Below, one piece after another: positions 1-64,000 of a DNA stretch of 64,000 nt (its first letter is position 1; each line of letters opens with the position of its first letter). The position numbers and the translations under genes were made by a program. The notes below the pieces were generated by a model that did not search any database, was not told the DNA's origin, and was given only the letters and a program-made list of their open reading frames with translations. Origin of the DNA: Planctomycetota bacterium (GTDB lineage: Bacteria > Planctomycetota > Planctomycetia > Pirellulales > Lacipirellulaceae); the NCBI GenBank assembly GCA_029259915.1, contig JAJDED010000039.1, forward strand, positions 124,001-188,000, given 5' to 3'.

Positions 1-486
1 TTCCGCTTCGGCGGTGAAGTGAACGGTCGTCGCGTTCTGGAAAAGACGTCGTCCACCACAGGCCAGGAAGACGCGCTTCTTCAAGCTTTTTTTACGCATA
101 CTCCAATCGTCTAGCATGCCATGCACGGTAACCACGTAAGGAATTTCCTTGGCAACCAGACATTTAGATAGCTGTAGATTGCTGGGATCCCACGGCGTAT
201 GCAAATGGGCCACATCCACCTCATGCAAAAGATCGTCGAAACGGCGCAAGCCTTGTGTGCTGACCCGAGCCCCGGTCCACTTGGCAGGCTCCAGTTCAAC
301 GACCTCGGGGGTATTGCCTGCATCCGACCACTGCCTGGGCACATCGGTCGCATCAAGCGTTGCCAGAATCACTCGATGCCCTTGGACGGCCATGAGCTGG
401 CACATATCCAAGACAGCCTGCACCAATCCGCCATCTTCTGCGCGTACCCGGCGAATAAAATGAACGATCGTCAAGCGGTCATGCAT
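1..486 (-). CDS. Glycosyltransferase family 4-like, N-terminal part (cut by window edge)
   Basis: An open frame runs from ATG at 486 to the window edge and gives about 162 residues. It starts MHDRLTIVHFIRRV, followed by a GGLVQAVLDMCQLMA helix and, further on, HLHTPWDPSNL and VVTVHGMLDDW. These are typical of the N-terminal Rossmann domain of GT-B, GT4-type glycosyltransferases, where a glycine-rich first loop and an HxHxPW-like strand line the active cleft. A stop codon lies two codons upstream of the ATG, so the start is well fixed. The gene lies 31 bp downstream of the Wzy-like gene on the same strand, so the two are probably co-transcribed. The family is clear from the fold pattern. The sugar donor and acceptor cannot be inferred, and the C-terminal nucleotide-sugar-binding half is outside the window. 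Confidence 0.75.
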   Translation of the reverse strand, partial: MHDRLTIVHFIRRVRAEDGGLVQAVLDMCQLMAVQGHRVILATLDATDVPRQWSDAGNTPEVVELEPAKWTGARVSTQGLRRFDDLLHEVDVAHLHTPWDPSNLQLSKCLVAKEIPYVVTVHGMLDDWSMRKKSLKKRVFLACGGRRLFQNATTVHFTAEAE

Positions 487-517
487 GGGCAGTTAAGATC
501 GCAAACAGGTTGCCTGG

Positions 518-1846
518 CTAACGCGACTGAGGCCAGGGAGCATAGTACGATTGCTGCACCGAGCGCCCAAACATCTTGTTGGCGAAGAACAAAATTACAA
601 ATGCGGATATGAAGCTCAATACAATAAGGTTCGTAAATACAGAAATACCGCCACGAGCCAAGCCAAGTAACTGAGCGATCGTACAACCGGCAGGCAAAAG
701 AATGAATGGATTGAAAGGATTTAGCCTTATGAGTTCATCGAAGAATCGCAAAAACTGTCCAAAAAATAACGCGTAGACAATCACCGCCCAAAATCCTCCC
801 TCTGCAGCGGCGTAGCCGATCACCCCAGGTGGAAGCAGAATTGCGTCTTGGTTCACCCCGCGGACTCGTCCAAGTCGCGCTGTAGTATTTCCCAACGGGA
901 CTGGCTTTTCAGGCCACAAAATGCGGGGGACATACCAGTAGGCCATATACTGCAAACTGAAAAGTGGTCTCATCTCGAATTGAGCAGGCCACTGTTCCAC
1001 TGCCCATAGTGCAGCCGTGCCGGTGGCCTGCCCGGCCAAGATGTCTTTTAAGCCTTTGTCGATTTTCGCCGAAACCATCGATTGCATCGTGTCGCGCACA
1101 TCCGATTGGGCAGTTCTGTTATCGCGAATCGCTGTAAAAGCGCTGATTACTACTAGCACGCCAACCATAATTGGAAAAATGTACATCAACATTCTAGCCG
1201 GCGGAAGTTGTCGAACCCGGCGATGATAAACGCCCCAGGCAAATCCCATGAGCACCCCAAGCATTGCTCGGCGTCCAAACGAACCCACCATGCTAATCGC
1301 AAAACTTGAGCCCACAATCACTAGCATTAGCGCTGTGAAAGCGAGATTAAACCGTCGATTGCTCCATACCCAGCCCGCAATCGCAGCTGCCACAGAAGCC
1401 AAAGCAATTGCAACCTGCACAGAGACTGTACGAATGAAAGGGATATGGGGACCGATAAATCGTGTCGGCAATGCGATAAGAACAATCGCAATTGCCAGCC
1501 CGATGAAAAACGAATCGCCAATATCGCGCGGCGGGCCAGAAAACTTTTTTGCAAACCAGGATGCCAGCTTTAGCCTATGATAGCTCAGCAAGAAAACCGC
1601 GATATAAACAACGGTAAATAATAAGTAAATTTTACTGGTCTTGGCGGGAGAACTCACTCTGAACAAGTAGAACTTTTCCGTATAGAGCGCAATGGCCGGA
1701 CTGATCAGTTGGTAGACAATAAACCCAAAGAGATACAGATTGCGAAAGCTGAACATGTCGACACGACGCGACAAACCCTGAACCAGCATCATGAATGCCA
1801 GGGCAAACGCCAAAAAACTCAGCACATAAACAACTGTATATTGCAT
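518..1846 (-). CDS. Polytopic membrane protein, probable O-antigen/exopolysaccharide polymerase (Wzy-like)
   Basis: The protein is about 442 residues with at least ten hydrophobic segments and a large central loop. It has no enzyme signature I recognise. Size, topology and position between glycosyltransferase genes fit a Wzy-type polysaccharide polymerase, which joins lipid-linked repeat units on the periplasmic face. Wzy proteins are too divergent to call from motifs, so this rests on context and topology. The frame is open back to a GTG at 1873, but ATG at 1846 opens directly into the first membrane helix (MQYTVVYVLSF) and I prefer it. Neither start has a convincing ribosome-binding site. 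An O-antigen ligase (WaaL-like) is the main alternative. Confidence 0.55.
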   Translation of the reverse strand: MQYTVVYVLSFLAFALAFMMLVQGLSRRVDMFSFRNLYLFGFIVYQLISPAIALYTEKFYLFRVSSPAKTSKIYLLFTVVYIAVFLLSYHRLKLASWFAKKFSGPPRDIGDSFFIGLAIAIVLIALPTRFIGPHIPFIRTVSVQVAIALASVAAAIAGWVWSNRRFNLAFTALMLVIVGSSFAISMVGSFGRRAMLGVLMGFAWGVYHRRVRQLPPARMLMYIFPIMVGVLVVISAFTAIRDNRTAQSDVRDTMQSMVSAKIDKGLKDILAGQATGTAALWAVEQWPAQFEMRPLFSLQYMAYWYVPRILWPEKPVPLGNTTARLGRVRGVNQDAILLPPGVIGYAAAEGGFWAVIVYALFFGQFLRFFDELIRLNPFNPFILLPAGCTIAQLLGLARGGISVFTNLIVLSFISAFVILFFANKMFGRSVQQSYYAPWPQSR

Positions 1847-2134
1847 GGCACTCGGCTCAAGAAACCCGTTCACACATTGGGAGTAGCCAGGATCGGGTAC
1901 GAGGCAGCTTTGACAGTACTACCTCAACATTCCTAGTTTAGGTTTGATTTCCTGCTTTGCGAGGGATCCCATAAGGCAGAATCGCTACAAGCCGCATCAC
2001 TGGACCAGTCCGCTCGGACGTTAAACTCCTCGAAATGTCAAACCCCGCAGAATATGTTTTACTTTAGCACAGTTCCTAGATATACTTTACCGCATCGAAC
2101 GCATTGAATGGAAGGATTGGGAGGTAAATTGCAG

Positions 2135-3418
2135 ATGGTTTCGTCAAAGCACAGCATTTGCTTCACTGTGCCTCTGTTTTTCTCGATCGTATTGCATGGC
2201 GCATCAGCGGAAGTCATGCTCAACTGGGTCGATGTTGGCGATCCGGGCAATCCTGAGAATACGGTTTTGAAGAAAGATGGTACGAGTGGATACGGTGCCG
2301 TTGGTTACGAATTTCGCATAGGCAAATACGAGACAACCAACTTCCAATACTCCGAATTTCTCAATGCAGTTGCTGCCACAGATTCTAACGATCTCTATCA
2401 CACCTCCATGGGGACGGCATTGGAAGGTGGAATCACGCGATCAGGTACTAGCGGAAGCTATACCTACTCTTTGAAGCCCAATATGGGTAACAAACCCGTG
2501 AACTTTGTGTCGTGGTTCGATGCAGCTCGCTTTGCAAATTGGCTCCACAATGGCCAGCTCGTTGGAATACAAGACAGTTCGACGACAGAGGACGGTGCCT
2601 ACACATTTAGTGGTCCCGAAACGGTCGGTACCCGCAATGCCGGAGCGCAATTTTTTCTTCCAGACGAACATGAATGGGAGAAGGCGGCTTTTTACGAACC
2701 TGGCGCTAACACATTTCTTGGAAACGGGTGGTGGCAAAACCCATCTCATAGCGATGTTTTTCCGTCGCCGGCCACAGCGGATGCGACCGGAAATGTCGAC
2801 AACCCAGGTCCCAACGTGGTTGTTTTTCGAAACTCAGCTAATTGGAACGGCACCACGCGAGGCAACGTCACCACGGTGGGTAGTGCTGGGAATGAGTCTT
2901 TCTATGGCGCAAGAGATATTGCGGGGAACGTGTTCGAATGGGTCACCCATGACCCGACGAAGCCTGACCCAAACGGTTGGGGGCCCTACAATGTTCGTGG
3001 CAGTTCGTTTTTCCAATTTGGACATGTCGACATCTACGAGCGGAATCTCGTGCATCATGATAATCACGCCATCGTCAGTAATAATGTCGGCTTCCGACTT
3101 GCGGCAGCCTTCGCAGGGCCAGATTCGGCAGATTTTAACCTCGACACTTTTGTGAATGGAGTGGACCTGGGATTGTGGGAGCAAGGTTATGGGATTTCAA
3201 CATCCGGAGATGCGAATCACGATGGCGTTTCGGATGGCGACGATTTTCTCATCTGGCAACGGCAGTTCACAGGTGTAGCATCATCTGCCGCCGCAGTGCA
3301 TGTGCCCGAACCCACCTCGTGGCTGGTCTTCTCTGGCCTGATTACCATTTTCTTGGCCTGTCGGGGTGATCGCTTCGGCTCCACCTACTTCACGCCACAA
3401 AACCTCCGAGCAAGATGA
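2135..3418 (+). CDS. Exported SUMF1/FGE-sulfatase-like domain protein with dockerin-like segment and PEP-CTERM sorting signal
   Basis: The protein is 427 residues. Residues 1-25 form a signal peptide ending HGASA. About 30-325 is a formylglycine-generating-enzyme-type (SUMF1) fold, seen in KYETTNFQYSEFLNAV, PVNFVSWFDAARFANWL, LPDEHEWEKAAFY, DIAGNVFEW and a final VGFR. About 333-378 is the aspartate-rich, calcium-loop-like dockerin segment common in planctomycetes. Residues 390 onward are VPEPTSW, a hydrophobic stretch and an Arg-containing tail, which is a PEP-CTERM signal. The start is ATG 2135 because GGGAGG lies ten bases upstream and a clean signal peptide follows; an ATG at 2108 is in frame but poorer. 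Apart from one cysteine in the signal and one in the tail, the protein has none, so the FGE catalytic cysteine pair is absent and it is unlikely to activate sulfatases. It probably acts outside the cell as a binding or structural protein. Confidence 0.85.
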   Translation: MVSSKHSICFTVPLFFSIVLHGASAEVMLNWVDVGDPGNPENTVLKKDGTSGYGAVGYEFRIGKYETTNFQYSEFLNAVAATDSNDLYHTSMGTALEGGITRSGTSGSYTYSLKPNMGNKPVNFVSWFDAARFANWLHNGQLVGIQDSSTTEDGAYTFSGPETVGTRNAGAQFFLPDEHEWEKAAFYEPGANTFLGNGWWQNPSHSDVFPSPATADATGNVDNPGPNVVVFRNSANWNGTTRGNVTTVGSAGNESFYGARDIAGNVFEWVTHDPTKPDPNGWGPYNVRGSSFFQFGHVDIYERNLVHHDNHAIVSNNVGFRLAAAFAGPDSADFNLDTFVNGVDLGLWEQGYGISTSGDANHDGVSDGDDFLIWQRQFTGVASSAAAVHVPEPTSWLVFSGLITIFLACRGDRFGSTYFTPQNLRAR

Positions 3419-3783
3419 GGCTCTCAGGGCTTAAATAAGAGTAGTAAAATGTCTCCACTAGGAAAAGTGATCGCGAGTCAATTGTAGCAAGAGTTGTCAA
3501 ACGGACTCGTCGGATCTGTTTCGACACGGTGCGCACCATCTGCTAACAAAGTGCGTGTAAGTACCGTTTTCTTTAAATGTTTGAGCCTTTACCCATGGAA
3601 GCCCTATAAATTTCTTGTGTTTATGAACAATGGCATTAGAATAAGGGGACACGACTAGGGCCTGGAAAGCCTTCTTTCCAGTGAGAAATTTATTTTTGGA
3701 CAGCGGGGTTTGAGTAGATTTATTTCTTGCTCTTCAAATGACGTAGTCATTTGCACATCATTGTTTCATCTCCGCTGAATACC
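3419..3783. other. Intergenic region with two perfect hairpins upstream of the sulfatase gene
   Basis: No gene is evident in these 365 bases. The stretch is AT-richer than its flanks. It holds an 8-bp perfect stem with a 4-base loop at 3662-3681 (CTGGAAAG/CTTTCCAG) and a second 8-bp perfect dyad at 3735-3753. It presumably carries the terminator of the SUMF1-like gene and the promoter and leader of the sulfatase gene. Confidence 0.5.
3735..3753. promoter_or_regulatory. Perfect dyad (possible operator or leader hairpin) before the sulfatase gene
   Basis: CAAATGAC and GTCATTTG are exact inverted copies separated by GTA. The centre is about 40 bases before the preferred ATG at 3784. Its size and symmetry suit a dimeric repressor site; a leader RNA hairpin is the alternative. 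No matching copy was noticed elsewhere in the window. Confidence 0.35.
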
Positions 3784-6700
3784 ATGAACTCTCAAATCTG
3801 TTGGAATCGTTCTTCCTGCTGGCTAACCATTGCGCTCTCTTTGGTAAGTGCAATGACAGTTTGTCTTAACAACCGTGCTCACGGCCAGACACCGAATATC
3901 GTGGTGATTCTCACCGACGATCAGGGTTGGAGCAACACGTCCGTGCAGATGGACCCCAATGTTCCGGGGTCGAAGAGCGATTTTTATCAGACCCCGCGGT
4001 TGGAACAGCTCGCGAACGCCGGAATGCGATTCTCCAATGGTTATGCCTCCGCGTCGGTCTGTGCGCCGACGCGCGCCGCAATTCAGACGGGCATGAGCGT
4101 TGCGCAACTTCAGATACCCGACTTGCCCATTAATGCCCCAGGTCAGTCACGATGGGTACGCTCCGAGAGAAAGGGACTGACGCCACCCGCGTCGGAAGAT
4201 TTAGAACCAGATGCGTTCACAATTCCAAAGATGATTAAACAGGCCAACGCAAACTATGTGACGGCTCACTACGGCAAATGGCATCTTGATTTTCCGACTG
4301 GGATTAGTCCCGCGACTGCTGGCTACGACTTTGATAATCCCATATCGCCGCTCCCGCCGGACGAGGTGGACCCTTGGGGCTCGTTTCAAATTGCTAACTT
4401 AGCCAACAACTTCATGCAGGATCGGGTCACCAACAGCGAGCCATTCTTTATGCAACTGTCGCATAAAGCGGTACACGAGCCAGTTCGCTCACGTCAGGTG
4501 ATTCGAGATAAGTACGCAGCGCTTCCACCAGGGACCGTGCATAACGATCCAGCCTTTGCCGCGATGACCGAAGATCTTGATACGTCGGTTGGTATGGTTC
4601 TTGACAAGATCACGGAACTGGGTATTGAGGATAACACGTATGTTGTCTTTGTCTCTGACAATGGGGCGCAAACCACGTTTAGCTCTAACCTCCCACTATC
4701 TTGGGGGAAGTCGACCATACGAGAGGGTGGCATCCGAGTGCCGTTCGTCGTGAGTGGTCCTAATGTGGCTGCAGGCAGTGTTAGCGATGTCCCCGTGACG
4801 ACGACTGATCTGTTCACGACTATCGCCGATCTTGTGGGGCACAACGGTCCACTGCCCAGCGAACTTGAAGGCGCCAGCATCGTGCCCTTGTTGCATAACG
4901 GCGGACAGCTACCTGCTGGAACGGATCATCTGACGAGAAATTTCCACGAGGGTGGCGAACTCTACTGGCACAGGCCGGTTTACTCCGACACTTTCAACTC
5001 ACCCGACTCCGCAGTACGAGATGGCGACTTCAAGCTGCGTGTCCGATATGGCGTTGACGGTCAGCCGGACCAGCACTTTCTCTACGATTTAACCACAGAC
5101 ATCGCTGAGGCGACCAATCTGGCAGGCTTGATGCCTCAAAAGGTCACGGAACTTAGAGGCAAGTTGGACAGATATCTTGAAGCCGTCGACGCCTCGCAAG
5201 CGTATGAGGTCGAGGCCAACGTGGTCATGGAGTGGGATGCCTCCCAGCCGGGAAAGGACCAAAATGGATGGCGGTCGACGATCGATCTCGACTACAAAGG
5301 TCGTGAGACCTGGAAACTCGACAAAACAGTGAATCGGCCTACGCAGGTTCAGATCGCATCCTTTCAACCTATGCTGCCCGACCACGCATTCAAATTTATC
5401 GGCGGCGACCGCATGGACCGACTTTTTTTCCATGTTGGCCACGATGGATTGAGAGTGGACACCTCTGATCCGACCCTATCTGATTTTGATCGCTCGGCTA
5501 CCATGGAGTTCTGGATCCGACTGGACTCGCTTACCCAAGAGCAAATCTTGTTTGAATCTGGCGACGGTTCGGCAGGCATTTCCGCCACCCTTGGCGATGC
5601 AGACGCCGATGGGTTGGCAAACGACGTGCGAATGCGGGTTCTTGGCCTGGCAGGAGCAGACACTGGGGGCGCCGGCACATTAAATGACCTGACCGTGACT
5701 GCGAAGATCGACCGATTTGCCAATCCCGGAGACGATTTTATTCACGTTGTTGCCGTTTTCAACGACGACGAAAACGATCGTTATGGCGAAATCTATGTCA
5801 ATGGCACGCTAGCGGCGCGCGTCGACGGTTTGACAGGGGCTACTCAGAGCATTAACTGGGACGGATACGATCGGGCAGGTTTGGGCGGGATTGGCGGAAG
5901 CGGGCTGGGTGGCAACGGCGGTACTGGCGATTTACCCTTTAACGGTGGTTTTCAAGGCGATATGGCCTTAGTGAAGTTTTACAACCACGCTTTGACATCT
6001 AGCACTATCCGCGGCAACTACAACTCGGTACTTGATCCGGTCGATTTCGGAATCCACTCGGTCACTGGTGGAGCCGTGACGCCCGTAGAACGCCCCAGCA
6101 ATGTTTCTCTCAATGCCCAAGAGTCGTCTTCGCTGTTAGTGATCGAGGAGCGTAGCGATACGCTGGCCAGCTTGCTTGCGGTCGATGCGATCGTCACTGG
6201 CCCGGTGACCTTGAATTCTGGTAACGCTGGAACCGCAGGAAGTTTGTTGGCCGGGACCGATTTTACAAGCTACCTGCTTCAATTCGATCCGGCGAGTAAC
6301 AATGGTGCCATTATCGAATCGGTCATCGGATCGATAACATTCCAACAAGAAATCTTGGCGATCCTCTTCGATTCGGTTTCCTTGTCTGGCTCCGATGCTT
6401 TGCTCGGTGCGGTTGGCGACTATGGCAATGAAATCGATCGGGGGCTTCTCCTTACTGGCGGCGACTTCATTACAATTTCGCCGGATCAACGTACGTTGAT
6501 TTTTGATTTCAGTCTAGCTGGCGACGAACTATTGCAGTTTCGCGTGCTGACCGATCAGGTGTTGGCTGCTGATTTCGACAATAATGGGATTGTCAACGAT
6601 GTGGATCTGGCAATCTGGCAGGCGGCTTATGCAATCGACGGTACGGGCGATGCCGACTTCGATGGCGACACCGACGGCGACGATTTTCTCATCTGGCAAC

Positions 6701-6828
6701 AGCAGCTTGGTAGCGGGGCTCTTTCTACAGCCAGCGCTGTCCCGGAACCGGCCACTGTTTGGCTATTAGCGATTGCCGCGGTCTGTGGTTTTACCCGGAT
6801 GCGGATTTCTTATGCAAACTATTCTTGA
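3784..6828 (+). CDS. Exported type I sulfatase with LamG-like and dockerin-like modules and PEP-CTERM signal
   Basis: The protein is about 1014 residues. After a signal peptide ending at AHGQ comes the sulfatase fold. ILTDDQGW supplies metal ligands. CAPTRAAIQTG at about residue 93 is the C-x-P-x-R signature whose cysteine is converted to formylglycine. GKWHLD and FVSDNGAQT complete the site. About 515-690 resembles a concanavalin/LamG domain with EFWIRLDS and a glycine-rich GGIGGSGLGGNGG loop. Near 930-980 is a dockerin-like segment, then VPEPATVW and a hydrophobic PEP-CTERM tail. It should hydrolyse sulfate esters of a secreted or environmental polysaccharide while held at the envelope. The frame continues to a TTG at 3751, but ATG 3784 gives a proper signal peptide. 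It is encoded opposite to, and ends 39 bp from, the sulfotransferase gene. The substrate cannot be inferred. Confidence 0.9.
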   Translation: MNSQICWNRSSCWLTIALSLVSAMTVCLNNRAHGQTPNIVVILTDDQGWSNTSVQMDPNVPGSKSDFYQTPRLEQLANAGMRFSNGYASASVCAPTRAAIQTGMSVAQLQIPDLPINAPGQSRWVRSERKGLTPPASEDLEPDAFTIPKMIKQANANYVTAHYGKWHLDFPTGISPATAGYDFDNPISPLPPDEVDPWGSFQIANLANNFMQDRVTNSEPFFMQLSHKAVHEPVRSRQVIRDKYAALPPGTVHNDPAFAAMTEDLDTSVGMVLDKITELGIEDNTYVVFVSDNGAQTTFSSNLPLSWGKSTIREGGIRVPFVVSGPNVAAGSVSDVPVTTTDLFTTIADLVGHNGPLPSELEGASIVPLLHNGGQLPAGTDHLTRNFHEGGELYWHRPVYSDTFNSPDSAVRDGDFKLRVRYGVDGQPDQHFLYDLTTDIAEATNLAGLMPQKVTELRGKLDRYLEAVDASQAYEVEANVVMEWDASQPGKDQNGWRSTIDLDYKGRETWKLDKTVNRPTQVQIASFQPMLPDHAFKFIGGDRMDRLFFHVGHDGLRVDTSDPTLSDFDRSATMEFWIRLDSLTQEQILFESGDGSAGISATLGDADADGLANDVRMRVLGLAGADTGGAGTLNDLTVTAKIDRFANPGDDFIHVVAVFNDDENDRYGEIYVNGTLAARVDGLTGATQSINWDGYDRAGLGGIGGSGLGGNGGTGDLPFNGGFQGDMALVKFYNHALTSSTIRGNYNSVLDPVDFGIHSVTGGAVTPVERPSNVSLNAQESSSLLVIEERSDTLASLLAVDAIVTGPVTLNSGNAGTAGSLLAGTDFTSYLLQFDPASNNGAIIESVIGSITFQQEILAILFDSVSLSGSDALLGAVGDYGNEIDRGLLLTGGDFITISPDQRTLIFDFSLAGDELLQFRVLTDQVLAADFDNNGIVNDVDLAIWQAAYAIDGTGDADFDGDTDGDDFLIWQQQLGSGALSTASAVPEPATVWLLAIAAVCGFTRMRISYANYS

Positions 6829-6867
6829 ACTTCACTCGCCGCTAAAGTCTGGCCGATGTGACGGACA

Positions 6868-7698
6868 CTATCGGTCAACACGATATCTCGCCTGCATCGC
6901 TTCGCGCTCTACTTGCGTAAAGAAATGTTGCACATAGCGCGAGTCGACAATGGCATCCAGATAGGGCTGGGGAATCGTGATGCTTTGTTTAAGAATCTTG
7001 TACTTCTCGGCATAGTCGGTCTGGTCCCCTGGTTTCCCCGGAGGCAGCTGACGATTGGTGTCCGAGACACTCTTGGAACTGGCCATTGCGAAAGTTGGAA
7101 CCCCGATAAACTCTGCGAGGACTTTAGCCTTCTGTGCGTCTGGCAATTCGGTTCGCATAACGAGTACATCATACGGCCCATCACGAAATTGCATGGTGCC
7201 ACTTTGTCTGTCAAACGGGTGCTCGTAGACATTGACTCCCAGGGCAGCCTGGAACTCGTTTTCAAACCATTCGAGTGGCCGAAGATGGCGATTTGCCTGC
7301 AAGTATTCCCGACAAAAATCATCCGACAACTGGTCAGGGCTCACTGGTTCATTTTGATCCGCAGCCCCGCTTTGGTGAATTTCTTGTTCCCCATAATCGG
7401 ACCGGGCATAGGTCGAGAGAATATTATCAATGGGGCTACGTACAAGGGAGATGACCTTGGCCGCGCTGCGCTTGCCGATGATGTGCTTGCAAGCCCATCG
7501 CGCCGAGCCTGAGAAAGGATGCGTCGCGAGCTTCTTTGGATCCAGACTATGCGATCCGATCGCAAACACTCCTTGAGCCTCCAAGGAGCGCATCAAGGCA
7601 ACAGAGCCTGATCGTTGCATCGCAAGAACGAGTGTCGGAGTGCGCCGCCGGATGAAGTAGTTGATGTGTAGATCAAGAAACCTCTTGATTTTCTTCAT
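6868..7698 (-). CDS. PAPS-dependent sulfotransferase family protein
   Basis: This 276-residue cytoplasmic protein has an N-terminal P-loop-like 5'-phosphosulfate-binding segment, VLAMQRSGSVALMRSLE at about 24-40. It also has the 3'-phosphate-binding element LVRSPIDNILSTYA at about 85-98, equivalent to the R-N/S-P-x-D-x-x-x-S-x-Y pattern of sulfotransferases. These enzymes move sulfuryl groups from PAPS to a hydroxyl or amino group, here most plausibly on a glycan given the surrounding polysaccharide genes. It lies 75 bp downstream of, and on the same strand as, the kinase-ATP sulfurylase fusion, which could supply APS, the PAPS precursor. The family assignment is firm at fold level; the acceptor is unknown. 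No APS kinase is visible in the window. Confidence 0.8.
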   Translation of the reverse strand: MKKIKRFLDLHINYFIRRRTPTLVLAMQRSGSVALMRSLEAQGVFAIGSHSLDPKKLATHPFSGSARWACKHIIGKRSAAKVISLVRSPIDNILSTYARSDYGEQEIHQSGAADQNEPVSPDQLSDDFCREYLQANRHLRPLEWFENEFQAALGVNVYEHPFDRQSGTMQFRDGPYDVLVMRTELPDAQKAKVLAEFIGVPTFAMASSKSVSDTNRQLPPGKPGDQTDYAEKYKILKQSITIPQPYLDAIVDSRYVQHFFTQVEREAMQARYRVDR

Positions 7699-7773
7699 AG
7701 ACCCGTCACCCTACTTCGCAACACTACTTCAAAACATCGACGAGTGGCACTCTAACCCATTCAACGAAGAAAC

Positions 7774-10026
7774 CTATTCGACAAAGAGAGGTTGTTTCGC
7801 TTTACGCATTTCGAGCAGCAAACTGGAGACCTCTTCTCGCATACACCAAGAAGGTACCGGTTGATTTTCTCCCAACAACTCTCGAATCATGGTGCCAGAA
7901 ATAGCCTTCAGATCGCCTCCGTCGGGAGTGTCCGATTCGACCATGGCATCTCGTCCTTCCGAGTAATACACCGTGTCGAAAAAGACGGGTGTGATGCCAA
8001 AATCGCCCAGAGAATCGAATAGTTCTTTGTTCTCGTTCGCCTTGTAGTAGCCTCCGACTCCCGTATGGTCGCGTCCCAAAACGAAGTGGGTACAACCGAA
8101 ATTCTTGCGGCACAAGGCGGTGAACACGGCCTCGCGAGGACCGCAATACCGAGAATACGTGCTAAACGCGGCCAACAGCGAATTTGGAAAACGTGCGGAG
8201 ATGAGTCTCTCGTAAGCTCCCATGATCGCCTCGGGAGTAAAATCCCCCGACTTTTTCGGACCAATGACCGGATGAATCAACACGCCGTCGGCATTGCTCC
8301 GCTCGCAAGCGTTGGCAATGACATGTTCGTGACCGCGATGGGGAACATTGCGCGTATGGAACGCAACGATTTTGGTCCAACCCTTGATGTCGAACAGCGT
8401 CCGCGTTTGATCGGGAGTGAGCTGGTAGGGCGATCGTGCAACGTTCGCTGGACCTAGATACTCGATTGGACCTCCCAGCATTGTGATGCCACGGTCCATG
8501 AATCGCGCAACGCCCGGATGGCTTTTATCGGTCGTGCCAAACCAACGTTCCGCGACGCTCTTTAATTCGACCTCGTACTTATCTTCCAGATGTAGAATGG
8601 CCCTCGCCTCGCCCGTGCGACGATCGATCAATCGAATCGATTGGCCAGGGTGGAAGGCTGCAAACTCCTGGCTCTTGCCCTGCAGAACGATCGGCATCGT
8701 CCAAACATCGCCGGTGGGCAGATGATTATCGTTCAGCACGCCTTCCAGTTGTGCCTCGGTCATGAAACCTTTCAGCGGCGAGTAAACTCCGTGGGCTATT
8801 TGTTCGATATCCATTGCGGTTTCGACGTCGACTTCGATCGAAGGCAACTTCTTCAGCATCGTTTTCGACACCGTGCTAGTTACAGACGACATTGGCTTGT
8901 CGACAGCGCTGAGCCCATGAAGCGAAGGCAGCAGCAAGGGGCTCGATTCCAATAAATCTTCGATGCGATGCCCATCTAACGAGCGACGGTATCGCTCGAT
9001 CATGCTCAGTACCATGTCGACGGCAAGAACCGGGTGCTTGCCGATTGCCGTTTCGGCAGCCAACACGAGTCCGTTAGCCCCATCCAACAGTGTGTTGGTG
9101 ATATCATTCAACTCCGCCCGGGTCGGCTTGCGGTTGACAAGCATCGATTCGAGTAAGTTCGTGGCAACATTGACCGGCTTTTTCGCGATGTTGCCCTTAC
9201 GAATAATCGCCTTCTGCAGGAACGGGATATTTTCCAAGGGAACTTCACGAGAGAGATCGCCACGATCGATCAAAATCTCGTCGGTTTCCTCAAGGATGGC
9301 GTCCAGATTTCGCACGCCCTGCTTGCTTTCGATCTTGGAAATGATCGTCGCATCGGGTCCCGCATACTTTCGCAGCAGAGCAACATCTTCGGCCGTATTG
9401 GCAAACGACAGCGCGAAATGAGTGATGTCATGTTGCCGACCAATCTCCACAGCCGCGATGTCATCGTTGGTAAGCGGCTGCAACTTTGGTGCGGGATCGA
9501 TCACCACCGCCTTGTTCGAGCCAATCTTTCCGCCGTTGAGAACCACAGTCTCTGCGCTGTCTGCCTCTGCTTTGAGTACCAGCAAAACAACACCATCGAA
9601 GTCGAGTCCGATCAAACTGTTTGGACGAAGCTCCTCAAACACACTTGCCGGCGTTAGCGACAGACAATCGGCCGTGCCAACCACAGTTTCGCGCGTGAGT
9701 CGCACATGCTGGCGATCGCGGACCACGACATCCTGCTCCATGGTACCGGTGCGTACCTGAGCACCCTCGGTGTCAAGGCAGATCGGCGTAGACGAAAACG
9801 ACTGGATGATGCCGATCGTCTCCGCAACTTTGTCCAAAGGAGTATGCGACAAGTTGATTCGAAACAGATCAACTTTACGATCTTGAAGTCGCTCGATCAC
9901 TTGGCGGTTCAGAGAACTTGGGCCAAGAGTGCAGAGAACGCTAATGATGTGACCCGATGTTTTCACTTTATGCCTTTCGAAAAATTTAGAAACTGCGCGT
10001 TGCCTCTGGGACATCAAGTGAAACAT
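7774..10026 (-). CDS. Pyruvate kinase-like domain fused to ATP sulfurylase
   Basis: The protein is 750 residues with two enzyme domains. Residues 25-350 match pyruvate kinase: TLGPSS 33-38, RINLSH 56-61, DTEGAQVRTG 85-94, SKIE with the catalytic lysine at 231, DRGDLSREVP with metal-ligand Asp257, and PTRAELNDITNTLLDG 301-316. The usual C-terminal regulatory domain of pyruvate kinase is missing. About 375-745 is ATP sulfurylase: HTRNVPHRGH 557-566, GPKKSGD 589-595, GRDHTG 651-656 and ISGT 709-712 followed by Arg715. The sulfurylase makes APS and pyrophosphate from ATP and sulfate. The kinase domain could regenerate ATP from phosphoenolpyruvate to pull this unfavourable step, which is inference. 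Two deviations stand out: His557 replaces the Gln of QxRN, and SGETA of pyruvate kinase reads AAETA. It is followed by the sulfotransferase gene. No ribosome-binding site is obvious before ATG 10026; ATG 10014 is an alternative. Confidence 0.9.
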   Translation of the reverse strand: MFHLMSQRQRAVSKFFERHKVKTSGHIISVLCTLGPSSLNRQVIERLQDRKVDLFRINLSHTPLDKVAETIGIIQSFSSTPICLDTEGAQVRTGTMEQDVVVRDRQHVRLTRETVVGTADCLSLTPASVFEELRPNSLIGLDFDGVVLLVLKAEADSAETVVLNGGKIGSNKAVVIDPAPKLQPLTNDDIAAVEIGRQHDITHFALSFANTAEDVALLRKYAGPDATIISKIESKQGVRNLDAILEETDEILIDRGDLSREVPLENIPFLQKAIIRKGNIAKKPVNVATNLLESMLVNRKPTRAELNDITNTLLDGANGLVLAAETAIGKHPVLAVDMVLSMIERYRRSLDGHRIEDLLESSPLLLPSLHGLSAVDKPMSSVTSTVSKTMLKKLPSIEVDVETAMDIEQIAHGVYSPLKGFMTEAQLEGVLNDNHLPTGDVWTMPIVLQGKSQEFAAFHPGQSIRLIDRRTGEARAILHLEDKYEVELKSVAERWFGTTDKSHPGVARFMDRGITMLGGPIEYLGPANVARSPYQLTPDQTRTLFDIKGWTKIVAFHTRNVPHRGHEHVIANACERSNADGVLIHPVIGPKKSGDFTPEAIMGAYERLISARFPNSLLAAFSTYSRYCGPREAVFTALCRKNFGCTHFVLGRDHTGVGGYYKANENKELFDSLGDFGITPVFFDTVYYSEGRDAMVESDTPDGGDLKAISGTMIRELLGENQPVPSWCMREEVSSLLLEMRKAKQPLFVE

Positions 10027-10047
10027 GCCGCGTTCTAGGAGGAAACA

Positions 10048-10086
10048 ATGACTTTCGATTTCCTCGAATCCTTCATGTTATCCTAA
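10048..10086 (+). other. Twelve-codon ORF with strong Shine-Dalgarno, divergent from the fusion gene
   Basis: AGGAGG at 10037-10042 stands five bases before ATG 10048, and the frame stops at 10086 (MTFDFLESFMLS). This is one of the best ribosome-binding sites in the window, yet it serves no long gene. It could be a leader peptide, or chance. No downstream plus-strand gene follows, which argues against a leader role. Confidence 0.2.
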
Positions 10087-10140
10087 CCATCTTGAACGGA
10101 CAACTAAGCCGGTTTTTCTGAGCTTGTAAAGCCGAAGCTG

Positions 10141-10219
10141 AGAGCGGAAAGCAGAGAGCCAAGAGCCAGAAAAAGGGGGCTCCCCTCTGGCTCTTAGCAC
10201 TCCGCTCTTGGCTCTCTGC
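10141..10219. repeat. Inverted-repeat element, AGAGCCAAGAGC family (copy 1)
   Basis: GCAGAGAGCCAAGAGC at 10151-10166 is the exact reverse complement of 10204-10219, with 37 bases between. A second, half copy lies at about 26600-26622. It sits between the GT4 gene end and the fusion gene start and could act as a terminator or RNA-stability hairpin. Confidence 0.8.
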
Positions 10220-10253
10220 CCCGGCTGACACAAAGTTTCTTACAGACCCGTTT

Positions 10254-11519
10254 TCAACTTGAAATAGGCCCGCCGCTGACCCTCGAATCGCCGGACCGAA
10301 GGGCGGAGGGTGTCGGGGGATCGGGCTCTACAGGCGGGGGGTCGTCCAGCAGGCCCACCGCGGCCATTGCCAGACGAACTCCCTGTACCGGATCCCCACG
10401 GCGACGCCAATCGTCTAGGACTTGCAGCGATGCCAATCGCATCGACGCCAGCTGTTCGGGATCACCTGTGACATTCCGCAGGAGTTCGGCAAGCCGCGTT
10501 ACATCGCCGACAGGAAACGTTCCTCCGTTGACTCCATCGCGACAGAGTTCAGCCCCAGCACCTACCACGTCGCTGGTAAACATGGCCAAGCCGGCCGCCG
10601 CCGCTTCGCAGACGACAACCCCCCAGGGTTCATAACTGCTGGGCAATACAAACACCTCAGCACACGTGTAGAGGGCACTCAATGTGTCGCGATCATTGAT
10701 AAAGCCGGCCCAAACAAATCGGTTTTTCAATTTTTCCGGAATTCGATCACGGAGCTCCGCCTCGAGCGGACCCCCTCCGACAATTAGTACGTCCCAGTCA
10801 GGTCGTTCGTCAGCAATTTCTACAAAGGCATCGATCAGTGTGTCGATTCTCTTCACAGCTGCGAGGCGGCCCGAAAAGAGGATGACCTTTCTATCTGCTC
10901 GTAGGCCAAATTTTTCTCTAGTCGAATCGCGCAATTCAGGGCTTACATTAAATATCTTGGCGTAGTCGGGTTCGTGCGGCATAAAGAAACATGACTTGCC
11001 TCCGCCGCCATAACTCTCAAAGAACTTCTGGCCAAGCGATCCGCAGGGGAAAAATCCCGTGACCGATCGAACCGTGTAGCCAAGATAACAATTCTTAACG
11101 AGCCGGCGCCAACCTCTGGTTTTGTCTCCCAGAATATTGGCGTCTGCAAAAACAAAATTGGGAACCCCATGACGGCGACACCAGGTAATTAACCGAAGCA
11201 ATCCGGGATCGTTGGCACCGGTGGTGATAACCATGTCGATCTTTTTTTCTTTGATCTCGCGGATCACATGGCCCATCTTGGTCCATTGGCGCAACGGATG
11301 CCGCTGTTTCTCGCGGGCCGATTCCCCTTTGCCAAATACGATTGGCCTAATTTCTGGTGGCAATTCGTAATCCCATGGCTGCCAATCGTGCTCGAATAGC
11401 ACAAACGACCAGAGCTCGACCTCGTCTCCCAATTCGCGCGCAATACGCTGATGCAGGCTGACCCGATAAGGAGCCGCTACGTTGGAAACAATCGCAAGTT
11501 TTTTCTTGTTGTTCGTCAC
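10254..11519 (-). CDS. GT4 family glycosyltransferase
   Basis: This 421-residue GT-B protein has an N-terminal acceptor domain (LAIVSNVAAPYR, then TTGANDPGLLRL) and a C-terminal nucleotide-sugar domain. The latter contains KVILFSGRLAAVKRID, VLIVGGGPLEAELR, VWAGFINDRDTL and VLPSSYEPWGVVVCEAAAAG. The last includes the E-x7-E motif of retaining GT4 enzymes, which binds the donor. It should add one sugar to the lipid-linked repeat unit on the cytoplasmic face. The start is GTG at 11519, since no better start is in frame upstream. It follows another GT4 gene by 48 bp, so the two are likely one transcript. The C-terminus is proline-rich (DDPPPVEPDPPTPS) and probably disordered. The sugar specificity is unknown. 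Confidence 0.85.
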   Translation of the reverse strand: MTNNKKKLAIVSNVAAPYRVSLHQRIARELGDEVELWSFVLFEHDWQPWDYELPPEIRPIVFGKGESAREKQRHPLRQWTKMGHVIREIKEKKIDMVITTGANDPGLLRLITWCRRHGVPNFVFADANILGDKTRGWRRLVKNCYLGYTVRSVTGFFPCGSLGQKFFESYGGGGKSCFFMPHEPDYAKIFNVSPELRDSTREKFGLRADRKVILFSGRLAAVKRIDTLIDAFVEIADERPDWDVLIVGGGPLEAELRDRIPEKLKNRFVWAGFINDRDTLSALYTCAEVFVLPSSYEPWGVVVCEAAAAGLAMFTSDVVGAGAELCRDGVNGGTFPVGDVTRLAELLRNVTGDPEQLASMRLASLQVLDDWRRRGDPVQGVRLAMAAVGLLDDPPPVEPDPPTPSALRSGDSRVSGGPISS

Positions 11520-11567
11520 ATTAATATCACTAGTTCAGCGTTTTGTTTGGTTTTAGAGCGGATCAGA

Positions 11568-12590
11568 TCACGTTCCCAGGTGCCGCTGATACGCCTCAAC
11601 AAGATTGCTAGCCGACTGATCCCAGGTCAGATTCTCCAGTATATGCTTACGCAACGAATCGCTGTGAGACACGTTCCACACACGCTCGACCGCGTGGCGA
11701 ATACCCGAGACCGAGTTCGGGTCGACGTATTCAGCCAAATTGGCAAAATAGTCCGGTGGTCCTCCGTTTTGGGTAATTACGACCCCTGCGCCATAACTTG
11801 CCGCTTCCAATGCAACCAACCCTGTTCCCTCGTGTATGCTTGGCAGGCAGAAGACTTTGCAAGCCGCGTACAGGCCATTGAGTTCCGTCCGATCAAGGAA
11901 ACCGAGTAGTTTTACATTTCCATACTTTTTGGCTAACGCTCGAATTTGGTCCAGCACAGGTCCTGGCTGGGCACTGCCGGCAATCACTAGCGGAACCCCG
12001 GTCGGACCCACGGCCTGGATAAGCCGAACCACGTTCTTGCGAGCCTGTGTGTAAGCGCTAACGTGCAGAAGAAAATCTTCACTCAGTTCGTACTGCTGAC
12101 GAACCGTTTCGGGATCTGCCTTCTCTGGCGGATTCACGCCGTTCAGAACGATTTCAGTCTTCGCAGGATCGATGCCCAAACCGCGCACAATCCGCTCCCG
12201 TTCATGCATCGATCGGCAAATGACCAAATCACTGCCGCACGCCTGCTGGCGAAAGACGCCCGGTATGGTAAAGACTTTTCTCGCGAGACCACCTAGTCGT
12301 GCGGCAAGACGATAACGCCGATTCGACTCATTCGTATCGATAATCGGCGCGAAGACCAACATCCTTGCCGACACGGGCTTTACTTTTTCGATGCCCTTAT
12401 GCGCGAATCCACCCACGAAAAACTGCACAACGTCAAACGGCTCACCATCATACGCTTGCCAAGGGTCCATTCGACGAACGTCGTGACCAGCCCGCTCGAG
12501 CGCTTCGGCTTGATACTCAGCTTGCGCGCGGATTCCATTGCCCGCATTGGACAGTGTGAAATTCCCGGGCAGGATCATCCCTATCTTCAT
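11568..12590 (-). CDS. GT4 family glycosyltransferase
   Basis: The protein is about 340 residues with GT-B architecture. The N-terminus MKIGMILPGNFTLSNAGNG has the glycine-rich loop of GT4 enzymes. The C-terminal domain has FLLHVSAYTQARKNVVRLI, LVIAGSAQPGP, VKLLGFLDRTEL and CLPSIHEGTGLVALEAASYG, which carries the E-x7-E donor-binding motif. I start it at ATG 12590, because MKIGMIL begins the first beta strand; an ATG at 12605 adds five residues. It lies between a methyltransferase gene and the next GT4 gene on the same strand and should act in repeat-unit assembly. The sugar donor cannot be predicted from the sequence alone. Confidence 0.85.
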   Translation of the reverse strand: MKIGMILPGNFTLSNAGNGIRAQAEYQAEALERAGHDVRRMDPWQAYDGEPFDVVQFFVGGFAHKGIEKVKPVSARMLVFAPIIDTNESNRRYRLAARLGGLARKVFTIPGVFRQQACGSDLVICRSMHERERIVRGLGIDPAKTEIVLNGVNPPEKADPETVRQQYELSEDFLLHVSAYTQARKNVVRLIQAVGPTGVPLVIAGSAQPGPVLDQIRALAKKYGNVKLLGFLDRTELNGLYAACKVFCLPSIHEGTGLVALEAASYGAGVVITQNGGPPDYFANLAEYVDPNSVSGIRHAVERVWNVSHSDSLRKHILENLTWDQSASNLVEAYQRHLGT

Positions 12591-12734
12591 AATGCTATCC
12601 TGCATTCCTCACCGTCAAGGCGGTCCTCACCGGGATCTGTCTTTTACACACCATAATAGATTTACGCTCAACAATCAGCTGCCGACCGAGTATTCAATCA
12701 GCGCTGCGCGAATCCTGCTAGGAAAACTGTAGGG

Positions 12735-13499
12735 CTAGACAGCTTCGCCAAATTCTATCTTGTAGGTACGTATTACACTTCCATCGCCAACTTCAACACT
12801 AGATACTTCCAGTATTAGCTGCAAACACTGACTCGGGGTATTAAAAGGAGGCTTATCTAAGTAAACGCCAGAGTTTTGACTCATCCTGGTCCAACTCCCA
12901 TGCACTATGTCCTTGTTAGGAATAATGCCTGGATTATCCGCTGGAAGATGCTCGGTTACAAAGCAAACCTTATACTTCCGTAATTTGGGGAGGATCTTAG
13001 CTATCTGGGCATTCGAAAGATGCTGCAGAACTTGTCTCAGGAGGCAGATGTCGCCCTCGGGAAGTTCGTCATTAACAAGATCTAAACAGCGGAACTTTAC
13101 CTGGGGGTTGGTGATTGTTGATTTATGGCTTTCAATCAGATCGGAAACAACATCCACACCGACATACTCAGAGCAGTAGTCGAAGAAGTTTTTGCTTATT
13201 TCCAGATCGCCACACCCGAGATCGACAAGAGTTTTTTTCCCACCAGAAGATTGAAGATGTTCTGTGATCACTCTTATATATGGTTTTGTGATGTGCTCTA
13301 CCGATGATCCAGGACCCGAATAGAAAGCCCCTTCCTTTCTCCCCCATTTCCCTTTTCGATAGATATCCGTAAAAACCTCTCGGGATGAGCGACTCAAATT
13401 TCGCTTAATCCACGCACGTTGCCTGTACTGCGAAACAAGCCTAGCCAAAGGTCTTGGCACTAAAGCGCTAATAGTTTTTCTTATTGTTTTGGATAACAT
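12735..13499 (-). CDS. Class I SAM-dependent methyltransferase
   Basis: This 254-residue protein carries the methyltransferase core: TLVDLGCGDLEISKNFF is motif I that binds S-adenosylmethionine, YVGVDVVSDL supplies the acidic residue for the ribose, and DICLLRQVLQHLSNAQIAKIL is the post-II/III region. The N-terminal 60 residues are basic and lack a clear domain. Its place within the glycosyltransferase run suggests methylation of a sugar or a nucleotide-linked sugar, which is inference. The codon composition is AT-richer than the neighbouring polysaccharide genes, so it may have been acquired separately. Confidence 0.75.
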   Translation of the reverse strand: MLSKTIRKTISALVPRPLARLVSQYRQRAWIKRNLSRSSREVFTDIYRKGKWGRKEGAFYSGPGSSVEHITKPYIRVITEHLQSSGGKKTLVDLGCGDLEISKNFFDYCSEYVGVDVVSDLIESHKSTITNPQVKFRCLDLVNDELPEGDICLLRQVLQHLSNAQIAKILPKLRKYKVCFVTEHLPADNPGIIPNKDIVHGSWTRMSQNSGVYLDKPPFNTPSQCLQLILEVSSVEVGDGSVIRTYKIEFGEAV

Positions 13500-13829
13500 A
13501 AATTTGTGCGCGTGGTTTTGGGATATCCCTGCTTATTTCACCAGGGTTTATGAAGGTAACTCGAACGGAAAAGCAGATTGAAGGGTTAGACTACGCATGA
13601 AACGAAACGCATGAATAATCAAGGTGAGACTCGGGCAGACGGGGCGTGCAGAGCTGTCGCCATGAACGCAGTATCAAAGGTTTTTTCATGTCCATACTGT
13701 ACAGCTCGTGGTTCAATTTCTTCTGTCGTTTGCAATCGGGAACGGCAAGGATCGGTCTACCCCCATGCACGACTGAAATATATAAGACCTCAACACCGAT
13801 GGATCGGTTTTCCACTGCAGATCGATAAG
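13500..13829. other. Gap between the two methyltransferase genes, no convincing gene
   Basis: This 330-base stretch is AT-rich. Short frames exist on both strands, the longest being about 74 codons on the minus strand (13591-13815) and about 100 on the plus strand (13611-13919, which runs into the next gene). None has a good ribosome-binding site or recognisable motifs. It could be the remnant of a lost gene in the cluster. Confidence 0.4.
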
Positions 13830-14390
13830 CTATTTGATGAGCTCGGTTTCTACATTCATTCCGGGAAACAATCGAGAAAGAGAGGTGAGCTCATAATAAT
13901 TTTGTGTGTGCGCATTTAAGTTGATCAAAGGATCCATAATGTCATTGAAAAGAAAAAGCAACCGAGCAGGGAAGTGTGGCTTGGCAAAAGTAATCCGTGC
14001 ACGCCTAACACTTGAAAAATGAAAATCGAAATAATAATCCCGCTCATAGATTGAATTCTTAATAAAGAAGTCGAAAGTTCTAACACAGAATTGCTTTCGA
14101 TGAGTCGGGTCCATAAAATTGTTTCGCGAAGTGAAATGAGGAACTCTTATTCTCAATCGTCCGCCTGGCTTCAGAATTCGATGCAGATCGCGCAGCACCG
14201 GAACGTAATCGACATGCTCTAAGATGTCCTGGCAAAGAATCTCTTCGAACTGCTGATCTTCGAACGGAAGAGGCAGGTCTTCAATCCCACAAACAACATC
14301 AACTCCAGGCAAATCTGCAACATCTAGGTTTGTCCAGCCTTCTCTTATGTCTGTTCCACACCCTAGATTCAACCTTTTGCTCTCTATCAT
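13830..14390 (-). CDS. Methyltransferase type 11-like protein
   Basis: This 186-residue protein starts RLNLGCGTDIREGWTNLD, a SAM-binding motif I with the acidic end of strand 2. It continues with VVCGIEDLPLPFEDQQFEEILCQDILEHV and LHRILKPGGRLRIRVPHF, the strand 4 and post-motif signature of Methyltransf_11 proteins. The type is common in lipopolysaccharide and exopolysaccharide clusters. It is probably cytosolic. The acceptor is unknown, and some members of this small group act as predicted methyltransferases without shown activity. It lies 330 bp upstream of the other methyltransferase gene on the same strand. Confidence 0.8.
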   Translation of the reverse strand: MIESKRLNLGCGTDIREGWTNLDVADLPGVDVVCGIEDLPLPFEDQQFEEILCQDILEHVDYVPVLRDLHRILKPGGRLRIRVPHFTSRNNFMDPTHRKQFCVRTFDFFIKNSIYERDYYFDFHFSSVRRARITFAKPHFPARLLFLFNDIMDPLINLNAHTQNYYELTSLSRLFPGMNVETELIK

Positions 14391-14667
14391 AGTAGGGTTA
14401 TCTCAGTTAGGTCTGCACTTGTTTCGTTCTTGGTGTAACAGCTAATGCTAGAATAAAACGACTTGGGCTCAGTTTCGCGAAATCCAATCCTCAACATATT
14501 AGTGATTTTTCCGGCGTCTTAAAAGATGCTTTATGCCAGTTAAGTTGCATCCGCCAAGACAGTGATTTTTTTATGTCAATTTCAATTTTAACAAACACTC
14601 ATATTTAACTCAGGGCCAAGTGATAACCGTGCTTTTGCCTTAGCTCCATTCAGCTTTAAGACAGGAT

Positions 14668-16272
14668 CTAAGAGTCCAATCGATGCTGATTAGTTTGAGG
14701 GCTGAGGAAAAACAAACGCTGCAGGATGTCCGAAATCCGATTCGGAAGTATTCCGACCAGATCGTCAAAACAGGTCCTGAAAAGTAGTCGCATGGGAACA
14801 AAAAACAAGGCCATAAAAACCAAGGCCAACTCTATGCCGCGTGGCAATGGCGCGACCGTTGCCAGGAAATACCTGTCCAAACTCAAGCAAATTATTGCAG
14901 CTATTACTGCAACCGAATAGGCAGGCAGTATGGCACCGACAAGTTGTTTAAAGCTCACCGAAAAGTTTCTCAACACAACAAAAGATGTGAATACATTAAA
15001 TACTGACTGCGAAATTGCCACGCATAATGCGATACCAGTAAGATTCCCCTCAAAGAGAAAAGCTCCTAAAGCAGCAAAAGCCATAAGCACTATTCCCTGG
15101 ACAAGTATCAACCATGCGCGAGTTTGAAAATATCCTCGGGCCGAAAGTATCACGTGGGTAAAGGAAATCAGTCCCCGTAGCGGAGAAGCAAAAGCGAACG
15201 TTTGGACCAGTGACACCACGGCAGCCCACTTGCCGTTCCAGAATAACAAATCAAGCGGTTCAATCACTACCGCCAGCAAGATACATAAAGGCGAAGACAA
15301 GAAAAACAGCACGCGGAACGACCGTACGATTGCTTTTGCCTGCCGGGCAGATTCGTTTACTAAACGACTCAGCACGGGAAACAAAATCTGTTGGACACTC
15401 ATCGCGAGCATCAGTATGACTTGAGCAGCGAGCTGGTATCCAAAGAAATATTGTCCGACCATTTTTTTAGAGACCAACAGTCCCAAAACCAAATAATCGC
15501 CATTCAGGGCGAAACCTCGGAAAAATGCGCTCAACAGCACCCAAAGCGATTTACTGAGTAGCGCTGGCCATTCTTTGAACTGGTGCCCCTTAAGCCACGG
15601 GGCAGATCGCGTTGCGGCCAGTGAGGCCACATCTTCGAAAACCGCAATCACTACCAAAGGCAAAACAAAACTCATCGCACCAAAACCAGTAAGCGCCAGG
15701 ACGATTGCGCCAACATGGCGTATGAATTGCGAAACGACTTGGATAATCGCGATAGTTTGGAAGCGAAGATCGCAACGAAGTTTTGCTATCAAGATCGAAG
15801 CGGGGGCTCCCAAGGGAAAAGTAATCGCGATCACCAACAGCAGCGAGACGAGTTTAGGATCTCCGTAGATATTTGCCACATGAAACGACATACCAGCCAG
15901 GATGGCGCCCATCGCGAGGCTAAACCACATTCCGATCCAGAAAGTAGGGCCAGAAAGCTGCTCAAACTTGCTACTGCCTTTCTGAACGATAATGTCTGGA
16001 ACACCGCCATCTCGAAAGCAACTGACAAAAGCAGAAACTGAGATTGCAATCGCAAAGATCCCGAACTCCTCGTCCAACAGAATCGCGCCGAGGACTATTT
16101 GCGAGAGGAAACTTAAGGTTTTTCCTGCGATCAAGCTGAGCGATATCCATGAGAATCCCTCGCCTGCGATTTTTCCGAGCGAACCCTGAGTGGGTGGCTC
16201 CTCCACGCCCTCTACTGCGCCAACCGACACTTCCAGGCTAAGTTGCTCAGGATGGGAAAGATTGGTCGGCAT
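14668..16272 (-). CDS. Wzx-type lipopolysaccharide/polysaccharide flippase (MOP superfamily)
   Basis: This 534-residue, strongly hydrophobic protein has about 12-14 predicted helices. The pattern GEGFSWISLSLIAGKTLSFLSQIVLG near the start and FGIFAIAISVSAFVSCFRDGG soon after are typical of MOP-superfamily exporters related to Wzx and WzxC. Such proteins flip the undecaprenyl-linked repeat unit across the inner membrane. A long N-terminal cytosolic tail of about 30 residues rich in Glu and Gly precedes the first helix. Its neighbours fit: the initiating transferase lies upstream, glycosyltransferases downstream and a Wzy-like protein further on. Confidence in the superfamily is high; the exact substrate is unknown. 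Confidence 0.88.
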   Translation of the reverse strand: MPTNLSHPEQLSLEVSVGAVEGVEEPPTQGSLGKIAGEGFSWISLSLIAGKTLSFLSQIVLGAILLDEEFGIFAIAISVSAFVSCFRDGGVPDIIVQKGSSKFEQLSGPTFWIGMWFSLAMGAILAGMSFHVANIYGDPKLVSLLLVIAITFPLGAPASILIAKLRCDLRFQTIAIIQVVSQFIRHVGAIVLALTGFGAMSFVLPLVVIAVFEDVASLAATRSAPWLKGHQFKEWPALLSKSLWVLLSAFFRGFALNGDYLVLGLLVSKKMVGQYFFGYQLAAQVILMLAMSVQQILFPVLSRLVNESARQAKAIVRSFRVLFFLSSPLCILLAVVIEPLDLLFWNGKWAAVVSLVQTFAFASPLRGLISFTHVILSARGYFQTRAWLILVQGIVLMAFAALGAFLFEGNLTGIALCVAISQSVFNVFTSFVVLRNFSVSFKQLVGAILPAYSVAVIAAIICLSLDRYFLATVAPLPRGIELALVFMALFFVPMRLLFRTCFDDLVGILPNRISDILQRLFFLSPQTNQHRLDS

Positions 16273-16394
16273 AATATTGTGAACTTAGACGAGGTTCCAA
16301 GGCGATATTTCAAGCCGCCCCATGACTGCGCGACTTTTGGGAAGAAATGCAGTACCCCACGGAACCAGTTGACATGCTTTGGAGGATACGAACA

Positions 16395-17918
16395 TCAAGT
16401 GATGGGAACTTGGGGAGAAGTCGTTGAGGAGGGTAATGAGTAGGAAGGAGAAGGAAGGGACGGCGCCTTTTCTAGCTCGCGATTGGTTGCCAAAGCGACA
16501 ATTTCCGCTTCCAGTGGTTCGAGCAATTCCATTAGCTGGTTGATAGATTCACAGGAAGTAAGTCCCTCGGGCCGGATGCCAGTCACCCAGAGCCGACCAA
16601 TCACATGCTCGTCGGCAAACAGGGGAATCTCGGCACTCCAGCGCTCGCGTTTTTCGCTACTGTGGGGTTGTTTCCAGGCCGCGTGAAAACCTTCCTGGAG
16701 GGAGGCGATATTCAGATCGAGTTGCACTTCGACAAGACTCAGTCTTTTCGCATGTTCGGTGACCGCATGCCAAAGTAGATTCCAATCTCGCGAACCTTGC
16801 AGCCGGAAGGAGACTTCGCGGGTGTCGCCGCGTTGGAATAGAAACATCACAAACGATTTGAGTCGGCTCAGCAACATCAAGAATTCAATATGTCCAAATG
16901 CTTGGGTGGCAATTAGCATACACAGCACCGATCCGATAGCCACCAACGCGACCAAGTCGTTATGCATAAACGTGCTAAGCAGCGCTCCCGCACAGGTTAC
17001 TGCACAGCAGGCGGCCACGACTCCTAGTACGCGGGTGTTCTTGCCAAACATGGCCATCAACCGATGGTGAAGGTGCCCCCGGTCGGTGGCATAAATGCTT
17101 CGGCCCGTAAGCTTGCGACGCATGATCGCGGCAAACGAATCGAAAATTGGTAACGCCCAAATTGCTAATGGCGCAGCCATGGCTACCGTCGCCGAGGCTT
17201 TGAACGAGCCGCCGATGGCCAAGGTCCCCACGACCAAGCCGATAAGCATACTGCCGGCGTCTCCTAAAAAGATCTTTGCCGGTGGATAATTAAACCGTAG
17301 AAAACCAATCAAGCTGCCCGTAAATACGGCACCCACCACAGCCACGGCTTGCTGTCCAAAGAGTACGGCCATCACGGTAATGGTCGCACAAAGTATGATT
17401 CCAATAGTAGTGGCCAGCCCGTCGATGCCGTCGAGCAGATTGAGCGAATTCATGGCTCCCAAGAGCCAAAAGATCGTAAAGGGAACCGCAAAGTATCCCA
17501 GCGTGATTTTGTAGCCGAATACCGCGAATGCATTGATCTGCAATCCCGAAGCGATGACAATCGTCGCTGCGATAATTTGCCCAAGTAGCTTATAGCGGCC
17601 CCGCATGCCAAAGCGGTCGTCGTAAAGTCCCACGGCAACAATCCATGCACCGGCAAGCAGCAAGCCGCTGAGATAGGGAGCTTGTTCGCTCAGGATAGTT
17701 TGTAGCGGAGAACTGGAAAGATATTCCACCGCAAACGTGATCGCGGCTGCCAAGAACACGGCAAGCCCGCCACCGAGCGCCACTTCATGGCTGTGACTTT
17801 TATGGTGACCGTCGGGCCGATCCACGAATCCCCAACGTCGGGCTAGCAACCCGATGAAGTTGGTAAGCGGATAGCTAACTACCGCGGCAATAAGTCCAAC
17901 CGCTATCAGATAGATCAT
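16395..17918 (-). CDS. WecA/MraY-family undecaprenyl-phosphate sugar-1-phosphate transferase with C-terminal extension
   Basis: The protein is 507 residues. The first 350 form the multi-helix transferase core: RPDGHHKSHSHEVALGGG 34-51, the catalytic LYDD at 98-101, NSLNLLDGIDGLA 157-169, FLGDAGS 217-223 and the RGHLHHR loop at 280-286. It should load a sugar phosphate, probably GlcNAc-1-P given wecB nearby, onto undecaprenyl phosphate and so begin repeat-unit synthesis. After about residue 360 comes a soluble extension of roughly 145 residues without recognised motifs. WecA and MraY proteins usually end near 350-370, so this tail may be regulatory or scaffolding. It is the first committed step of the cluster. 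Confidence 0.9.
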   Translation of the reverse strand: MIYLIAVGLIAAVVSYPLTNFIGLLARRWGFVDRPDGHHKSHSHEVALGGGLAVFLAAAITFAVEYLSSSPLQTILSEQAPYLSGLLLAGAWIVAVGLYDDRFGMRGRYKLLGQIIAATIVIASGLQINAFAVFGYKITLGYFAVPFTIFWLLGAMNSLNLLDGIDGLATTIGIILCATITVMAVLFGQQAVAVVGAVFTGSLIGFLRFNYPPAKIFLGDAGSMLIGLVVGTLAIGGSFKASATVAMAAPLAIWALPIFDSFAAIMRRKLTGRSIYATDRGHLHHRLMAMFGKNTRVLGVVAACCAVTCAGALLSTFMHNDLVALVAIGSVLCMLIATQAFGHIEFLMLLSRLKSFVMFLFQRGDTREVSFRLQGSRDWNLLWHAVTEHAKRLSLVEVQLDLNIASLQEGFHAAWKQPHSSEKRERWSAEIPLFADEHVIGRLWVTGIRPEGLTSCESINQLMELLEPLEAEIVALATNRELEKAPSLPSPSYSLPSSTTSPQVPIT

Positions 17919-18500
17919 GTTGAAACAACTCCTAGGTGCTGCATACCCTGCTTGTCAAATCTCTGGCACGTACACAACGCTCAAAGAGGTTGCGTTCCTG
18001 TTTTCTGCTATTGTCCCCTTCAGCCACAAACTGCATAAGGACAATTGCAGCCCATTCCCAACAAGTGAGGGAATTCGCTCCGACGAGCAGGTAGAATCCA
18101 TTCAAATTGCCTGACCAGGCAAATCGATACGAATGGCAGTGCGATCGATGTTCCGTTTTCTTGCGGTCAACTCAACGAGCGGTAGGCCACTGCGAACAGC
18201 ATCCGCAATTTCCGGACCAATGCCAAAGCAAGCCGACAATCGTTCCAAAAATAAAAGTGCTGTCCGACCGGACCTATCCACTATCAAGCCAAAGACTTAA
18301 CCCGTGGCAAGCCGGCTCGAGCCCCCTTCGCCAGCTAAGGCCATCTTTACCGATTGACACGCTAATGTCAATGAAATGCGTGGCCCAACCAGCTTGAATG
18401 ATGCCGTTTCTCGACACCCGCCCACAGGACTGTTGTAAAGACGCCACGGCAAAAATGACTTGCTGGCAGAACCTTGGTAGCACCTTGAAGTTAAGAACGT
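17919..18500. other. Gap between wecB and the WecA-like gene, with promoter-like sequence and a doubtful small ORF
   Basis: A minus-strand frame of 61 codons (18102-18287, beginning MIVDRSGRTALLFLERL) has plausible codon use but no recognised domain and no clear ribosome-binding site. A promoter-like pair precedes it at 18344-18371. The rest of the 582 bases shows nothing I can name. It may be the leader of the downstream polysaccharide genes. Confidence 0.35.
18344..18371 (-). promoter_or_regulatory. Sigma-70-like promoter with overlapping TGACA-N6-TGTCA dyad
   Basis: On the minus strand TTGACA (18371-18366) is followed after 16 bases by TAAAGA (18349-18344). The -35 box overlaps a perfect dyad, TGACA and TGTCA separated by six bases, at 18355-18370. 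It would drive transcription toward the WecA-like gene and could be repressed by a protein bound to the dyad. It is a sequence match only. Confidence 0.35.
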
Positions 18501-19646
18501 TTACTTCAGGTCGAATACCCGCAGGAGTTGCTCGACAATTCGTTCAGATGCCCGACCGTCTCCGTATGGATTCTTGACGTTGGTCATCTTTTGATAGGCC
18601 CGGTCATCGGTTAGCAGCTCCGTAGTGGCGGCTACGATTTGCTCGGTCTTGGCACCAACCAACTTGACTGCGCCCGCCACGACGCCCTCAGGGCGTTCCG
18701 TGGTTTCTCGCATGACGAGCACCGGCTTGCCCAAGCTGGGAGCTTCTTCTTGCAACCCTCCCGAATCCGTGAGAATCAGGCGGCAACTTTTCGCCAGCGC
18801 CACAAACTGTGAGTAGGGCAGCGGAGAAATTAAACGGATGTTTTCAATGGCTTGCAGACGATCGGTGACGACCAACTGGACGCGAGGATTCAGATGCACG
18901 GGGTACACAAACAGGGATTCGGGGAACTTCGCAGCCAGTTTGGCCAAAGCTTCGCAAATTTGATCGAACCCGTCGCCAAAGTTCTCACGGCGATGGCCGG
19001 TGACAAGAATCAGCGGGCGGCTGAGCCAATCGCCGCCAATTAGTTCGCCCAGTTGTGCTTGAAGTTGGTTTTCAACATCCGGTTGCGATTGTCTCTCGAT
19101 TTCCATCAGCAACGCGTCGACCACGGTATTGCCTGTGACTACGATTGTCCGCTCGTCGATCCCCTCGGCCAGCAGTGCCTCGCGTGCTGTAGACGTCGGG
19201 CAAAAGTGCAGTGCTGTCAGCGGGCTGACCAATCGCCGATTGGCTTCTTCAGGAAATGGTGCACGCAAATTGTTGGTGCGGAGCCCGGCTTCCACATGGC
19301 CGAAAGGGATCTGGCGATAGAAGCTCGCAATCGCGGTACAAAGCACCGTGGTGGTATCGCCTTGAGCAAGCACAAAGTCGGGCTTGGCCGTGGAGAGTTG
19401 CGCGTCGATGCGTTCTATCAATCGTGCCGTGAGCCCCGCCAGCGATTGGTCGGGCTGCATCACCTGCAGTTCGGCATCGATCTGAATGTCGAACAAGTCG
19501 ATCACCTGCTGGATCATCTCTCGATGCTGCCCGGAATTAACGACGATCGCTTCCAGTTGCTGTGTACGCTGGAGTTGACGCACGACCGGCGCCAACTTGA
19601 TGGCCTCGGGCCTGGTTCCCATAAATACGGCGATACGGCGGGACAT
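18501..19646 (-). CDS. wecB: UDP-N-acetylglucosamine 2-epimerase (non-hydrolysing)
   Basis: The protein is 381 residues from ATG 19646. The first strand MSRRIAVFMGTRPEAIKLAPVVRQL is diagnostic of the non-hydrolysing UDP-GlcNAc 2-epimerase. Further signatures are VLAQGDTTTVLCTAIA, GHVEAGLRTNN with PFPEEANRRL, ILVTGHRRENFG, YPVHLNPRV and LTDSGGLQEEAPSLGKPVLVMRETTERPE. It converts UDP-GlcNAc to UDP-ManNAc in the cytosol, a precursor for surface polysaccharides. The frame stays open to a TTG at 19727, but family alignment and the ATG favour 19646. It is the upstream-most gene of the minus-strand polysaccharide run. Confidence 0.95.
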   Translation of the reverse strand: MSRRIAVFMGTRPEAIKLAPVVRQLQRTQQLEAIVVNSGQHREMIQQVIDLFDIQIDAELQVMQPDQSLAGLTARLIERIDAQLSTAKPDFVLAQGDTTTVLCTAIASFYRQIPFGHVEAGLRTNNLRAPFPEEANRRLVSPLTALHFCPTSTAREALLAEGIDERTIVVTGNTVVDALLMEIERQSQPDVENQLQAQLGELIGGDWLSRPLILVTGHRRENFGDGFDQICEALAKLAAKFPESLFVYPVHLNPRVQLVVTDRLQAIENIRLISPLPYSQFVALAKSCRLILTDSGGLQEEAPSLGKPVLVMRETTERPEGVVAGAVKLVGAKTEQIVAATTELLTDDRAYQKMTNVKNPYGDGRASERIVEQLLRVFDLK

Positions 19647-19780
19647 GCGTCTGTTCCGGTAGAACTGCTGGGGACGATTGTGGCTCTTGATGCTATCATG
19701 GTCGCCGGGCGAGTCCTCTGCAATCAATTTGTTTCTCGTCGGACGTCTGTTTTTTACCGTGCGAATTGGGAGGTTCCTAA

Positions 19781-20359
19781 ATGGCAGGACGAATATTGAC
19801 GGCTTCGGTGCTGTCGGCCGTACTTATGTTTGTGTGGGGTTTTGTGTTCTGGGGACTTCTAGGAGTCGGGTCTTCATTGTTGCAGCCGCTGCCTGCCGAA
19901 TTGGACGTATTGGCTTCGCTGCGCAACGTGCAGGCTCCAAGCGGGATGTACGTCTATCCGATGCCGGCAGACCCCGGTGACAAAGAGGCGCAAGCAGAGT
20001 GTGCTCGTAAATTTGAAGAGGGTCCCCTGTTGCGCATGGCTTATCGGGCAGAAGGGGGCTCGCCTATGACGCCAAAGATGTTTGCCCAGGGATTGGGTAT
20101 CAACTTTGTTGTTGCACTGTTAACCAGCCTGCTCGCGACATTGGCGGCAAGCGGATTGCCAACGTTTGGAAAGAGGTTCGTTTTCGTCCTGCTAGTAAGT
20201 TTGGTCTCGACGATCTGGTCCAATGTAGGCGACGTCTTGTGGTGGTTCCATTCGATGCGATTCTGCTTGGGCAATATGGCCTACACCATTGGCGCAGGCT
20301 TGGTGATGGCGCTGGTCGTCGCCGCGATTGTCCGCCGGCCAAGCGTAGCGGCAGATTGA
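19781..20359 (+). CDS. Small membrane protein of unknown function
   Basis: This 192-residue protein has an N-terminal helix (SVLSAVLMFVWGFVFWGLL), a soluble loop of about 75 residues rich in Pro and acidic residues, and three further hydrophobic helices near the C-terminus. GGGAGG shortly before ATG 19781 gives a good start. The overall plan, one helix then a loop and a helical bundle, resembles uncharacterised membrane proteins that I cannot name. It is divergent from wecB and lies 200 bp upstream of fae on the same strand. I see no motif that suggests a function. Confidence 0.7.
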   Translation: MAGRILTASVLSAVLMFVWGFVFWGLLGVGSSLLQPLPAELDVLASLRNVQAPSGMYVYPMPADPGDKEAQAECARKFEEGPLLRMAYRAEGGSPMTPKMFAQGLGINFVVALLTSLLATLAASGLPTFGKRFVFVLLVSLVSTIWSNVGDVLWWFHSMRFCLGNMAYTIGAGLVMALVVAAIVRRPSVAAD

Positions 20360-20562
20360 ACAGACTCTCCGCATCGGACACCATAAATCAGACATCTCAC
20401 ATCCGCGCTATCCGTGAAATCGGTGGTTTGAAGTAACGCCAAGGTACTCCATCTCAGGGGAGTTGCCTTGACGGGAGCGGCAATGCTATTCTGACCAGGG
20501 TCACACACCATCACGGAACGACTCGATCGTTTTTTGCAACCATATTTTGGAGAACCATTTCT

Positions 20563-21060
20563 ATGTCGATGTTTGTTGGAGAAGCGCTAGCCGGCGACGG
20601 CAACGAAATTGCTCATATCGATTTGCTGTTGGGCTCGAAGGACGGTCCGGTGGGACACGCCTACGCCAACGCCTTGGCGCGGCAAAGCGAAGGACACAGC
20701 AACCTGCTTGCTGTTCTGACGCCGAATTTGGCCGTGAAACCGTCGACCGTGATGGTCACCAAAGTTACGATCAAAGGCATGCGCCAAGCCGTGCAAATGT
20801 TTGGGCCCGCGCAAGCGGCTGTAGCCAAAGCGGTGGCCGACTCAGTGGGCGACGGGGTCATTTCAAAAGGGCAGGCCGAGGACTTGGTTTGCGTGTGCGG
20901 CGTGTTTATCCATCCCGAGGCAGCCGACGACAAAAAGATTTATGACTATAATTACGAAGCCACGAAGATGGCCATCAAAAACGCGATGGAAGGCAAGCCG
21001 ACCGTCGACGAAATGTTGGCCGGCAAAGACGAAGCGGCGCATCCCTTCCGCGGGTTCTGA
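20563..21060 (+). CDS. fae: Formaldehyde-activating enzyme
   Basis: This 165-residue protein is the length expected for Fae and is conserved along its whole length: GNEIAHIDLLLG with the catalytic histidine at residue 18, VGHAYANALARQ, LLAVLTPNLAVKPSTVM, KVTIKGMRQAVQMFGPAQAAVAKAVADSV, VFIHPEAADDKKI and YNYEATKMAIKNA. It condenses formaldehyde with tetrahydromethanopterin to methylene-H4MPT, the entry of the pterin-linked C1 oxidation or detoxification route. GGAG lies about ten bases upstream of the ATG. The next gene, about 210 bp downstream, encodes the following enzyme of the route. Planctomycetes are known to carry these genes. Confidence 0.97.
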   Translation: MSMFVGEALAGDGNEIAHIDLLLGSKDGPVGHAYANALARQSEGHSNLLAVLTPNLAVKPSTVMVTKVTIKGMRQAVQMFGPAQAAVAKAVADSVGDGVISKGQAEDLVCVCGVFIHPEAADDKKIYDYNYEATKMAIKNAMEGKPTVDEMLAGKDEAAHPFRGF

Positions 21061-21094
21061 CAATCGCGACAAGACAAACGCTGGAATTTTTTTG

Positions 21095-21224
21095 AACCAC
21101 GAAGACACTATAGACACAAAGAAAAAAGGAATTCAGGAATGAGGAATGGAAGATCCGTAGGTCAGGTGCCGCACCTGACATCCACACTTCTTCCTTTCTT
21201 AGTGACTATAGTGTCTTCGTGGTT
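21095..21224. repeat. Inverted-repeat element, AACCACGAAGACAC family (copy 1), with a nested palindrome
   Basis: The outer arms AACCACGAAGACACTATAG (21095-21113) and 21206-21224 are exact inverted copies over 19 bases. Inside lies an unrelated perfect palindrome, GTCAGGTGC/GCACCTGAC, at 21161-21179, as if one element had inserted into another. It sits between fae and the methylene-H4MPT dehydrogenase gene. Confidence 0.85.
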
Positions 21225-21273
21225 AATTCCCTTCCGTTAAAAATTGCGGCATTTTGGGTTTGGAAGATTTGCA

Positions 21274-22146
21274 ATGAAACGAATCCTCTTGTGTTTGGAT
21301 GGCGATGCGCAACCGAGTGTGTTTGATAGCGTGGTGGCCATCGATGCGGGGGTCGATCATTTGTTGCGACACGCGGGAGTAGCCCCGGCAGATGTGCGCG
21401 AATTGGTGCATGGGGCGATGTTTACCCGTGGCGGCGAAGCGCTGCGCAGCACAGCCGTCTTCATCGGTGGCAGCGACATGCACCAGGGCGAGCAACTGCT
21501 AGCCGCGGTCCAGCAAGCGTTTTTCGGACCAGTTCGGGTGTCGGTTATGCTCGATTGCAATGGGGCCAACACCACCGCCGCTGCCGCGGTTATTACGGCC
21601 CGTCGGCACATTCCTCTGGGTCCTGAAACAACCGCCGTGGTGCTTGGTGCCACGGGCCCTGTCGGCCAACGGGTGGTGAGGATGCTTGCTCAGGAAGGGA
21701 CCGAAGTGCGGGTCGCTTCGCGTCGCATGTCGCGAGCCGAAGGGGTTTGCCATCGGGTTTCGCGGGCTGTAAGCGGTGCGCGTGTCACTCCGCATGCGTG
21801 CGAAGACACCCGCTGCGAGGGGCTGATTGAAGGGGCTCAGCTGGTGATTTCAGCCGGGGCAGCGGGGGCGGAATTGTTTAGCCAAACCGCGCGCGAGTCT
21901 TGTGCTTCGCTCCGCGTGGCGATCGATCTCAACGCGGTCCCCCCCTCGGGAATCGGCGGCATCGCACCGCAAGACAAAGCCGTAGAGCATAATGGCACGA
22001 TTTGCTACGGAGCACTCGGCGTCGGTGGATTGAAAATGAAACTGCACAAGACGGCAATTCAACGGTTGTTTCAAGCAAACGACCACGTGTTCGACGCCGA
22101 TACCATTTATGCCCTGGGGAAAAGCATAGAGCTCGAACCCAAATAG
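21274..22146 (+). CDS. NAD(P)-dependent methylene-tetrahydromethanopterin dehydrogenase
   Basis: The protein is 290 residues from ATG 21274. The N-terminal domain has LLCLDGDAQPSVFDSVVAIDAGVDHLL and FIGGSDMHQGEQLL, which fit the pterin-binding part of MtdA/MtdB-type enzymes. The Rossmann domain has VVLGATGPVGQRVVRMLAQEG with VRVASRRMSRAE, and the C-terminus has IDLNAVPPSGIGGI and GALGVGGLKMKLH. It oxidises methylene-H4MPT to methenyl-H4MPT. Planctomycetes are reported to use a distinct class called MtdC, so the exact class (MtdB or MtdC) is left open. The start follows GGAAG closely; an upstream ATG at 21244 would add ten residues and is less likely. It sits directly after fae and before a TPR-like gene. 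Confidence 0.9.
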   Translation: MKRILLCLDGDAQPSVFDSVVAIDAGVDHLLRHAGVAPADVRELVHGAMFTRGGEALRSTAVFIGGSDMHQGEQLLAAVQQAFFGPVRVSVMLDCNGANTTAAAAVITARRHIPLGPETTAVVLGATGPVGQRVVRMLAQEGTEVRVASRRMSRAEGVCHRVSRAVSGARVTPHACEDTRCEGLIEGAQLVISAGAAGAELFSQTARESCASLRVAIDLNAVPPSGIGGIAPQDKAVEHNGTICYGALGVGGLKMKLHKTAIQRLFQANDHVFDADTIYALGKSIELEPK

Positions 22147-22155
22147 GTGGCATTC

Positions 22156-22704
22156 ATGGCTAAGCGCACTTCTTCAAGCAATTCGATCTCCGTCCGTCGC
22201 GCTAAAAGTGGCAACGGTTGGGTGCTGGTTCATCCGTCTGCGGTACGCGACCGGGCCGAGGATTTGGAGGAAGTTCAGTCGATGATCGACGCCGGCGAAG
22301 GAGACATCGCCATCGACGAGTTGCGTTGGCTGCTCGGAAGTTGCAGCGAAATGATTGCGGGGCATTTCTTGTTGGGCAAGCTTGCGGTGGAAGTCGACAA
22401 CGATATCCCGCTGGCCCGGGGGCATTTTGGCTTTGGCTATATGTTAGGCCTCAAGGCTTTGCGTCGGGCCAAGTTGCCGAAGCCGGTGCCGGCGCTGCAC
22501 CCGGCCAACCGAGCGTTTTTTGATTCAGGACGTGGGCTCTGTTGGAGTCTCCATCAACTTGGCAAAAAAGAAATGGCCCTGGAGGTCGCCGAACAACTAC
22601 TCGCACTCGACCCCGACGATCCCCTGGGACTCGCCGGTTGGCTCGACGAAATCCGCTCCGACGGTCAAACCGTGATTGAAATCTGTTCGTTGTGGAAGAA
22701 ATGA
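22156..22704 (+). CDS. TPR-like hypothetical protein linked to the C1 genes
   Basis: This 182-residue protein contains helical pairs that resemble two or three tetratricopeptide units: MIDAGEGDIAIDELRWLL, MIAGHFLLGKLAVEV and CWSLHQLGKKEMALEVAEQLLALDPDDPLG. Its central part has conserved-looking aromatic residues (RGHFGFGYMLGLKAL). It starts at ATG 22156, ten bases after the stop of the dehydrogenase gene, with AGGTGG as its ribosome-binding site, so the two are almost certainly co-transcribed. A scaffold or regulatory role in C1 metabolism is inference from position. I do not recognise a named family. Confidence 0.75.
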   Translation: MAKRTSSSNSISVRRAKSGNGWVLVHPSAVRDRAEDLEEVQSMIDAGEGDIAIDELRWLLGSCSEMIAGHFLLGKLAVEVDNDIPLARGHFGFGYMLGLKALRRAKLPKPVPALHPANRAFFDSGRGLCWSLHQLGKKEMALEVAEQLLALDPDDPLGLAGWLDEIRSDGQTVIEICSLWKK

Positions 22705-22762
22705 ACCGCCAAGAGCGCCAATCTCTTTCTGACCTCCGATCTCTGACCTCTGACCTCTTCGC

Positions 22763-24097
22763 TCACGGCAAAGGGATCTCTTTGAGTTCGTAGTCGATTG
22801 GCACGCGTACGATTGCCGCGGGGGTTCGGTAGACCCACGAGTATTGGCCAATCGTTCCCTCCGGCACATCAAAAAAATAGGCGAGCCCCACTTCACGTTT
22901 GGTTTGCCGAGTGGTTTCGAAGCCGGCGTGATCGATGATCTCGCCTTTGTCGTTGGTGAGATAGGTAAGATTTTGAAATACCCAACCTCGATGCGATTCG
23001 AGCGCTGCCTCTTCGCTTTCGACGACGATTCGCATGTGGACTTCCCACAGGGCACGATTCTTACGCACCTGATCGAGCACCACCTTCACGCCTCCCTGTT
23101 GTTGCTCGACGTCGCGCGCTTCTTCGAGATTGGAGAATTGAAATTCGACCATCCGCCCCGGCACCAAGGCGGATAGCTGTCCGCGGAAACTTGTGATCGT
23201 TGTGATGTTGCGCGCCGGTAACGCGAGCGGAATGGTCAGCTCCGTGGCATGGCTGCCGGGCTGGACTTCTACGTCGAGCACCGCATGCGGGCTATCGAGT
23301 GGGAGCTTGGAGCCGTCGTTCGCCACGGCAGTAATCTGCTCGACCGATTGCGAGATCGCGATCGGCCGCAGCCGCGGTTCCCAAGCAATTTCCAATTCGA
23401 GGCGGGTGCCTTGCTGATCAGCAATCCGCAAATTCTTCTGCGCAATCACGTTGACCGCCTCGACACGAAACGGCCCGGCATAGCTGACTCGACCGCTGCG
23501 CGGTTGGGCCCCCGGCTCGCGGCTGATCACCGCCAGCGCATTTTCTCCCGAAAACGAGTAGAGCCCCAACTCGGCTGCATCCAAAACCTTATCGAGCGCT
23601 GGCCAGAATTCGTCATCGACGTCAACCGTCACTTGCTGCCGCGCGTTTTGACCAAATTGCTGTCGCTGGTCCTCCAGGCGATTGCCCGTTTGCACATGAA
23701 TTTTTTCGAGCACTGTGGCCAAATCCATAGCATCGGCCGAGAGCGAAAAGCGGCTTGCAGACACCGCAAAGTCGGCCGCGCGCGATTCCACCAGCTGACG
23801 AATCCGCGTCAGACGGTTTTGAACTTCCTCGGGCATGCCGTCAATCGGACGCGGGAGCAACTTCAATAAACGACCGCATGCTTCGGCGTCGTCCGCTGGT
23901 GCGAGCTTTAACAATGATGCTTCCGCTTCGTCGCGCTGGGCAGTTTGGCTGTCGTTCAGTTGGCGCACAAGTTCATCAAGACGCTCGGCAGAAAAGTCCT
24001 CAGCCGCCTGCGCCAACGTCGCAAGTGTCATGGCCCAAATCAGGAACGTAACTCTCATAAAAAAGGCGCCAGACATTTTTCTAAAATCGCGGAACAT
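22763..24097 (-). CDS. Exported protein of unknown function
   Basis: The protein is 444 residues with an N-terminal signal peptide (LIWAMTLATLAQAA). Starts at codons 1, 8 or 14 are possible; ATG 24058, giving MRVTFLIW, yields the cleanest signal. A helical region rich in Glu, Arg and Gln follows, then a segment (DLATVLEKIHVQTGN and QQVTVDVDDEFWPALDKVL) that resembles the short N-terminal domain of secretin-type proteins. The rest is beta-rich. The pattern is common in planctomycete genomes as an uncharacterised exported protein. It is convergent with the TPR-like gene and divergent from the BBP7-type gene. No catalytic motif is visible. Confidence 0.75.
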   Translation of the reverse strand: MFRDFRKMSGAFFMRVTFLIWAMTLATLAQAAEDFSAERLDELVRQLNDSQTAQRDEAEASLLKLAPADDAEACGRLLKLLPRPIDGMPEEVQNRLTRIRQLVESRAADFAVSASRFSLSADAMDLATVLEKIHVQTGNRLEDQRQQFGQNARQQVTVDVDDEFWPALDKVLDAAELGLYSFSGENALAVISREPGAQPRSGRVSYAGPFRVEAVNVIAQKNLRIADQQGTRLELEIAWEPRLRPIAISQSVEQITAVANDGSKLPLDSPHAVLDVEVQPGSHATELTIPLALPARNITTITSFRGQLSALVPGRMVEFQFSNLEEARDVEQQQGGVKVVLDQVRKNRALWEVHMRIVVESEEAALESHRGWVFQNLTYLTNDKGEIIDHAGFETTRQTKREVGLAYFFDVPEGTIGQYSWVYRTPAAIVRVPIDYELKEIPLP

Positions 24098-24536
24098 AAC
24101 GCGATTTATTGTACCGGCATTATTTGCGTCTTGCGACTCGTTACACGCGGTGTTTCTTAAGTGAGATACGCCAATTTTTGAACACTCATCGTCGCTAATC
24201 TTCGCTAATAAATCAGATCCGTGCGGATTAGCGACGATTAGCGTTCCTTTCTAAAACATGCAGTAAGAGGTAGTCACACGAACAAAGCGCATCGAATTGA
24301 CACACTTTCGACGTAAATCTGCATGCCAATAGCGACATTTGGCGTCCAGTTATTCCGATTCGGTAAAATCTTCACGCCGCTCGGCAAAAGCGATGCCTAG
24401 GTCCCATTGCTGGTCGATGCGATTGATGGATGCATCCTACGGGTTGCATTAGCTCGGAAGCCCGAACTCCTGGGCTCCCAACACAATCGTAAAATCCGGT
24501 CGCAGGGATCAGTGACTTTCTTGGAAGGAGCCAAGG
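24098..24536. other. Divergent intergenic region with inverted repeat
   Basis: There is no gene in these 439 bases. A 13-bp perfect inverted repeat, ATCGTCGCTAATC (24188-24200) with 24226-24238, lies between two divergent genes, with a further partial copy of its arm at 24201-24208 and 24238-24243. AAGGAG at 24524-24529 is the ribosome-binding site of the BBP7-type gene. Confidence 0.6.
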
Positions 24537-25835
24537 ATGGTACGGCAACAAACCAGTGCATTCTCGTTATGCCTCTTGATCGCTCTGTTAGTGCCCGGCG
24601 ACGCGAACGCCCAGCACTACTACCCAGCGCAATACGGTCCGCGTGAATCCGCCCCGCTTGTGGCGACCTATTCCCAGCAACCAACAACACCGGTTGTTGC
24701 ATCTCAAACAGCCGCACCATGCGGAGCGTGCTCAAATGCCGGCTCGGTTGCCAACAGCAATCCGTTTACCGCTTATCAATCCTCCTGTTGTAACGCGACA
24801 TGCTCTCCGGACTATGGATATGGATTTGGCCCCACGCAGTGTTGTCAGCCGATGCCGCGCGACTCTTGGTATGCCTCGGCAGCGGGGCTGTACATGGACC
24901 GATCCAAATCGCGACGTGTTTGGACCACCTACGAAAACAACAATAATGCCAATCAGTTGATGAACACCCATGATGCCGACACCGATTGGGAAGCCGGAGC
25001 CGACCTGCGGCTGGGACGTTCTTTTGCTTGTAACCGTTGGGCGCTGGAATTGGGCTACTGGTCGGTGAACAATTTTGAAGCTACTTCCAGCCAAACCCAC
25101 GCCAACGGCGTTAGCTCCCCGCTGCAATTCAACGATCTCGAATTTGCCATCGGCGATCCCGTAGCGAATTACTTCGACAACGCAGCAGAGCATCGGCTCA
25201 GCCGCTCCAATGAGTTGCACAATGTGGAACTGAACATCATCGAAGGCCAATTGCCGAGCGGGGGCTGCGGCCCTTGGTCGCACCGGATGTTGTTTGGCGT
25301 GCGCTACTTCAAATTCGACGAAGATCTCACATTTTCCACGCTCGACCTGGGCGGAACCTGGGGTGGCAACGGTGGGCTCGACCAAGTCGCGCTGAGCGAC
25401 TCGGTTAAAAACGATCTGGTCGGCGTGCAACTTGGATGCCTGTTCGAGCGGCAAGTAGGGTGCCGGACGCGGTTTTTCGTGACGCCAAAATTTGGCGTTT
25501 ACAACAATCGCGTCGAGCATCGCTTCGATTTGCGCCGCGGCGACGGCACCGCCGCCATGCCCACGGCATTCAGCGGCGTCAGCGGTAGTTATCCTGTCGA
25601 GTCGCGTACCGATGTGGTCTCGTTCCTTTCGGAAGCCAACATCGGTCTGCAATATCAGGCGTCGGCCCGTTGGACTCTCTTCGGTGGCTATCGGGTGGTG
25701 GTACTCACCAATGTGGGGCTCGCCGACAATCAAATCCCGCAATTCATCGTCGACATCCCCGAGATCGCCGACATCGACACCGACGGCAGCCTCGTACTAC
25801 AAGGCGCCTTCTTCGGGGCAACTAGGCAGTTCTAG
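24537..25835 (+). CDS. BBP7-type outer-membrane beta-barrel protein
   Basis: This 432-residue protein has a signal peptide (LCLLIALLVPGDANAQ) and then a cysteine-rich stretch of about 80 residues (CGACSNAG, SSCCNATCSPDYGY, CCQPMPRDSW). The barrel follows, in alternating strands such as SWYASAAGLYMDRS, DWEAGADLRLGRSF, LELGYWSVNNFE, HRMLFGVRYFKFDEDL, RFFVTPKFGVYNNRVEH and ANIGLQYQASARWTLFGGYRVV. This is the pattern of the BBP7 family, which is widespread in planctomycetes and assigned to the outer membrane. A ribosome-binding site AAGGAG stands before ATG 24537. The cysteine cluster could form disulfides or a cell-wall link; planctomycete walls are rich in cysteine, so this is plausible but unproved. 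Confidence 0.85.
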   Translation: MVRQQTSAFSLCLLIALLVPGDANAQHYYPAQYGPRESAPLVATYSQQPTTPVVASQTAAPCGACSNAGSVANSNPFTAYQSSCCNATCSPDYGYGFGPTQCCQPMPRDSWYASAAGLYMDRSKSRRVWTTYENNNNANQLMNTHDADTDWEAGADLRLGRSFACNRWALELGYWSVNNFEATSSQTHANGVSSPLQFNDLEFAIGDPVANYFDNAAEHRLSRSNELHNVELNIIEGQLPSGGCGPWSHRMLFGVRYFKFDEDLTFSTLDLGGTWGGNGGLDQVALSDSVKNDLVGVQLGCLFERQVGCRTRFFVTPKFGVYNNRVEHRFDLRRGDGTAAMPTAFSGVSGSYPVESRTDVVSFLSEANIGLQYQASARWTLFGGYRVVVLTNVGLADNQIPQFIVDIPEIADIDTDGSLVLQGAFFGATRQF

Positions 25836-25847
25836 TGGCACCCTTCA

Positions 25848-26534
25848 TTACGAATTCTCAGTGATTTCCCATTCAGTCGTATCCGGCGCAGAGCCTTCGG
25901 CGTTGACTTCGTGTACCGCTTGCCACAAGCTCAGGATCAATTGCACAAAGCCTGCCAGGAACATTGCCGCTACAAACCAAAACGCCAGTTGGGTTGCGTC
26001 GGCTTCCGGCAGCCACCAGCCGCCGGTGATTCCAGCCAGAAAAATCCCGAAGGCGGCTAGCAATGTTTTGAATTCCGTAGGACCGAAGCGGGCCAGGGTA
26101 AACTCACCGGTCATCTTGGCCTTGATATTGGTCAAGACGGCGGTGGCGTAGATCACCATCACGCCGGCAATGCCAAGCAGCAGACAGTCGGCACAATAAG
26201 CCAACCCCGTCACCCAATAGCTGAACGAGAGCGGGTCGACGAAGTGGTCGAGCAATTCGCCCCCATTTCGGCATTGTTGGGTGGCCCGGGCATGGGTGCC
26301 ATCCAAGACGTCAGCTGTGTGGTTGAGAGCCACTCCGGCGGCGGCCACCAGCCCGGCTATCCAGGAGCGGTCGGCCCAGGCAAATCCCATCGCTCCGGCG
26401 ATCGCACACAGGTGTCCCACCAGCACAATCCCCTCCGGCGGAAACCGGGTCGGTATCCTCAAATGCGAATAAACCCGCTTCAGTGGGGCCGTAAATAGCG
26501 GATCGAGCAGACTGTGCGAAACTCGTTTGCCCAT
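25848..26534 (-). CDS. CDP-alcohol phosphatidyltransferase family protein
   Basis: The protein is 228 residues from ATG 26534 and contains the full CDP-alcohol phosphatidyltransferase motif between about residues 75 and 100: D-x2-D-G-x2-A-R-x8-G-x3-D-x3-D, seen as DVLDGTHAR and GELLDHFVD. Six or so membrane helices follow. Such enzymes exchange the CMP of a CDP-lipid for an alcohol to make phospholipids. The start is set by GGAGG about nine bases upstream of ATG 26534; the frame reaches back another 38 codons without support. The gene stands alone between two plus-strand genes. The alcohol substrate (glycerol-phosphate, inositol or other) is unknown. Confidence 0.88.
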   Translation of the reverse strand: MGKRVSHSLLDPLFTAPLKRVYSHLRIPTRFPPEGIVLVGHLCAIAGAMGFAWADRSWIAGLVAAAGVALNHTADVLDGTHARATQQCRNGGELLDHFVDPLSFSYWVTGLAYCADCLLLGIAGVMVIYATAVLTNIKAKMTGEFTLARFGPTEFKTLLAAFGIFLAGITGGWWLPEADATQLAFWFVAAMFLAGFVQLILSLWQAVHEVNAEGSAPDTTEWEITENS

Positions 26535-26599
26535 GACCAAGCCTCCAGATGAGATTAATGGGTCACCTCGATGGGATAAGAGCCGAAGCAGGAGCCTTC

Positions 26600-26622
26600 C
26601 CCTCTGGCTCTTGGCTCTCTGC
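26600..26622. repeat. Half copy of the AGAGCCAAGAGC element
   Basis: The stretch CTCTGGCTCTTGGCTCTCTG within 26600-26622 matches the right half of the inverted repeat at 10190-10219 with a deletion. The matching left arm is absent, so no stable hairpin is expected. It shows that the element is dispersed. Confidence 0.6.
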
Positions 26623-26825
26623 ACTTGACTCTCCGCTCCTACCGCCATTTGCGGAAAACACGGACTCTAGGTCCCTGCATGAGACCCTCTGGGTAGGTTA
26701 TACTAGTGCCTTGAGCAATCGTAAAAATCATTGTCAAAAATCATCGTCTAAGAAAAAGACGCTGTGGCATCTGCTTCCGCTGCTTGATCCCAGTCTTTTT
26801 CCTTTGTCTGGTCTGTAATTGTCTC

Positions 26826-28601
26826 ATGACTTGGTTCTCCCGCCACAAATTTTGTGTCTTGGTCTTTGGCATTGTCTTGACCCTTGGCCAGCAAGGGTGC
26901 CGCGACGCGCCTTCTGCGAGCCCAGAACCAGATCAGAATAATACCGCGTCATCGTCCGCCGAGCCGTTGGAGTCGGCGTCCATCGCAAACTCGGCAGCGG
27001 ACGAAGCCGCGACCGATAAACCTGTCGAACCTGTGGATTCCGCGGAGGAACAACCGGCGGGCGGAGTCCGTAACGTGATCCTGGTCATCGGCGACGGAAT
27101 GGGCCCGCAACAGTTGGGGCTGTTGACGGCTTATGCCCATCTGGCTCCAGGTTCGACAATCCCCAATCGAACCACCGCCATCGAGCGAATGATCGAGCGC
27201 GGCACAATCGCCTTGATGCGTACCGAGCCGAACGGCGCCCTGGTGGTCGATTCCGCGGCAGCGGCAACGCAGTTGGCAACCGGTCAGCCGGCAGGCTCGG
27301 AAATGATCGGCACGAATTATCGGGGCGAGTCGGTAACGACCGTGCTGGAAATAGCCAAGCAATTAGGCAAATCGACCGGGCTGGTTTCCGACACTCGCAT
27401 GACGCACGCCACCCCTGCCGCCTTTGCCGCACACCAACCCCATCGCAATATGGAAAACGAGATCGCCGTCGATTTGCTCGAGAACCGCGTCGACATTTTG
27501 CTTAGCGGGGGTCTTCGGCACTGGTTGCCAACGGGTGTGAACGACCCTTCGTCGGCTGCGTACATGGCGGCGGTGCAGATGATCGGCGGACGGTTCGTCC
27601 CCAGTTCCAAGCGGCAAGACAATCGCAATCTGCTCGTCGAAGCTCGACAAGATTACCAATTAGTTTTCGATCGTGCCGCGCTCGAAAAAGTGGAAAAGGG
27701 GCGCGTCCTGGGTTTGTTTGCAAACTCGGAAATGCTCGACGCGATCGATAAACGCGCAGCAATGAAGCGGTCCGACCGTTCGGAGCCGTCGCTTGCTGAG
27801 ATGACCGAGAAAGCCCTGGAACTGCTTTCGAGCAACCCCAAGGGATTTTTTTTAATGGTCGAAGCGGGGCAAATCGATTGGGCAGGCCACAACAACGACA
27901 CCGGCACCATGTTGCACGAACTCTTGCAGTTGGACGATGCGGTGCAATCCGTTATCGAGTGGGCTGCCGATCGAGAGGATACTTTGGTACTGGTCACTGC
28001 CGATCATGAAACTGGCTCGTTCGGCTTCAGTTATTCGGGCTCGCCGCAACCCGATCCGCGATCGTTGGGCGGGGACGTGTTTCAAGGATCCATTTTCCAG
28101 CCCGAGTTCAACTTCGCTGCTCCCGAAGTGCTCGATAAGATTTTTGCTCAGAAAAAAAGTTTTTTCCACATCTTCAACGAGTTCGACGCTTTGGAGCCAA
28201 AATTGCGCACGCCAGAAAAACTGGTGGAACTCGTCAACGACGCAATGGCGTTCGAGATCACACTGGACGACGCGGTGGCGATCCTTACCCGCGAGCGGAA
28301 TAGCCAATTCGTCGCCGGGCACAAGTATTTGGGCAATCCCACCGTGCCACGTATGCCCGACCAGCGCGCGTTTTATGTTTACGGCGAAAACCTCCGCTTG
28401 AATATACTAGGGCACGCTATCGGTGCGCAACAAAACGTTGTCTGGGGAAGTGGCACCCACACGAACACGCCCGTTGTGCTGGTCACGATGGGGCCTGCTT
28501 CCGCAACGAAGCGATTCACGGGAATGATGCATTCCACGGACGTTGGCAAAGCGATGATTGAAGTCGTCCGCGGCGAATTGTCGACCGCCTCGCGGCCATA
28601 A
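26826..28601 (+). CDS. Alkaline phosphatase
   Basis: The protein is 591 residues from ATG 26826. A signal segment (FCVLVFGIVLTLG) ends at a cysteine that may be lipidated, although the lipobox QQGC is not canonical. An acidic, Ser/Ala-rich linker of about 50 residues follows. The catalytic domain has VILVIGDGMGPQQLG (metal), VVDSAAAATQLATG with the nucleophile serine, FFLMVEAGQIDWAGHNND, LVTADHETGSFGFS and HTNTPVVLVTMGP. These are the zinc, magnesium and serine signatures of the alkaline phosphatase family (PhoA type). It should release phosphate from organic esters in the periplasm. The frame extends to a TTG at 26784, but the ATG is more likely. A phosphate-starvation promoter was not identified. 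Confidence 0.9.
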   Translation: MTWFSRHKFCVLVFGIVLTLGQQGCRDAPSASPEPDQNNTASSSAEPLESASIANSAADEAATDKPVEPVDSAEEQPAGGVRNVILVIGDGMGPQQLGLLTAYAHLAPGSTIPNRTTAIERMIERGTIALMRTEPNGALVVDSAAAATQLATGQPAGSEMIGTNYRGESVTTVLEIAKQLGKSTGLVSDTRMTHATPAAFAAHQPHRNMENEIAVDLLENRVDILLSGGLRHWLPTGVNDPSSAAYMAAVQMIGGRFVPSSKRQDNRNLLVEARQDYQLVFDRAALEKVEKGRVLGLFANSEMLDAIDKRAAMKRSDRSEPSLAEMTEKALELLSSNPKGFFLMVEAGQIDWAGHNNDTGTMLHELLQLDDAVQSVIEWAADREDTLVLVTADHETGSFGFSYSGSPQPDPRSLGGDVFQGSIFQPEFNFAAPEVLDKIFAQKKSFFHIFNEFDALEPKLRTPEKLVELVNDAMAFEITLDDAVAILTRERNSQFVAGHKYLGNPTVPRMPDQRAFYVYGENLRLNILGHAIGAQQNVVWGSGTHTNTPVVLVTMGPASATKRFTGMMHSTDVGKAMIEVVRGELSTASRP

Positions 28602-28634
28602 TTTAGCCCCGGGTCACTGACCCGGGGCTAAATT
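28600..28634. terminator. Bidirectional terminator-like perfect hairpin between convergent genes
   Basis: A 17-bp perfect inverted repeat (stem AATTTAGCCCCGGGTCA, one central base at 28617) overlaps the stop codon of the alkaline phosphatase gene. It ends six bases before the stop of lepA, which is convergent. It suits termination from both sides. The outer bases TTAGCC/GGCTAA echo the repeats at 43034 and 53091. Confidence 0.75.
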
Positions 28635-28640
28635 GGCGAT

Positions 28641-30458
28641 TTACTTTTTCTTGCCTTCTTCCTCGCCCGTTTCTAGAACGGCTAGGAACGCCTTTTGTGG
28701 GATGTCGACGGAGCCGATCGACTTCATTCGCTTTTTGCCCGCTTTTTGTTTTTCCCAGAGTTTGCGCTTGCGGCTGATATCGCCGCCATAGCATTTGGCG
28801 GTGACGTTTTTACGCATAGCACTGATTGTCTCGCGGGCGATGATGCGTGTGCCAATGGCCGCCTGCAGTGCGACCTCGAACATGTGCCGAGGGATTTCTT
28901 TTTTGAGTTTTTTGATCACGGCCCGACCGCGCGTGTCGGCATCGCGTCGGTCGCAAACGATCGAGAGCGCATCAACCCGTTCGTTTTTGACCAAAACATC
29001 AAGCCGCACCAACTCACCCGCCTCGTATCCCAAGAGTTCGTAGTCCATGGTGCCGTAGCCGCGGGTGATGGTCTTGAGCTTGTCGTGCATGTCATAAATC
29101 ACGTCCGCCAAGGCAATGTCGTACACTAGCATCGCACGGGTGGGCGAAAGATACTCGGTGCGGACGTAGATACCACGACGATCTGTACATAGTTTCATCA
29201 CTCCGCCAATATACTCGGTGGGCAAAACGAAGCTGACCCGAACAATCGGCTGGCGGAATTCCTCGACGTCGCCTCCTTCGGGGATATCCTGCGGTGTGTG
29301 GACTTCGAGTGTTTCGCCCTGTTTGGTCACGATTTCGTAGGTGACGTTCGGCGCGGTTTGCACCAGATCGATATCGGCTTCCTGCTCCAAACGCTGCTGG
29401 ATGATTTCCATGTGCAAGAGACCCAAAAAACCGCAGCGAAAACCGAAGCCGAGCGCATCGCTGGTCTCGGGCATAAACTCAAAACTGGGGTCGTTCATCG
29501 CCAGTTTTTCCAGCGCGTCACGTAGTTGTTTGAAGTCCTGTCCATCGGACGGATAAAGTCCACAGAAAACCATTCGCTTCGGTTCCCGGTATCCGACAAG
29601 CGGTTCGGCGGGATTGTCGTCGGCAGTGCTGACCGTGTCGCCCACGTGCACGTTGCCCAACGATTTGATATTGCAGATGAGATAGCCCACCTGACCCGCG
29701 TGCAACGACTTGGACGGAGTGCGCTGCGGGGTGAAGTGCCCCAGTTCAACCACTTCGTGCGTGGTTCCCAATTGCAGGAACTTGATTTTTTGGCCCTTGC
29801 GCACCGTCCCATTCATCACACGCAAGTAGGTAATCGCTCCCCGGTATTCGTCGTAGTGTGCGTCGAACACCATCGCCTGGAGTGGCGCATTGGGATCGCC
29901 CGTGGGCGCGGGGACGCGGGCAATAATCTCTGCCAATACTTCATCGCAGCCAACGCCCGTTTTTGCGCTACAGCCGAGCACTTCTTCCGCAGAGACGGCA
30001 AGCGTGTGCTCCATTTCTTCGCGCACTTCGTCGGGACGGGCGTGTGTGAGATCGATCTTGTTTATCACCGGGACAATTGTCAGATCGTGTTCCATCGCCG
30101 CGTAAGCGTTGGCGACTGTCTGCGCCTCAACGCCCTGAAACGCATCGACCAACAGCACCGCGCCCTCGCAACAGGCTAACGAACGCGATACTTCGTACTG
30201 AAAATCAACATGCCCCGGCGTGTCGATTAGATTCAGCTCGTACTTATGGCCTTCGTGCTGATAGTGCATCGTGACGGCGCGAGCCTTGATGGTGATGCCC
30301 CGCTGGCGTTCGATATCCATGTCGTCGAGCAATTGCTGCTTCATCTCGCGGACCGTCACCGTGCCGGTGCGCTCCATGAGCCGATCGGCCAGCGTGCTCT
30401 TGCCGTGGTCGATGTGGGCGATGATCGAGAAATTGCGAATGTACTTGGGGGCGGTCAT
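28641..30458 (-). CDS. lepA: Elongation factor 4 (LepA), ribosomal back-translocase GTPase
   Basis: The protein is 605 residues, the usual LepA length. G-domain motifs are AHIDHGKSTLADRL (G1), RGITIK (G2), DTPGH (G3), NKIDL (G4) and SAKTG (G5). The C-terminal LepA domain has YGTMDYELLGY, RRDADTRGRA, IPRHMFEVALQAAIG and YGGDISRKRKLWEKQKAGKKRMK. It binds stalled ribosomes and rescues translation under ion or temperature stress. The start ATG 30458 is consistent with the family. It is downstream of a ROK kinase gene by 66 bp. It is a housekeeping gene with ordinary composition. Confidence 0.98.
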   Translation of the reverse strand: MTAPKYIRNFSIIAHIDHGKSTLADRLMERTGTVTVREMKQQLLDDMDIERQRGITIKARAVTMHYQHEGHKYELNLIDTPGHVDFQYEVSRSLACCEGAVLLVDAFQGVEAQTVANAYAAMEHDLTIVPVINKIDLTHARPDEVREEMEHTLAVSAEEVLGCSAKTGVGCDEVLAEIIARVPAPTGDPNAPLQAMVFDAHYDEYRGAITYLRVMNGTVRKGQKIKFLQLGTTHEVVELGHFTPQRTPSKSLHAGQVGYLICNIKSLGNVHVGDTVSTADDNPAEPLVGYREPKRMVFCGLYPSDGQDFKQLRDALEKLAMNDPSFEFMPETSDALGFGFRCGFLGLLHMEIIQQRLEQEADIDLVQTAPNVTYEIVTKQGETLEVHTPQDIPEGGDVEEFRQPIVRVSFVLPTEYIGGVMKLCTDRRGIYVRTEYLSPTRAMLVYDIALADVIYDMHDKLKTITRGYGTMDYELLGYEAGELVRLDVLVKNERVDALSIVCDRRDADTRGRAVIKKLKKEIPRHMFEVALQAAIGTRIIARETISAMRKNVTAKCYGGDISRKRKLWEKQKAGKKRMKSIGSVDIPQKAFLAVLETGEEEGKKK

Positions 30459-30524
30459 GGAGGGAGGTCAGTTGGTGGGAGATGCGAAGGAAAGATGGGG
30501 GGGATACGTTACGAAATTTGGGTT

Positions 30525-31562
30525 TCAGCCTGCGGTTTGCCGATGCTCTAAACAAGCCAAACCGGCGGCCCCAACATAGCCAGCATCGCCGCCAAGCTGT
30601 GCAAAGTCGATACGCAAAGTTTCTCGCAACGGAATGAGAAGTCGTGGCCGAGTTTCGTCGCGTATTTTTTCCAGGAATGCCTCGCCAAGCGGGTGACCCG
30701 CGCCGCCAAAGGTCATCGCCCCTCCCAACACCACACAGGCGGGGTCGATTGCGTGAATCATCGAAACAATCCCCAACGCCAAATAGCGGGCTGTTTCCAT
30801 GACGACTTCATGGGCCAGATTGTCGTCGGCGGTGGCCGCCTCGGCGATATCGAGTGGCGTAAGTTCTCGACCCGACTTCCGAATGTCTGTTAACGTGCTT
30901 TCACGTCCCGCATCAAGGGCCTGGTTGGCTCGTCGGATGACGCCATACGCACCGCAATACGCTTCGAGCGTGCCAGTTTTGTTGAGCGAATCGGGCAGTG
31001 CATCGCCACTGGGGTCGATCAACACATGGCCGCATTCTCCGCCGCAACTGTGGGCGCCTTCGATCAGTGTGTCGCCAACGATAATCCCTCCGCCAATGCC
31101 GGTGCCAAGCGTGTACAACACCATGCTATGAACGTCGGCTCCCGTCCCGCACCAGTATTCGCCGTAGGCGGCGGCGTTGGCGTCGTTAGCAAATCGCACG
31201 GGCAACCCACATTTTTCGCTCACGGCATCGCGAATCGGAAAATTCCACCAATCGGGCAAGTTCCCGGGGGTGAGCAACATGCCGCTTGGGATATCCATCG
31301 GCCCCGGGGTCGCCAAGCCAACGCGAGCCACATCGTTTCGCGAAGCTCCCACTTGTTCAAGGACATGGTCCATCCCCTCGGCCATGCGCCCTGTCGCATC
31401 GTCGGGTCCACGCTCGGACTCGGTGGGGACCGTGTGATATCCAACCGTTCGGCCATCGCTGTCGACGATCCCAATTTTGATATTGGTACCGCCAACATCG
31501 AAGCCCACAAACAGGGGCAATGTCGCATCGGCAAGCTGAATGAAACTGTTGGGATCAGGCAT
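30525..31562 (-). CDS. ROK family sugar kinase
   Basis: The protein is 345 residues. LFVGFDVGGTNIKIGIVDSDG is the phosphate-binding loop of ROK kinases. RFANDANAAAYGE provides the catalytic-site aspartate, and LYTLGTGIGGGIIVG and SCGGECGHVLIDPSG are the usual sugar-site segments. It should phosphorylate a hexose such as glucose, the common activity of ROK kinases. In most ROK proteins a CxCGxxGCxE zinc motif follows the sugar-site histidine; here the matching region is PDSLNKTGTLEAYCGAYG with no such cysteine cluster. Sugar binding is therefore not guaranteed to be standard. The gene is 66 bp upstream of lepA on the same strand. Confidence 0.85.
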   Translation of the reverse strand: MPDPNSFIQLADATLPLFVGFDVGGTNIKIGIVDSDGRTVGYHTVPTESERGPDDATGRMAEGMDHVLEQVGASRNDVARVGLATPGPMDIPSGMLLTPGNLPDWWNFPIRDAVSEKCGLPVRFANDANAAAYGEYWCGTGADVHSMVLYTLGTGIGGGIIVGDTLIEGAHSCGGECGHVLIDPSGDALPDSLNKTGTLEAYCGAYGVIRRANQALDAGRESTLTDIRKSGRELTPLDIAEAATADDNLAHEVVMETARYLALGIVSMIHAIDPACVVLGGAMTFGGAGHPLGEAFLEKIRDETRPRLLIPLRETLRIDFAQLGGDAGYVGAAGLACLEHRQTAG

Positions 31563-31697
31563 CGAGAATCACTTCGGGGGGAAACACACTAGCGAACCGC
31601 ACAGTATAGATTTGGAAGCGACTGAACGCAATTCAAGGTTCAGCCGGCCGCTCGCAGATTAGAGATAACCACCAAGAATGCATGTTTCGAGGCAATC

Positions 31698-32888
31698 TTA
31701 ATTCTCTCGCCGCAGCTCCGTCGAACTCACATCCTCGCGAAATTCGTCGGCGGGGACTTCGTCGCACAATACTCGCAAAGCGTCTGGGACTTCGATCTCG
31801 CTGAGTGTGCGAAAATTCCCCTCGATCTGTCGGCCATAAACAAGGAATCGGCACCCACGATCGGCAATCTCTCGCACCGCGGCTTCCCAGCCAAGCTGCC
31901 CGCTCGGGTAATATTGTGGATCGGCTATCCGCGCGATCGTGTCGGCTCCCACCACAAAGGTGCAGCCGGGGAATAGCTCCGATTTCCGACGGAACGTCGG
32001 TGCATCGGTCAACAGCACCGGGTTCGCTGGAACTGTTTGCTGTAAGTTCTTCACGCGATTGGCGATTTCTATGAAGTCGAGCGGCGGTTTGTCGACGTTA
32101 AAAATCGAAAGCTCAAGCGCCGGCGGCTGACCAAGCCGGCGGGCGGCGATGCTTGCCATTTGCAGGTGCCCAGCATGTGGCGGATGAAAGGCTCCAGGGA
32201 AAATCACTGGGTATTCGGCAACTTGCTCGGAATTGAGAGCAACCAGTTGACGTCGGCCCAACAATAAATCGGTCCAGGATGGCTCCGCGTCTTGGTGTTT
32301 GTGGCCGATCGGTTCGTCATCGTGCAATTGTTCCAACAACGCTTGTCGCGCTACGGCGGATTCCACCTCGCACGCTTCACCCAGGGCCAACAGTATTAAT
32401 TTTGCGGCCAGCCATTGCTCTTTTTTGCGGTCGCGGCGTCCCTTGGCCAGCGGTAGATAATAGCTGACTGTATGTGTAGCGGTTTGGATGGCGACATGTA
32501 CCCGATGTTCGCCTCGCTTCTCGCGGTCGGTCGCCAAGCTGGCCGTGGCGCCAACGCCGATTAACTGGTGACCCTCTTTTTCCGGCAGAAGATCGCGAGC
32601 CTGTTTCCAGGCAACCATTGCCATGGCGCGCGCGGTTTGCTCCGAACAAGCCTGGTCGGGATTTCCGCCCAGGTAGTTCGCCAGCGCCGGTAACGAGTAC
32701 GGCACGGTCGCCTCGATCACGGTTCGCGAAGCGCCGGGCACCTCCAGCAATTGGCTAATTGCTTTGCTGCCACCGCCAGTGACCGCCAACACGACCTGAA
32801 AGTCGGTTGCGTGGATGTCGGCCACAAGATTCGTCCAAGCCGTCGCACTCAAAGTTGATTTCTCCGATTGGAACCTGCATTTCCGCAT
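31698..32888 (-). CDS. CinA C-terminal-like domain fused to NadD-like nucleotidyltransferase
   Basis: This protein of about 396 residues carries two domains. The N-terminal half resembles the CinA C-terminal (nicotinamide mononucleotide deamidase, PncC-type) fold: LAVTGGGSKAISQLL, EVPGASRTVIEATVPYS, LIGVGATASLATD and HRVHVAIQTA. The C-terminal half is a nucleotidyltransferase: FPGAFHPPHAGHLQ holds the HxGH motif, FVVGADTIARI follows, and DVSSTELRREN is the SSTxLR motif. Deamidation of NMN followed by adenylation of NaMN would join two consecutive steps of NAD salvage; that is inference. The Ser and Tyr I expect in the deamidase are present, but the Lys about five residues after that Tyr appears to be Leu, so the first activity is uncertain. 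Similar two-domain proteins are, as I recall, found in plants. The start is ATG 32888 (a TTG lies at 32921). Confidence 0.75.
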   Translation of the reverse strand: MRKCRFQSEKSTLSATAWTNLVADIHATDFQVVLAVTGGGSKAISQLLEVPGASRTVIEATVPYSLPALANYLGGNPDQACSEQTARAMAMVAWKQARDLLPEKEGHQLIGVGATASLATDREKRGEHRVHVAIQTATHTVSYYLPLAKGRRDRKKEQWLAAKLILLALGEACEVESAVARQALLEQLHDDEPIGHKHQDAEPSWTDLLLGRRQLVALNSEQVAEYPVIFPGAFHPPHAGHLQMASIAARRLGQPPALELSIFNVDKPPLDFIEIANRVKNLQQTVPANPVLLTDAPTFRRKSELFPGCTFVVGADTIARIADPQYYPSGQLGWEAAVREIADRGCRFLVYGRQIEGNFRTLSEIEVPDALRVLCDEVPADEFREDVSSTELRREN

Positions 32889-33074
32889 GTTGCCATAAAA
32901 CAACACGTTGCCCCGAAGCAACGCTTCGCGACAGGCCGCTCGAACTACACAGGGATTTTATTGATGTCTCACAAGCGCATCGTAGCATCTGGCCCAGCCA
33001 GGGCAACATTCGGCATGGCCTTTGCGGAAAAGGTCCTTCGCCTTGTCACACCGAAAATTACGTTTGGAATTCTC

Positions 33075-34241
33075 ATGGTAGACGTAATCGAAATCAACGA
33101 TCCTGAGCAGCTCGAATCTTACCGGATGCTGTGGAATTCGCTCTTGCCACGCACTCCCCGGGCTTCGTTTTTTCACACATTCGACTGGTTCGTAACGTTC
33201 TGGAAGCACTTTGGCAACGAACGCCGGATGCGGGTGTTGGTGATCCAAGCCGCAGGCTCGCCGATCGGTATTGTCCCCTTTTGTGTTCAAAACGAACAGT
33301 ATCATATCGGCCGTGTTCGCGTGCTCACTTTTCCTTTAAGTGATTGGGGCATGTGGTATGGCCCGATTGGCCCGAATCAGTCGGCATGCATGTTTATGGC
33401 GATGAAACATTTGCGCAACACGCGTCGCGATTGGGATATTATCGATTTGCGTTGGACTCCCCCTGTCCACGACGCAGGACAAACCACGGGGCGGGCCATG
33501 CACGCAGCCGGGTGGCAGCCTCAACAAAGTGTTTATCAGCAGACGTCGGTCATTCGCTTGGGCGAGTCCGATTGGGAAACCTATTTTGCCACACGGCCCA
33601 AAAAATGGCGCCATGAAACTCGCCGACAGCAGCGCGCCTTGGAGCGCAGCGGAAACGTCGAATTTATTCGTCACCGCCCCGACTCCGCATCGTGTGGCGA
33701 CGGCGAACCTCGCTGGGATTTGTACGACGATTGTTTAGCCGTTTCTCGAAATAGCTGGCAGGCTCAATCAAACACGGGTAACACGCTTTGCCACGAGCAC
33801 GTCTCGTCCTTCATTCGGGATTGCCACCAAGTGGCAGCCCGAATGGGGATGCTTGACCTGACACTGCTGAAAGTTAACGGCCAACCGGTCGCCTACCAGT
33901 ACAACTACATTTACGATGGAAACATCGTGGGACTTCGCATGGGCTACGACGCCGAATTCTCGCGCAACGGCGTCGGCAATGTGCTGCTGAACCACTCGAT
34001 CGAAGATAGCTTCGAGCGTCGCGACGAAGTGATCGACCTGGGAATTGGCGACTTTCCTTTCAAACGTCGTTTGCGAACCAAGGTCGAAACAAGCACTCGA
34101 TTCTTCTGTTTCCCCTGGCACGGTTGGCGATCGCCCGCCGTTAGGCTCACACGCTGGATGAAACAGCGCCGGACCAAGAGTTCTGATTTGCCGCAAAAGG
34201 GCGAGTCCCCGAAAAAACTCGCTGCGGTAGCGAAGGCATAA
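33075..34241 (+). CDS. GNAT/BioF2-like (CelD/BcsL-type) acyltransferase
   Basis: The protein is about 388 residues from ATG 33075; starts at 32964 and 33015 are also in frame. ASFFHTFDWFVTFWKHFG, LSDWGMWYGPIG, RPKKWRHETRRQQRALERSG and MLDLTLLKVNGQPVAYQYNYIYDGNIVGLRMGYDAEFSRNGVG form the double acetyltransferase-like fold of the BioF2/CelD group. LLNHSIEDSF and EVIDLGIGDFPFKRRL close the domain. Members are linked to polysaccharide modification and FemAB-like chemistry, but the donor and acceptor are unknown. It diverges from the CinA-nucleotidyltransferase gene. The C-terminus is Lys- and Arg-rich and likely disordered. Confidence 0.75.
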   Translation: MVDVIEINDPEQLESYRMLWNSLLPRTPRASFFHTFDWFVTFWKHFGNERRMRVLVIQAAGSPIGIVPFCVQNEQYHIGRVRVLTFPLSDWGMWYGPIGPNQSACMFMAMKHLRNTRRDWDIIDLRWTPPVHDAGQTTGRAMHAAGWQPQQSVYQQTSVIRLGESDWETYFATRPKKWRHETRRQQRALERSGNVEFIRHRPDSASCGDGEPRWDLYDDCLAVSRNSWQAQSNTGNTLCHEHVSSFIRDCHQVAARMGMLDLTLLKVNGQPVAYQYNYIYDGNIVGLRMGYDAEFSRNGVGNVLLNHSIEDSFERRDEVIDLGIGDFPFKRRLRTKVETSTRFFCFPWHGWRSPAVRLTRWMKQRRTKSSDLPQKGESPKKLAAVAKA

Positions 34242-34296
34242 GCCGTTTGCAATTAGCCGTTTGCGGTTAGTTCTTCCGATAAACTTGGCCCATAGG

Positions 34297-34366
34297 GCTA
34301 ACCGCTAACTGCTAACCGCTAACCGCTAACCGCTAATAGCTAATAGCTAATAGCTAATAGCTAAAC
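34297..34366. repeat. Tandem heptamer array (GCTAACY then GCTAATA)
   Basis: Ten in-phase seven-base units run from 34297 to 34366: five GCTAACY units, four GCTAATA units and one GCTAAAC. Partial inverted matches (GCGGTTAG and similar) lie just upstream at 34248-34272. A related motif recurs at 46523-46595. It lies between two convergent genes. Confidence 0.85.
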
Positions 34367-34367
34367 G

Positions 34368-34979
34368 CTACGGCGCTTTGCGAAGCTTTGGCTTTCCAAC
34401 TGCCGGTGGCAACGCTTCCACGATTGGGGAGACGATTCCCGGGCCTTTGGTCAGATCGGCCGCCGAAATCAATTCCGCCAGTCCTGCACCGGCCAGTTCC
34501 GACCCACACACATAGCGGCCTGGGTTGATCCAATCGTTCATCAAATCGCGCGACACGCCGAACAAATCGGCAAGCATCGCATCCATGTCTTTTTCCAACT
34601 GGCCAAAATGCCTTGCCCATTCGGCAGCTTCCGCCAGGCCGACATTTTCTTCGCTCTGCCATTTCATCGGGTGGAACAACAGGATGCTGTACGGTGTGAC
34701 GTACCGTCGCTCGCACGCCGCAAACGGCCACAACGCCGCCGAGGAACACTCGCCCGTGACAATACCGGTCGCCCGTAACCCGCGTAAGCGGATTAAAGTC
34801 ATCAGCGACATCGCACAATAGGGGCTGCCGCCGGGCGAATCAATGTAAAGCGTGCATTCGGCACCCGGGGGAACGTCTAGCAGGCGCTCGGTGAGTTCAG
34901 ATTCATGTTCCGTGAGGTCGCCGACGATCGCAATCTCTGCAACGCGTTCGGGTTGATCTTGGTGCTGGTCTTGATTCAT
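34368..34979 (-). CDS. ClpP/SDH-type serine protease-like protein
   Basis: This 203-residue protein has the ClpP fold: [24 protein letters not shown] around 41-64, [24 protein letters not shown] around 71-94 where Ser80 aligns with the catalytic serine, and PYSILLFHP with the likely catalytic His at 103. The usual third triad residue (Asp) is not evident in the matching segment. ClpP proteins normally work with an AAA+ partner; none is encoded nearby. It may be a divergent ClpP paralog without processive activity. The start ATG 34979 is followed by a Gln- and Asp-rich stretch of about ten residues. Confidence 0.75.
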
Positions 34980-35311
34980 CTCGATGGCGTCCTAAGGAAT
35001 GTGACGAAGGCCCGCGTGGTCAATTGCCGCGAGTTGCGGCTCGGCACGTCTGAAAAGAAAAGTTGGTGGGATAAAAACATTCGCATAATTTTGGGCCCGT
35101 CAAATGAAGTCTGACAAAGCACTCATTCTATTGTAAGATGGTTGCACGAAATCCGCCAGTTTTCATACGAAAAGTAATGGCGGAAACAGAGTTTTCGCTA
35201 GCAGCGGAGACCTTAAACGGCCTGCCAACATGCATTGAGCGAACCGGTTTTTTGGGTTCTAACGACTTTTGCGTCTGCCGATTTAACGCCATTGCCGTTT
35301 TGGATAAATCC
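34980..35311. other. Intergenic region before the UbiD-type gene
   Basis: This stretch carries no convincing gene. The reading frame of the UbiD-type protein stays open upstream to 35138, but that extension lacks the family's sequence and a ribosome-binding site. I saw no clear promoter or hairpin. Confidence 0.4.
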
Positions 35312-37195
35312 ATGGGATATCGAAGCTTACAACAATGCGTGGAACACCTGCAGCGCCACGGGCAACTGGTGCGGATCCACCAGAGGGTCGATGCGCGGCT
35401 CGAGGCGGCCGCGATTCATCGCCGCGTGGTCGCTGCTGGTGGCCCTGCGATTTTCTTTGAGAATATCGAAGGTTGCCGCTTTCCGATGGTCAGCAATCTC
35501 TTCGGAACAATGGAACGAATGCGGCTGATGTTTCGCGACGGTCTCGCGGCAGTACAACAACTGATCGAAGCCAAGGCCGATCCGAAAAGTTTCGTCCGGC
35601 AACCGTGGAAGGCTCTCGGTGTGTCCCGCAGCGCGATCACAATGCTCCCCCGGTTTATGAAAAATGGCCCCGTATTTGCCAACTGCACCCAGATCAGCGC
35701 GTTGCCACAATTACAAAGTTGGCCCCGCGATGGCGGGCCGTTTATCACCTTGCCGCAAGTTTATACCGAGGATGTGCGCAAGCCGGGTTGGCAACGTTCG
35801 AATTTGGGAATGTACCGCGTACAACTCGCGGGCAACGATTATGTGACAGACGAAGAGATCGGTTTGCATTATCAAATCCACCGCTCGATCGGCGTGCATC
35901 ATGCCGCGGCGATAGAATCGGGAAAGCCGTTTCGCGTGAACATCTTCGTGGGCGGGCCGCCGGCATTGTCGATCGCAGCAGTGATGCCGTTGCCGGAGGG
36001 AATGAGCGAACTCACTTTTGCCGGTGCGTTGGGGCGGCGGCGAGTGCGTATGATTCGCAGACCGGGCGCACTGCCCATTCTTGCTGACGTCGATTTTTGC
36101 ATCACAGGCGTAGTCGATCCCGAGCGGCTGCTTCCCGAAGGACCTTTTGGCGACCACCTGGGATATTACAGCCTCGCGCATCCGTTTCCCGTGCTGAAAG
36201 TCGAAGAAGTGTTCCATCGCGAGGGAGCGATTTGGCCTTTTACTGTAGTTGGCCGTCCTCCGCAGGAAGACACGCTCCTGGGTCAACTGATCCATGAAAT
36301 CACCGGGCCGTTGATTCCCGAAGTGTTGCCGGGCATCCATGGCATCCACGCGGTCGATGCGGCAGGGGTGCATCCGCTGCTGTTGGCGTTGGGAAGCGAG
36401 CGTTACATGCCGTTTGTCGACGCGGGACGTCCTCAGGAATTGCTGACGCAAGCGCACGCGATTCTGGGACAAGGGCAGTTGTCGCTGGCCAAGTTTTTGT
36501 TGATCGCTGCCAAGCAAGATGATCCTAAACTCGATCTGAACGACGTTGCCGCTTTTTTCAAGCATCTGCTCACACGTGCCGACTGGACGCGCGACTTGCA
36601 CTTCCACACACAAACGACGGTCGACACGCTCGACTATTCTGGCGGGGGACTCAACGCCGGATCGAAGCTGGTCATCGCTGCGGTGGGACCGCCAAAATTC
36701 AAGCTGCCGGGAGAGCTGCCGAGCGAGCTGTCGCTGCCCGACGGTTTTCGGAATCCGCGAATCGTGATGCCGGGTGTGCTGGCAATCGAGGGTCCCCGTT
36801 GTCCCCAGCCGGGATTTGACTTTGACGTTTCGCCCGAGTCGCGTGCAGCATCACGGCAAGAAGTCGCCGCGGCGATGGAGCGATTTTGCAGTGGCTTCAC
36901 TAAGTCGAAATCCATCAAAGCGTTTCGATGGGTGGTGGTAGCCGACGACTCGCAGTTTGTAGCTGAATCGCTGCGGAATTTTCTTTGGGCGACTTTTACT
37001 CGCACTGACCCAGCAAGCGACATTTACGGTATCGATTCGTTCACGCACGAAAAACATTGGGGCTGCCGCGGCCCGCTGGTTCTCGATGCCCGGGTCAAGC
37101 CGCATCATGCCCCACTATTGGAAGAAGACCCTGAAATCGCAAAGCGGGTCGACGCCCTAGGCGCCCCCGGCGGACCCCTGCACGGCATCCTTTGA
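35312..37195 (+). CDS. UbiD family decarboxylase
   Basis: The protein is 627 residues from ATG 35312, which opens with the standard GYRSLQQCVEHL helix of UbiD enzymes. Typical segments are FFENIEGCRFPMVSNLFGTMERM, RVNIFVGGPPALSIAAVMPLPEGMSEL, FAGALGRRRVRMIR, GPFGDHLGYYSLAHPFPVLKVE and VVGRPPQEDTLLGQLI. Members bind prenylated flavin and decarboxylate aromatic or unsaturated acids, as in ubiquinone or menaquinone synthesis. The C-terminal part (DPASDIYGIDSFTHEKHWGCRGP) is the usual closing domain. The substrate cannot be stated; no UbiX-type flavin prenyltransferase lies in the window. Confidence 0.92.
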   Translation: MGYRSLQQCVEHLQRHGQLVRIHQRVDARLEAAAIHRRVVAAGGPAIFFENIEGCRFPMVSNLFGTMERMRLMFRDGLAAVQQLIEAKADPKSFVRQPWKALGVSRSAITMLPRFMKNGPVFANCTQISALPQLQSWPRDGGPFITLPQVYTEDVRKPGWQRSNLGMYRVQLAGNDYVTDEEIGLHYQIHRSIGVHHAAAIESGKPFRVNIFVGGPPALSIAAVMPLPEGMSELTFAGALGRRRVRMIRRPGALPILADVDFCITGVVDPERLLPEGPFGDHLGYYSLAHPFPVLKVEEVFHREGAIWPFTVVGRPPQEDTLLGQLIHEITGPLIPEVLPGIHGIHAVDAAGVHPLLLALGSERYMPFVDAGRPQELLTQAHAILGQGQLSLAKFLLIAAKQDDPKLDLNDVAAFFKHLLTRADWTRDLHFHTQTTVDTLDYSGGGLNAGSKLVIAAVGPPKFKLPGELPSELSLPDGFRNPRIVMPGVLAIEGPRCPQPGFDFDVSPESRAASRQEVAAAMERFCSGFTKSKSIKAFRWVVVADDSQFVAESLRNFLWATFTRTDPASDIYGIDSFTHEKHWGCRGPLVLDARVKPHHAPLLEEDPEIAKRVDALGAPGGPLHGIL

Positions 37196-37302
37196 GTGAG
37201 TGGTACCCATTTGCTTTCAGGAACCACTGTTTAGCGGAAGGGCGATTCCAGGTATGTTTGTGGTGGTTCAAATACTCTAAACGCAGATTATCGCGGAGGA
37301 GA

Positions 37303-37404
37303 TTAACCACAAAGACACAAAGGCACAAAGAAATAAAAGAATATTTAGTGCAAAACAAATCCTTCTCTGGCCTCTTCTTCGTGTCTTGGTGTCTTCGTGG
37401 TTAA
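37303..37404. repeat. Inverted-repeat element, AACCACGAAGACAC family (copy 2)
   Basis: The arms TTAACCACAAAGACAC (from 37303) and the reverse-complement-like stretch ending GTCTTCGTGGTTAA (to 37404) pair with a few mismatches over about 30 bases. It lies between the UbiD-type gene and the beta-CASP gene. Confidence 0.75.
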
Positions 37405-37457
37405 TTCTTTCAACAGAACATGCGTTTAGTTTCCTTTCCCTAATTTGAGATTCATCG

Positions 37458-38843
37458 ATGGCAAAAATTACGTTTCACGGGGCGGCCCGGACTGTTACTG
37501 GTTCTAAGTATCTGCTGGAGGCCGGCGACGCGCGGGTGTTGATCGATTGCGGGATGTTTCAGGGCCTGAAGAAGCTGCGGCTACGGAACTGGGAGCCCAC
37601 GCCATTTGATGTGAAATCGCTCGACGCGGTTGTGCTTACGCATGCCCATTTGGATCATACCGGCTTCCTGCCGCGTGTGGTCAAGGAAGGGTTTCATCGC
37701 AAGGTGTATTGCACGCCGGCAACCGCGGAACTGGCGGAACTGATTATGCTCGACTCGGCACGCATTCAGGAATACGACGCCAAGTACGCCAACAAAAAAG
37801 GCTTTAGCAAACATAAGCCTGCCTTGCCGCTTTACGAAGGGCGCGACGTGGAACAAACGGTCAAACAGCTGCGAGAAACGCCGCGCGGCAAATGGTTTTC
37901 TCCTGCCGAACCGATTTGGATGCGGTTTCACGACGCGGGACATCTCCTGGGATCGAACATCATTGAAGTCGAAATCCGCGATCAGGACCCTCCGCTGCGG
38001 ATCGTGTTTTCTGGCGACGTCGGTCGCTACGACGGTCCCCTGTACCACGACCCAAGTTCTGCACCCGATTGCGACTATTTGATTTGCGAAAGCACCTACG
38101 GCAATCGCGATCATCCGAAGGGTGACTTGCTCGCTTCGTTGGAAGAGGTGGTAAACCGCTCTGCAAAGCGGGGGGGAGTGATGTTGCTCGCGTCGTTTGC
38201 GATCGGTCGGGCGCAGCAGTTGATTTACTTGTTGCAGCTTTTGAAGAAAGACGATCGAATTCCCGATCTGCCGATTTATCTGGACAGCCCCATGTCGTGT
38301 GACGCAACGAAGATTTATAAAGAACACAACGAAGACCACGACCTGAGCGAAGGTGAACTCGATTCCCAGCATCCCATCCTGGCCGGGCCACGGGTTTTTT
38401 TGGTTCGCAAGACGGACGAATCCAAAGCGCTCAACCACGTGCGGGGGCCGGCAATCATCATCTCCAGCAGCGGCATGATGACCGGCGGGCGCATTGTCCA
38501 TCACCTCAAACAACGATTGCCAAACCCCGACAATACGATCGTATTGGGAGGTTACATGGCCGTGGGAACGCGGGGGCGGCGGATTCAAGAGGGTGCCGAA
38601 ACTATTCGCATGCACGGCATGGAAATACCGGTCCGGGCGGCAGTGGAATCGATCCCGGGGCTAAGCGGACATGCCGACCGTAGTGGGCTGTTGCGTTGGC
38701 TCGAGCCGCTGTCAAAACCGCGTCGAACATTCCTTACGCACGGCGAACCCGACAGTTCCGAAGCACTGGCGGAAACACTACGCACGTCGCGCGGCTGGGA
38801 TGTCCATGTGCCCGACTTGGGTGAGAGCCATGAACTTACTTGA
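37458..38843 (+). CDS. Metallo-beta-lactamase fold, beta-CASP RNA-processing-type hydrolase
   Basis: This 461-residue protein begins ITFHGAARTVTGSKYLLEAGDARVLIDCGMFQG, then LTHAHLDHTGFLPRVV (the HxHxDH metal site), HDAGHLLGSNIIEVE, VFSGDVGRYDGP and the beta-CASP part: ICESTYGNRDHP, LLASFAIGRAQQLIYLL, IYLDSPMS, AIIISSSGMMTGGRIVHHL and GLSGHADRSGLLRWLEPL. This is the CPSF73/RNase-like group that acts on RNA as nuclease. Related proteins occur widely in bacteria. The likely role is RNA processing or decay; the exact target is unknown. Start ATG 37458. Confidence 0.9.
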   Translation: MAKITFHGAARTVTGSKYLLEAGDARVLIDCGMFQGLKKLRLRNWEPTPFDVKSLDAVVLTHAHLDHTGFLPRVVKEGFHRKVYCTPATAELAELIMLDSARIQEYDAKYANKKGFSKHKPALPLYEGRDVEQTVKQLRETPRGKWFSPAEPIWMRFHDAGHLLGSNIIEVEIRDQDPPLRIVFSGDVGRYDGPLYHDPSSAPDCDYLICESTYGNRDHPKGDLLASLEEVVNRSAKRGGVMLLASFAIGRAQQLIYLLQLLKKDDRIPDLPIYLDSPMSCDATKIYKEHNEDHDLSEGELDSQHPILAGPRVFLVRKTDESKALNHVRGPAIIISSSGMMTGGRIVHHLKQRLPNPDNTIVLGGYMAVGTRGRRIQEGAETIRMHGMEIPVRAAVESIPGLSGHADRSGLLRWLEPLSKPRRTFLTHGEPDSSEALAETLRTSRGWDVHVPDLGESHELT

Positions 38844-38870
38844 CTTATATTTATCTGCAGAAAAGAAACT

Positions 38871-38985
38871 AACCACGAAGACACGAAGGCACAAAGAAAC
38901 AGAAAAATTAGAATAATAACTCTGTTATCTCTGTTTCCTCCTGTTCAATACTTTTATTTCTTTGTGTCTTCGTGTCTTTGTGGTT
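38871..38985. repeat. Inverted-repeat element, AACCACGAAGACAC family (copy 3)
   Basis: Left arm 38871-38899 starts AACCACGAAGACACGAAG; right arm 38957-38985 pairs with it over 29 bases with two mismatches. It lies between the beta-CASP and LOG genes. Confidence 0.85.
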
Positions 38986-39047
38986 CAATCCTAAATGATT
39001 AACCAGTACACACTGAAACAACTTTCAAATAACGCAAGGTTCACGAA

Positions 39048-39893
39048 ATGACAATTCCCCAAGACGTAGAAAAGAATCGCCGGGCGATTCTTGACTCTAG
39101 TAGTTACATGTTGGCCGAACTCGATATCGAATTTTTGGGTCGCGGCGAGCAGCGTCCAGTGCGGATGCAACTTGAGTTGCAAAAAGCGGAAACGCTGCTC
39201 CGCGAGAATAATATCCGTTCGACGGTGGTCGTCTTTGGCGGAACGCAAATCGTGCCGGAAGAAGATGCCAAGTCCCGCTTAGCAATCGCCAAGCGTTTAG
39301 TGGCACAACATCCGAGCGACCCACGGGTGGCGCGTTCCGTGGAGCGCGCGGAAAGTGTTTTGGCGAAAAGCCGCTATTACGACGACGCCCGCCAGTTCGG
39401 TCGGCTGGTCTCTTCCACGTGCCAAACCGATGGCACGTGCGAATTTGTAATCGCCACCGGTGGAGGTCCCGGGATTATGGAAGCGGCCAATCGAGGGGCG
39501 TACGAGGTCGACGCAAAAAGTATCGGCTTTAATATCGAGCTACCTCACGAACAAGAACCGAATCCGTATATCACTCCCGAGCTCTGCTTTCAGTTCAGTT
39601 ATTTCGCGTTGCGGAAGTTTCATTTCATTTTGCGTGCGGCCGCGCTGGTGGTATTCCCTGGTGGGTTTGGTACGCTTGACGAGTTGTTCAATACGCTCAC
39701 TTTGCGGCAAACGGGTCGTATGCAGGAGATTCCCATCATTCTTTATGGTCGCGACTATTGGACGAACATCATCAACTTCCAGGCGCTGGCCGACGAAGGT
39801 GTCATAGCCGACGACCACATGGATCTGTTGCACTTTGCAGAATCGCCGGAAGAGGCGTGGAGCATTATTTCCGACTTTCACCACGTGTCGTAA
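39048..39893 (+). CDS. LOG family protein (lysine decarboxylase-like fold)
   Basis: This 281-residue protein has the LOG/PGGxGTxxE signature: VVFGGTQIVPEEDAKSRL, FVIATGGGPGIMEAANRGAYE, CFQFSYFALRKFHFILRA and VVFPGGFGTLDELFNTLTLRQTG. Family members are nucleoside-5'-monophosphate phosphoribohydrolases of the LONELY GUY type; the N-terminal extension of about 60 residues is longer than the minimal family. A ribosome-binding AAGG precedes ATG 39048. The exact nucleotide substrate is unknown. Confidence 0.88.
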   Translation: MTIPQDVEKNRRAILDSSSYMLAELDIEFLGRGEQRPVRMQLELQKAETLLRENNIRSTVVVFGGTQIVPEEDAKSRLAIAKRLVAQHPSDPRVARSVERAESVLAKSRYYDDARQFGRLVSSTCQTDGTCEFVIATGGGPGIMEAANRGAYEVDAKSIGFNIELPHEQEPNPYITPELCFQFSYFALRKFHFILRAAALVVFPGGFGTLDELFNTLTLRQTGRMQEIPIILYGRDYWTNIINFQALADEGVIADDHMDLLHFAESPEEAWSIISDFHHVS

Positions 39894-40058
39894 CGCTTTT
39901 TCATCAATAATGGCACGGCCAAATGTCATTGACCCGCGGACCAAGGCCCGCATAATAGCGGCAGGTGTCAGCAGGCGACTGCCTATGCTAGCGGCACTGC
40001 ACATCAATTGCCCTCCCTAACCTCACCCCTCCTGCCAATCGATTTTAGGAATTCATCC

Positions 40059-41270
40059 ATGCTCTGGTTATCAAAGCGCACACAAACACTCGTTTCAGTT
40101 TTCACACGCGGCGCGTTCTGTATTTTCTTGATGGGTGCGTGCCATGCCGTGCAAGCACAGACTTCAGCACCAGCGGCAGAAAAGTTATTGGGCGACACGT
40201 TTCCCATTTCCGACGAGTTGCAAACTCCCGAGCAGCTTTTCCAATTCATCGAAGAAGTTGCCAACACCGAACCCGAGGAGACGAGCGAAGACGCGATGAT
40301 CGCCCATCAGCGTAAGCTCGCGCGAACGGTGGTTCTGGTAGGAGACAAAGTTTTGGAGCTCGACTCGAGCGTGGAAGAGGCAATGCAAGCCACCTATTTC
40401 AAGCTTCAGGCGCTGCGGCTACTTGTGGAAATCGACGAACCGGGTGCGGATTCGCTGTTTGCCAAAGCGGTCGATATCGCCCGCAACGACGAACGATCCG
40501 ACGTCGCCGCGGTGGGGATGAAGTTTTTTGTTGAAACCGGTTTTCGAAAATGGTCCACTTGGGGCGAGAGTGAAAAGTTGGGAATGGCCAAGGCTATCGT
40601 CGGTTTTATTAAACAAGGCGAAGCCGGCCCCGAACACCTGCAGTTGATGCTCACGATGGTCGATTTCTTGACCACCAGGCAAGACGAACAGATCGCCAAA
40701 CGTATGCTTGACGAGCTTACGCCGCACTTCAGCAATAGCAAAGATGAAATTGTTTTGGGAATGTTGGAGCGGGTAAAGGGCATCGGACGTCGGCTCAATT
40801 TGCCCGGCAACCAAATGGAACTCACCGGCACGTTGCTCGACGGGTCGCCTCTGGATTGGGAATCGTATCGGGGCAAAGTGGTGCTCGTCGATTTTTGGGC
40901 CACCTGGTGTGGACCTTGCCGGGCAGAAGTGCCAAACGTACTTCAACTTTATCAAGCATATCACGAAAAAGGATTTGAAGTCCTTGGCATCAGCCTCGAC
41001 ACACAACGGAGCGACGCAGAGGCTTATATCCAACAAATGCAACTCCCTTGGGCTACCGTTTTTAGCGAAGACAAAGAGCAGCGCGGCTGGGAACATCCTT
41101 TGGCAGTCTACTATGGGATTTCGGGCATTCCGCGCGCCATTCTTGTCGATCAAAAAGGGAACGTGGTCCACATGGAAGCGCGCGGCGGGCAACTAGCTCG
41201 GGAACTTCGCCGATTGCTGGGCGAACCCCTCGCACAGTCGCCGGGCGACGAAGATTTGCTTGTTAAATAG
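40059..41270 (+). CDS. Exported TlpA/ResA-like thioredoxin-fold protein
   Basis: The protein is about 403 residues from ATG 40059, with a signal peptide ending in HAVQAQ. The first 250 residues are helical with repeated EEA and EKA segments and no named domain. The C-terminal 150 residues form a TlpA-type thioredoxin: VLVDFWATWCGPCRAEVPNVLQLYQAYHEKG contains the CGPC active site, followed by FEVLGISLDTQRSDAE and YGISGIPRAILVDQKGNVV with the cis-Pro. It should reduce or exchange disulfides in the periplasm, possibly cytochrome-related. An earlier start at 40008 is possible. Confidence 0.85.
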   Translation: MLWLSKRTQTLVSVFTRGAFCIFLMGACHAVQAQTSAPAAEKLLGDTFPISDELQTPEQLFQFIEEVANTEPEETSEDAMIAHQRKLARTVVLVGDKVLELDSSVEEAMQATYFKLQALRLLVEIDEPGADSLFAKAVDIARNDERSDVAAVGMKFFVETGFRKWSTWGESEKLGMAKAIVGFIKQGEAGPEHLQLMLTMVDFLTTRQDEQIAKRMLDELTPHFSNSKDEIVLGMLERVKGIGRRLNLPGNQMELTGTLLDGSPLDWESYRGKVVLVDFWATWCGPCRAEVPNVLQLYQAYHEKGFEVLGISLDTQRSDAEAYIQQMQLPWATVFSEDKEQRGWEHPLAVYYGISGIPRAILVDQKGNVVHMEARGGQLARELRRLLGEPLAQSPGDEDLLVK

Positions 41271-41285
41271 AACGACTGTGTTTTG

Positions 41286-41472
41286 TTTAACCACAACGAC
41301 ACAACGGACACAACGGGAAGGAAGTGTTGTGTAAAGGTTTTGACGGTTCGAAGCCTGTCCGAAGGCCAAGTGGTTATTTCACGGAGTTGATCGGCTTATT
41401 GGAGACACACCTGGTGTTGTTTTGACCTGCTAGTCAGCTATCACGTCGTGCTCGTTGTGCCGTTGTGGTAAA
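41286..41472. repeat. Inverted-repeat element, AACCACGAAGACAC family (copy 4, divergent)
   Basis: The arms TTTAACCACAACGACAC (from 41286) and CGTTGTGGTAAA (to 41472) are complementary with mismatches. The spacing is larger than in the other copies. It lies between the TlpA-like and Nramp-related genes. Confidence 0.6.
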
Positions 41473-41515
41473 ATTAACTTGGCGAAGTAGTAAATAGACT
41501 CTCATTAAAAATAAA

Positions 41516-43009
41516 ATGAAAACCGCCAAGGCAATTGTGCCAACCGAAACGGGGGGAGTGCATGCCGAGCCTTGGTCGGCTGGAAAAATCGGGCGACTGT
41601 TTACGCTGTTCGGTCCGGCTGCAATTGTCGCATCGGTAGCCATCGGGGCGGGGGAAACCATTGTCGTTGTTCGCGGCGGCTCTTGGTTTGCCTACGATCT
41701 GCTCTGGCTTGTGCTGTTGAGCGTCATCGTCAAAGGGGTGTTTGTCACCTATCTCTTAGGACGCTACACGGCGGTCTGCGGCGAACCGCTCTGCCAACGT
41801 CTTGCGCTGCTACCCGGTCCGCGTGGCTGGTTGTTGTTGACGTTAATCATCCTGGAAATGGCTGCCGCGGGACCACTGTGGGCAGCTGTTGCTCGGCCCT
41901 GCGGTGATTTACTGTTTTACCTATTTGCAGGCACCGAATCTTCGGCGCCCGAACTGTTGTCCGAACGGATCATCACCACTTTGTTCATTGCACTGGCGCT
42001 GATCGTAAGTTTGTTCCTTACGTACGACAAATTGGAAAAGCAACAAGTACTCATCTGCGGCACGTTGATTCTGGGAACAATCATTGGGACCGCGCTAGTC
42101 CGGCCCGACTTCTGGGCGATCGTAAAGGGGAGTTTGAATTTTGGGCATATCCCTGAATTCCCTCCGTGGACACCCGAGAGTATCCGCGACCAAACTACCT
42201 TGGCCATGGTGACGACGTTTGGTTACGTCGGCGGCAGCGTACTGACTTATGTGGTGTATGCCGATTGGATTTCGCTCCATGGCTGGGGACAGACCAACCA
42301 CCCGGAGATCGAAGAAATTCGCCACCGTGCTGCGGCGGGAAGTCCACGCGATTATCTCCCAGACGATCCCGAATCGGCCGCCAAGATTCTTCGCTCGATT
42401 GCACCCCTGAAGTGGGATGTTGGCCTGGGGGCGTTTGTGCTGTGGAGTGTGAGCGCTTCGTTCATGGTTGCCGGCGCAGCAGTGCTTTATCCTTTGCTCG
42501 CATCGGGACAAATGGAAACCGTGTTTAGCAATTGGAGTCTGCTAACCGATCAAGCCTACATCTGGCGCAACGTGCACGAATCGCTGATTTGGGTTTACTA
42601 TGTTTGCGTGCTAATTGCGCTATGGGGCACGCTGCAGGCGTATCCGGAAATCTATTCGCGTGTGATCCTCGATTTTGGAAAAGCCATTTTTCCCGACCGA
42701 AAATGGTCGCGGCGACGTGTGCAATATGGTGTGTCGATTTATGTTTTTATTTCAGCCGGCACAGTGATCTGGAGCAATCTGCGTTTCGATACGCTAACGC
42801 ACATTGTGGCGTTTCTGGCCACGAATTTGGGCGTTGCCCTGGCGATGGTGGCGGCGCTGTTTCTGAATTTTTATTTGCCACCCCGTTATCGGACGCGCTG
42901 GTGGATGCTCGTCGGGGGAATCGTTTCGGCTGGCATTTTGTTGATCGCTTCGACAATCAGCGGCATCGGCTTGTGGGAAGAGTTGCGCGACGCCTTTTCG
43001 TCGCAGTAA
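41516..43009 (+). CDS. Nramp-related membrane transporter with altered metal site
   Basis: This 497-residue protein has about eleven membrane helices. The N-terminal helix LFGPAAIVASVAIGAGETIVVVRGG matches Nramp in position and overall pattern, and the rest has the same helix spacing. Canonical Nramp proteins carry DPGN in this first helix; here that site reads GAGE, and I find no clear MPH motif in the sixth helix. Metal (Mn/Fe) transport is therefore unlikely to follow the usual site. The family includes bacterial relatives with non-metal substrates, but which applies is unknown. It has a short basic N-terminus and a GC-normal composition. Confidence 0.75.
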   Translation: MKTAKAIVPTETGGVHAEPWSAGKIGRLFTLFGPAAIVASVAIGAGETIVVVRGGSWFAYDLLWLVLLSVIVKGVFVTYLLGRYTAVCGEPLCQRLALLPGPRGWLLLTLIILEMAAAGPLWAAVARPCGDLLFYLFAGTESSAPELLSERIITTLFIALALIVSLFLTYDKLEKQQVLICGTLILGTIIGTALVRPDFWAIVKGSLNFGHIPEFPPWTPESIRDQTTLAMVTTFGYVGGSVLTYVVYADWISLHGWGQTNHPEIEEIRHRAAAGSPRDYLPDDPESAAKILRSIAPLKWDVGLGAFVLWSVSASFMVAGAAVLYPLLASGQMETVFSNWSLLTDQAYIWRNVHESLIWVYYVCVLIALWGTLQAYPEIYSRVILDFGKAIFPDRKWSRRRVQYGVSIYVFISAGTVIWSNLRFDTLTHIVAFLATNLGVALAMVAALFLNFYLPPRYRTRWWMLVGGIVSAGILLIASTISGIGLWEELRDAFSSQ

Positions 43010-43033
43010 CATGCCCCTGTTCTTTTCATAGCT

Positions 43034-43089
43034 TTTAGCCGCGATCTAACAGATCGCCGGAGCCTGCGATCTGTTAGATCGCGGCTAAA
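43034..43089. repeat. Perfect inverted repeat, TTAGCCGCGATCTAACAG element (copy 1)
   Basis: The 24-base arms at 43034-43057 and 43066-43089 are exact inverted copies around an eight-base loop (CGGAGCCT). The same arms occur at 53091-53144 with a different loop. It is located just downstream of the Nramp-related gene and fits a strong terminator or a mobile hairpin element. Confidence 0.95.
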
Positions 43090-43184
43090 CAAGAATCTTC
43101 CGCAAACGACTGCATAGCAACTCCCCAGGCAATTTGGTAGGCTGGTCCCTTTGGTTATTCTTCCTTTCACTCCATGGAAGTCTG

Positions 43185-44336
43185 ATGCAAGCGATCAAAG
43201 CAGGAATTGTCGGGACAGGGTTTATTGGGCCTGTGCATGTCGAAGCGTTGCGGCGATTGGGCTACGTGAAAGTCGTCGCGGTGGCTGAGCGCGACGTCGA
43301 TTTGGCGCAAGCCAAAGCCGACGAGCTTTCGATCCCCAAAGCGTACGGCGATTACCGTCAATTGCTGGCCGACCCCGAAATCCAAGTCGTGCATAACTGC
43401 ACGCCCAATCATCTGCACTTCGAGGTCAACCGCAACATTCTTGCTGCGGGGAAGCACATCATCTCGGAGAAGCCGTTGGCGATGAACAGTACCGAGTCGC
43501 GCGAATTAGTGCGATTGGCTGAGGCGGCGGGAGTGGTTCACGCGATCGATTTTAATTACCGCTACATGCCCTTGGTGCAGCAGGCCCGGATTATGTGCCA
43601 GGCAACCGACGACGTGGGGCGCGTGCTGGCCGTGCATGGGACTTACTTTCAAGATTGGTTGCACAAAGATACCGATTGGAATTGGCGGCTCGTGCCGGAA
43701 TTTAGCGGCGAGTCGCGTGCTGTGGCCGACATCGGGTCGCATTTGTGCGATATCGTGCAATTTGTCACGGGGCTAAAAATCGTCCGGGTGATGGCCGATC
43801 TGGTAACCATCCATCCGGTGCGCAAGCGGCCCAAGGTCGAAGTGGAAACCTATGCCGGCAAAGTTCTTGACCTCAGTGATTTGGAAGAGGTCGCCATCGA
43901 TACCGAGGATTATGCTTCGATTCTCGTCGAGTTCGATTCCGGCATGCACGGTGTGTTGACGGTGAATCAATGTGCCGCGGGACGCAAAAATCGGCTTTCG
44001 TTTGAGATCAACGGCAGCAACGCGGCCTTGGCGTGGAATCAAGAACGTCCCAACGAATTGTGGGTTGGCCGGCGTGACGGTCCTAATCAGACCATCATGA
44101 AGGATCCCAGTTTGCTGTACGCCGAAGCGAGCGAGTACGCCCATTACCCCGGCGGGCACAACGAAGCTTATCCCGACGGACCGAAAAACTTGTTCCGCAA
44201 CGTTTATGGTTTTATAGCCGGCGAACGCCCCGGCGGCGACTTTGCCACGTTTGTCGACGGGCACAACGAAATCGCCATCTGCGACGCGGTTCTCAAAAGC
44301 AACCAAGAGAAGCAATGGGTCGACGTGAATTATTAG
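43185..44336 (+). CDS. Gfo/Idh/MocA family oxidoreductase
   Basis: The protein is 383 residues from ATG 43185. KAGIVGTGFIGPVHVEALRR is the dinucleotide-binding GxGxxG motif, EKPLAMNSTESRELV is the classic EKP signature of the family, and a C-terminal substrate domain follows with YRYMPLVQQAR and DIGSHLCDIVQFVTGL. Such enzymes oxidise or reduce sugars and cyclitols with NAD(P). The stop overlaps the start of mch by 22 bases, indicating translational coupling. A direct link to C1 metabolism is not known; the overlap suggests co-expression only. A start at 43134 is in frame but lacks family similarity. Confidence 0.92.
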   Translation: MQAIKAGIVGTGFIGPVHVEALRRLGYVKVVAVAERDVDLAQAKADELSIPKAYGDYRQLLADPEIQVVHNCTPNHLHFEVNRNILAAGKHIISEKPLAMNSTESRELVRLAEAAGVVHAIDFNYRYMPLVQQARIMCQATDDVGRVLAVHGTYFQDWLHKDTDWNWRLVPEFSGESRAVADIGSHLCDIVQFVTGLKIVRVMADLVTIHPVRKRPKVEVETYAGKVLDLSDLEEVAIDTEDYASILVEFDSGMHGVLTVNQCAAGRKNRLSFEINGSNAALAWNQERPNELWVGRRDGPNQTIMKDPSLLYAEASEYAHYPGGHNEAYPDGPKNLFRNVYGFIAGERPGGDFATFVDGHNEIAICDAVLKSNQEKQWVDVNY

Positions 44337-45286
44337 CCCGTTTCGAACTTAACCAGCGGGCGGTGACTCTTTGCGAGACAATTGACGATCGTGTCGAGTT
44401 TTTGCGGGTTGCCAAGCATCGGTGCGCGAGTGGTGCGACGATTTTCGATTTTGGCGTTGAAGTGACCGGTTGCCAGGAAGCGGGAATTTTGCTTGCGAGG
44501 ATTTGCCTGGCCGATTTGGCAACCGTCTCGGTCGTCCCTGCCACAAAAGAAATCCCTTGGCCGAAGGTGGCTGTCACTACCGACCAACCAATTGCTGCCT
44601 GTATGGCTTCGCAATACGCGGGTTGGGAAGTTAAAGGCGAAAACTACTTTGCGATGGGGTCGGGGCCCATGCGTGCTGCCTACGGGCGTGAGCCGCTGTT
44701 CGACGAGATCGGCCATCGCGAAAATCCCGAAGCTTGCGTTGGCGTACTGGAATCCAGCGCGTTGCCCCCGGAGACGGCCTGTCGAGACGTCGCACAAAAG
44801 TGTGGCATCAAACCGCAACGGCTAACGCTGTTGGTTGCACCAACCAGCAGCCAGGCGGGAACATTGCAGGTGGTTGCTCGGAGCGTCGAGGCCGTGCTTC
44901 ACAAACTGCACACGCTAGGGTTTGACTTACGGTGCATCGAAAAAGCGAGCGGCTCGGCACCGCTGCCGTCGGTGGCGGAAAATGATCTTGCTGCCATTGG
45001 CCGCACGAATGATGCCATCCTCTACGGCGGGGAAGTCACCCTCGCCGTGCGTGGCGACGATCGCTTGTTCGACAAAATTGGCCCGCAAACACCCAGCTCC
45101 GCATCGCCCGACTATGGCAAACCGTTTGTCGAAATTCTTGCCCGATATCAAAACGATTTTTATCAGGTCGACCCGCTTCTGTTCAGTGCCGCAGCAATCA
45201 CCTTCAAATACCTCGACACCGGACGAACAACTCGCTACGGCGAAATAAATTCGGACAACTTGAAACAGTCTTTTCTGAATTCTTAG
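44315..45286 (+). CDS. mch: Methenyltetrahydromethanopterin cyclohydrolase
   Basis: This 323-residue protein has the length and conserved segments of Mch: ASQYAGWEVKGENYFAMGSGPMRA, a signature of the family, then VGVLESSALPPETAC, LLVAPTSSQAGTLQVVARSVE, ALHKLHTLGFDL-like helix, GRTNDAILYGGEVTLAVRGD and PFVEILARYQNDFYQVDPLLFSAAAITF. It hydrolyses methenyl-H4MPT to formyl-H4MPT, the step after the methylene dehydrogenase encoded at 21274-22146, about 22 kb away. The start overlaps the preceding oxidoreductase gene by 22 bases. An ATP-grasp ligase gene, typical of H4MPT side-chain synthesis, follows after a repeat element. Confidence 0.95.
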   Translation: MGRRELLARFELNQRAVTLCETIDDRVEFLRVAKHRCASGATIFDFGVEVTGCQEAGILLARICLADLATVSVVPATKEIPWPKVAVTTDQPIAACMASQYAGWEVKGENYFAMGSGPMRAAYGREPLFDEIGHRENPEACVGVLESSALPPETACRDVAQKCGIKPQRLTLLVAPTSSQAGTLQVVARSVEAVLHKLHTLGFDLRCIEKASGSAPLPSVAENDLAAIGRTNDAILYGGEVTLAVRGDDRLFDKIGPQTPSSASPDYGKPFVEILARYQNDFYQVDPLLFSAAAITFKYLDTGRTTRYGEINSDNLKQSFLNS

Positions 45287-45379
45287 GAGTAGGAATTTAT
45301 GAATGAGGACTTTCTGAAGCCACTCCTCTTGATGCATCATTCAGTAGTTTCAAACTCTCATTCAACCCTGGTAGATATG

Positions 45380-45597
45380 TACCCCGAAGGGGTTACACAC
45401 CAAAGCCCAGGGTTGCGAGCGTTAGCGAGCTACCCTGGGACACGGTTATACTAACATTCGTACCCCAACGGGGTACCACAATCTACTTGCTGTCGGTGTA
45501 TAACCCTTTCAGGGTAGCTGTTCTCGGGCGTCACTAACCCAGGGTACCCCGACAAGTCGGGAAACCCTGGGCTTTGGTGTGAAACCCCTTCGGGGTA
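45380..45597. repeat. Long inverted-repeat element with nested palindromes
   Basis: Arms of 35 bases (45380-45414 and 45563-45597) are inverted copies with one mismatch. Their ends read TACCCCGAAGGGGT, a palindrome in themselves. Inside lie GTACCCC/GGGGTAC at 45460-45476, ACCCT/AGGGT at 45503-45515 and CCCGAC/GTCGGG at 45548-45561. The element fills most of the 367-base gap between mch and the ATP-grasp gene, and I see no gene in that gap. Confidence 0.9.
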
Positions 45598-45653
45598 GAT
45601 TCAATTGTTTATTATCCTAACTTGAAACGACTGCAATTCATCATTTGGAAATT

Positions 45654-46514
45654 ATGCAAATCGCCGTTTTAGGTTCGAAAAATAGTTGGCACGTCGAGGA
45701 TCTTCGCCGCGCTGCGGGCGATCGGCACGAAATTGTGCCGGTGGCGTATCGGCAGCTCTCGTCGTGTGTCGACGCGCGCGGAACGATGCTTTCGTCGGGA
45801 ACTCTTGACTTGCACAAATTCGACGCGGTGTTGGTGCGATCGATGCCGCCGGGGAGTTTGGAGCAGATTGTGTTTCGCATGGACGCCCTTGCCAATTTGG
45901 CCGCGGCAGGCGTGCAGGTTGTCAATCCGCCGCGGGCGATTGAAGTTGCAGTCGACAAATATCTGGCGACGTCGCGATTGCGCGACGCGGGTCTGTTGGT
46001 CCCAGCAACCGTGGCCTGCCAAACGGTCGAGCAGGCCATGGATGCCTTTTCTGTACTTGGCGGCGACGTAGTAATAAAACCTTTGTTCGGCTCCGAAGGG
46101 CGAGGGATGACCCGTGCCAACGACGAAGCGGTCGCGCTGCGGATATTCAAGGCTTTGGAACAAATCGGCTCGGTGCTTTACGTGCAGAAATTTATCGACC
46201 ACGAAGGTTGCGACCTACGGCTGCTGGTGATTGGCAACCAGGTGATTGGCATGCGTCGCCGGAATCTTTCCGACTGGCGGACAAACGTCAGTCGCGGTGC
46301 AGTGACTGAACCGCTGGAGGTGACCGCCGAACTGGCTGAACTGGCACAGCGGGCCGCGGTCGCGGTGGGCGCACCCGTGGCTGGCGTCGATTTGCTACCC
46401 GGCAAAGATGGCCAGCTCTATGCGCTCGAAGTCAACGCGGTACCCGGCTGGCAGGCGCTGTCGCGCGTCACCGGTGTTCACGTCGCAAAACTTGTGTTGC
46501 AGCAAGTCGAATGA
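45654..46514 (+). CDS. RimK-like ATP-grasp ligase, probable H4MPT-related glutamate ligase
   Basis: The protein is 286 residues from ATG 45654. VVNPPRAIEVAVDKYLATSRLRDAGLLVPAT is the start of the ATP-grasp fold. GGDVVIKPLFGSEGRGM supplies an ATP-binding lysine, YVQKFIDHEGCDLRLLVIGNQVIGMRR follows, and AGVDLLPGKDGQLYALEVNAVPGWQAL contains the metal-binding ExN. RimK-type enzymes add glutamate to a carboxyl group; in H4MPT gene clusters of methylotrophs a similar ligase (often called orf9 or MptN-like) is thought to act on the pterin side chain. Location next to mch supports this, but it is inference. A TTG at 45645 is a weaker start. Confidence 0.85.
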   Translation: MQIAVLGSKNSWHVEDLRRAAGDRHEIVPVAYRQLSSCVDARGTMLSSGTLDLHKFDAVLVRSMPPGSLEQIVFRMDALANLAAAGVQVVNPPRAIEVAVDKYLATSRLRDAGLLVPATVACQTVEQAMDAFSVLGGDVVIKPLFGSEGRGMTRANDEAVALRIFKALEQIGSVLYVQKFIDHEGCDLRLLVIGNQVIGMRRRNLSDWRTNVSRGAVTEPLEVTAELAELAQRAAVAVGAPVAGVDLLPGKDGQLYALEVNAVPGWQALSRVTGVHVAKLVLQQVE

Positions 46515-46522
46515 CAGTAAAA

Positions 46523-46595
46523 AGCTGTTAGCCATTAGCTGTTAGCAGTTAGCTTTTCATCCAAGAAATCTGGCTAATAGCTAACAGCTAATTTA
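46523..46595. repeat. GTTAGC/GCTAAC-type repeat
   Basis: The stretch contains CTGTTAGC, TTAGCTGTTAGC and GGCTAATAGCTAACAGC, which fold as an imperfect hairpin around TTTTCATCCAAG. It uses the same heptamers as the array at 34297-34366. It lies between the ATP-grasp gene and the short NfeD gene. Confidence 0.7.
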
Positions 46596-47174
46596 TGCCA
46601 GCGGATCTTCCAGCGAGTCGAATCCCAACTCTTCGACAGGCGTGGAAAGCAGGTTCCGGGGATCTTCGCCCGAATGACGGATCTCGTCGTCGTCGGCTGG
46701 TCGAACGATCACGCGGTTGGCGCGGACTTCGACCACGATTACCGCTTGCCCTTCGTCGATCGCAGGGCCTTGGCTCACCGCATCGAACAAATGATCGTCA
46801 ATCGAAATACTGCCCGAGGGCAACATTTTCGATTTCGCGATGCCAATGCGTCCCACCAACTCGCGGCGCGGATCGAAGGGCTTCACGTCGGCCGCGTCGG
46901 GGAGTTCGCCCAAAAAGGATTTGCCCATCGGCGTCATGGGCCAATACTTAAAAGCCAGGACAATTGCTGTCGGAACGGCAAGCAACGTGATAGCGATAAA
47001 TCCAAATCCCGTCGTCGAGCTGTGCTCAAATGCCTTGAACAAGCTGCCGAGAATCGCCACGGTCGAGAGAAAACCTAGAATGCCCCCCGAGGGGACAAAA
47101 ATTTCCATCACCACCAATCCGCAGCCGATAAGCAGCAGCAAGATCGCCCAGGATAACGGGTCGAGACCAGGCAT
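46593..47174 (-). CDS. NfeD-like membrane protein (short form)
   Basis: The protein is 193 residues. An N-terminal hydrophobic block (LSWAILLLLIGCGLVVMEIFVPSGGILGFLSTVAILG) contains the GGILGF pattern of NfeD proteins, followed by two helices and a C-terminal OB-fold-like stretch (ELVGRIGIAKSKMLPSGSISIDDHLFDAVSQG and VVEVRANRVIVRP). NfeD proteins are membrane-associated and often partner with SPFH or protease subunits. AGGA precedes ATG 47174. The long NfeD gene lies about 200 bp upstream on the same strand, so they may form a functional pair. Confidence 0.85.
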   Translation of the reverse strand: MPGLDPLSWAILLLLIGCGLVVMEIFVPSGGILGFLSTVAILGSLFKAFEHSSTTGFGFIAITLLAVPTAIVLAFKYWPMTPMGKSFLGELPDAADVKPFDPRRELVGRIGIAKSKMLPSGSISIDDHLFDAVSQGPAIDEGQAVIVVEVRANRVIVRPADDDEIRHSGEDPRNLLSTPVEELGFDSLEDPLA

Positions 47175-47292
47175 GTTTAAGTCCTATCTTCCGAGTGTGA
47201 TTCTTCAGTGCTCCTGCTGATATTCTAGCATTTTGTTTGCAAATCGTGCAAAGCGTTAGGCAGGATTTTCACCACGGAGGCACGGAGTTTGG

Positions 47293-47374
47293 ATTGATGA
47301 GTGCTGATTGATGAGTGATGAACCAAGGTTACGGCACAATGCGATTCATAAATCATCAATCAGCAATCATCAAT
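47293..47374. repeat. Inverted repeat, ATTGATGAGTGCTGATTGATGA arms
   Basis: The 22-base arms at 47293-47314 and 47353-47374 pair with one mismatch. Half of an AACCACG-like motif (CACCACGGAGGCACGGAG) lies just before it at 47269-47287. It is in the gap between the two NfeD genes. Confidence 0.8.
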
Positions 47375-47379
47375 TTCCC

Positions 47380-49629
47380 CTAGCTATCCGCGTCTTTGGC
47401 GCGACGCACAACAACCCGATTTCCGTGGGCATCGACCACTTGGATCGGCGTGCCTGGGTCGAGGGGTTCGCTTTCAGCGATGACGTCGATCAACTGATGG
47501 TCGATCTCCGCCTTGCCCGAGGGGCGAAGCGAAGTTGTGGTCACACCCGGCGCTCCGATCAGATGTTCGTAGTCGGCGACCGCTTCGCGATGGTCGAGCA
47601 GAATGCGTTCTTCGGGTGGCGGGGGGGCGAGAACCATCTTGCGCAGCAGGGGCGCTTGCGGCAAGTAGCGGCTCGAAGCGATCGCAATCACGATCACTCC
47701 CACCCCGGCAAACGCCACCATTCCCATCGAACGAACCAATTCCTCCATGTCGGCGGGGCTGTGCGGTTGCACAAAGGTAAGGCTGGCCAACACCAGCGAG
47801 GCAATCACCAAAGCGCCGCCACCCAAGCCAAATATCCCAAAGCCGGGCAACACGAAGATTTCCAAAAGGATTGAACTCACTCCCGCCACGAACAACAACA
47901 CCTCCAGCCAGCCTGCCGTGCCGTGAAGGTACTTGCTCCAGAAAAACAAAAGCAGGGCCACGGCACCCACGAATGCACCGACCCCCAAGCCGGGAGTGCG
48001 CAGTTCGATATAGATGCCCGCAAAACCTGCCATCAACAACAAGATGGCAAATTCTGGCGAGGCAAGCGCTTCGATCAGTTCGAGAGCCCAATTCGGCTTC
48101 GCGACAACCGGATCTTTGTCCAACGTGTAAATACGCTTGAGTTGGTCGTAACTTTCCACATTCTGCCATGCCAGGCCGAGTTCCAATGCCTGCGGTCCGG
48201 TGAATTCTAACACTTCGCCAACCTTTGTAACTGGCTTTCGGCGTTGCCAAACGCCCGCATGTCGTGGTTCGGCCGCTTCGGCGCCGCTCATGATGCGGAT
48301 TGCCCCAGTAGTTTTGTGTTGGACCTGAAATAGTTCGACTCCCTGGTCCACCATGGCCATCAACAACGACCAGCTATGCACGGTTTGTGGGGCCAGCGCT
48401 TCGCGCAACGCCAACTTTGCGGCCTCGATTTCAGCAGGGCGATTCGTACTCGGCCCGGAACGGAGCCGCGCTGTGGAATGCATCACCAGCTGATCGCAAG
48501 CCAGCGCCACCAGTGCCGCCCCGCCGGACGCTTCTACGGGCACATAGGCGACGGTTCGCACGGAATTGGCATCGAGTCGAGCCAAAGTCGACGCCAGTCG
48601 GACGCTTGCTTCCAAGTCGCCGCCGGCGCTATCGATGCGAATGCCAATCCAGTTGACCCCGGATTGCTCGATCGCGACACCCAAGAGCGACTCCAATTGG
48701 CTAGCCTTTCGCGGTGTCAGTTCTCCCTCCAGTTCGAGCATCACCGGCTTCCATTCGGTCGCAAGCGACTCGTCTTCCACCAGCGATTCCGCCGGCAAGG
48801 CAAACGCTTTGGCCAACCCTTCGCGGGTGGCGGCCAGATACTTCACGAAGCCAAATTGCCGACCCTCGCGGCCGTCGAATTCCGCCATGGTCCCCCGAGG
48901 CACCAGCGTTTTCTCTTCAACAATTTCGCGGCCTCGGGCAAACTCCTCTCGGTCGCTGCTCAGCACGAAACTGATGCCCTCTTCGGTTTCGATTTGGATG
49001 ATTTCTGTCTCGGGATCGACCATCCCGACCGCGAGCGCTACCGGAATGGTGCGCCGTACTTCAGCGATTTCGCGATACGCAGCGACAACCGTCTGGCGGA
49101 TGGTCCCCTCGTCGGCTTCTTCCAACCCGGCCTTGCCCAGAAGGGCATCGGGAGCCATCACGATTTCTTCGCACGCCATGGCCAGCAGTACGCCGTGGCC
49201 GTGGACCGACTTCGGCAAAAATGCGAGTGTCTTCACCGACGCCATCTGACGGCTGCATAAAAATCGCGACAAGGAAAGGGCCCGTTCAAATTGACTCCCT
49301 GCGCCGGGCTCTTCAGGAGTTGCCTGCGGCGCGAACTCCAAGACGAGCAACGGTCGCGTCGGCACATCCTCCGCCCGAGCCGCGGCCAGCAACGAATCAC
49401 GTATCCGCCTGAGCGATGCTTGCAGGGCCTGGTCGGCATTACCGGTCAGCGGCAGGTGGACGCGCACCAACGCCACGGGCACGGAAGCCTTTTTGGCAGC
49501 CCCAGCCGGTGCTTTGGGATCGCTAGCAGCATCGGCGGGCAAGGCCGTGCAAACACTCCCCGCTAAAGCCAAAAAAACGCTCGCCAGCGATTTGCCAATT
49601 GAGCCATATTTCCTTCGGCAACAGTCCAT
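47380..49629 (-). CDS. Long NfeD protein with ClpP/SppA-like protease domains
   Basis: This 749-residue protein has a signal peptide (SVFLALAGSVCTALPADA) and two crotonase/ClpP-like repeats. The first (LLVLEFAPQATP and GVLLAMACEEIVMAPDALLGKAG) lacks a serine at the catalytic position (HGHGVLLAM). The second (WIGIRIDSAGGDLEASVRLASTL and VPVEASGGAALVALACDQLVM) keeps a serine in ASGGAA. Then come about five membrane helices (FAGIYIELRTPGLGVGAFVGAV) and an NfeD OB domain at the C-terminus. Such long forms are membrane-anchored serine proteases that cleave stomatin-like partners. No SPFH/stomatin gene is in the window. The first repeat is probably degenerate. Confidence 0.88.
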   Translation of the reverse strand: MDCCRRKYGSIGKSLASVFLALAGSVCTALPADAASDPKAPAGAAKKASVPVALVRVHLPLTGNADQALQASLRRIRDSLLAAARAEDVPTRPLLVLEFAPQATPEEPGAGSQFERALSLSRFLCSRQMASVKTLAFLPKSVHGHGVLLAMACEEIVMAPDALLGKAGLEEADEGTIRQTVVAAYREIAEVRRTIPVALAVGMVDPETEIIQIETEEGISFVLSSDREEFARGREIVEEKTLVPRGTMAEFDGREGRQFGFVKYLAATREGLAKAFALPAESLVEDESLATEWKPVMLELEGELTPRKASQLESLLGVAIEQSGVNWIGIRIDSAGGDLEASVRLASTLARLDANSVRTVAYVPVEASGGAALVALACDQLVMHSTARLRSGPSTNRPAEIEAAKLALREALAPQTVHSWSLLMAMVDQGVELFQVQHKTTGAIRIMSGAEAAEPRHAGVWQRRKPVTKVGEVLEFTGPQALELGLAWQNVESYDQLKRIYTLDKDPVVAKPNWALELIEALASPEFAILLLMAGFAGIYIELRTPGLGVGAFVGAVALLLFFWSKYLHGTAGWLEVLLFVAGVSSILLEIFVLPGFGIFGLGGGALVIASLVLASLTFVQPHSPADMEELVRSMGMVAFAGVGVIVIAIASSRYLPQAPLLRKMVLAPPPPEERILLDHREAVADYEHLIGAPGVTTTSLRPSGKAEIDHQLIDVIAESEPLDPGTPIQVVDAHGNRVVVRRAKDADS

Positions 49630-49741
49630 GCTCTGCTCGATACGGGGAGTGAATTAGTTGGTCGAACGCGCTGTTCCGAATTATACGGCATGACCAGCGG
49701 TGGGAATAGCAAGCCACGCGAATCGCCCTACCGCTCGGGAT

Positions 49742-50608
49742 TTAACCTAGCATCGCGTCCAATGCCGCCAATGCCACGGGCCAACGCGTGGTGCTCTGCT
49801 GATAAGTGTCCCACCACGTTTGCAGCCGTTCGGAGAATTCCTCGGGTAAATGCCAGCATTGCAGGGCGGCTTGCAACGTCTCGGCATCAAGTCGCGCCAA
49901 TTCCACGGTTTCTGCCGCCGAAAGCACCAAAGGCAACGTGGCCAAACTGGCTACCAGCGAAACACGCTCCGCGGAAATCGAATCCGAATAGCGCGGCACA
50001 TCGATGTTCAATTGCGACAACAACCAGCCAAGCCGCAATGTTTCTGGAAGTTGCGGATGCGGGTTGGCCAACACCGCCTCGAACAGGATCCGATTGTGCG
50101 ACAGGTGCGCCCGACCGTGCCCGCCTACGATGGGTGCAACCAAAACCACTTCGGCAGCGGAAACTAAGAATGCCTCGTCGCTGAGCATTTGAATCTGTCG
50201 CAACAGCCCCGGCCCGCGGGCTTCCCATTGCTCGCGAAGCGGGCGGCTTCGCACCGCCAGCTCGTCGACTAGCCCAGGACGCTCGCGAAGCACGGCTGCT
50301 TCCAAACCCGCGATACATCCGGTCAATTGCGACACTGCCGACTCGTTCACGGCGTCTTTGCCCCAAACGCGAATGACCGCTAGCTCGACCAATTGCCGAT
50401 TGTTTTCTATTTCTGAGGAGAGCGCCACCAACTGCGGCAGAAGAATGGAGGCGTCGGATCCAAAACCGTCCAAACCAATAAGCAACTGCTCAACAGCCGG
50501 TTCCAACGCGGCAGAAATACTGGCATCCGCGATCGGCAAGCCTTCGTGGAAACACGCAGCCGCATGCAGACAGCTAGCCGAGAGGCTAGCCTTCCATCGA
50601 ATGTCCAT
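49742..50608 (-). CDS. Hypothetical protein, all-helical
   Basis: This 288-residue protein is mostly alpha-helical with many Leu, Ala and Glu residues and no signal peptide. It contains GKDAVNESAVSQLTGCIAGLEAAVLRE and ETLRLGWLLSQLNIDVPRYS. No domain or catalytic motif is recognised; an HDOD-like fold is conceivable but not shown. The ATG at 50608 comes four bases after the ferritin stop at 50612, so it is very likely co-transcribed with ferritin. A role in iron storage or oxidative stress is possible from position only. Confidence 0.65.
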   Translation of the reverse strand: MDIRWKASLSASCLHAAACFHEGLPIADASISAALEPAVEQLLIGLDGFGSDASILLPQLVALSSEIENNRQLVELAVIRVWGKDAVNESAVSQLTGCIAGLEAAVLRERPGLVDELAVRSRPLREQWEARGPGLLRQIQMLSDEAFLVSAAEVVLVAPIVGGHGRAHLSHNRILFEAVLANPHPQLPETLRLGWLLSQLNIDVPRYSDSISAERVSLVASLATLPLVLSAAETVELARLDAETLQAALQCWHLPEEFSERLQTWWDTYQQSTTRWPVALAALDAMLG

Positions 50609-50611
50609 CAA

Positions 50612-51118
50612 CTATTCGCCGCCGGCTTCAGGTTGGCGTTGGTTCAATTCGCGATCCATGTCCAAAAGCGAGGCCGGGTCGTCTGCCACCATCCTGAACT
50701 TGTGGACGACTTCGCGGGCCGTTTTTTCTTCCTCGACTTGCTCGGTAATAAACCACTCGAGTTCCACCAATGCCGCGAAGGCTTTTTCGTTGAAAGCCAA
50801 TTCGTAAAGTCCGTCGATCTGGCTTGTCACAACTTGCTCTTGGGCCAATGCCTTTTCGAATACTTCGACCACGGTCTCAAATTCGACCTCTGGTTGGGCA
50901 ATCGTTTCGAGGATCACCCGGCCCTCGCGGGCAATCAGAAAATCGTGCAACCGCATGGCGTGGTTGCGTTCCTCTTCGCTCTGCAAACGGAGCCAATGGG
51001 CGCAGCCGACGAATTGGTGGGACTCGCACCAGGCAGACATCGACAAATAGCTGTACGACGAATACAACTCGTTGTTGATCTGGGCGTTGATCGCTTCTTG
51101 CATCACCTGACTGAGCAT
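50612..51118 (-). CDS. Bacterial non-haem ferritin
   Basis: This 168-residue protein starts MLSQVMQEAINAQINNELYSSYSYLSMSAW. The iron-binding glutamates lie in NNELYSS and in SEEERNHAMRLHDFL, followed by ALAQEQVVTSQIDGLYELAFNEKAFAALVELEWFITEQVEEEKTA, which completes the four-helix bundle. It stores iron as ferric mineral and protects against oxidative damage. The start is ATG 51118 with CAGGAG upstream; the frame extends to 51211 only because it runs into the antisense of tRNA-Leu. It precedes the helical hypothetical gene on the same strand. Confidence 0.95.
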   Translation of the reverse strand: MLSQVMQEAINAQINNELYSSYSYLSMSAWCESHQFVGCAHWLRLQSEEERNHAMRLHDFLIAREGRVILETIAQPEVEFETVVEVFEKALAQEQVVTSQIDGLYELAFNEKAFAALVELEWFITEQVEEEKTAREVVHKFRMVADDPASLLDMDRELNQRQPEAGGE

Positions 51119-51155
51119 CGAAAAAACTCCTGGTACGCTATGTCGGCTATAAAAG

Positions 51156-51239
51156 TGGGCCCGACTGGAGTCGAACCAGCACGCCCTTGCGGGCACATGC
51201 CCCTCAAGCATGCGCGTCTGCCTATTCCGCCACGGGCCC
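51156..51239 (-). tRNA. tRNA-Leu (anticodon GAG)
   Basis: The minus strand folds as a class II tRNA: acceptor GGGCCCG with CGGGCCC, D-arm starting TGGCGGAATAGGCAGACGC, anticodon stem CATGC/GCATG enclosing TTGAGGG (anticodon GAG), a long variable arm (GCCCGCAAGGGC) typical of Leu, and T-arm CTGGTTCGACTCCAG. CCA is not encoded. It lies just upstream of ferritin, whose reading frame would otherwise run into it. Confidence 0.97.
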
Positions 51240-51351
51240 TAGTGTTGCCAAGAAAACCGCCTTGGCAGACTATCGAGTCTACTATTTGAACGGTCGTCGT
51301 CAAGGTTGCCCGATTTACGGAAGTGCTTATCCGTTTGGTGAAAATCCTCTT

Positions 51352-51445
51352 GGGTGGCATGGCCTCGGAGGTCTGCCGACGTGGCCATGTTTGTGGCGAT
51401 ACAGTGTGACAAGCCCATGCCCACGCAGACGAGGGCATGCCACCC
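51352..51445. repeat. Inverted repeat GGGTGGCATG/CATGCCACCC
   Basis: Ten-base perfect arms at 51352-51361 and 51436-51445 bracket a stretch with weaker inner pairing (GTGGCCATG, CCCATGCC). The motif is common in planctomycete intergenic DNA, as I recall. It lies between tRNA-Leu and the symporter gene. Confidence 0.75.
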
Positions 51446-51464
51446 GATTCGCATATTGTGGTAA

Positions 51465-53036
51465 TCAAGCGGAACCGCTGCTCTCGAATCGGCTCACCAC
51501 TGCACAGCCGCATGAATCGCTCCAGACGTTTACCGCGGTGCGTAGCATGTCCAACACGCGGTCCACGGCGATGATCATTCCCTGGCTTTCGGTCGGCAAA
51601 CCGACCGCCTGCAGAATGATAACCATCATCACCAACCCCGCGTGTGGAATCCCTGCCGCGCCGATGCTTGCCAGCAAAGCGGTTAGAGCCACAACAATTT
51701 GTTGGGCCAACGTGAGTTCCACCCCACTGAATTGCGCGATAAACAGTACCGCCACCACCTCGTAAAGGGCGGTGCCATCCATGTTGATCGTCGCACCCAA
51801 AGGCAGCACAAAGGAGCCGACCCGATTGCTAATCTTCGCCCGCTGTTCCACACAGGTGAGCGTCAATGGCAGCGTTCCATTGCTCGAAGCAGAACTAAAC
51901 GCCGTCAACAGTGCGGGGCTCATGGCTTTGGCAAACTCTGCCGGATTGCGGCGAGCCAGAAAATGAAGAATCAATGGCAGAATGATTCCCGCGTGAATTG
52001 CCAATGCGCAGGCCACAGTGAGCATGTACCAACCGAGCGTGCTGAACACCCCGGCACCTTGCGAAGCGGTGGCGGAAAGCATCAGGAAGAACACACCGAT
52101 CGGCGCAAGGCTGATGATCGCCATCGTCAGTTTCATCATCACCTGAAACATGGCTTCGAACAGTTCACCAATGTGCCGGGCGGGCGCGCCGCCAACCAAA
52201 ATCGTGCAAACGCCAAATGCCAGGCTAAAAGCGATGATCGACAAAAACTTGCCAGTCGACACGGCAGCAATCGGGTTGGGGGGGATCATGTTCTGCAATT
52301 GCTCGAACAACACTATGCCCAAGCTTTTGCTTTGCCGCGCATCCTGAACTTCCACGGCCGCTTCTTCAGGGGCACCGCCGTTGTCTCCCGGCTGAATGAG
52401 ATTGACCATCGCCAAACCGACAACAATGGCCAGCATGCTAGTCGAAAGATAGTAGAGCAACGTCCGGCCAAACATTTTCCCCAGCCGCTCGACATGCCCC
52501 AGCCCGACGATTCCCGTGATTAGCGAGGTGATAATCAATGGCACGGAAACCATTTTCAACAAACGCAGAAACAAATCGCCCAAGGCTTTGGCAATATCTC
52601 CCACGCGGCGGGCCGACGAGCGTCCGTACTGCTGGAACATCGCGTAGGCAACCGGATCTTTATCTTCCAAAACGCTGAGCGTGGGCACAACGATGCGCGA
52701 AACTGTCTCTTGCTTGGGCCAAGGCTCGCCGAGTTCGCGCAACTGGCGCTCTATGGACGCCTGTTCCCCGACAACAATACGCCGGGGCGAATAGCTGCCG
52801 TCCGCAGCCAGGTCTTCAACCTGCAACAGAATGCGTTCCGGAGAATCGCTGACCCACAGTCGCCCGGCGAGCACTTTTATCGCACGAGACATTCCAAGCA
52901 CTTGCACCGACTCGGAAGAATGTTCGATCAGCGGATCGGTCTGCGAGGTTCCCAGCTTGGCATTGAGCACAACGCCCAAACCTGCTCCAGCGACCATCAT
53001 GATCAGAATTTGCCAGTGCAGGGCGAGTCGCGTCAT
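51465..53036 (-). CDS. Dicarboxylate/amino acid:cation symporter (DAACS family)
   Basis: This protein of about 523 residues starts MTRLALHWQILIMMVAGAGLG and has eight to ten helices. A soluble insert of about 120 residues (SPERILLQVEDLAADGSYSPRR, EPWPKQETVSRIVVP) sits between the first helices and is unusual. Family segments are SSASSNGTLPLTL, FVLPLGATINMDGTALYEVVAVLFIAQ and IGAAGIPHAGLVMMVI, which match the serine-rich loop, NMDGT and the sixth re-entrant hairpin of glutamate/aspartate transporters. It should import dicarboxylates or acidic amino acids with Na or H. The start codon is uncertain; a GTG at 53078 is also in frame. Confidence 0.9.
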   Translation of the reverse strand: MTRLALHWQILIMMVAGAGLGVVLNAKLGTSQTDPLIEHSSESVQVLGMSRAIKVLAGRLWVSDSPERILLQVEDLAADGSYSPRRIVVGEQASIERQLRELGEPWPKQETVSRIVVPTLSVLEDKDPVAYAMFQQYGRSSARRVGDIAKALGDLFLRLLKMVSVPLIITSLITGIVGLGHVERLGKMFGRTLLYYLSTSMLAIVVGLAMVNLIQPGDNGGAPEEAAVEVQDARQSKSLGIVLFEQLQNMIPPNPIAAVSTGKFLSIIAFSLAFGVCTILVGGAPARHIGELFEAMFQVMMKLTMAIISLAPIGVFFLMLSATASQGAGVFSTLGWYMLTVACALAIHAGIILPLILHFLARRNPAEFAKAMSPALLTAFSSASSNGTLPLTLTCVEQRAKISNRVGSFVLPLGATINMDGTALYEVVAVLFIAQFSGVELTLAQQIVVALTALLASIGAAGIPHAGLVMMVIILQAVGLPTESQGMIIAVDRVLDMLRTAVNVWSDSCGCAVVSRFESSGSA

Positions 53037-53090
53037 GCTTGCAATCCATTGGGGCGGTTGCTTAGAGGTCCGTAACACATTTAATTTGTT

Positions 53091-53144
53091 TTAGCCGCGA
53101 TCTAACAGATCGCTGGCACCGGCGATCTGTTAGATCGCGGCTAA
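53091..53144. repeat. Perfect inverted repeat, TTAGCCGCGATCTAACAG element (copy 2)
   Basis: The 23-base arms at 53091-53113 and 53122-53144 are exact, and match copy 1 at 43034 apart from one end base and the loop (TGGCACCG). It is located upstream of the symporter and downstream of the TPR gene. Confidence 0.95.
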
Positions 53145-53186
53145 CTTGAGGCACAAATTTTGGCGTCACGAACCATGAGTTTCTAT

Positions 53187-54863
53187 TCAGAAATCTAAAG
53201 GAGTATCCGAGTTATCCTTCGAGTTGGCTGGTAATTCGGTTTGCGACGTCTCTTGCTCCGCTACCGATTGCTTTTCCCGCCAAGGTTGGCCGCCACGATA
53301 GCTGTCCAATTCCTTTGCCAATTGTTCCCCTTGTTCAGAATCGTTCATGTCGACCGCCTTCTGAGACCACTGGATAGCGGTTTGGAAATCGCCCGACTCG
53401 GCAAAGGCGGCAGCCAGTGTGCTCAGGATATGCGGTTGGCCATATTCGGTAAGTTCGCAGGCTTTGGTTGCCAATTCGACGGCCCGTTTGCCATTGCGAA
53501 CTTTCTCCTCGGGAGAAGTTGCCAGTACCCAGGCAAGGTTATTGAGCAACGCAGAATCGTCAGGTTGGAGCTTCAGAGCCTGCTCGAAATCGCTGATGGC
53601 TGCGGCGTGTTCGCCAACACTCAAGTAGGCATCGCCACGGCCCCGAAATGCCTCGATGTGATCGTCATCTCGAGACAGAATTTCGTTGTATACCTGGATT
53701 GCTTTTTGCGGCTGTTGGTCTACCTGGTAATAAAGAGCTAACCGTATCTTCAAATCGACCTGATCGGGTCGTGCTGTCGAAATACGTTCCATTTCGACAA
53801 TCGCTTCACCGATGCGATCCATATTGGCCAAGATCTCTGCACGAAGTCGGTGCGCAGCAACCAACGGCTGTTTTTCGAGAACGACTTCGATGTCTGCCAG
53901 GGCTTCGTCCAACCGGTTGCTGCGTAAATAGGCTTCAGCTCGATGTATGAGCGAGAGCACCTGCCCGGGCTGCAACTCGAGTACTTTGCTGAATTCTTCC
54001 GCTGCTTTTTCAAACTCGCCCTGGTCGCGGAAGATTTCGCCCCGACTTTGATAAGGACCCGGCGTTTGCGGGGAAAGCTCCGTGGCATGATCGAAACTTT
54101 TTAAAGCTTTGTCGACTTGTCCCAAATCGCGAAGCACTTCTCCCTGTAAAATCAATGCGTTGGCATCCTCGGGGCTCCGCGCGATCACCCGTTCGACCTC
54201 GGCCAGGGCGTCTTCAAGTTTTTTTCTGGATCGCAGAAATACGGCTCTTAGCAATCGGTAATTCGCATTTCCCGGCTCCAGCTCGATCGCCTTCTCGAAG
54301 TCACCCAGCGCTTTCTCTTCATCGGTTTGCACACGGGCCCGCAAAACAAAAGCTTCGGCAAGCTGCTCGTTAGGTACTTCTTCGGTTTTCAAAAACGTGG
54401 TAAGCACTCGTCGAGCTTCGTGAGGATCGCCGCCTGGCAACGCCATGAGTTTGCCCAACAGGAAACTTGCCTCCGGAGGCGGATCGTCGTACGCCAGCAC
54501 ACGGCGCAAATCGGAAACCACAAGCCGCTGAATTTGCTGAACTCGCTTGTCGAGAATCGATCGCGTGTTGATCACGCGCACTAACGTCGAGGCCCGTTCC
54601 ATCAGCGAATCGGACATCATCTGTTTGGCAAAAGTGGTATCCTCGGCATCGAGTCCCTTGTCCAACGCCGACTGCAACAGCTCGATCACCCGATTGAGAT
54701 CTTGCAGTCCCTGGGCGTTGACTTTCGATCGCATCGCATCGTCGAGGTCGGCCAGACCGGGCTGTTCCGCTTCAATCCGCTGACCGATTCCAACATTGCC
54801 AGGGAACACCCAGAAAAGTCCCAGCACGAGGGATACGATTATCCAAAGTTGCCCTTTTGACAT
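53187..54863 (-). CDS. Exported TPR-repeat protein
   Basis: The protein is 558 residues. It has an N-terminal hydrophobic anchor (LWIIVSLVLGLFWVFPGNVGIG) followed by at least eight tetratricopeptide units, for example DALAEVERVIARSPEDANALILQGEVLRDLGQVDKALKSFDHATELSPQ and AIQVYNEILSRDDDHIEAFRGRGDAYLSVGEHAAAISDFEQALKLQPD. TPR stacks bind other proteins; the location suggests an envelope scaffold. The tail is Ser-, Gln- and Thr-rich. It lies alone between a symporter gene and ychF and carries no enzymatic motif. Confidence 0.88.
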   Translation of the reverse strand: MSKGQLWIIVSLVLGLFWVFPGNVGIGQRIEAEQPGLADLDDAMRSKVNAQGLQDLNRVIELLQSALDKGLDAEDTTFAKQMMSDSLMERASTLVRVINTRSILDKRVQQIQRLVVSDLRRVLAYDDPPPEASFLLGKLMALPGGDPHEARRVLTTFLKTEEVPNEQLAEAFVLRARVQTDEEKALGDFEKAIELEPGNANYRLLRAVFLRSRKKLEDALAEVERVIARSPEDANALILQGEVLRDLGQVDKALKSFDHATELSPQTPGPYQSRGEIFRDQGEFEKAAEEFSKVLELQPGQVLSLIHRAEAYLRSNRLDEALADIEVVLEKQPLVAAHRLRAEILANMDRIGEAIVEMERISTARPDQVDLKIRLALYYQVDQQPQKAIQVYNEILSRDDDHIEAFRGRGDAYLSVGEHAAAISDFEQALKLQPDDSALLNNLAWVLATSPEEKVRNGKRAVELATKACELTEYGQPHILSTLAAAFAESGDFQTAIQWSQKAVDMNDSEQGEQLAKELDSYRGGQPWREKQSVAEQETSQTELPANSKDNSDTPLDF

Positions 54864-55101
54864 GCGATTCTATTCCTCAAATTAAACCGGCTATCCGGTG
54901 AAAAAAGCTGTTTATCCAGGTTCTGCGTTCGCAGACATTTCATTATTACCGGTCGCTCTGGATTTGACTACGTGAGTCGGACAAACTTCAGAATTCGGTG
55001 GAACCCGGAGGGTGTCGGATCGCGGCTGGCTGAGCTAGAATCTGTGCCCTCGCAGCTCTTACCCCAAGCAGGCCAATTCCCGTTGGCTCGGAGAAAAATC
55101 T

Positions 55102-56193
55102 ATGGAAGCCGGAATTGTCGGCCTGCCGAACGTCGGTAAATCGACGCTGTTCAACGCACTCACTTCTGCGGGCATTGCCAGCGAGAATTACCCCTTTTGC
55201 ACGATTGAGCCCAATGTGGGAACCGTGCCGGTACCCGATTCGCGGCTGCAGCGTATCGCCGGGCATATCACCACGGAAAAGATCATCCCGGCGATGCTGC
55301 GGTTGGTGGACATTGCTGGCATCGTGCGTGGAGCTTCGGAGGGCGAGGGATTGGGAAACCAATTTCTATCACACATCCGCACCGTCGACGCGATTTTGCA
55401 TGTCGTCCGCTGTTTTGAAGACGCCGACGTAACCCACGTCGACGGCACCGTCGACCCGGTGCGCGACGTAGAAACCATCGATACGGAGCTGATGCTAGCC
55501 GACCTGCAATCGGTCGAAGCGATGACCGACAAAGCCCAACGCACCGCGCGAGCTGGCGACAAAGAGGCGAAACAAAAACTGATCGTCCTCGAAGTGTGCC
55601 AGCAACGGCTGGCCGACGGCAACCCGGTGCGCGGTCTCACCTACGACGACCCAGCAGCCACCAAAGCGCTGAACGAATTGCAATTGCTAACCGCAAAAAA
55701 AGTGCTGTACGTGGCCAACGTCGAAGAAGACGATTTGGCAGGGGAGGGCAGCCATGTAAAAATCTTGCGCGAGCGTGCTCAAGCAGAAAATGGTGCGGTG
55801 GTACCCGTTTGTGCCCGGCTTGAAGCCGAGCTTGCCGAACTGGATGCGGAAGAACGCAACGAAATGCTTTCGAGCTTGGGTCTTGCGGAGCCGGCGCTGG
55901 CGGTACTGGCGCGGGCGGCGTACCAATTGCTGGGATTGCAAAGTTTTTTCACCGCGGGCGAAAAAGAAATCCGCGCTTGGACCATCCCCGCTGGGGCGAC
56001 TGCCCCAGAAGCTGCGGGAGCGATTCACACCGATTTTCAGCGCGGTTTTATCCGCTGCGAAACCTACTCGGTCGACGACCTGGACGAATATACCAGTGAA
56101 AAAGCGATTCGCGACGCCGGCAAAATGCGCATCGAAGGCAAAACTTACGTCATGCAAGACAGCGACGTTTGCCACTTCTTATTTAATGTGTAG
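55102..56193 (+). CDS. ychF: YchF family redox-regulated ATPase
   Basis: This 363-residue protein has the usual YchF length. [21 protein letters not shown] is the P-loop, [24 protein letters not shown] is the G3 region, [10 protein letters not shown] stands at the modified G4 site, and the TGS-domain C-terminus includes [25 protein letters not shown] and [14 protein letters not shown]. YchF (OLA1-like) binds ribosomes and hydrolyses ATP, and it affects stress response. It is preceded by a TPR gene on the opposite strand. It is an ordinary housekeeping gene. Confidence 0.97.
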
Positions 56194-56215
56194 CAAAGTT
56201 TCCAATGTTTTTTCA

Positions 56216-56324
56216 CCACAAAGGCACGAAGACTCTAAGGAATGAAAGGAATACAAAATTCCTGAATTTCTCCCCATTCCTTCATTCCTCAATTCATTTT
56301 CTTCGTGTCTTCGTGCCTTTGTGG
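56216..56324. repeat. Inverted-repeat element, AACCACGAAGACAC family (copy 5) with nested repeat
   Basis: The arms CCACAAAGGCACGAAGAC (56216-56233) and 56307-56324 pair exactly over 18 bases. An inner pair AGGAATGAA (56238-56246) and TTCATTCCT (56281-56289) forms a second stem. It lies between the convergent ychF and DUF1501 genes, where it could terminate both. Confidence 0.9.
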
Positions 56325-56336
56325 TTTTTTTATTAA

Positions 56337-57641
56337 CTAAGCCCCCAATAGTTCGTGGACGACTTCGCCGCCGTCGACCAGTTTGATGGGTCGTCCGATG
56401 CGGCTAAGATTTTCTTGGTCGGCATCGATACCGAGCGTATGGTAGATCGTGCGGAATAAATCGTTCACCGTCACTGGGCGTTCGCTCACTTCCGTGCCGG
56501 CAGAGTTGGTTTCGCCGACAACCTGCCCGCCGCGCACGCCGCCGCCGGCTAAAGCTACGTTGAATGCTCGGGGGAAATGGTCCCGGCCTGCTTGCGGATT
56601 GATCCGCGGGCTGCGTCCGAATTCGCCCATCCAGACCACGAGGGTATTTTCTAACATTCCCCGCTGCTTGAGATCGGCAATGAGCGCGGCCATCGGCTGA
56701 TCGACTTGCGCGGTCAGTTCGCTGCTGCGCTGGAAATTGTCTTGGTGCGTATCCCAACCGTTCGAAACGACTTCCACAAATGTGACTCCCTGTTCAACCA
56801 AACGACGCGCCAGCAAGCATCCCGAAGCGAAGTCGCCCTTGCCGTACGAAGTGCGCAGCTGCTGCGGCTCGCTTTCAAGATCAAACGCCTTCATTTGCGG
56901 GCTGAGTATCATGTCTGAGGCTTGCTCGACCATCTTTCGATGATCGGCCACAATTTGCTGGCCAGCCCCCTTGGCAAAACTGTTTTCCAGAGTTCCCAAC
57001 AGATGCAATCGACGCTGATGCCGCTCGGCAGCGGTTCGCAACAGGGTATTGTCTGGAGGACGCGTAGCGGTGCGCAGCACAAGCGGGTCGTACTGCACAC
57101 CCAGGAAACCTCCTCCGCCCGCATTGGCCAAACGTCCACCAATCCGCACATAGCTGGGCAATTGGTTCGACGCCTCGCCAATTTGTTGGCCCACGTTGGC
57201 GCCAAGATTTGGAAACTTCACACTGCCCATCGGCAGATACCCGTGATGGAGCAAGTAGGTCGCCCGCTGATGATTTCCCTCCTTGCTGGTCATTGAGCGA
57301 ATGATCGCCAGATCCTGCATCGCCTTTGCGCAATACGGCATCGTTTCGGAAATTTGGATCCCGGGTACACTGGTGCCGATCGCTTTGGTCTCGCCCCCAT
57401 TTGCATGATCCGGCTTCGGGCTGAAAGTTTCAAACTGCGAAGGCCCCCCTTGCATCCACAACAAGATGCAAGCTTTCCCCCGCGATCGCAAATCGTCGGC
57501 CGAAGCGCTGAGAACCTCGGTCCAAGGTATCGCACCAGCGCCAAGTCCTAGCGCAGACATCTGCCTGAGAAAATGTCGTCGACCGACAAGTTCACCTCGC
57601 CGCATGGTCAGCGCTGCGTGGTGTTGTAGTTGCGAAGTCAT
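56337..57641 (-). CDS. DUF1501 family protein (exported, Tat-type signal)
   Basis: This 434-residue protein starts with a twin-arginine-like RRHFLRQMSALGLGAGAIPW. Typical DUF1501 segments are CILLWMQGGPSQFETFSPKPDHANGGETKAIGTSVPGIQISETMPYCA, DLAIIRSMTSKEGNHQRATYLLHHGY and VVWMGEFGRSPRINPQAGRDHFPRAFNVALAGGGVRGG. It is a member of the planctomycete sulfatase/phosphatase-superfamily-like group that is always found next to DUF1549/DUF1553 genes. A ribosome-binding GGGAGAAG precedes ATG 57641. Function is unknown; the pair is thought to act on extracellular polymers. The partner lies 86 bp upstream. Confidence 0.93.
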   Translation of the reverse strand: MTSQLQHHAALTMRRGELVGRRHFLRQMSALGLGAGAIPWTEVLSASADDLRSRGKACILLWMQGGPSQFETFSPKPDHANGGETKAIGTSVPGIQISETMPYCAKAMQDLAIIRSMTSKEGNHQRATYLLHHGYLPMGSVKFPNLGANVGQQIGEASNQLPSYVRIGGRLANAGGGGFLGVQYDPLVLRTATRPPDNTLLRTAAERHQRRLHLLGTLENSFAKGAGQQIVADHRKMVEQASDMILSPQMKAFDLESEPQQLRTSYGKGDFASGCLLARRLVEQGVTFVEVVSNGWDTHQDNFQRSSELTAQVDQPMAALIADLKQRGMLENTLVVWMGEFGRSPRINPQAGRDHFPRAFNVALAGGGVRGGQVVGETNSAGTEVSERPVTVNDLFRTIYHTLGIDADQENLSRIGRPIKLVDGGEVVHELLGA

Positions 57642-57727
57642 CTAACTTCTCCCGATTGCAAATCGACAACTGTAGGGAACGTGCCGCAGTTTACCTGCCG
57701 TGGCGGGTGCCGTCCGAGCCTACCATT

Positions 57728-59350
57728 CTACCGACGATATTGAAACTCCACCGAATTTACCAAAACCCATAACAAATCTTCAAACGCCTGGTTCCGATTT
57801 TCCACTTGTTCGCGATAAGCAAGTGCGCTCTCCAACTCCTCGGCTGTTGGCTGTCGACTCAGCGTGCGTAAGTACAATTCGACGACTAACGACTCATCGT
57901 CATCCACTTCGCTGAGCAAACGCCCCAGCAACGTCGATTCCCGCGATGTCAACAAATGGTTCACTTGCGGGGCATTCATCAACGCCAGCACCTGGGGAAT
58001 CGACATGCTGATTTCTTCGCGGATGACACTTGGGTCGTAGCCAAATATCTCGGCAAACTGCATTCGCACGCGCAGCCGCGCACGTGGATTGAAAAACGAA
58101 ACCTGCTGCGAAGTCGCCCCTGCGCCCTCGTCCACTTCCAGGGCAGAGTACAAAACATTGATCAATTGATCGCTGCGCAAACGCTGCGGCACGTTGGCCG
58201 TAAACGGAAGTTCCTCGGGCCCACGTCGGGGACGCGACTGGCGCTGATATGCCTTGGTTTGGCAAATCACTCGAAATAACCACTTCAGATCGTAGCCACT
58301 CTTCACGAATTGCTTGGCCAGGAATTTCGCGGCCGAAGGTGCCGATGCGGTGCGGTCGGGGCCAATGTCGTCCACCGGTTCATAGAAACCCTCGCCCACC
58401 AGTTCCGACCAGATGCGATTCACCACCGCAATCGAAAACCATTGGTTTTCCGTCAGCCATTCGGCAAGCTGCTGCCGACGGTCGGCATCGGTGGTTCCCA
58501 CAGGGACCTGCGCATGTGTGAGAAAGAACTTGGGTTCCATGGGGGTTCCTGGTGCGCTGGGATCGTCCAAGTTGGGCATGGTATGTTCGGCGTGCGGACG
58601 ATTGTCGTTGTTGTTCGGGCGACGTCTGCTGGGCCGATCGTTGGCAAACACCTCAAAGCTGCGCCGCGTCAACTGCCGCACCGGTTTCACGCCAACACGA
58701 GGGAAAAACGCGGCCAGCTCGTGGAACTGTTCGCGCTTCCAGCGGTCGTAGGGATGATCGTGGCATTGGGCGCATTGGATTTGAATGCCAAGGAAAACGC
58801 GCGAAATCTCCGCGGCTGTTTCTTCTGTGCGGCCATCTTGCGCCATCACGATTGCCGCGGCGCCGTTTTTCTGCACGTCTCCGACGGCAGTGGTAAATCC
58901 GGCGGCAATTCGGTTCCAAGGTTCGTTGTCATTGAATTGCCGCGTAAGATCGGCTTCCATGGCGACCATGGCCATTTTCGAACGCTCGTCCAACGCGCGC
59001 GAAAAAACCACGTCCCGCCAATAGCGGGCCCAGTTTTGTCCGTAGTGCTCATCGGCAAGCAATGTGCGCACTGTCCGCGCGCGTTTTTTTTCGTTCGGGT
59101 CGAGCACAAAGCCGATTACTTGCTCGGGAGTCGGAATATCTCCCACCAGATCAAGCCACACACGGCGCAGGAATACATCGTCGCTCGATCGCCCAGCGAG
59201 ATCCGTTTTCTCGTCAAACAGTTCTTGGGCGATTAATTTATCGAGCCGGTGGGCAATTTTCGCAGGCGCTGGCTGCGCCGCAAACATCTCACATGCGCAC
59301 ACCATTATCCACAGTGCGCAACAAGCGGAAAAAACAAATCGATATGTCAT
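57728..59350 (-). CDS. DUF1549/DUF1553 protein with cytochrome-like CxxCH
   Basis: This protein of about 540 residues starts MTYRFVFSACCALWIMVCACEMFAA, a signal peptide. DUF1549 follows (FLRRVWLDLVGDIPTPEQV and AQCHDHPYDRWKREQFHELAAFF). The CAQCHDHP stretch is a CxxCH haem-binding signature. DUF1553 then appears (AEWLTENQWFSIAVVNRIWSELVGEGFYEPVDDIGPDR and FAEIFGYDPSVIREEISMSIPQVLALMNAPQVNHLL). It is an exported planctomycete protein that nearly always pairs with DUF1501. The start is ATG 59350, with CAGGAG upstream; the frame is open further but without family sequence. Confidence 0.93.
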   Translation of the reverse strand: MTYRFVFSACCALWIMVCACEMFAAQPAPAKIAHRLDKLIAQELFDEKTDLAGRSSDDVFLRRVWLDLVGDIPTPEQVIGFVLDPNEKKRARTVRTLLADEHYGQNWARYWRDVVFSRALDERSKMAMVAMEADLTRQFNDNEPWNRIAAGFTTAVGDVQKNGAAAIVMAQDGRTEETAAEISRVFLGIQIQCAQCHDHPYDRWKREQFHELAAFFPRVGVKPVRQLTRRSFEVFANDRPSRRRPNNNDNRPHAEHTMPNLDDPSAPGTPMEPKFFLTHAQVPVGTTDADRRQQLAEWLTENQWFSIAVVNRIWSELVGEGFYEPVDDIGPDRTASAPSAAKFLAKQFVKSGYDLKWLFRVICQTKAYQRQSRPRRGPEELPFTANVPQRLRSDQLINVLYSALEVDEGAGATSQQVSFFNPRARLRVRMQFAEIFGYDPSVIREEISMSIPQVLALMNAPQVNHLLTSRESTLLGRLLSEVDDDESLVVELYLRTLSRQPTAEELESALAYREQVENRNQAFEDLLWVLVNSVEFQYRR

Positions 59351-59537
59351 CAATGACAACTCCTGAAACGCAATTTGGATAGCGACACGGCACAGCCAAG
59401 GTATCCTACCATTTTGAGGGCCATTGGATTCAACCCCTGCCAACGATAAAAGTTTCTCACCCGACATGCTTATTAACCACAGATTACGCGGATTTCGCGG
59501 AAAGTCCGTTGACAGAAAGTTCCCCTCCATTCCGCAT

Positions 59538-59885
59538 TCACAAACCGGTTGTTGCTCGGTTTCGTTTGACAACCCTCGCACCAACAATCTTGCCGATTTG
59601 CGACCGTGATACTCCAAGCGATGCCAGTGATCGGACGAATAATTCCATCGACACCGACCCATCGGCGACTTCCATTTTTGCAACACGCGACTGACTCGAT
59701 CCGATTCGCTTTGCTAGTTCCTGCTGCGTCATCTTCACTTGCTGACGCATTGTTTTAACGTTCGCAGCAAGCGACAGTTTCATATTGACGAGCATCTCTT
59801 CCGCATCGCTAAGTTCAAGGAATTCAGATGCGGAACCCACCTTCCAACCAGCCGCCTCAATTTTTTTTTGCTTAGATGCTTTCAT
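59538..59885 (-). CDS. XRE-type antitoxin (HigA-like)
   Basis: This 115-residue protein has a helix-turn-helix in the middle (KTMRQQVKMTQQELAKRIGSSQSRVAKMEVADG), with SLASLGVSRSQIG near the end. It overlaps the upstream toxin gene by four bases (ATGA). In this family the antitoxin binds the promoter palindromes and blocks the toxin. The N-terminal segment (SASEFLELSDAEEMLVNMKLSL) is likely the toxin-binding part. It should repress its own operon. Confidence 0.85.
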   Translation of the reverse strand: MKASKQKKIEAAGWKVGSASEFLELSDAEEMLVNMKLSLAANVKTMRQQVKMTQQELAKRIGSSQSRVAKMEVADGSVSMELFVRSLASLGVSRSQIGKIVGARVVKRNRATTGL

Positions 59886-60229
59886 TTTGTCGCCTCATCG
59901 TATCGTTTATATCGCCGTTTGCAGGTATCGATTACCTTATTAGGGGTCTTGCCTGATTTCTTCGTGAATACTTCGCCAATGACTATCGCATCGGAATCGA
60001 TTCGATAAACAATTCGCCAACTTACATTTTCATCGGGGATACGCAGCTCGTGGCACCGACGGCCGATCGAACGCATCGGGCGACTATGCGGCAATCCGAT
60101 ACTCTCGCCACGTTGCAACCGCCGCAACAATGTTCCGGCCTCGATCCGTGCTTCCAGCGTAAATGGCGGCGTCTTGATTTCGCCTTCCAACCAGACAAGC
60201 GGTTTATCGTCGCCATTCATCCAATCCAT
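59882..60229 (-). CDS. HigB/Gp49-like toxin (RelE superfamily)
   Basis: This 115-residue protein has the fold and conserved residues of phage-derived Gp49-like HigB toxins: GTLLRRLQRGESIGLPHSRPMRSIGRRCHELRI, WRIVYRIDSDAIVIGEVFTKKSGKTP and DTCKRRYKRYDE. Such toxins are mRNA endoribonucleases that cut during translation. The gene is first in the operon (toxin-antitoxin order), as in higBA. Its ATG at 60229 lies three bases after operator-like palindromes. The pair is the only toxin-antitoxin system I see in the window. Confidence 0.85.
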   Translation of the reverse strand: MDWMNGDDKPLVWLEGEIKTPPFTLEARIEAGTLLRRLQRGESIGLPHSRPMRSIGRRCHELRIPDENVSWRIVYRIDSDAIVIGEVFTKKSGKTPNKVIDTCKRRYKRYDEATK

Positions 60230-60231
60230 TA

Positions 60232-60265
60232 TATGTCATATTCGACATAATGTCAAACCTGACAT
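60232..60265. promoter_or_regulatory. Two perfect operator palindromes before the toxin gene
   Basis: TATGTC-N6-GACATA (60232-60249) and ATGTCA-N4-TGACAT (60250-60265) lie side by side with no gap, three bases upstream of the toxin ATG. They are the natural binding sites for the HigA-like antitoxin, one half-site being TGTCA/TGACA. Direct abutment with the start codon suggests a leaderless or very short leader transcript. Confidence 0.65.
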
Positions 60266-60626
60266 AAAAACGGCCGGACGTAGAAACTGGCTAGCCAGGC
60301 CATGTCCCACCTGCTATGCTTAGGGGCTAACAACAAGGTGTGAGACCTTTCGGCAAGCAGTCGTTTGGTTCATTCAAACTCGATGAAAGCGGCCATCTGG
60401 TCGGTTTTCTGCTCTCGACCGCGATTGATTCTCTTGCCCCTTGCGGCCTCCGCCACGCGTAACCGCGATGGGCGTCGATTCCCATATGTAACCGGGAACG
60501 CAGGCCGACAACTAGGCAATCGCTCCTATCCATCGGGGCCCCGCCGCATTGTTTGCGCACGCGGTTCGCTTTGCGGACTCGCACTGCGCCACCGTTGTGG
60601 CAACATTAGAAAGTTATGCACACAAG
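60266..60626. other. Gap upstream of the DEAD-box gene
   Basis: This stretch has no convincing gene or hairpin. A frame open on the plus strand from 60365 is a continuation of shadow frames, not a gene. The promoter of the helicase is presumably here. Confidence 0.4.
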
Positions 60627-62048
60627 ATGAAATTCTCCGAACTCGGACTTACCGAGCCCTTCCTCCGCGCCACCGCAGCGCTCGATTACAAATTCGCCAC
60701 GCCGATCCAGGCCAAGGCTATCCCCGTGGTCCTCTCCGGCCGCGACCTGATTGGCTGCGCCCAAACCGGCACCGGCAAAACGGCCGCCTTCACGCTGCCA
60801 ATGCTCGACCGGCTGATGCAAACGCTTCCGGAAAAAACGTCGCCGCAACCAAAAAACAAACTGAGCAACGGTCACAAACGTGCAAAAGGTGCCAAGCCGA
60901 AGCCGCGCCCTTTGCGAGCTTTGGTCCTTTCGCCCACGCGCGAATTGGCCGCACAGATTGGCGATAGCCTTGGTCGCTACGGCAAGTTCACGCCGCTGCG
61001 GCAAACAGTGATCTTCGGTGGTGTCTCGCAGCACAACCAAGTGAAGGCGCTGCGCCACGGTGTCGATGCTTTGGTCGCAACGCCTGGTCGTCTGCTCGAC
61101 CTGATGAACCAAGGTTTTATCAACTTGTCGAAGATCGAGGTTTTGGTTTTCGACGAGGCGGACCAAATGCTTGACATGGGATTCCTACCCGACCTGAAAC
61201 GCATCGTCGCCGCAGTTCCCGCAGAGCGACAGACGCTGATGTTTTCCGCCACGATGCCCAGCGAAATCCGCCAGCTCGCCCAACAGTGGTTGAGCAAACC
61301 AGCCGCCATCGAAGCGGGCCCCGTCGCCATGCCAGTGGAGCGGGTCACGCAGTCGGTCCATTTGGTCGACAAAAAACGTAAGCCCGACCTGCTCACACGG
61401 TTCTTAAAACAAACACCGCGGGGTCGGACGCTCGTTTTCAGCCGCACCAAGCATGGCGCGGACAAGATCGTCAAACGCCTACAAAAAGATGGCTTGCACG
61501 CCGCGGCAATTCACGGCAATAAAAGCCAGGGTGCCCGCAGCCGCGCGTTGGCGCAGTTCAAAAGCAAAAACCCGCCGGTACTGGTGGCCACCGACATCGC
61601 CGCCCGCGGTTTGGATATCAACAACGTATCGCACGTTCTGAATTTCGATCTGCCCGAATCGCCCGAAACATACGTCCACCGCATCGGCCGAACCGCCCGG
61701 GCGGGTGCCGAGGGCGCAGCCGTGTCGTTTTGTGCCGGCGACGAACGGGGATTGCTAAAACAAATCGAACGGCTGACCAAACGCGCGATCACGGTCGAAC
61801 CCACCATCAATGGCTTCGAGCCAACCGACCCCATCAGCCACGGTTCCAACCGCCGCCGACCATTCGGTGGCAACCGCAACGGCAACCAAGGCGGCAACCG
61901 CAACGGCGCCAAGAACCGATCGACCGGAAAATCACGCGGCTACGGCGGACCAACCAGCACCCCCACCCGCAAAAAAGCCAAACCAGCCGGCGCAGTCACC
62001 GCAGGCAGCGTACGCAAACGCAGCAGGCGGCGGCCTGCGGGCAAGTAG
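60627..62048 (+). CDS. DEAD-box RNA helicase (RhlE-type)
   Basis: The protein is 473 residues from ATG 60627. Q motif [11 protein letters not shown], motif [11 protein letters not shown], Ia PTRELA, Ib [26 protein letters not shown] and [12 protein letters not shown] are all present. A linker of about 27 residues ([17 protein letters not shown]) interrupts domain 1. The C-terminal tail is rich in Asn, Gly and basic residues ([18 protein letters not shown]) and ends with a Lys/Arg run. These proteins unwind RNA in ribosome assembly or mRNA decay and often help cold adaptation. The N-terminal 26 codons of the longer frame (from 60549) lack family similarity. Confidence 0.95.
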
Positions 62049-62134
62049 GCGAGGGTTTCAAGGAAAATTAGGCAAGGTGGTATCTTGCTCGAATTATTTT
62101 TACTTGAAATGGCGATACTGCGTCCGTAGAATCT

Positions 62135-62206
62135 GCCGAACAAGGTGTTCAATCAATTCCACCGTTTTGGGGAATTATCATGTGCAGTTAACACGTCTTG
62201 TTCGGC
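62135..62206. repeat. Imperfect stem with GCCGAACAAG/CTTGTTCGGC ends (attC-like)
   Basis: Ten-base perfect end arms (62135-62144 and 62197-62206) are followed inside by GTGTT/AACAC and AATTCC/GGAATT pairs, giving a folded stem of about 72 bases. Its size and bracketed arms recall integron attC sites, but the core reads GTTCGGC and not GTTRRRY, so the match is only partial. It stands about 60 bases before the nucleotidyltransferase gene. Confidence 0.5.
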
Positions 62207-62266
62207 GACGCGACTCTCGTACACGGGATTTACGTAATCTGCACAAATCGTGCCTAGAAAAAATCT

Positions 62267-63064
62267 ATGGAATCCGGAATCAAAAGACATCATAAGACGG
62301 CAATCGAAAATCTCGTAAAAGAATATGAGAACGACAACCGATTTCCCGCTCTGATCATCAGTGGTTCTGTCGCAAAAAAATGTGCCAGAGATGACTCGGA
62401 TGTTGATTTCATCATAGTTGCCAGCGACGAAGAATTCGAAAAAAGAAAATCCAAGCGGGATTTATTTATTAACCGTACGGATCTTTGTAATTACTCAGGC
62501 GGTTTCGTTGATGGAAAAGTAATTAACATGACATTCCTTAGTGAGGTCGCAAATCATGGCAATGAACCCTCGAGAGCTGCTTTTGAACAAGCATTGATTG
62601 CTTATTCTCGTTTGCAGGGTTTGGACGAGATGTTAAACCGAATTCCTGTGTATCCTGAAAAGGAACGAGAAACTCGAATGAAATCATTTTATTCGATGGC
62701 TTTCATTCAGAATTGGCTGATGGGGGAGGCCATGCGACATGGCAATATTTACACAAAAACGCGCGCGGCTTCCCAACTTGCTTTGTACGCGGGCCGTCTG
62801 ATTCTTGCTTATAATCGTATCCTTTTCCCCTACCATAAATGGTTTCTTCAATCTCTCGAAAAGAGTCCTGAAAAACCAGTCAATTTTATGAACAACATTC
62901 GATCTCTATTGAAAGAACCCACCTCAGAAAAAGCCGATAACTTGTTCCAAAGTCTTAAGAATTTCAAACCTTGGGGTGTCACCGATCATGACGCTTATAT
63001 GTGGTTCATGACGGAAATTGAGTGGAGTTGGATGAATGAAAACACCTCCCTTGAAGACTTATGA
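62267..63064 (+). CDS. Nucleotidyltransferase-fold protein
   Basis: This 265-residue protein has ISGSVAKKCARDDSDVDFII at about 31-50, the GS-x-DSDVDF motif of the polymerase-beta type nucleotidyltransferases, with metal-binding aspartates 45-47 region. The remainder is helical and AT-rich in codon use (many Asn, Lys and Ile), unlike the nearby GC-normal genes. Family members include antibiotic nucleotidyltransferases and MNT antitoxins. Its position after an attC-like stem and before a tmRNA fragment makes it a likely mobile cargo gene. Function is open. Confidence 0.7.
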   Translation: MESGIKRHHKTAIENLVKEYENDNRFPALIISGSVAKKCARDDSDVDFIIVASDEEFEKRKSKRDLFINRTDLCNYSGGFVDGKVINMTFLSEVANHGNEPSRAAFEQALIAYSRLQGLDEMLNRIPVYPEKERETRMKSFYSMAFIQNWLMGEAMRHGNIYTKTRAASQLALYAGRLILAYNRILFPYHKWFLQSLEKSPEKPVNFMNNIRSLLKEPTSEKADNLFQSLKNFKPWGVTDHDAYMWFMTEIEWSWMNENTSLEDL

Positions 63065-63534
63065 TTTTGGCTTCTGGGAAACAGGGTAGGGAAGAGCCAG
63101 CTCCAAAGGAAGATGATACCTGACAGCGGCCTGACAGCGGAACAAGACGCCTTAACGGACAATCTGTGTCATCGACTGACTCTAAGATGACACCGAAGCA
63201 AGGAAATATTAAAAGCGAAAACCCTTGCGTGGAAGAAGGTTCTGGCATTACACGACGCAGCGTGGCACTTCCTGACATTGATAGTACTTCTAGTGGTAAA
63301 AGTGGAGGCGGCGGGAATCGAACCCGAGATTCCCAACTCGCAAGTCTCTACTACAGATGAAGTTACGGATTCATCTCCTCAGCCGTCTGCACTATGTCTG
63401 CAATCGTGCGTCTCAAAGTGCCACCTCTTGGCACAAATAGACACGGACCTCGGTCACGTTATCGCAACATGGGCCAACCTCTCAGCGGAAGTTCGTGCCG
63501 CGTTAGTAGCCATTTGTATCAATTGTAGGAACGA
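63065..63534. other. Gap with tmRNA fragment
   Basis: Apart from the tmRNA 3'-end fragment at 63303-63366, I see no gene in this AT-leaning stretch. Frames at 63166-63360 and 63278-63538 are products of the fragment read in the wrong sense (GGGNRTR and EAAGIEP) and are not genes. Confidence 0.5.
63303..63366 (-). ncRNA. ssrA: tmRNA (ssrA) 3'-end fragment, probable attachment site
   Basis: The minus strand reads CGGGTTCGATTCCCG, a T-arm, then CCGCCTCCA, the acceptor end of a tmRNA, preceded by a stretch (GACTTGCGAGTTGGGAATC) like the last helix before the T-arm. The 5' acceptor half and tag-coding part are not found in the next 600 bases. Islands often insert at the ssrA 3' end and leave such copies. 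A whole tmRNA could lie elsewhere in the genome. Confidence 0.55.
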
Positions 63535-63831
63535 ATGACGCAACAAAAGAAAGCGGCCATAACGTCCACTAATCAGTATCAGGAATTCCGGCATAAAAAT
63601 TTCCCACCATCATTTACAGGAGAAAATCATGCCTGGAGGAAAACCGTAGTTATTTGTGAACACCTGGCCAACTATGTCCTGCGCTGGCGACCCCACCTGG
63701 GGCAGCCAGAAACGGTAACTCTCTACCTTACGCACTCACACATAGATTTGAGTGCTGCCATAAATGGCTACCGACGGACCGTCGTAGCTCTGTTTGAATG
63801 GACGCATTCGACCTGCAGATACCTCAAGTGA
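63535..63831 (+). CDS. Small hypothetical protein
   Basis: This 98-residue protein starts at ATG 63535 with AGGA eight bases upstream. It has NHAWRKTVVICEHLANYVLRW and ALFEWTHSTCRYLK and is mixed alpha with some basic residues. I see no known motif. It overlaps the next reading frame by about 34 bases. It belongs to the same probably mobile region. Confidence 0.5.
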   Translation: MTQQKKAAITSTNQYQEFRHKNFPPSFTGENHAWRKTVVICEHLANYVLRWRPHLGQPETVTLYLTHSHIDLSAAINGYRRTVVALFEWTHSTCRYLK

Positions 63832-64000
63832 GCGAAGATAAAACTGAATCTGAATTCGGAAGGCGTGATCAGCTCATCCTAGAAACAGTTCGCAATGCCA
63901 AGCCGAAACTTTTTGTTAATCCGTTAGGAGTTCCATCCATCATGTTGCCTTTCGCACCTAAGTCTGCCAAGAAAACTGAGTACCCCATTCACAGCGCTCG
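63798..64000 (+). CDS. Partial reading frame running out of the window
   Basis: From ATG 63798 the frame stays open to the end, giving 67 residues (MDAFDLQIPQVSEDKTESEF onward, then RRDQLILETVRNAKPKLFVNPLGVP). No motif is recognised and no ribosome-binding site is obvious. It overlaps the 98-codon gene, suggesting coupling. Its end lies outside the window. Confidence 0.4.
   Translation, partial: MDAFDLQIPQVSEDKTESEFGRRDQLILETVRNAKPKLFVNPLGVPSIMLPFAPKSAKKTEYPIHSA

Follow-up and report, generated by a model that had tools for sequence, protein, structure and literature searches.

The window (the whole stretch of 64,000 nucleotides that was analysed) encodes a 750-residue protein, P0001, in which a pyruvate kinase (PK)-type barrel and an ATP sulfurylase are fused in one open reading frame. 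The fusion itself, its wide conservation, the intact catalytic residues of both halves and the linkage to APS kinase and sulfotransferase genes are well supported by sequence comparison. We propose that the fusion is a bifunctional sulfate-activating enzyme in which a dedicated kinase acting on PEP provides the ATP for making PAPS, to be used in the sulfation of surface glycans, a reading to which we give about an even chance; that the fusion family belongs to sulfation in some capacity is highly probable.

Domain structure of the fusion protein

The gene for P0001 lies on the minus strand, with its ATG at 10026 and a stop codon ending at 7774, and has no internal stops; on the plus strand, 7774-10026 has stops in the corresponding frame. 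Its features are as follows.

7774..10026, minus strand: fusion gene P0001, PK-type barrel and ATP sulfurylase, 750 residues (open reading frame and translation, Pfam, AlphaFold2 and structural matches, relatives)
8977..9942, minus strand: PK-type barrel with B (lid) domain, residues ~29-350 (PF00224 at 29-336; residues 24-352 match solved pyruvate kinases)
9751..9780, minus strand: family motif CLDTEGAQVR, residues 83-92, covering rabbit D112, T113, K114 (to E), E117 (to Q) and R119 (residue census of 81 relatives)
9250..9270, minus strand: family motif IDRGDLS, residues 253-259, covering rabbit A292 (to D), D295 (kept) and G297 (to S) (D in 81 of 81 relatives, A in 28 of 28 canonical PKs)
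8437..8931, minus strand: N-terminal PUA-like part of ATP sulfurylase, residues ~366-530 (PF14306; structural match from residue 365)
7792..8427, minus strand: catalytic part of ATP sulfurylase, residues ~534-745 (PF01747)
8326..8358, minus strand: sulfurylase motif HTRNVPHRGHE, canonically QTRNxxHRxHE (motif census)
8059..8076, minus strand: sulfurylase motif GRDHTG, residues 651-656 (motif census)

Three Pfam domains were matched far over their cut-offs: the PK barrel PF00224 at residues 29-336 (4.1e-65), PUA_2 PF14306 at 383-524 (1.7e-37) and ATP-sulfurylase PF01747 at 534-739 (2.2e-64). No Pfam match was obtained to the PK C-terminal domain PF02887, which serves allostery and tetramer formation, or to the APS kinase domain PF01583, and a pyrophosphatase domain is also absent. 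The PHGG-type motif at the N-terminus of the sulfurylase begins ~16-20 residues past the end of the barrel, so that a complete sulfurylase occupies the position of PK_C. An AlphaFold2 model built with 56 relatives gave both folds with high confidence (pLDDT 90.8, pTM 0.85), and in structural comparison residues 24-352 matched pyruvate kinase 5wrp (Z 38.8, rmsd 2.1 Å, 329 residues) and residues 365-750 matched ATP sulfurylase 8a8g (Z 47.0, rmsd 2.1 Å, 372 residues). The reading frame, Pfam and the model thus bear out the preliminary description, which had placed both enzymes in one frame at the correct coordinates, had noted the missing kinase C-terminal domain and had proposed the search of the full protein with PF00224 and PF01747 in which both have now been matched; the PUA-like part of the sulfurylase is an addition to it.

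P0001 scores below the cut-offs of the corresponding NCBIfam models. For the pyruvate kinase equivalog TIGR01064 it reaches 257.5 bits against 306.4, to which the missing C-domain contributes, and for the sulfurylase models 287.4 against 322.95 bits (TIGR00339) and 349.7 against 387 bits (NF003166). The sulfurylase half is, as judged from its sequence, a divergent member of the Sat type.

Distribution of the fusion

A scan of one genome per species covered 84,980 species, and the best 80 loci were considered, comprising 68 fusions and 12 standalone barrels. Conservation of the fusion elsewhere, which the preliminary description had named as support, was found in 68 further loci and far past the planctomycetes. 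Phyla represented among these best loci include Planctomycetota, Pseudomonadota, Myxococcota, Bdellovibrionota, Omnitrophota, Elusimicrobiota, Verrucomicrobiota, Bacteroidota, Ignavibacteriota, Marinimicrobia (Fidelibacterota), Chloroflexota, Actinomycetota and CPR lineages, as well as DPANN archaea (Pacearchaeota/Nanohalarchaeota). Outside metagenome-assembled genomes (MAGs) the fusion was found, among others, in Methyloversatilis universalis, Pseudaminobacter soli, Nitratireductor, a Thauera isolate and Salsipaludibacter, and it lies on megaplasmids of Sinorhizobium chiapasense and Ensifer adhaerens. A trait restricted to planctomycetes was rejected, as only one of 296 other genomes of the same class (297 including its own) has the fusion, vs. 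dozens of fusions across phyla. The phyla are mixed in the trees, which points to horizontal transfer. Of the individual loci, L096 is the same locus as L003, the sulfurylase half of L110 is degenerate, and the long N-terminal extensions of L098 and L110 were dismissed as domains, being GC-rich read-through. No description of a PK-sulfurylase fusion was found in the open-access literature searched; its parts are known, and the combination and the existence of a PK branch dedicated to sulfation appear to be new.

Conservation and divergence of the kinase active site

Active-site residues were surveyed, in the numbering of rabbit PK, over the 69 fusions and over 81 relatives including standalone barrels. 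Fourteen positions (R72, N74, S76, H77, D112, R119, K206, S242, K269, E271, R293, G294, T327, and E363) are invariant in the 69 fusions, and D295 is kept in 68, the single change being a conservative D295E in L092. P0001 has the catalytic residues and the ligands of PEP, metal and phosphate (R72, N74, S76, D112, R119, K269, E271, D295, T327). Six positions in essentially all members are unlike those of glycolytic PKs (K114E, E117Q, A292D, G297S, Q328N, S361A/T), with A292D occurring in 81 of 81 relatives and 0 of 28 canonical PKs. The substrate-site motif ARGDL[GA] of glycolytic PKs, which the canonical PKs of fusion-bearing genomes keep, is absent from P0001, where IDRGDLS stands instead, and overall the family barrel is ~30-36% identical to canonical PKs. 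In PK structures residues 292, 328 and 361 (and 297) presumably lie near the methylene/proton-transfer end of PEP. Residue 117 sets K+ dependence in known PKs, Glu making the enzyme dependent and Lys independent (PMC4284704, PMC4374775); the Gln117 of this family, with Thr113, belongs to neither of these two main types.

Retention and decay of the sulfurylase half

The nucleotide/sulfate motifs [QH]TRNxxHRxH and GRDHxG are present in P0001, with H in place of the first Q, and this exchange of the canonical Q for H at the first residue of the motif is shared by 62 of 69 fusions. Sixty of the 69 fusions retain HTRN(xxHRxH), HxxH and GRDH; in eight these motifs are changed or lost with the PK half intact, in one fusion both halves are changed, and in none of the 69 was a decayed PK half found beside an intact sulfurylase. 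Those with changed sulfurylase motifs are L037, L070, L074, L087, L092, L093, L095, L096 and L110, with L092 also carrying D295E; the two Thauera loci among them (L092, L093) adjoin a sulfotransferase. Eight losses of the sulfurylase vs. none in reverse indicate that the kinase half is retained more strongly, which fits a kinase that serves APS kinase in addition to the sulfurylase.

Genes around the fusion and in its own genome

The genes immediately adjoining fusions number 110, of which 25 encode APS kinases and 18 encode sulfotransferases. In the control, for which up to three genes to either side were taken around the canonical PKs of 20 fusion-bearing genomes (108 neighbours), neither was among the families seen at least twice, so that each accounts for at most one of 108. 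Of 23 APS kinase genes, 22 are co-directional with the fusion and 21 lie within 50 bp of it; they commonly follow it directly with a short overlap, mostly of 4 bp. About a third of the fusion loci have an APS kinase of their own. These operon APS kinases form a divergent subfamily in which the P-loop, DGDxxR, ISP and KGLY stretches are mostly kept. Several Pacearchaeota MAGs have the fusion and a sulfotransferase without an APS kinase, and a true APS kinase was not seen in four of the five fusion-bearing Pacearchaeota MAGs, for which MAG incompleteness is a possible cause; those MAGs therefore have no visible source of ADP. In Sinorhizobium the fusion is followed by the APS kinase and then by a Na+/H+ exchanger, and an exchanger of this kind (PF00999, Kef-like) is adjacent or close to the fusion or barrel in many loci, namely L035, L037, L049, L053, L058, L087, L094, L099 and L170.

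In the window the fusion is surrounded by the following genes, by which the locus is, on sequence, a polysaccharide cluster.

2108..3418, plus strand: formylglycine-generating-enzyme-like (FGE-like, sulfatase-modifying) protein, flanking the locus (Pfam)
3751..6828, plus strand: sulfatase with lectin-like domain, flanking the locus (Pfam)
6868..7698, minus strand: sulfotransferase-like P-loop protein, Pfam NKWYS, 276 residues, next downstream of the fusion with a gap of 75 bp (Pfam, motifs, orthologue slot)
10254..11519, minus strand: glycosyltransferase family 4 (Pfam)
11568..12605, minus strand: glycosyltransferase family 4 (Pfam)
12735..13499, minus strand: methyltransferase-like protein (Pfam)
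14668..16272, minus strand: polysaccharide flippase, Wzx/MOP type (profile matches)
16395..17918, minus strand: WecA-like polyprenyl-phosphate sugar-1-phosphate transferase (profile matches)
18501..19727, minus strand: UDP-GlcNAc 2-epimerase

The NKWYS protein starts ...LVLAMQRSGSVAL, contains VISLVRSPIDNILSTYAR, and has a sulfotransferase-like P-loop (QRSGS) together with VRSPIDNILSTYAR stretches. Its orthologue occupies the same slot in L035 (42% identity), and in the close relatives L032, L033 and L034 the slot holds Pfam sulfotransferases. The gene in the window is sulfotransferase-like by motif and position, not by a sulfotransferase Pfam match; in relatives, linkage of a sulfotransferase to PAPS-forming and glycan assembly genes was found by Pfam. 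Elsewhere in the window lie methanopterin-linked C1 genes (44315-45286 and 21244-22146, both plus strand; methenyl-H4MPT cyclohydrolase and Mpt dehydrogenase N-terminal domain).

No Sat-type sulfurylase other than the fusion was found in its own genome, which has an ordinary PK with ARGDLG on another contig, a separate CysC ~100 kb away on that PK's contig, and CysD and CysNC on another contig. As CysD, CysNC and an ordinary PK are all present, the fusion would be an additional, dedicated sulfate-activating system beside the GTP-driven one. The separate APS kinase of this genome (G000:C3:116509-117009; L166:4435-5202) has an insertion of ~17 residues between DGDxxR and DRxxNxR, and similar split Pfam matches occur in three related planctomycete genomes.

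Unfused relatives and phylogeny

The same barrel also exists outside the fusion. In seven Pelagibacterales genomes cysC, sat and pyk are adjacent genes, with the APS kinase present in all seven, and the pyk product is full-length with PK_C (Pfam, two checked) and has IDRGDL[SA] and A292D. On Komagataeibacter plasmids an annotated sulfotransferase accompanies a "pyruvate kinase" barrel that lacks PK_C and has IDRGDLA, and several standalone barrels of Actinomycetota adjoin sulfotransferases; neither the Actinomycetota nor the Komagataeibacter barrels have a sulfurylase or APS kinase nearby. One standalone barrel (L100:9995-11020) lies in a histidine-biosynthesis neighbourhood with no visible sulfation genes.

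Viral contigs also contain barrels of the family. Contig IMGVR_UViG_3300027779_001649, which by appearance is T4-like, with gp46/gp47-like recombination genes, has a standalone barrel with IDRGDLS and 48% identity (L167:5992-6969); a P-loop ORF at 3523-4065 of this contig was rejected as an APS kinase, the likeness being by eye and Pfam giving a weak AAA_18 match only. In two further viral barrels (L168:463-1263, L169:501-1238) the PK lid (B) domain is wholly or largely missing but the motifs IDR(G/F)DLS, ATNL(L/M)ESM and LA(A/G)ETAIG are kept; barrels of this shape are most unlikely to be normal kinases. A weak sulfotransferase-like ORF lies at 6254-6997 of L169. Matches to "PK" in records of cultured and gut phages were mostly of 28-32% identity over the barrel and on mostly unannotated short gut contigs, and were set aside as probably bacterial DNA.

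In trees computed without the diagnostic columns 292 and 297, the fusions grouped with the standalone barrels and the phage barrel (SH-aLRT 100), and the Pelagibacterales and Komagataeibacter enzymes were separated from this group in the free quick tree. The tree uniting all A292D enzymes was 14.5 log units better than the free tree (p-AU 0.75), and a convergent origin of A292D in Pelagibacterales/Komagataeibacter was set aside, the joint tree being likelier and not rejected by the AU test. A single origin of the A292D family is thus preferred on these alignments, not proven.

Proposed function and alternatives

In the proposed scheme the C-terminal sulfurylase would convert ATP and sulfate to APS and PPi, a separate APS kinase (often the next gene, and elsewhere in the genome in the case of P0001) would convert APS to PAPS and ADP, and the N-terminal PK-type domain would use PEP to turn this ADP back into ATP on site, so that ATP stays high and ADP low at a point where each sulfate costs two ATP. 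We infer ADP as the acceptor and PEP as the donor of the kinase half, a local transfer of the ATP, and a sulfated surface polysaccharide as the product here; that the kinase half regenerates ATP from PEP is, in our judgement, about as likely as not. The preliminary description had the fused kinase restore ATP from PEP and so drive the unfavourable sulfurylase equilibrium. The idea of supply stands, but a direct drive fails on stoichiometry: PK alone cannot overcome this equilibrium, because the sulfurylase releases APS and PPi rather than ADP, and the ADP comes from APS kinase. The usual pull on the sulfurylase is removal of PPi, and published assays use the same chemistry, with ADP from APS kinase returned to ATP by PK and PEP (PMC10322725). 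In an in vitro PAPS synthetase cascade, PAPS was nearly absent without PK and PEP (PMC9885120). By analogy, the fusion and the APS kinase beside it would form such a cascade in nature. Against the supply of ATP speak the six substitutions (K114E, E117Q, A292D, G297S, Q328N, S361A/T), which are more change than a plain PK needs, the sulfotransferase-paired barrels without sulfurylase or APS kinase, the Pacearchaeota without APS kinase and the lack of a pyrophosphatase domain.

A rather unlikely alternative is that the kinase half transfers phosphate from PEP to a different acceptor of the pathway, such as APS at its 3'-OH, which would give PAPS in one step, PAP, which would recycle the product of the sulfotransferase, or PPi, which would clear the product that blocks the sulfurylase. 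The phosphate-side residues are kept while the remaining pocket has been rewritten and then frozen in 81 relatives, and both the barrels paired with sulfotransferases, with no sulfurylase or APS kinase nearby, and the several Pacearchaeota MAGs with fusion and sulfotransferase would be accommodated. However, about a third of the fusion loci and all seven unfused operons have their own APS kinase, which would be redundant with an APS-phosphorylating domain, and the B-domain is kept together with K206 and R119, which bind the nucleotide diphosphate in pyruvate kinase. The stronger statement, that the barrel would be a new PEP-dependent phosphotransferase of sulfation (PEP:APS 3'-kinase, PAP recycling or PPi clearing) and not an ADP-acting PK, we hold to be slightly less probable again.

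It is also feasible, if quite unlikely, that the PK-type domain is mainly regulatory, sensing PEP, pyruvate or ADP and setting the activity of the sulfurylase. Fungal ATP sulfurylase has an inactive APS-kinase-like domain with a regulatory role, a precedent for a regulatory kinase-like domain fused to a sulfurylase, and the fungal enzymes 1i2d and 1m8p align well with P0001 in structure comparison; the active-site changes and the phage barrels without a lid domain point the same way. Conversely, the catalytic Lys, the metal ligands and T327 are never lost in the 69 fusions except for the D295E of L092, and the PK domain is retained in the eight cases where the sulfurylase half is dead and also exists unfused, from which it would have a job that does not require acting on a fused sulfurylase. 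A fusion for mere convenience of co-expression or co-localisation, in which an ordinary PK would provide polysaccharide synthesis in general with ATP and pyruvate and have nothing specific to do with sulfation, would suit a polysaccharide cluster with its many ATP-consuming steps but is improbable given the distinct clade and signature and the specific linkage, repeated in four arrangements, with genes for APS kinase, sulfurylase and sulfotransferase, which is absent around ordinary PKs. An assembly join or frameshift between two genes, against which the preliminary description had warned, is ruled out to the point of a negligible residual chance by the single open frame, by full-length fusions of 73-77% identity in independent MAGs and of ~44% identity in complete replicons of cultured Sinorhizobium and Ensifer, and by the 68 other loci, which make the fusion neither chance nor an assembly product.

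We therefore see here an overlooked, widespread PK branch, labelled as glycolytic in databases, that accompanies sulfate activation and sulfotransferases in bacteria of many phyla, in DPANN archaea, on plasmids and possibly in phages. If the supply of ATP is its role, the hand-assembled, PEP-powered PAPS cascade exists in nature, partly in one polypeptide, and would be useful for enzymatic sulfation; if the altered pocket takes another acceptor, the reaction is new. Under either reading the family marks loci for sulfated bacterial surface glycans, and its genes should not be taken as evidence of glycolysis where they are the only PK homologue, as in several CPR and DPANN MAGs.

Comparison with known systems

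The fusion resembles pyruvate kinase (PF00224 and PF02887, EC 2.7.1.40) in its barrel and lid, its fold (Z about 39), its catalytic lysine and nearly all PEP, Mg2+, K+ and phosphate ligands. It differs in having no C-terminal regulatory domain, in its active site (ARGDLG to IDRGDLS, K114E, E117Q, Q328N, S361A) and in its location in sulfation loci, with a separate ordinary PK elsewhere in most genomes. With the Sat ATP sulfurylase (PF14306 and PF01747, EC 2.7.7.4) it shares complete PUA-like and catalytic domains, HxxH and GRDH, the best structural match being the M. thermolithotrophicus ATPS (39% identity, Z 47), whereas the QTRN glutamine is a histidine in 62 of 69 fusions, the catalytic motifs are changed in about one in eight and a kinase barrel is fused N-terminally.

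Sulfurylase fusions of eukaryotes have reportedly been reviewed. As in PAPS synthetase (ATPS-APS kinase) and other such fusions, the sulfurylase is here joined to an enzyme of the same pathway, but the partner is a PK-type barrel, there is no APS kinase or pyrophosphatase domain and APS kinase is a separate gene. The GTP-hydrolysis-driven CysDN(C) carries out the same reaction and likewise couples an extra high-energy phosphate to sulfate activation; its proteins are unrelated to the fusion, and the genome of P0001 has both systems. A parallel in logic, sulfurylase and APS kinase with PK and PEP feeding a sulfotransferase, is the in vitro PAPS cascade (PMC9885120), a man-made mix of commercial PK and recombinant PAPSS1, whereas here PK and sulfurylase form one natural polypeptide.
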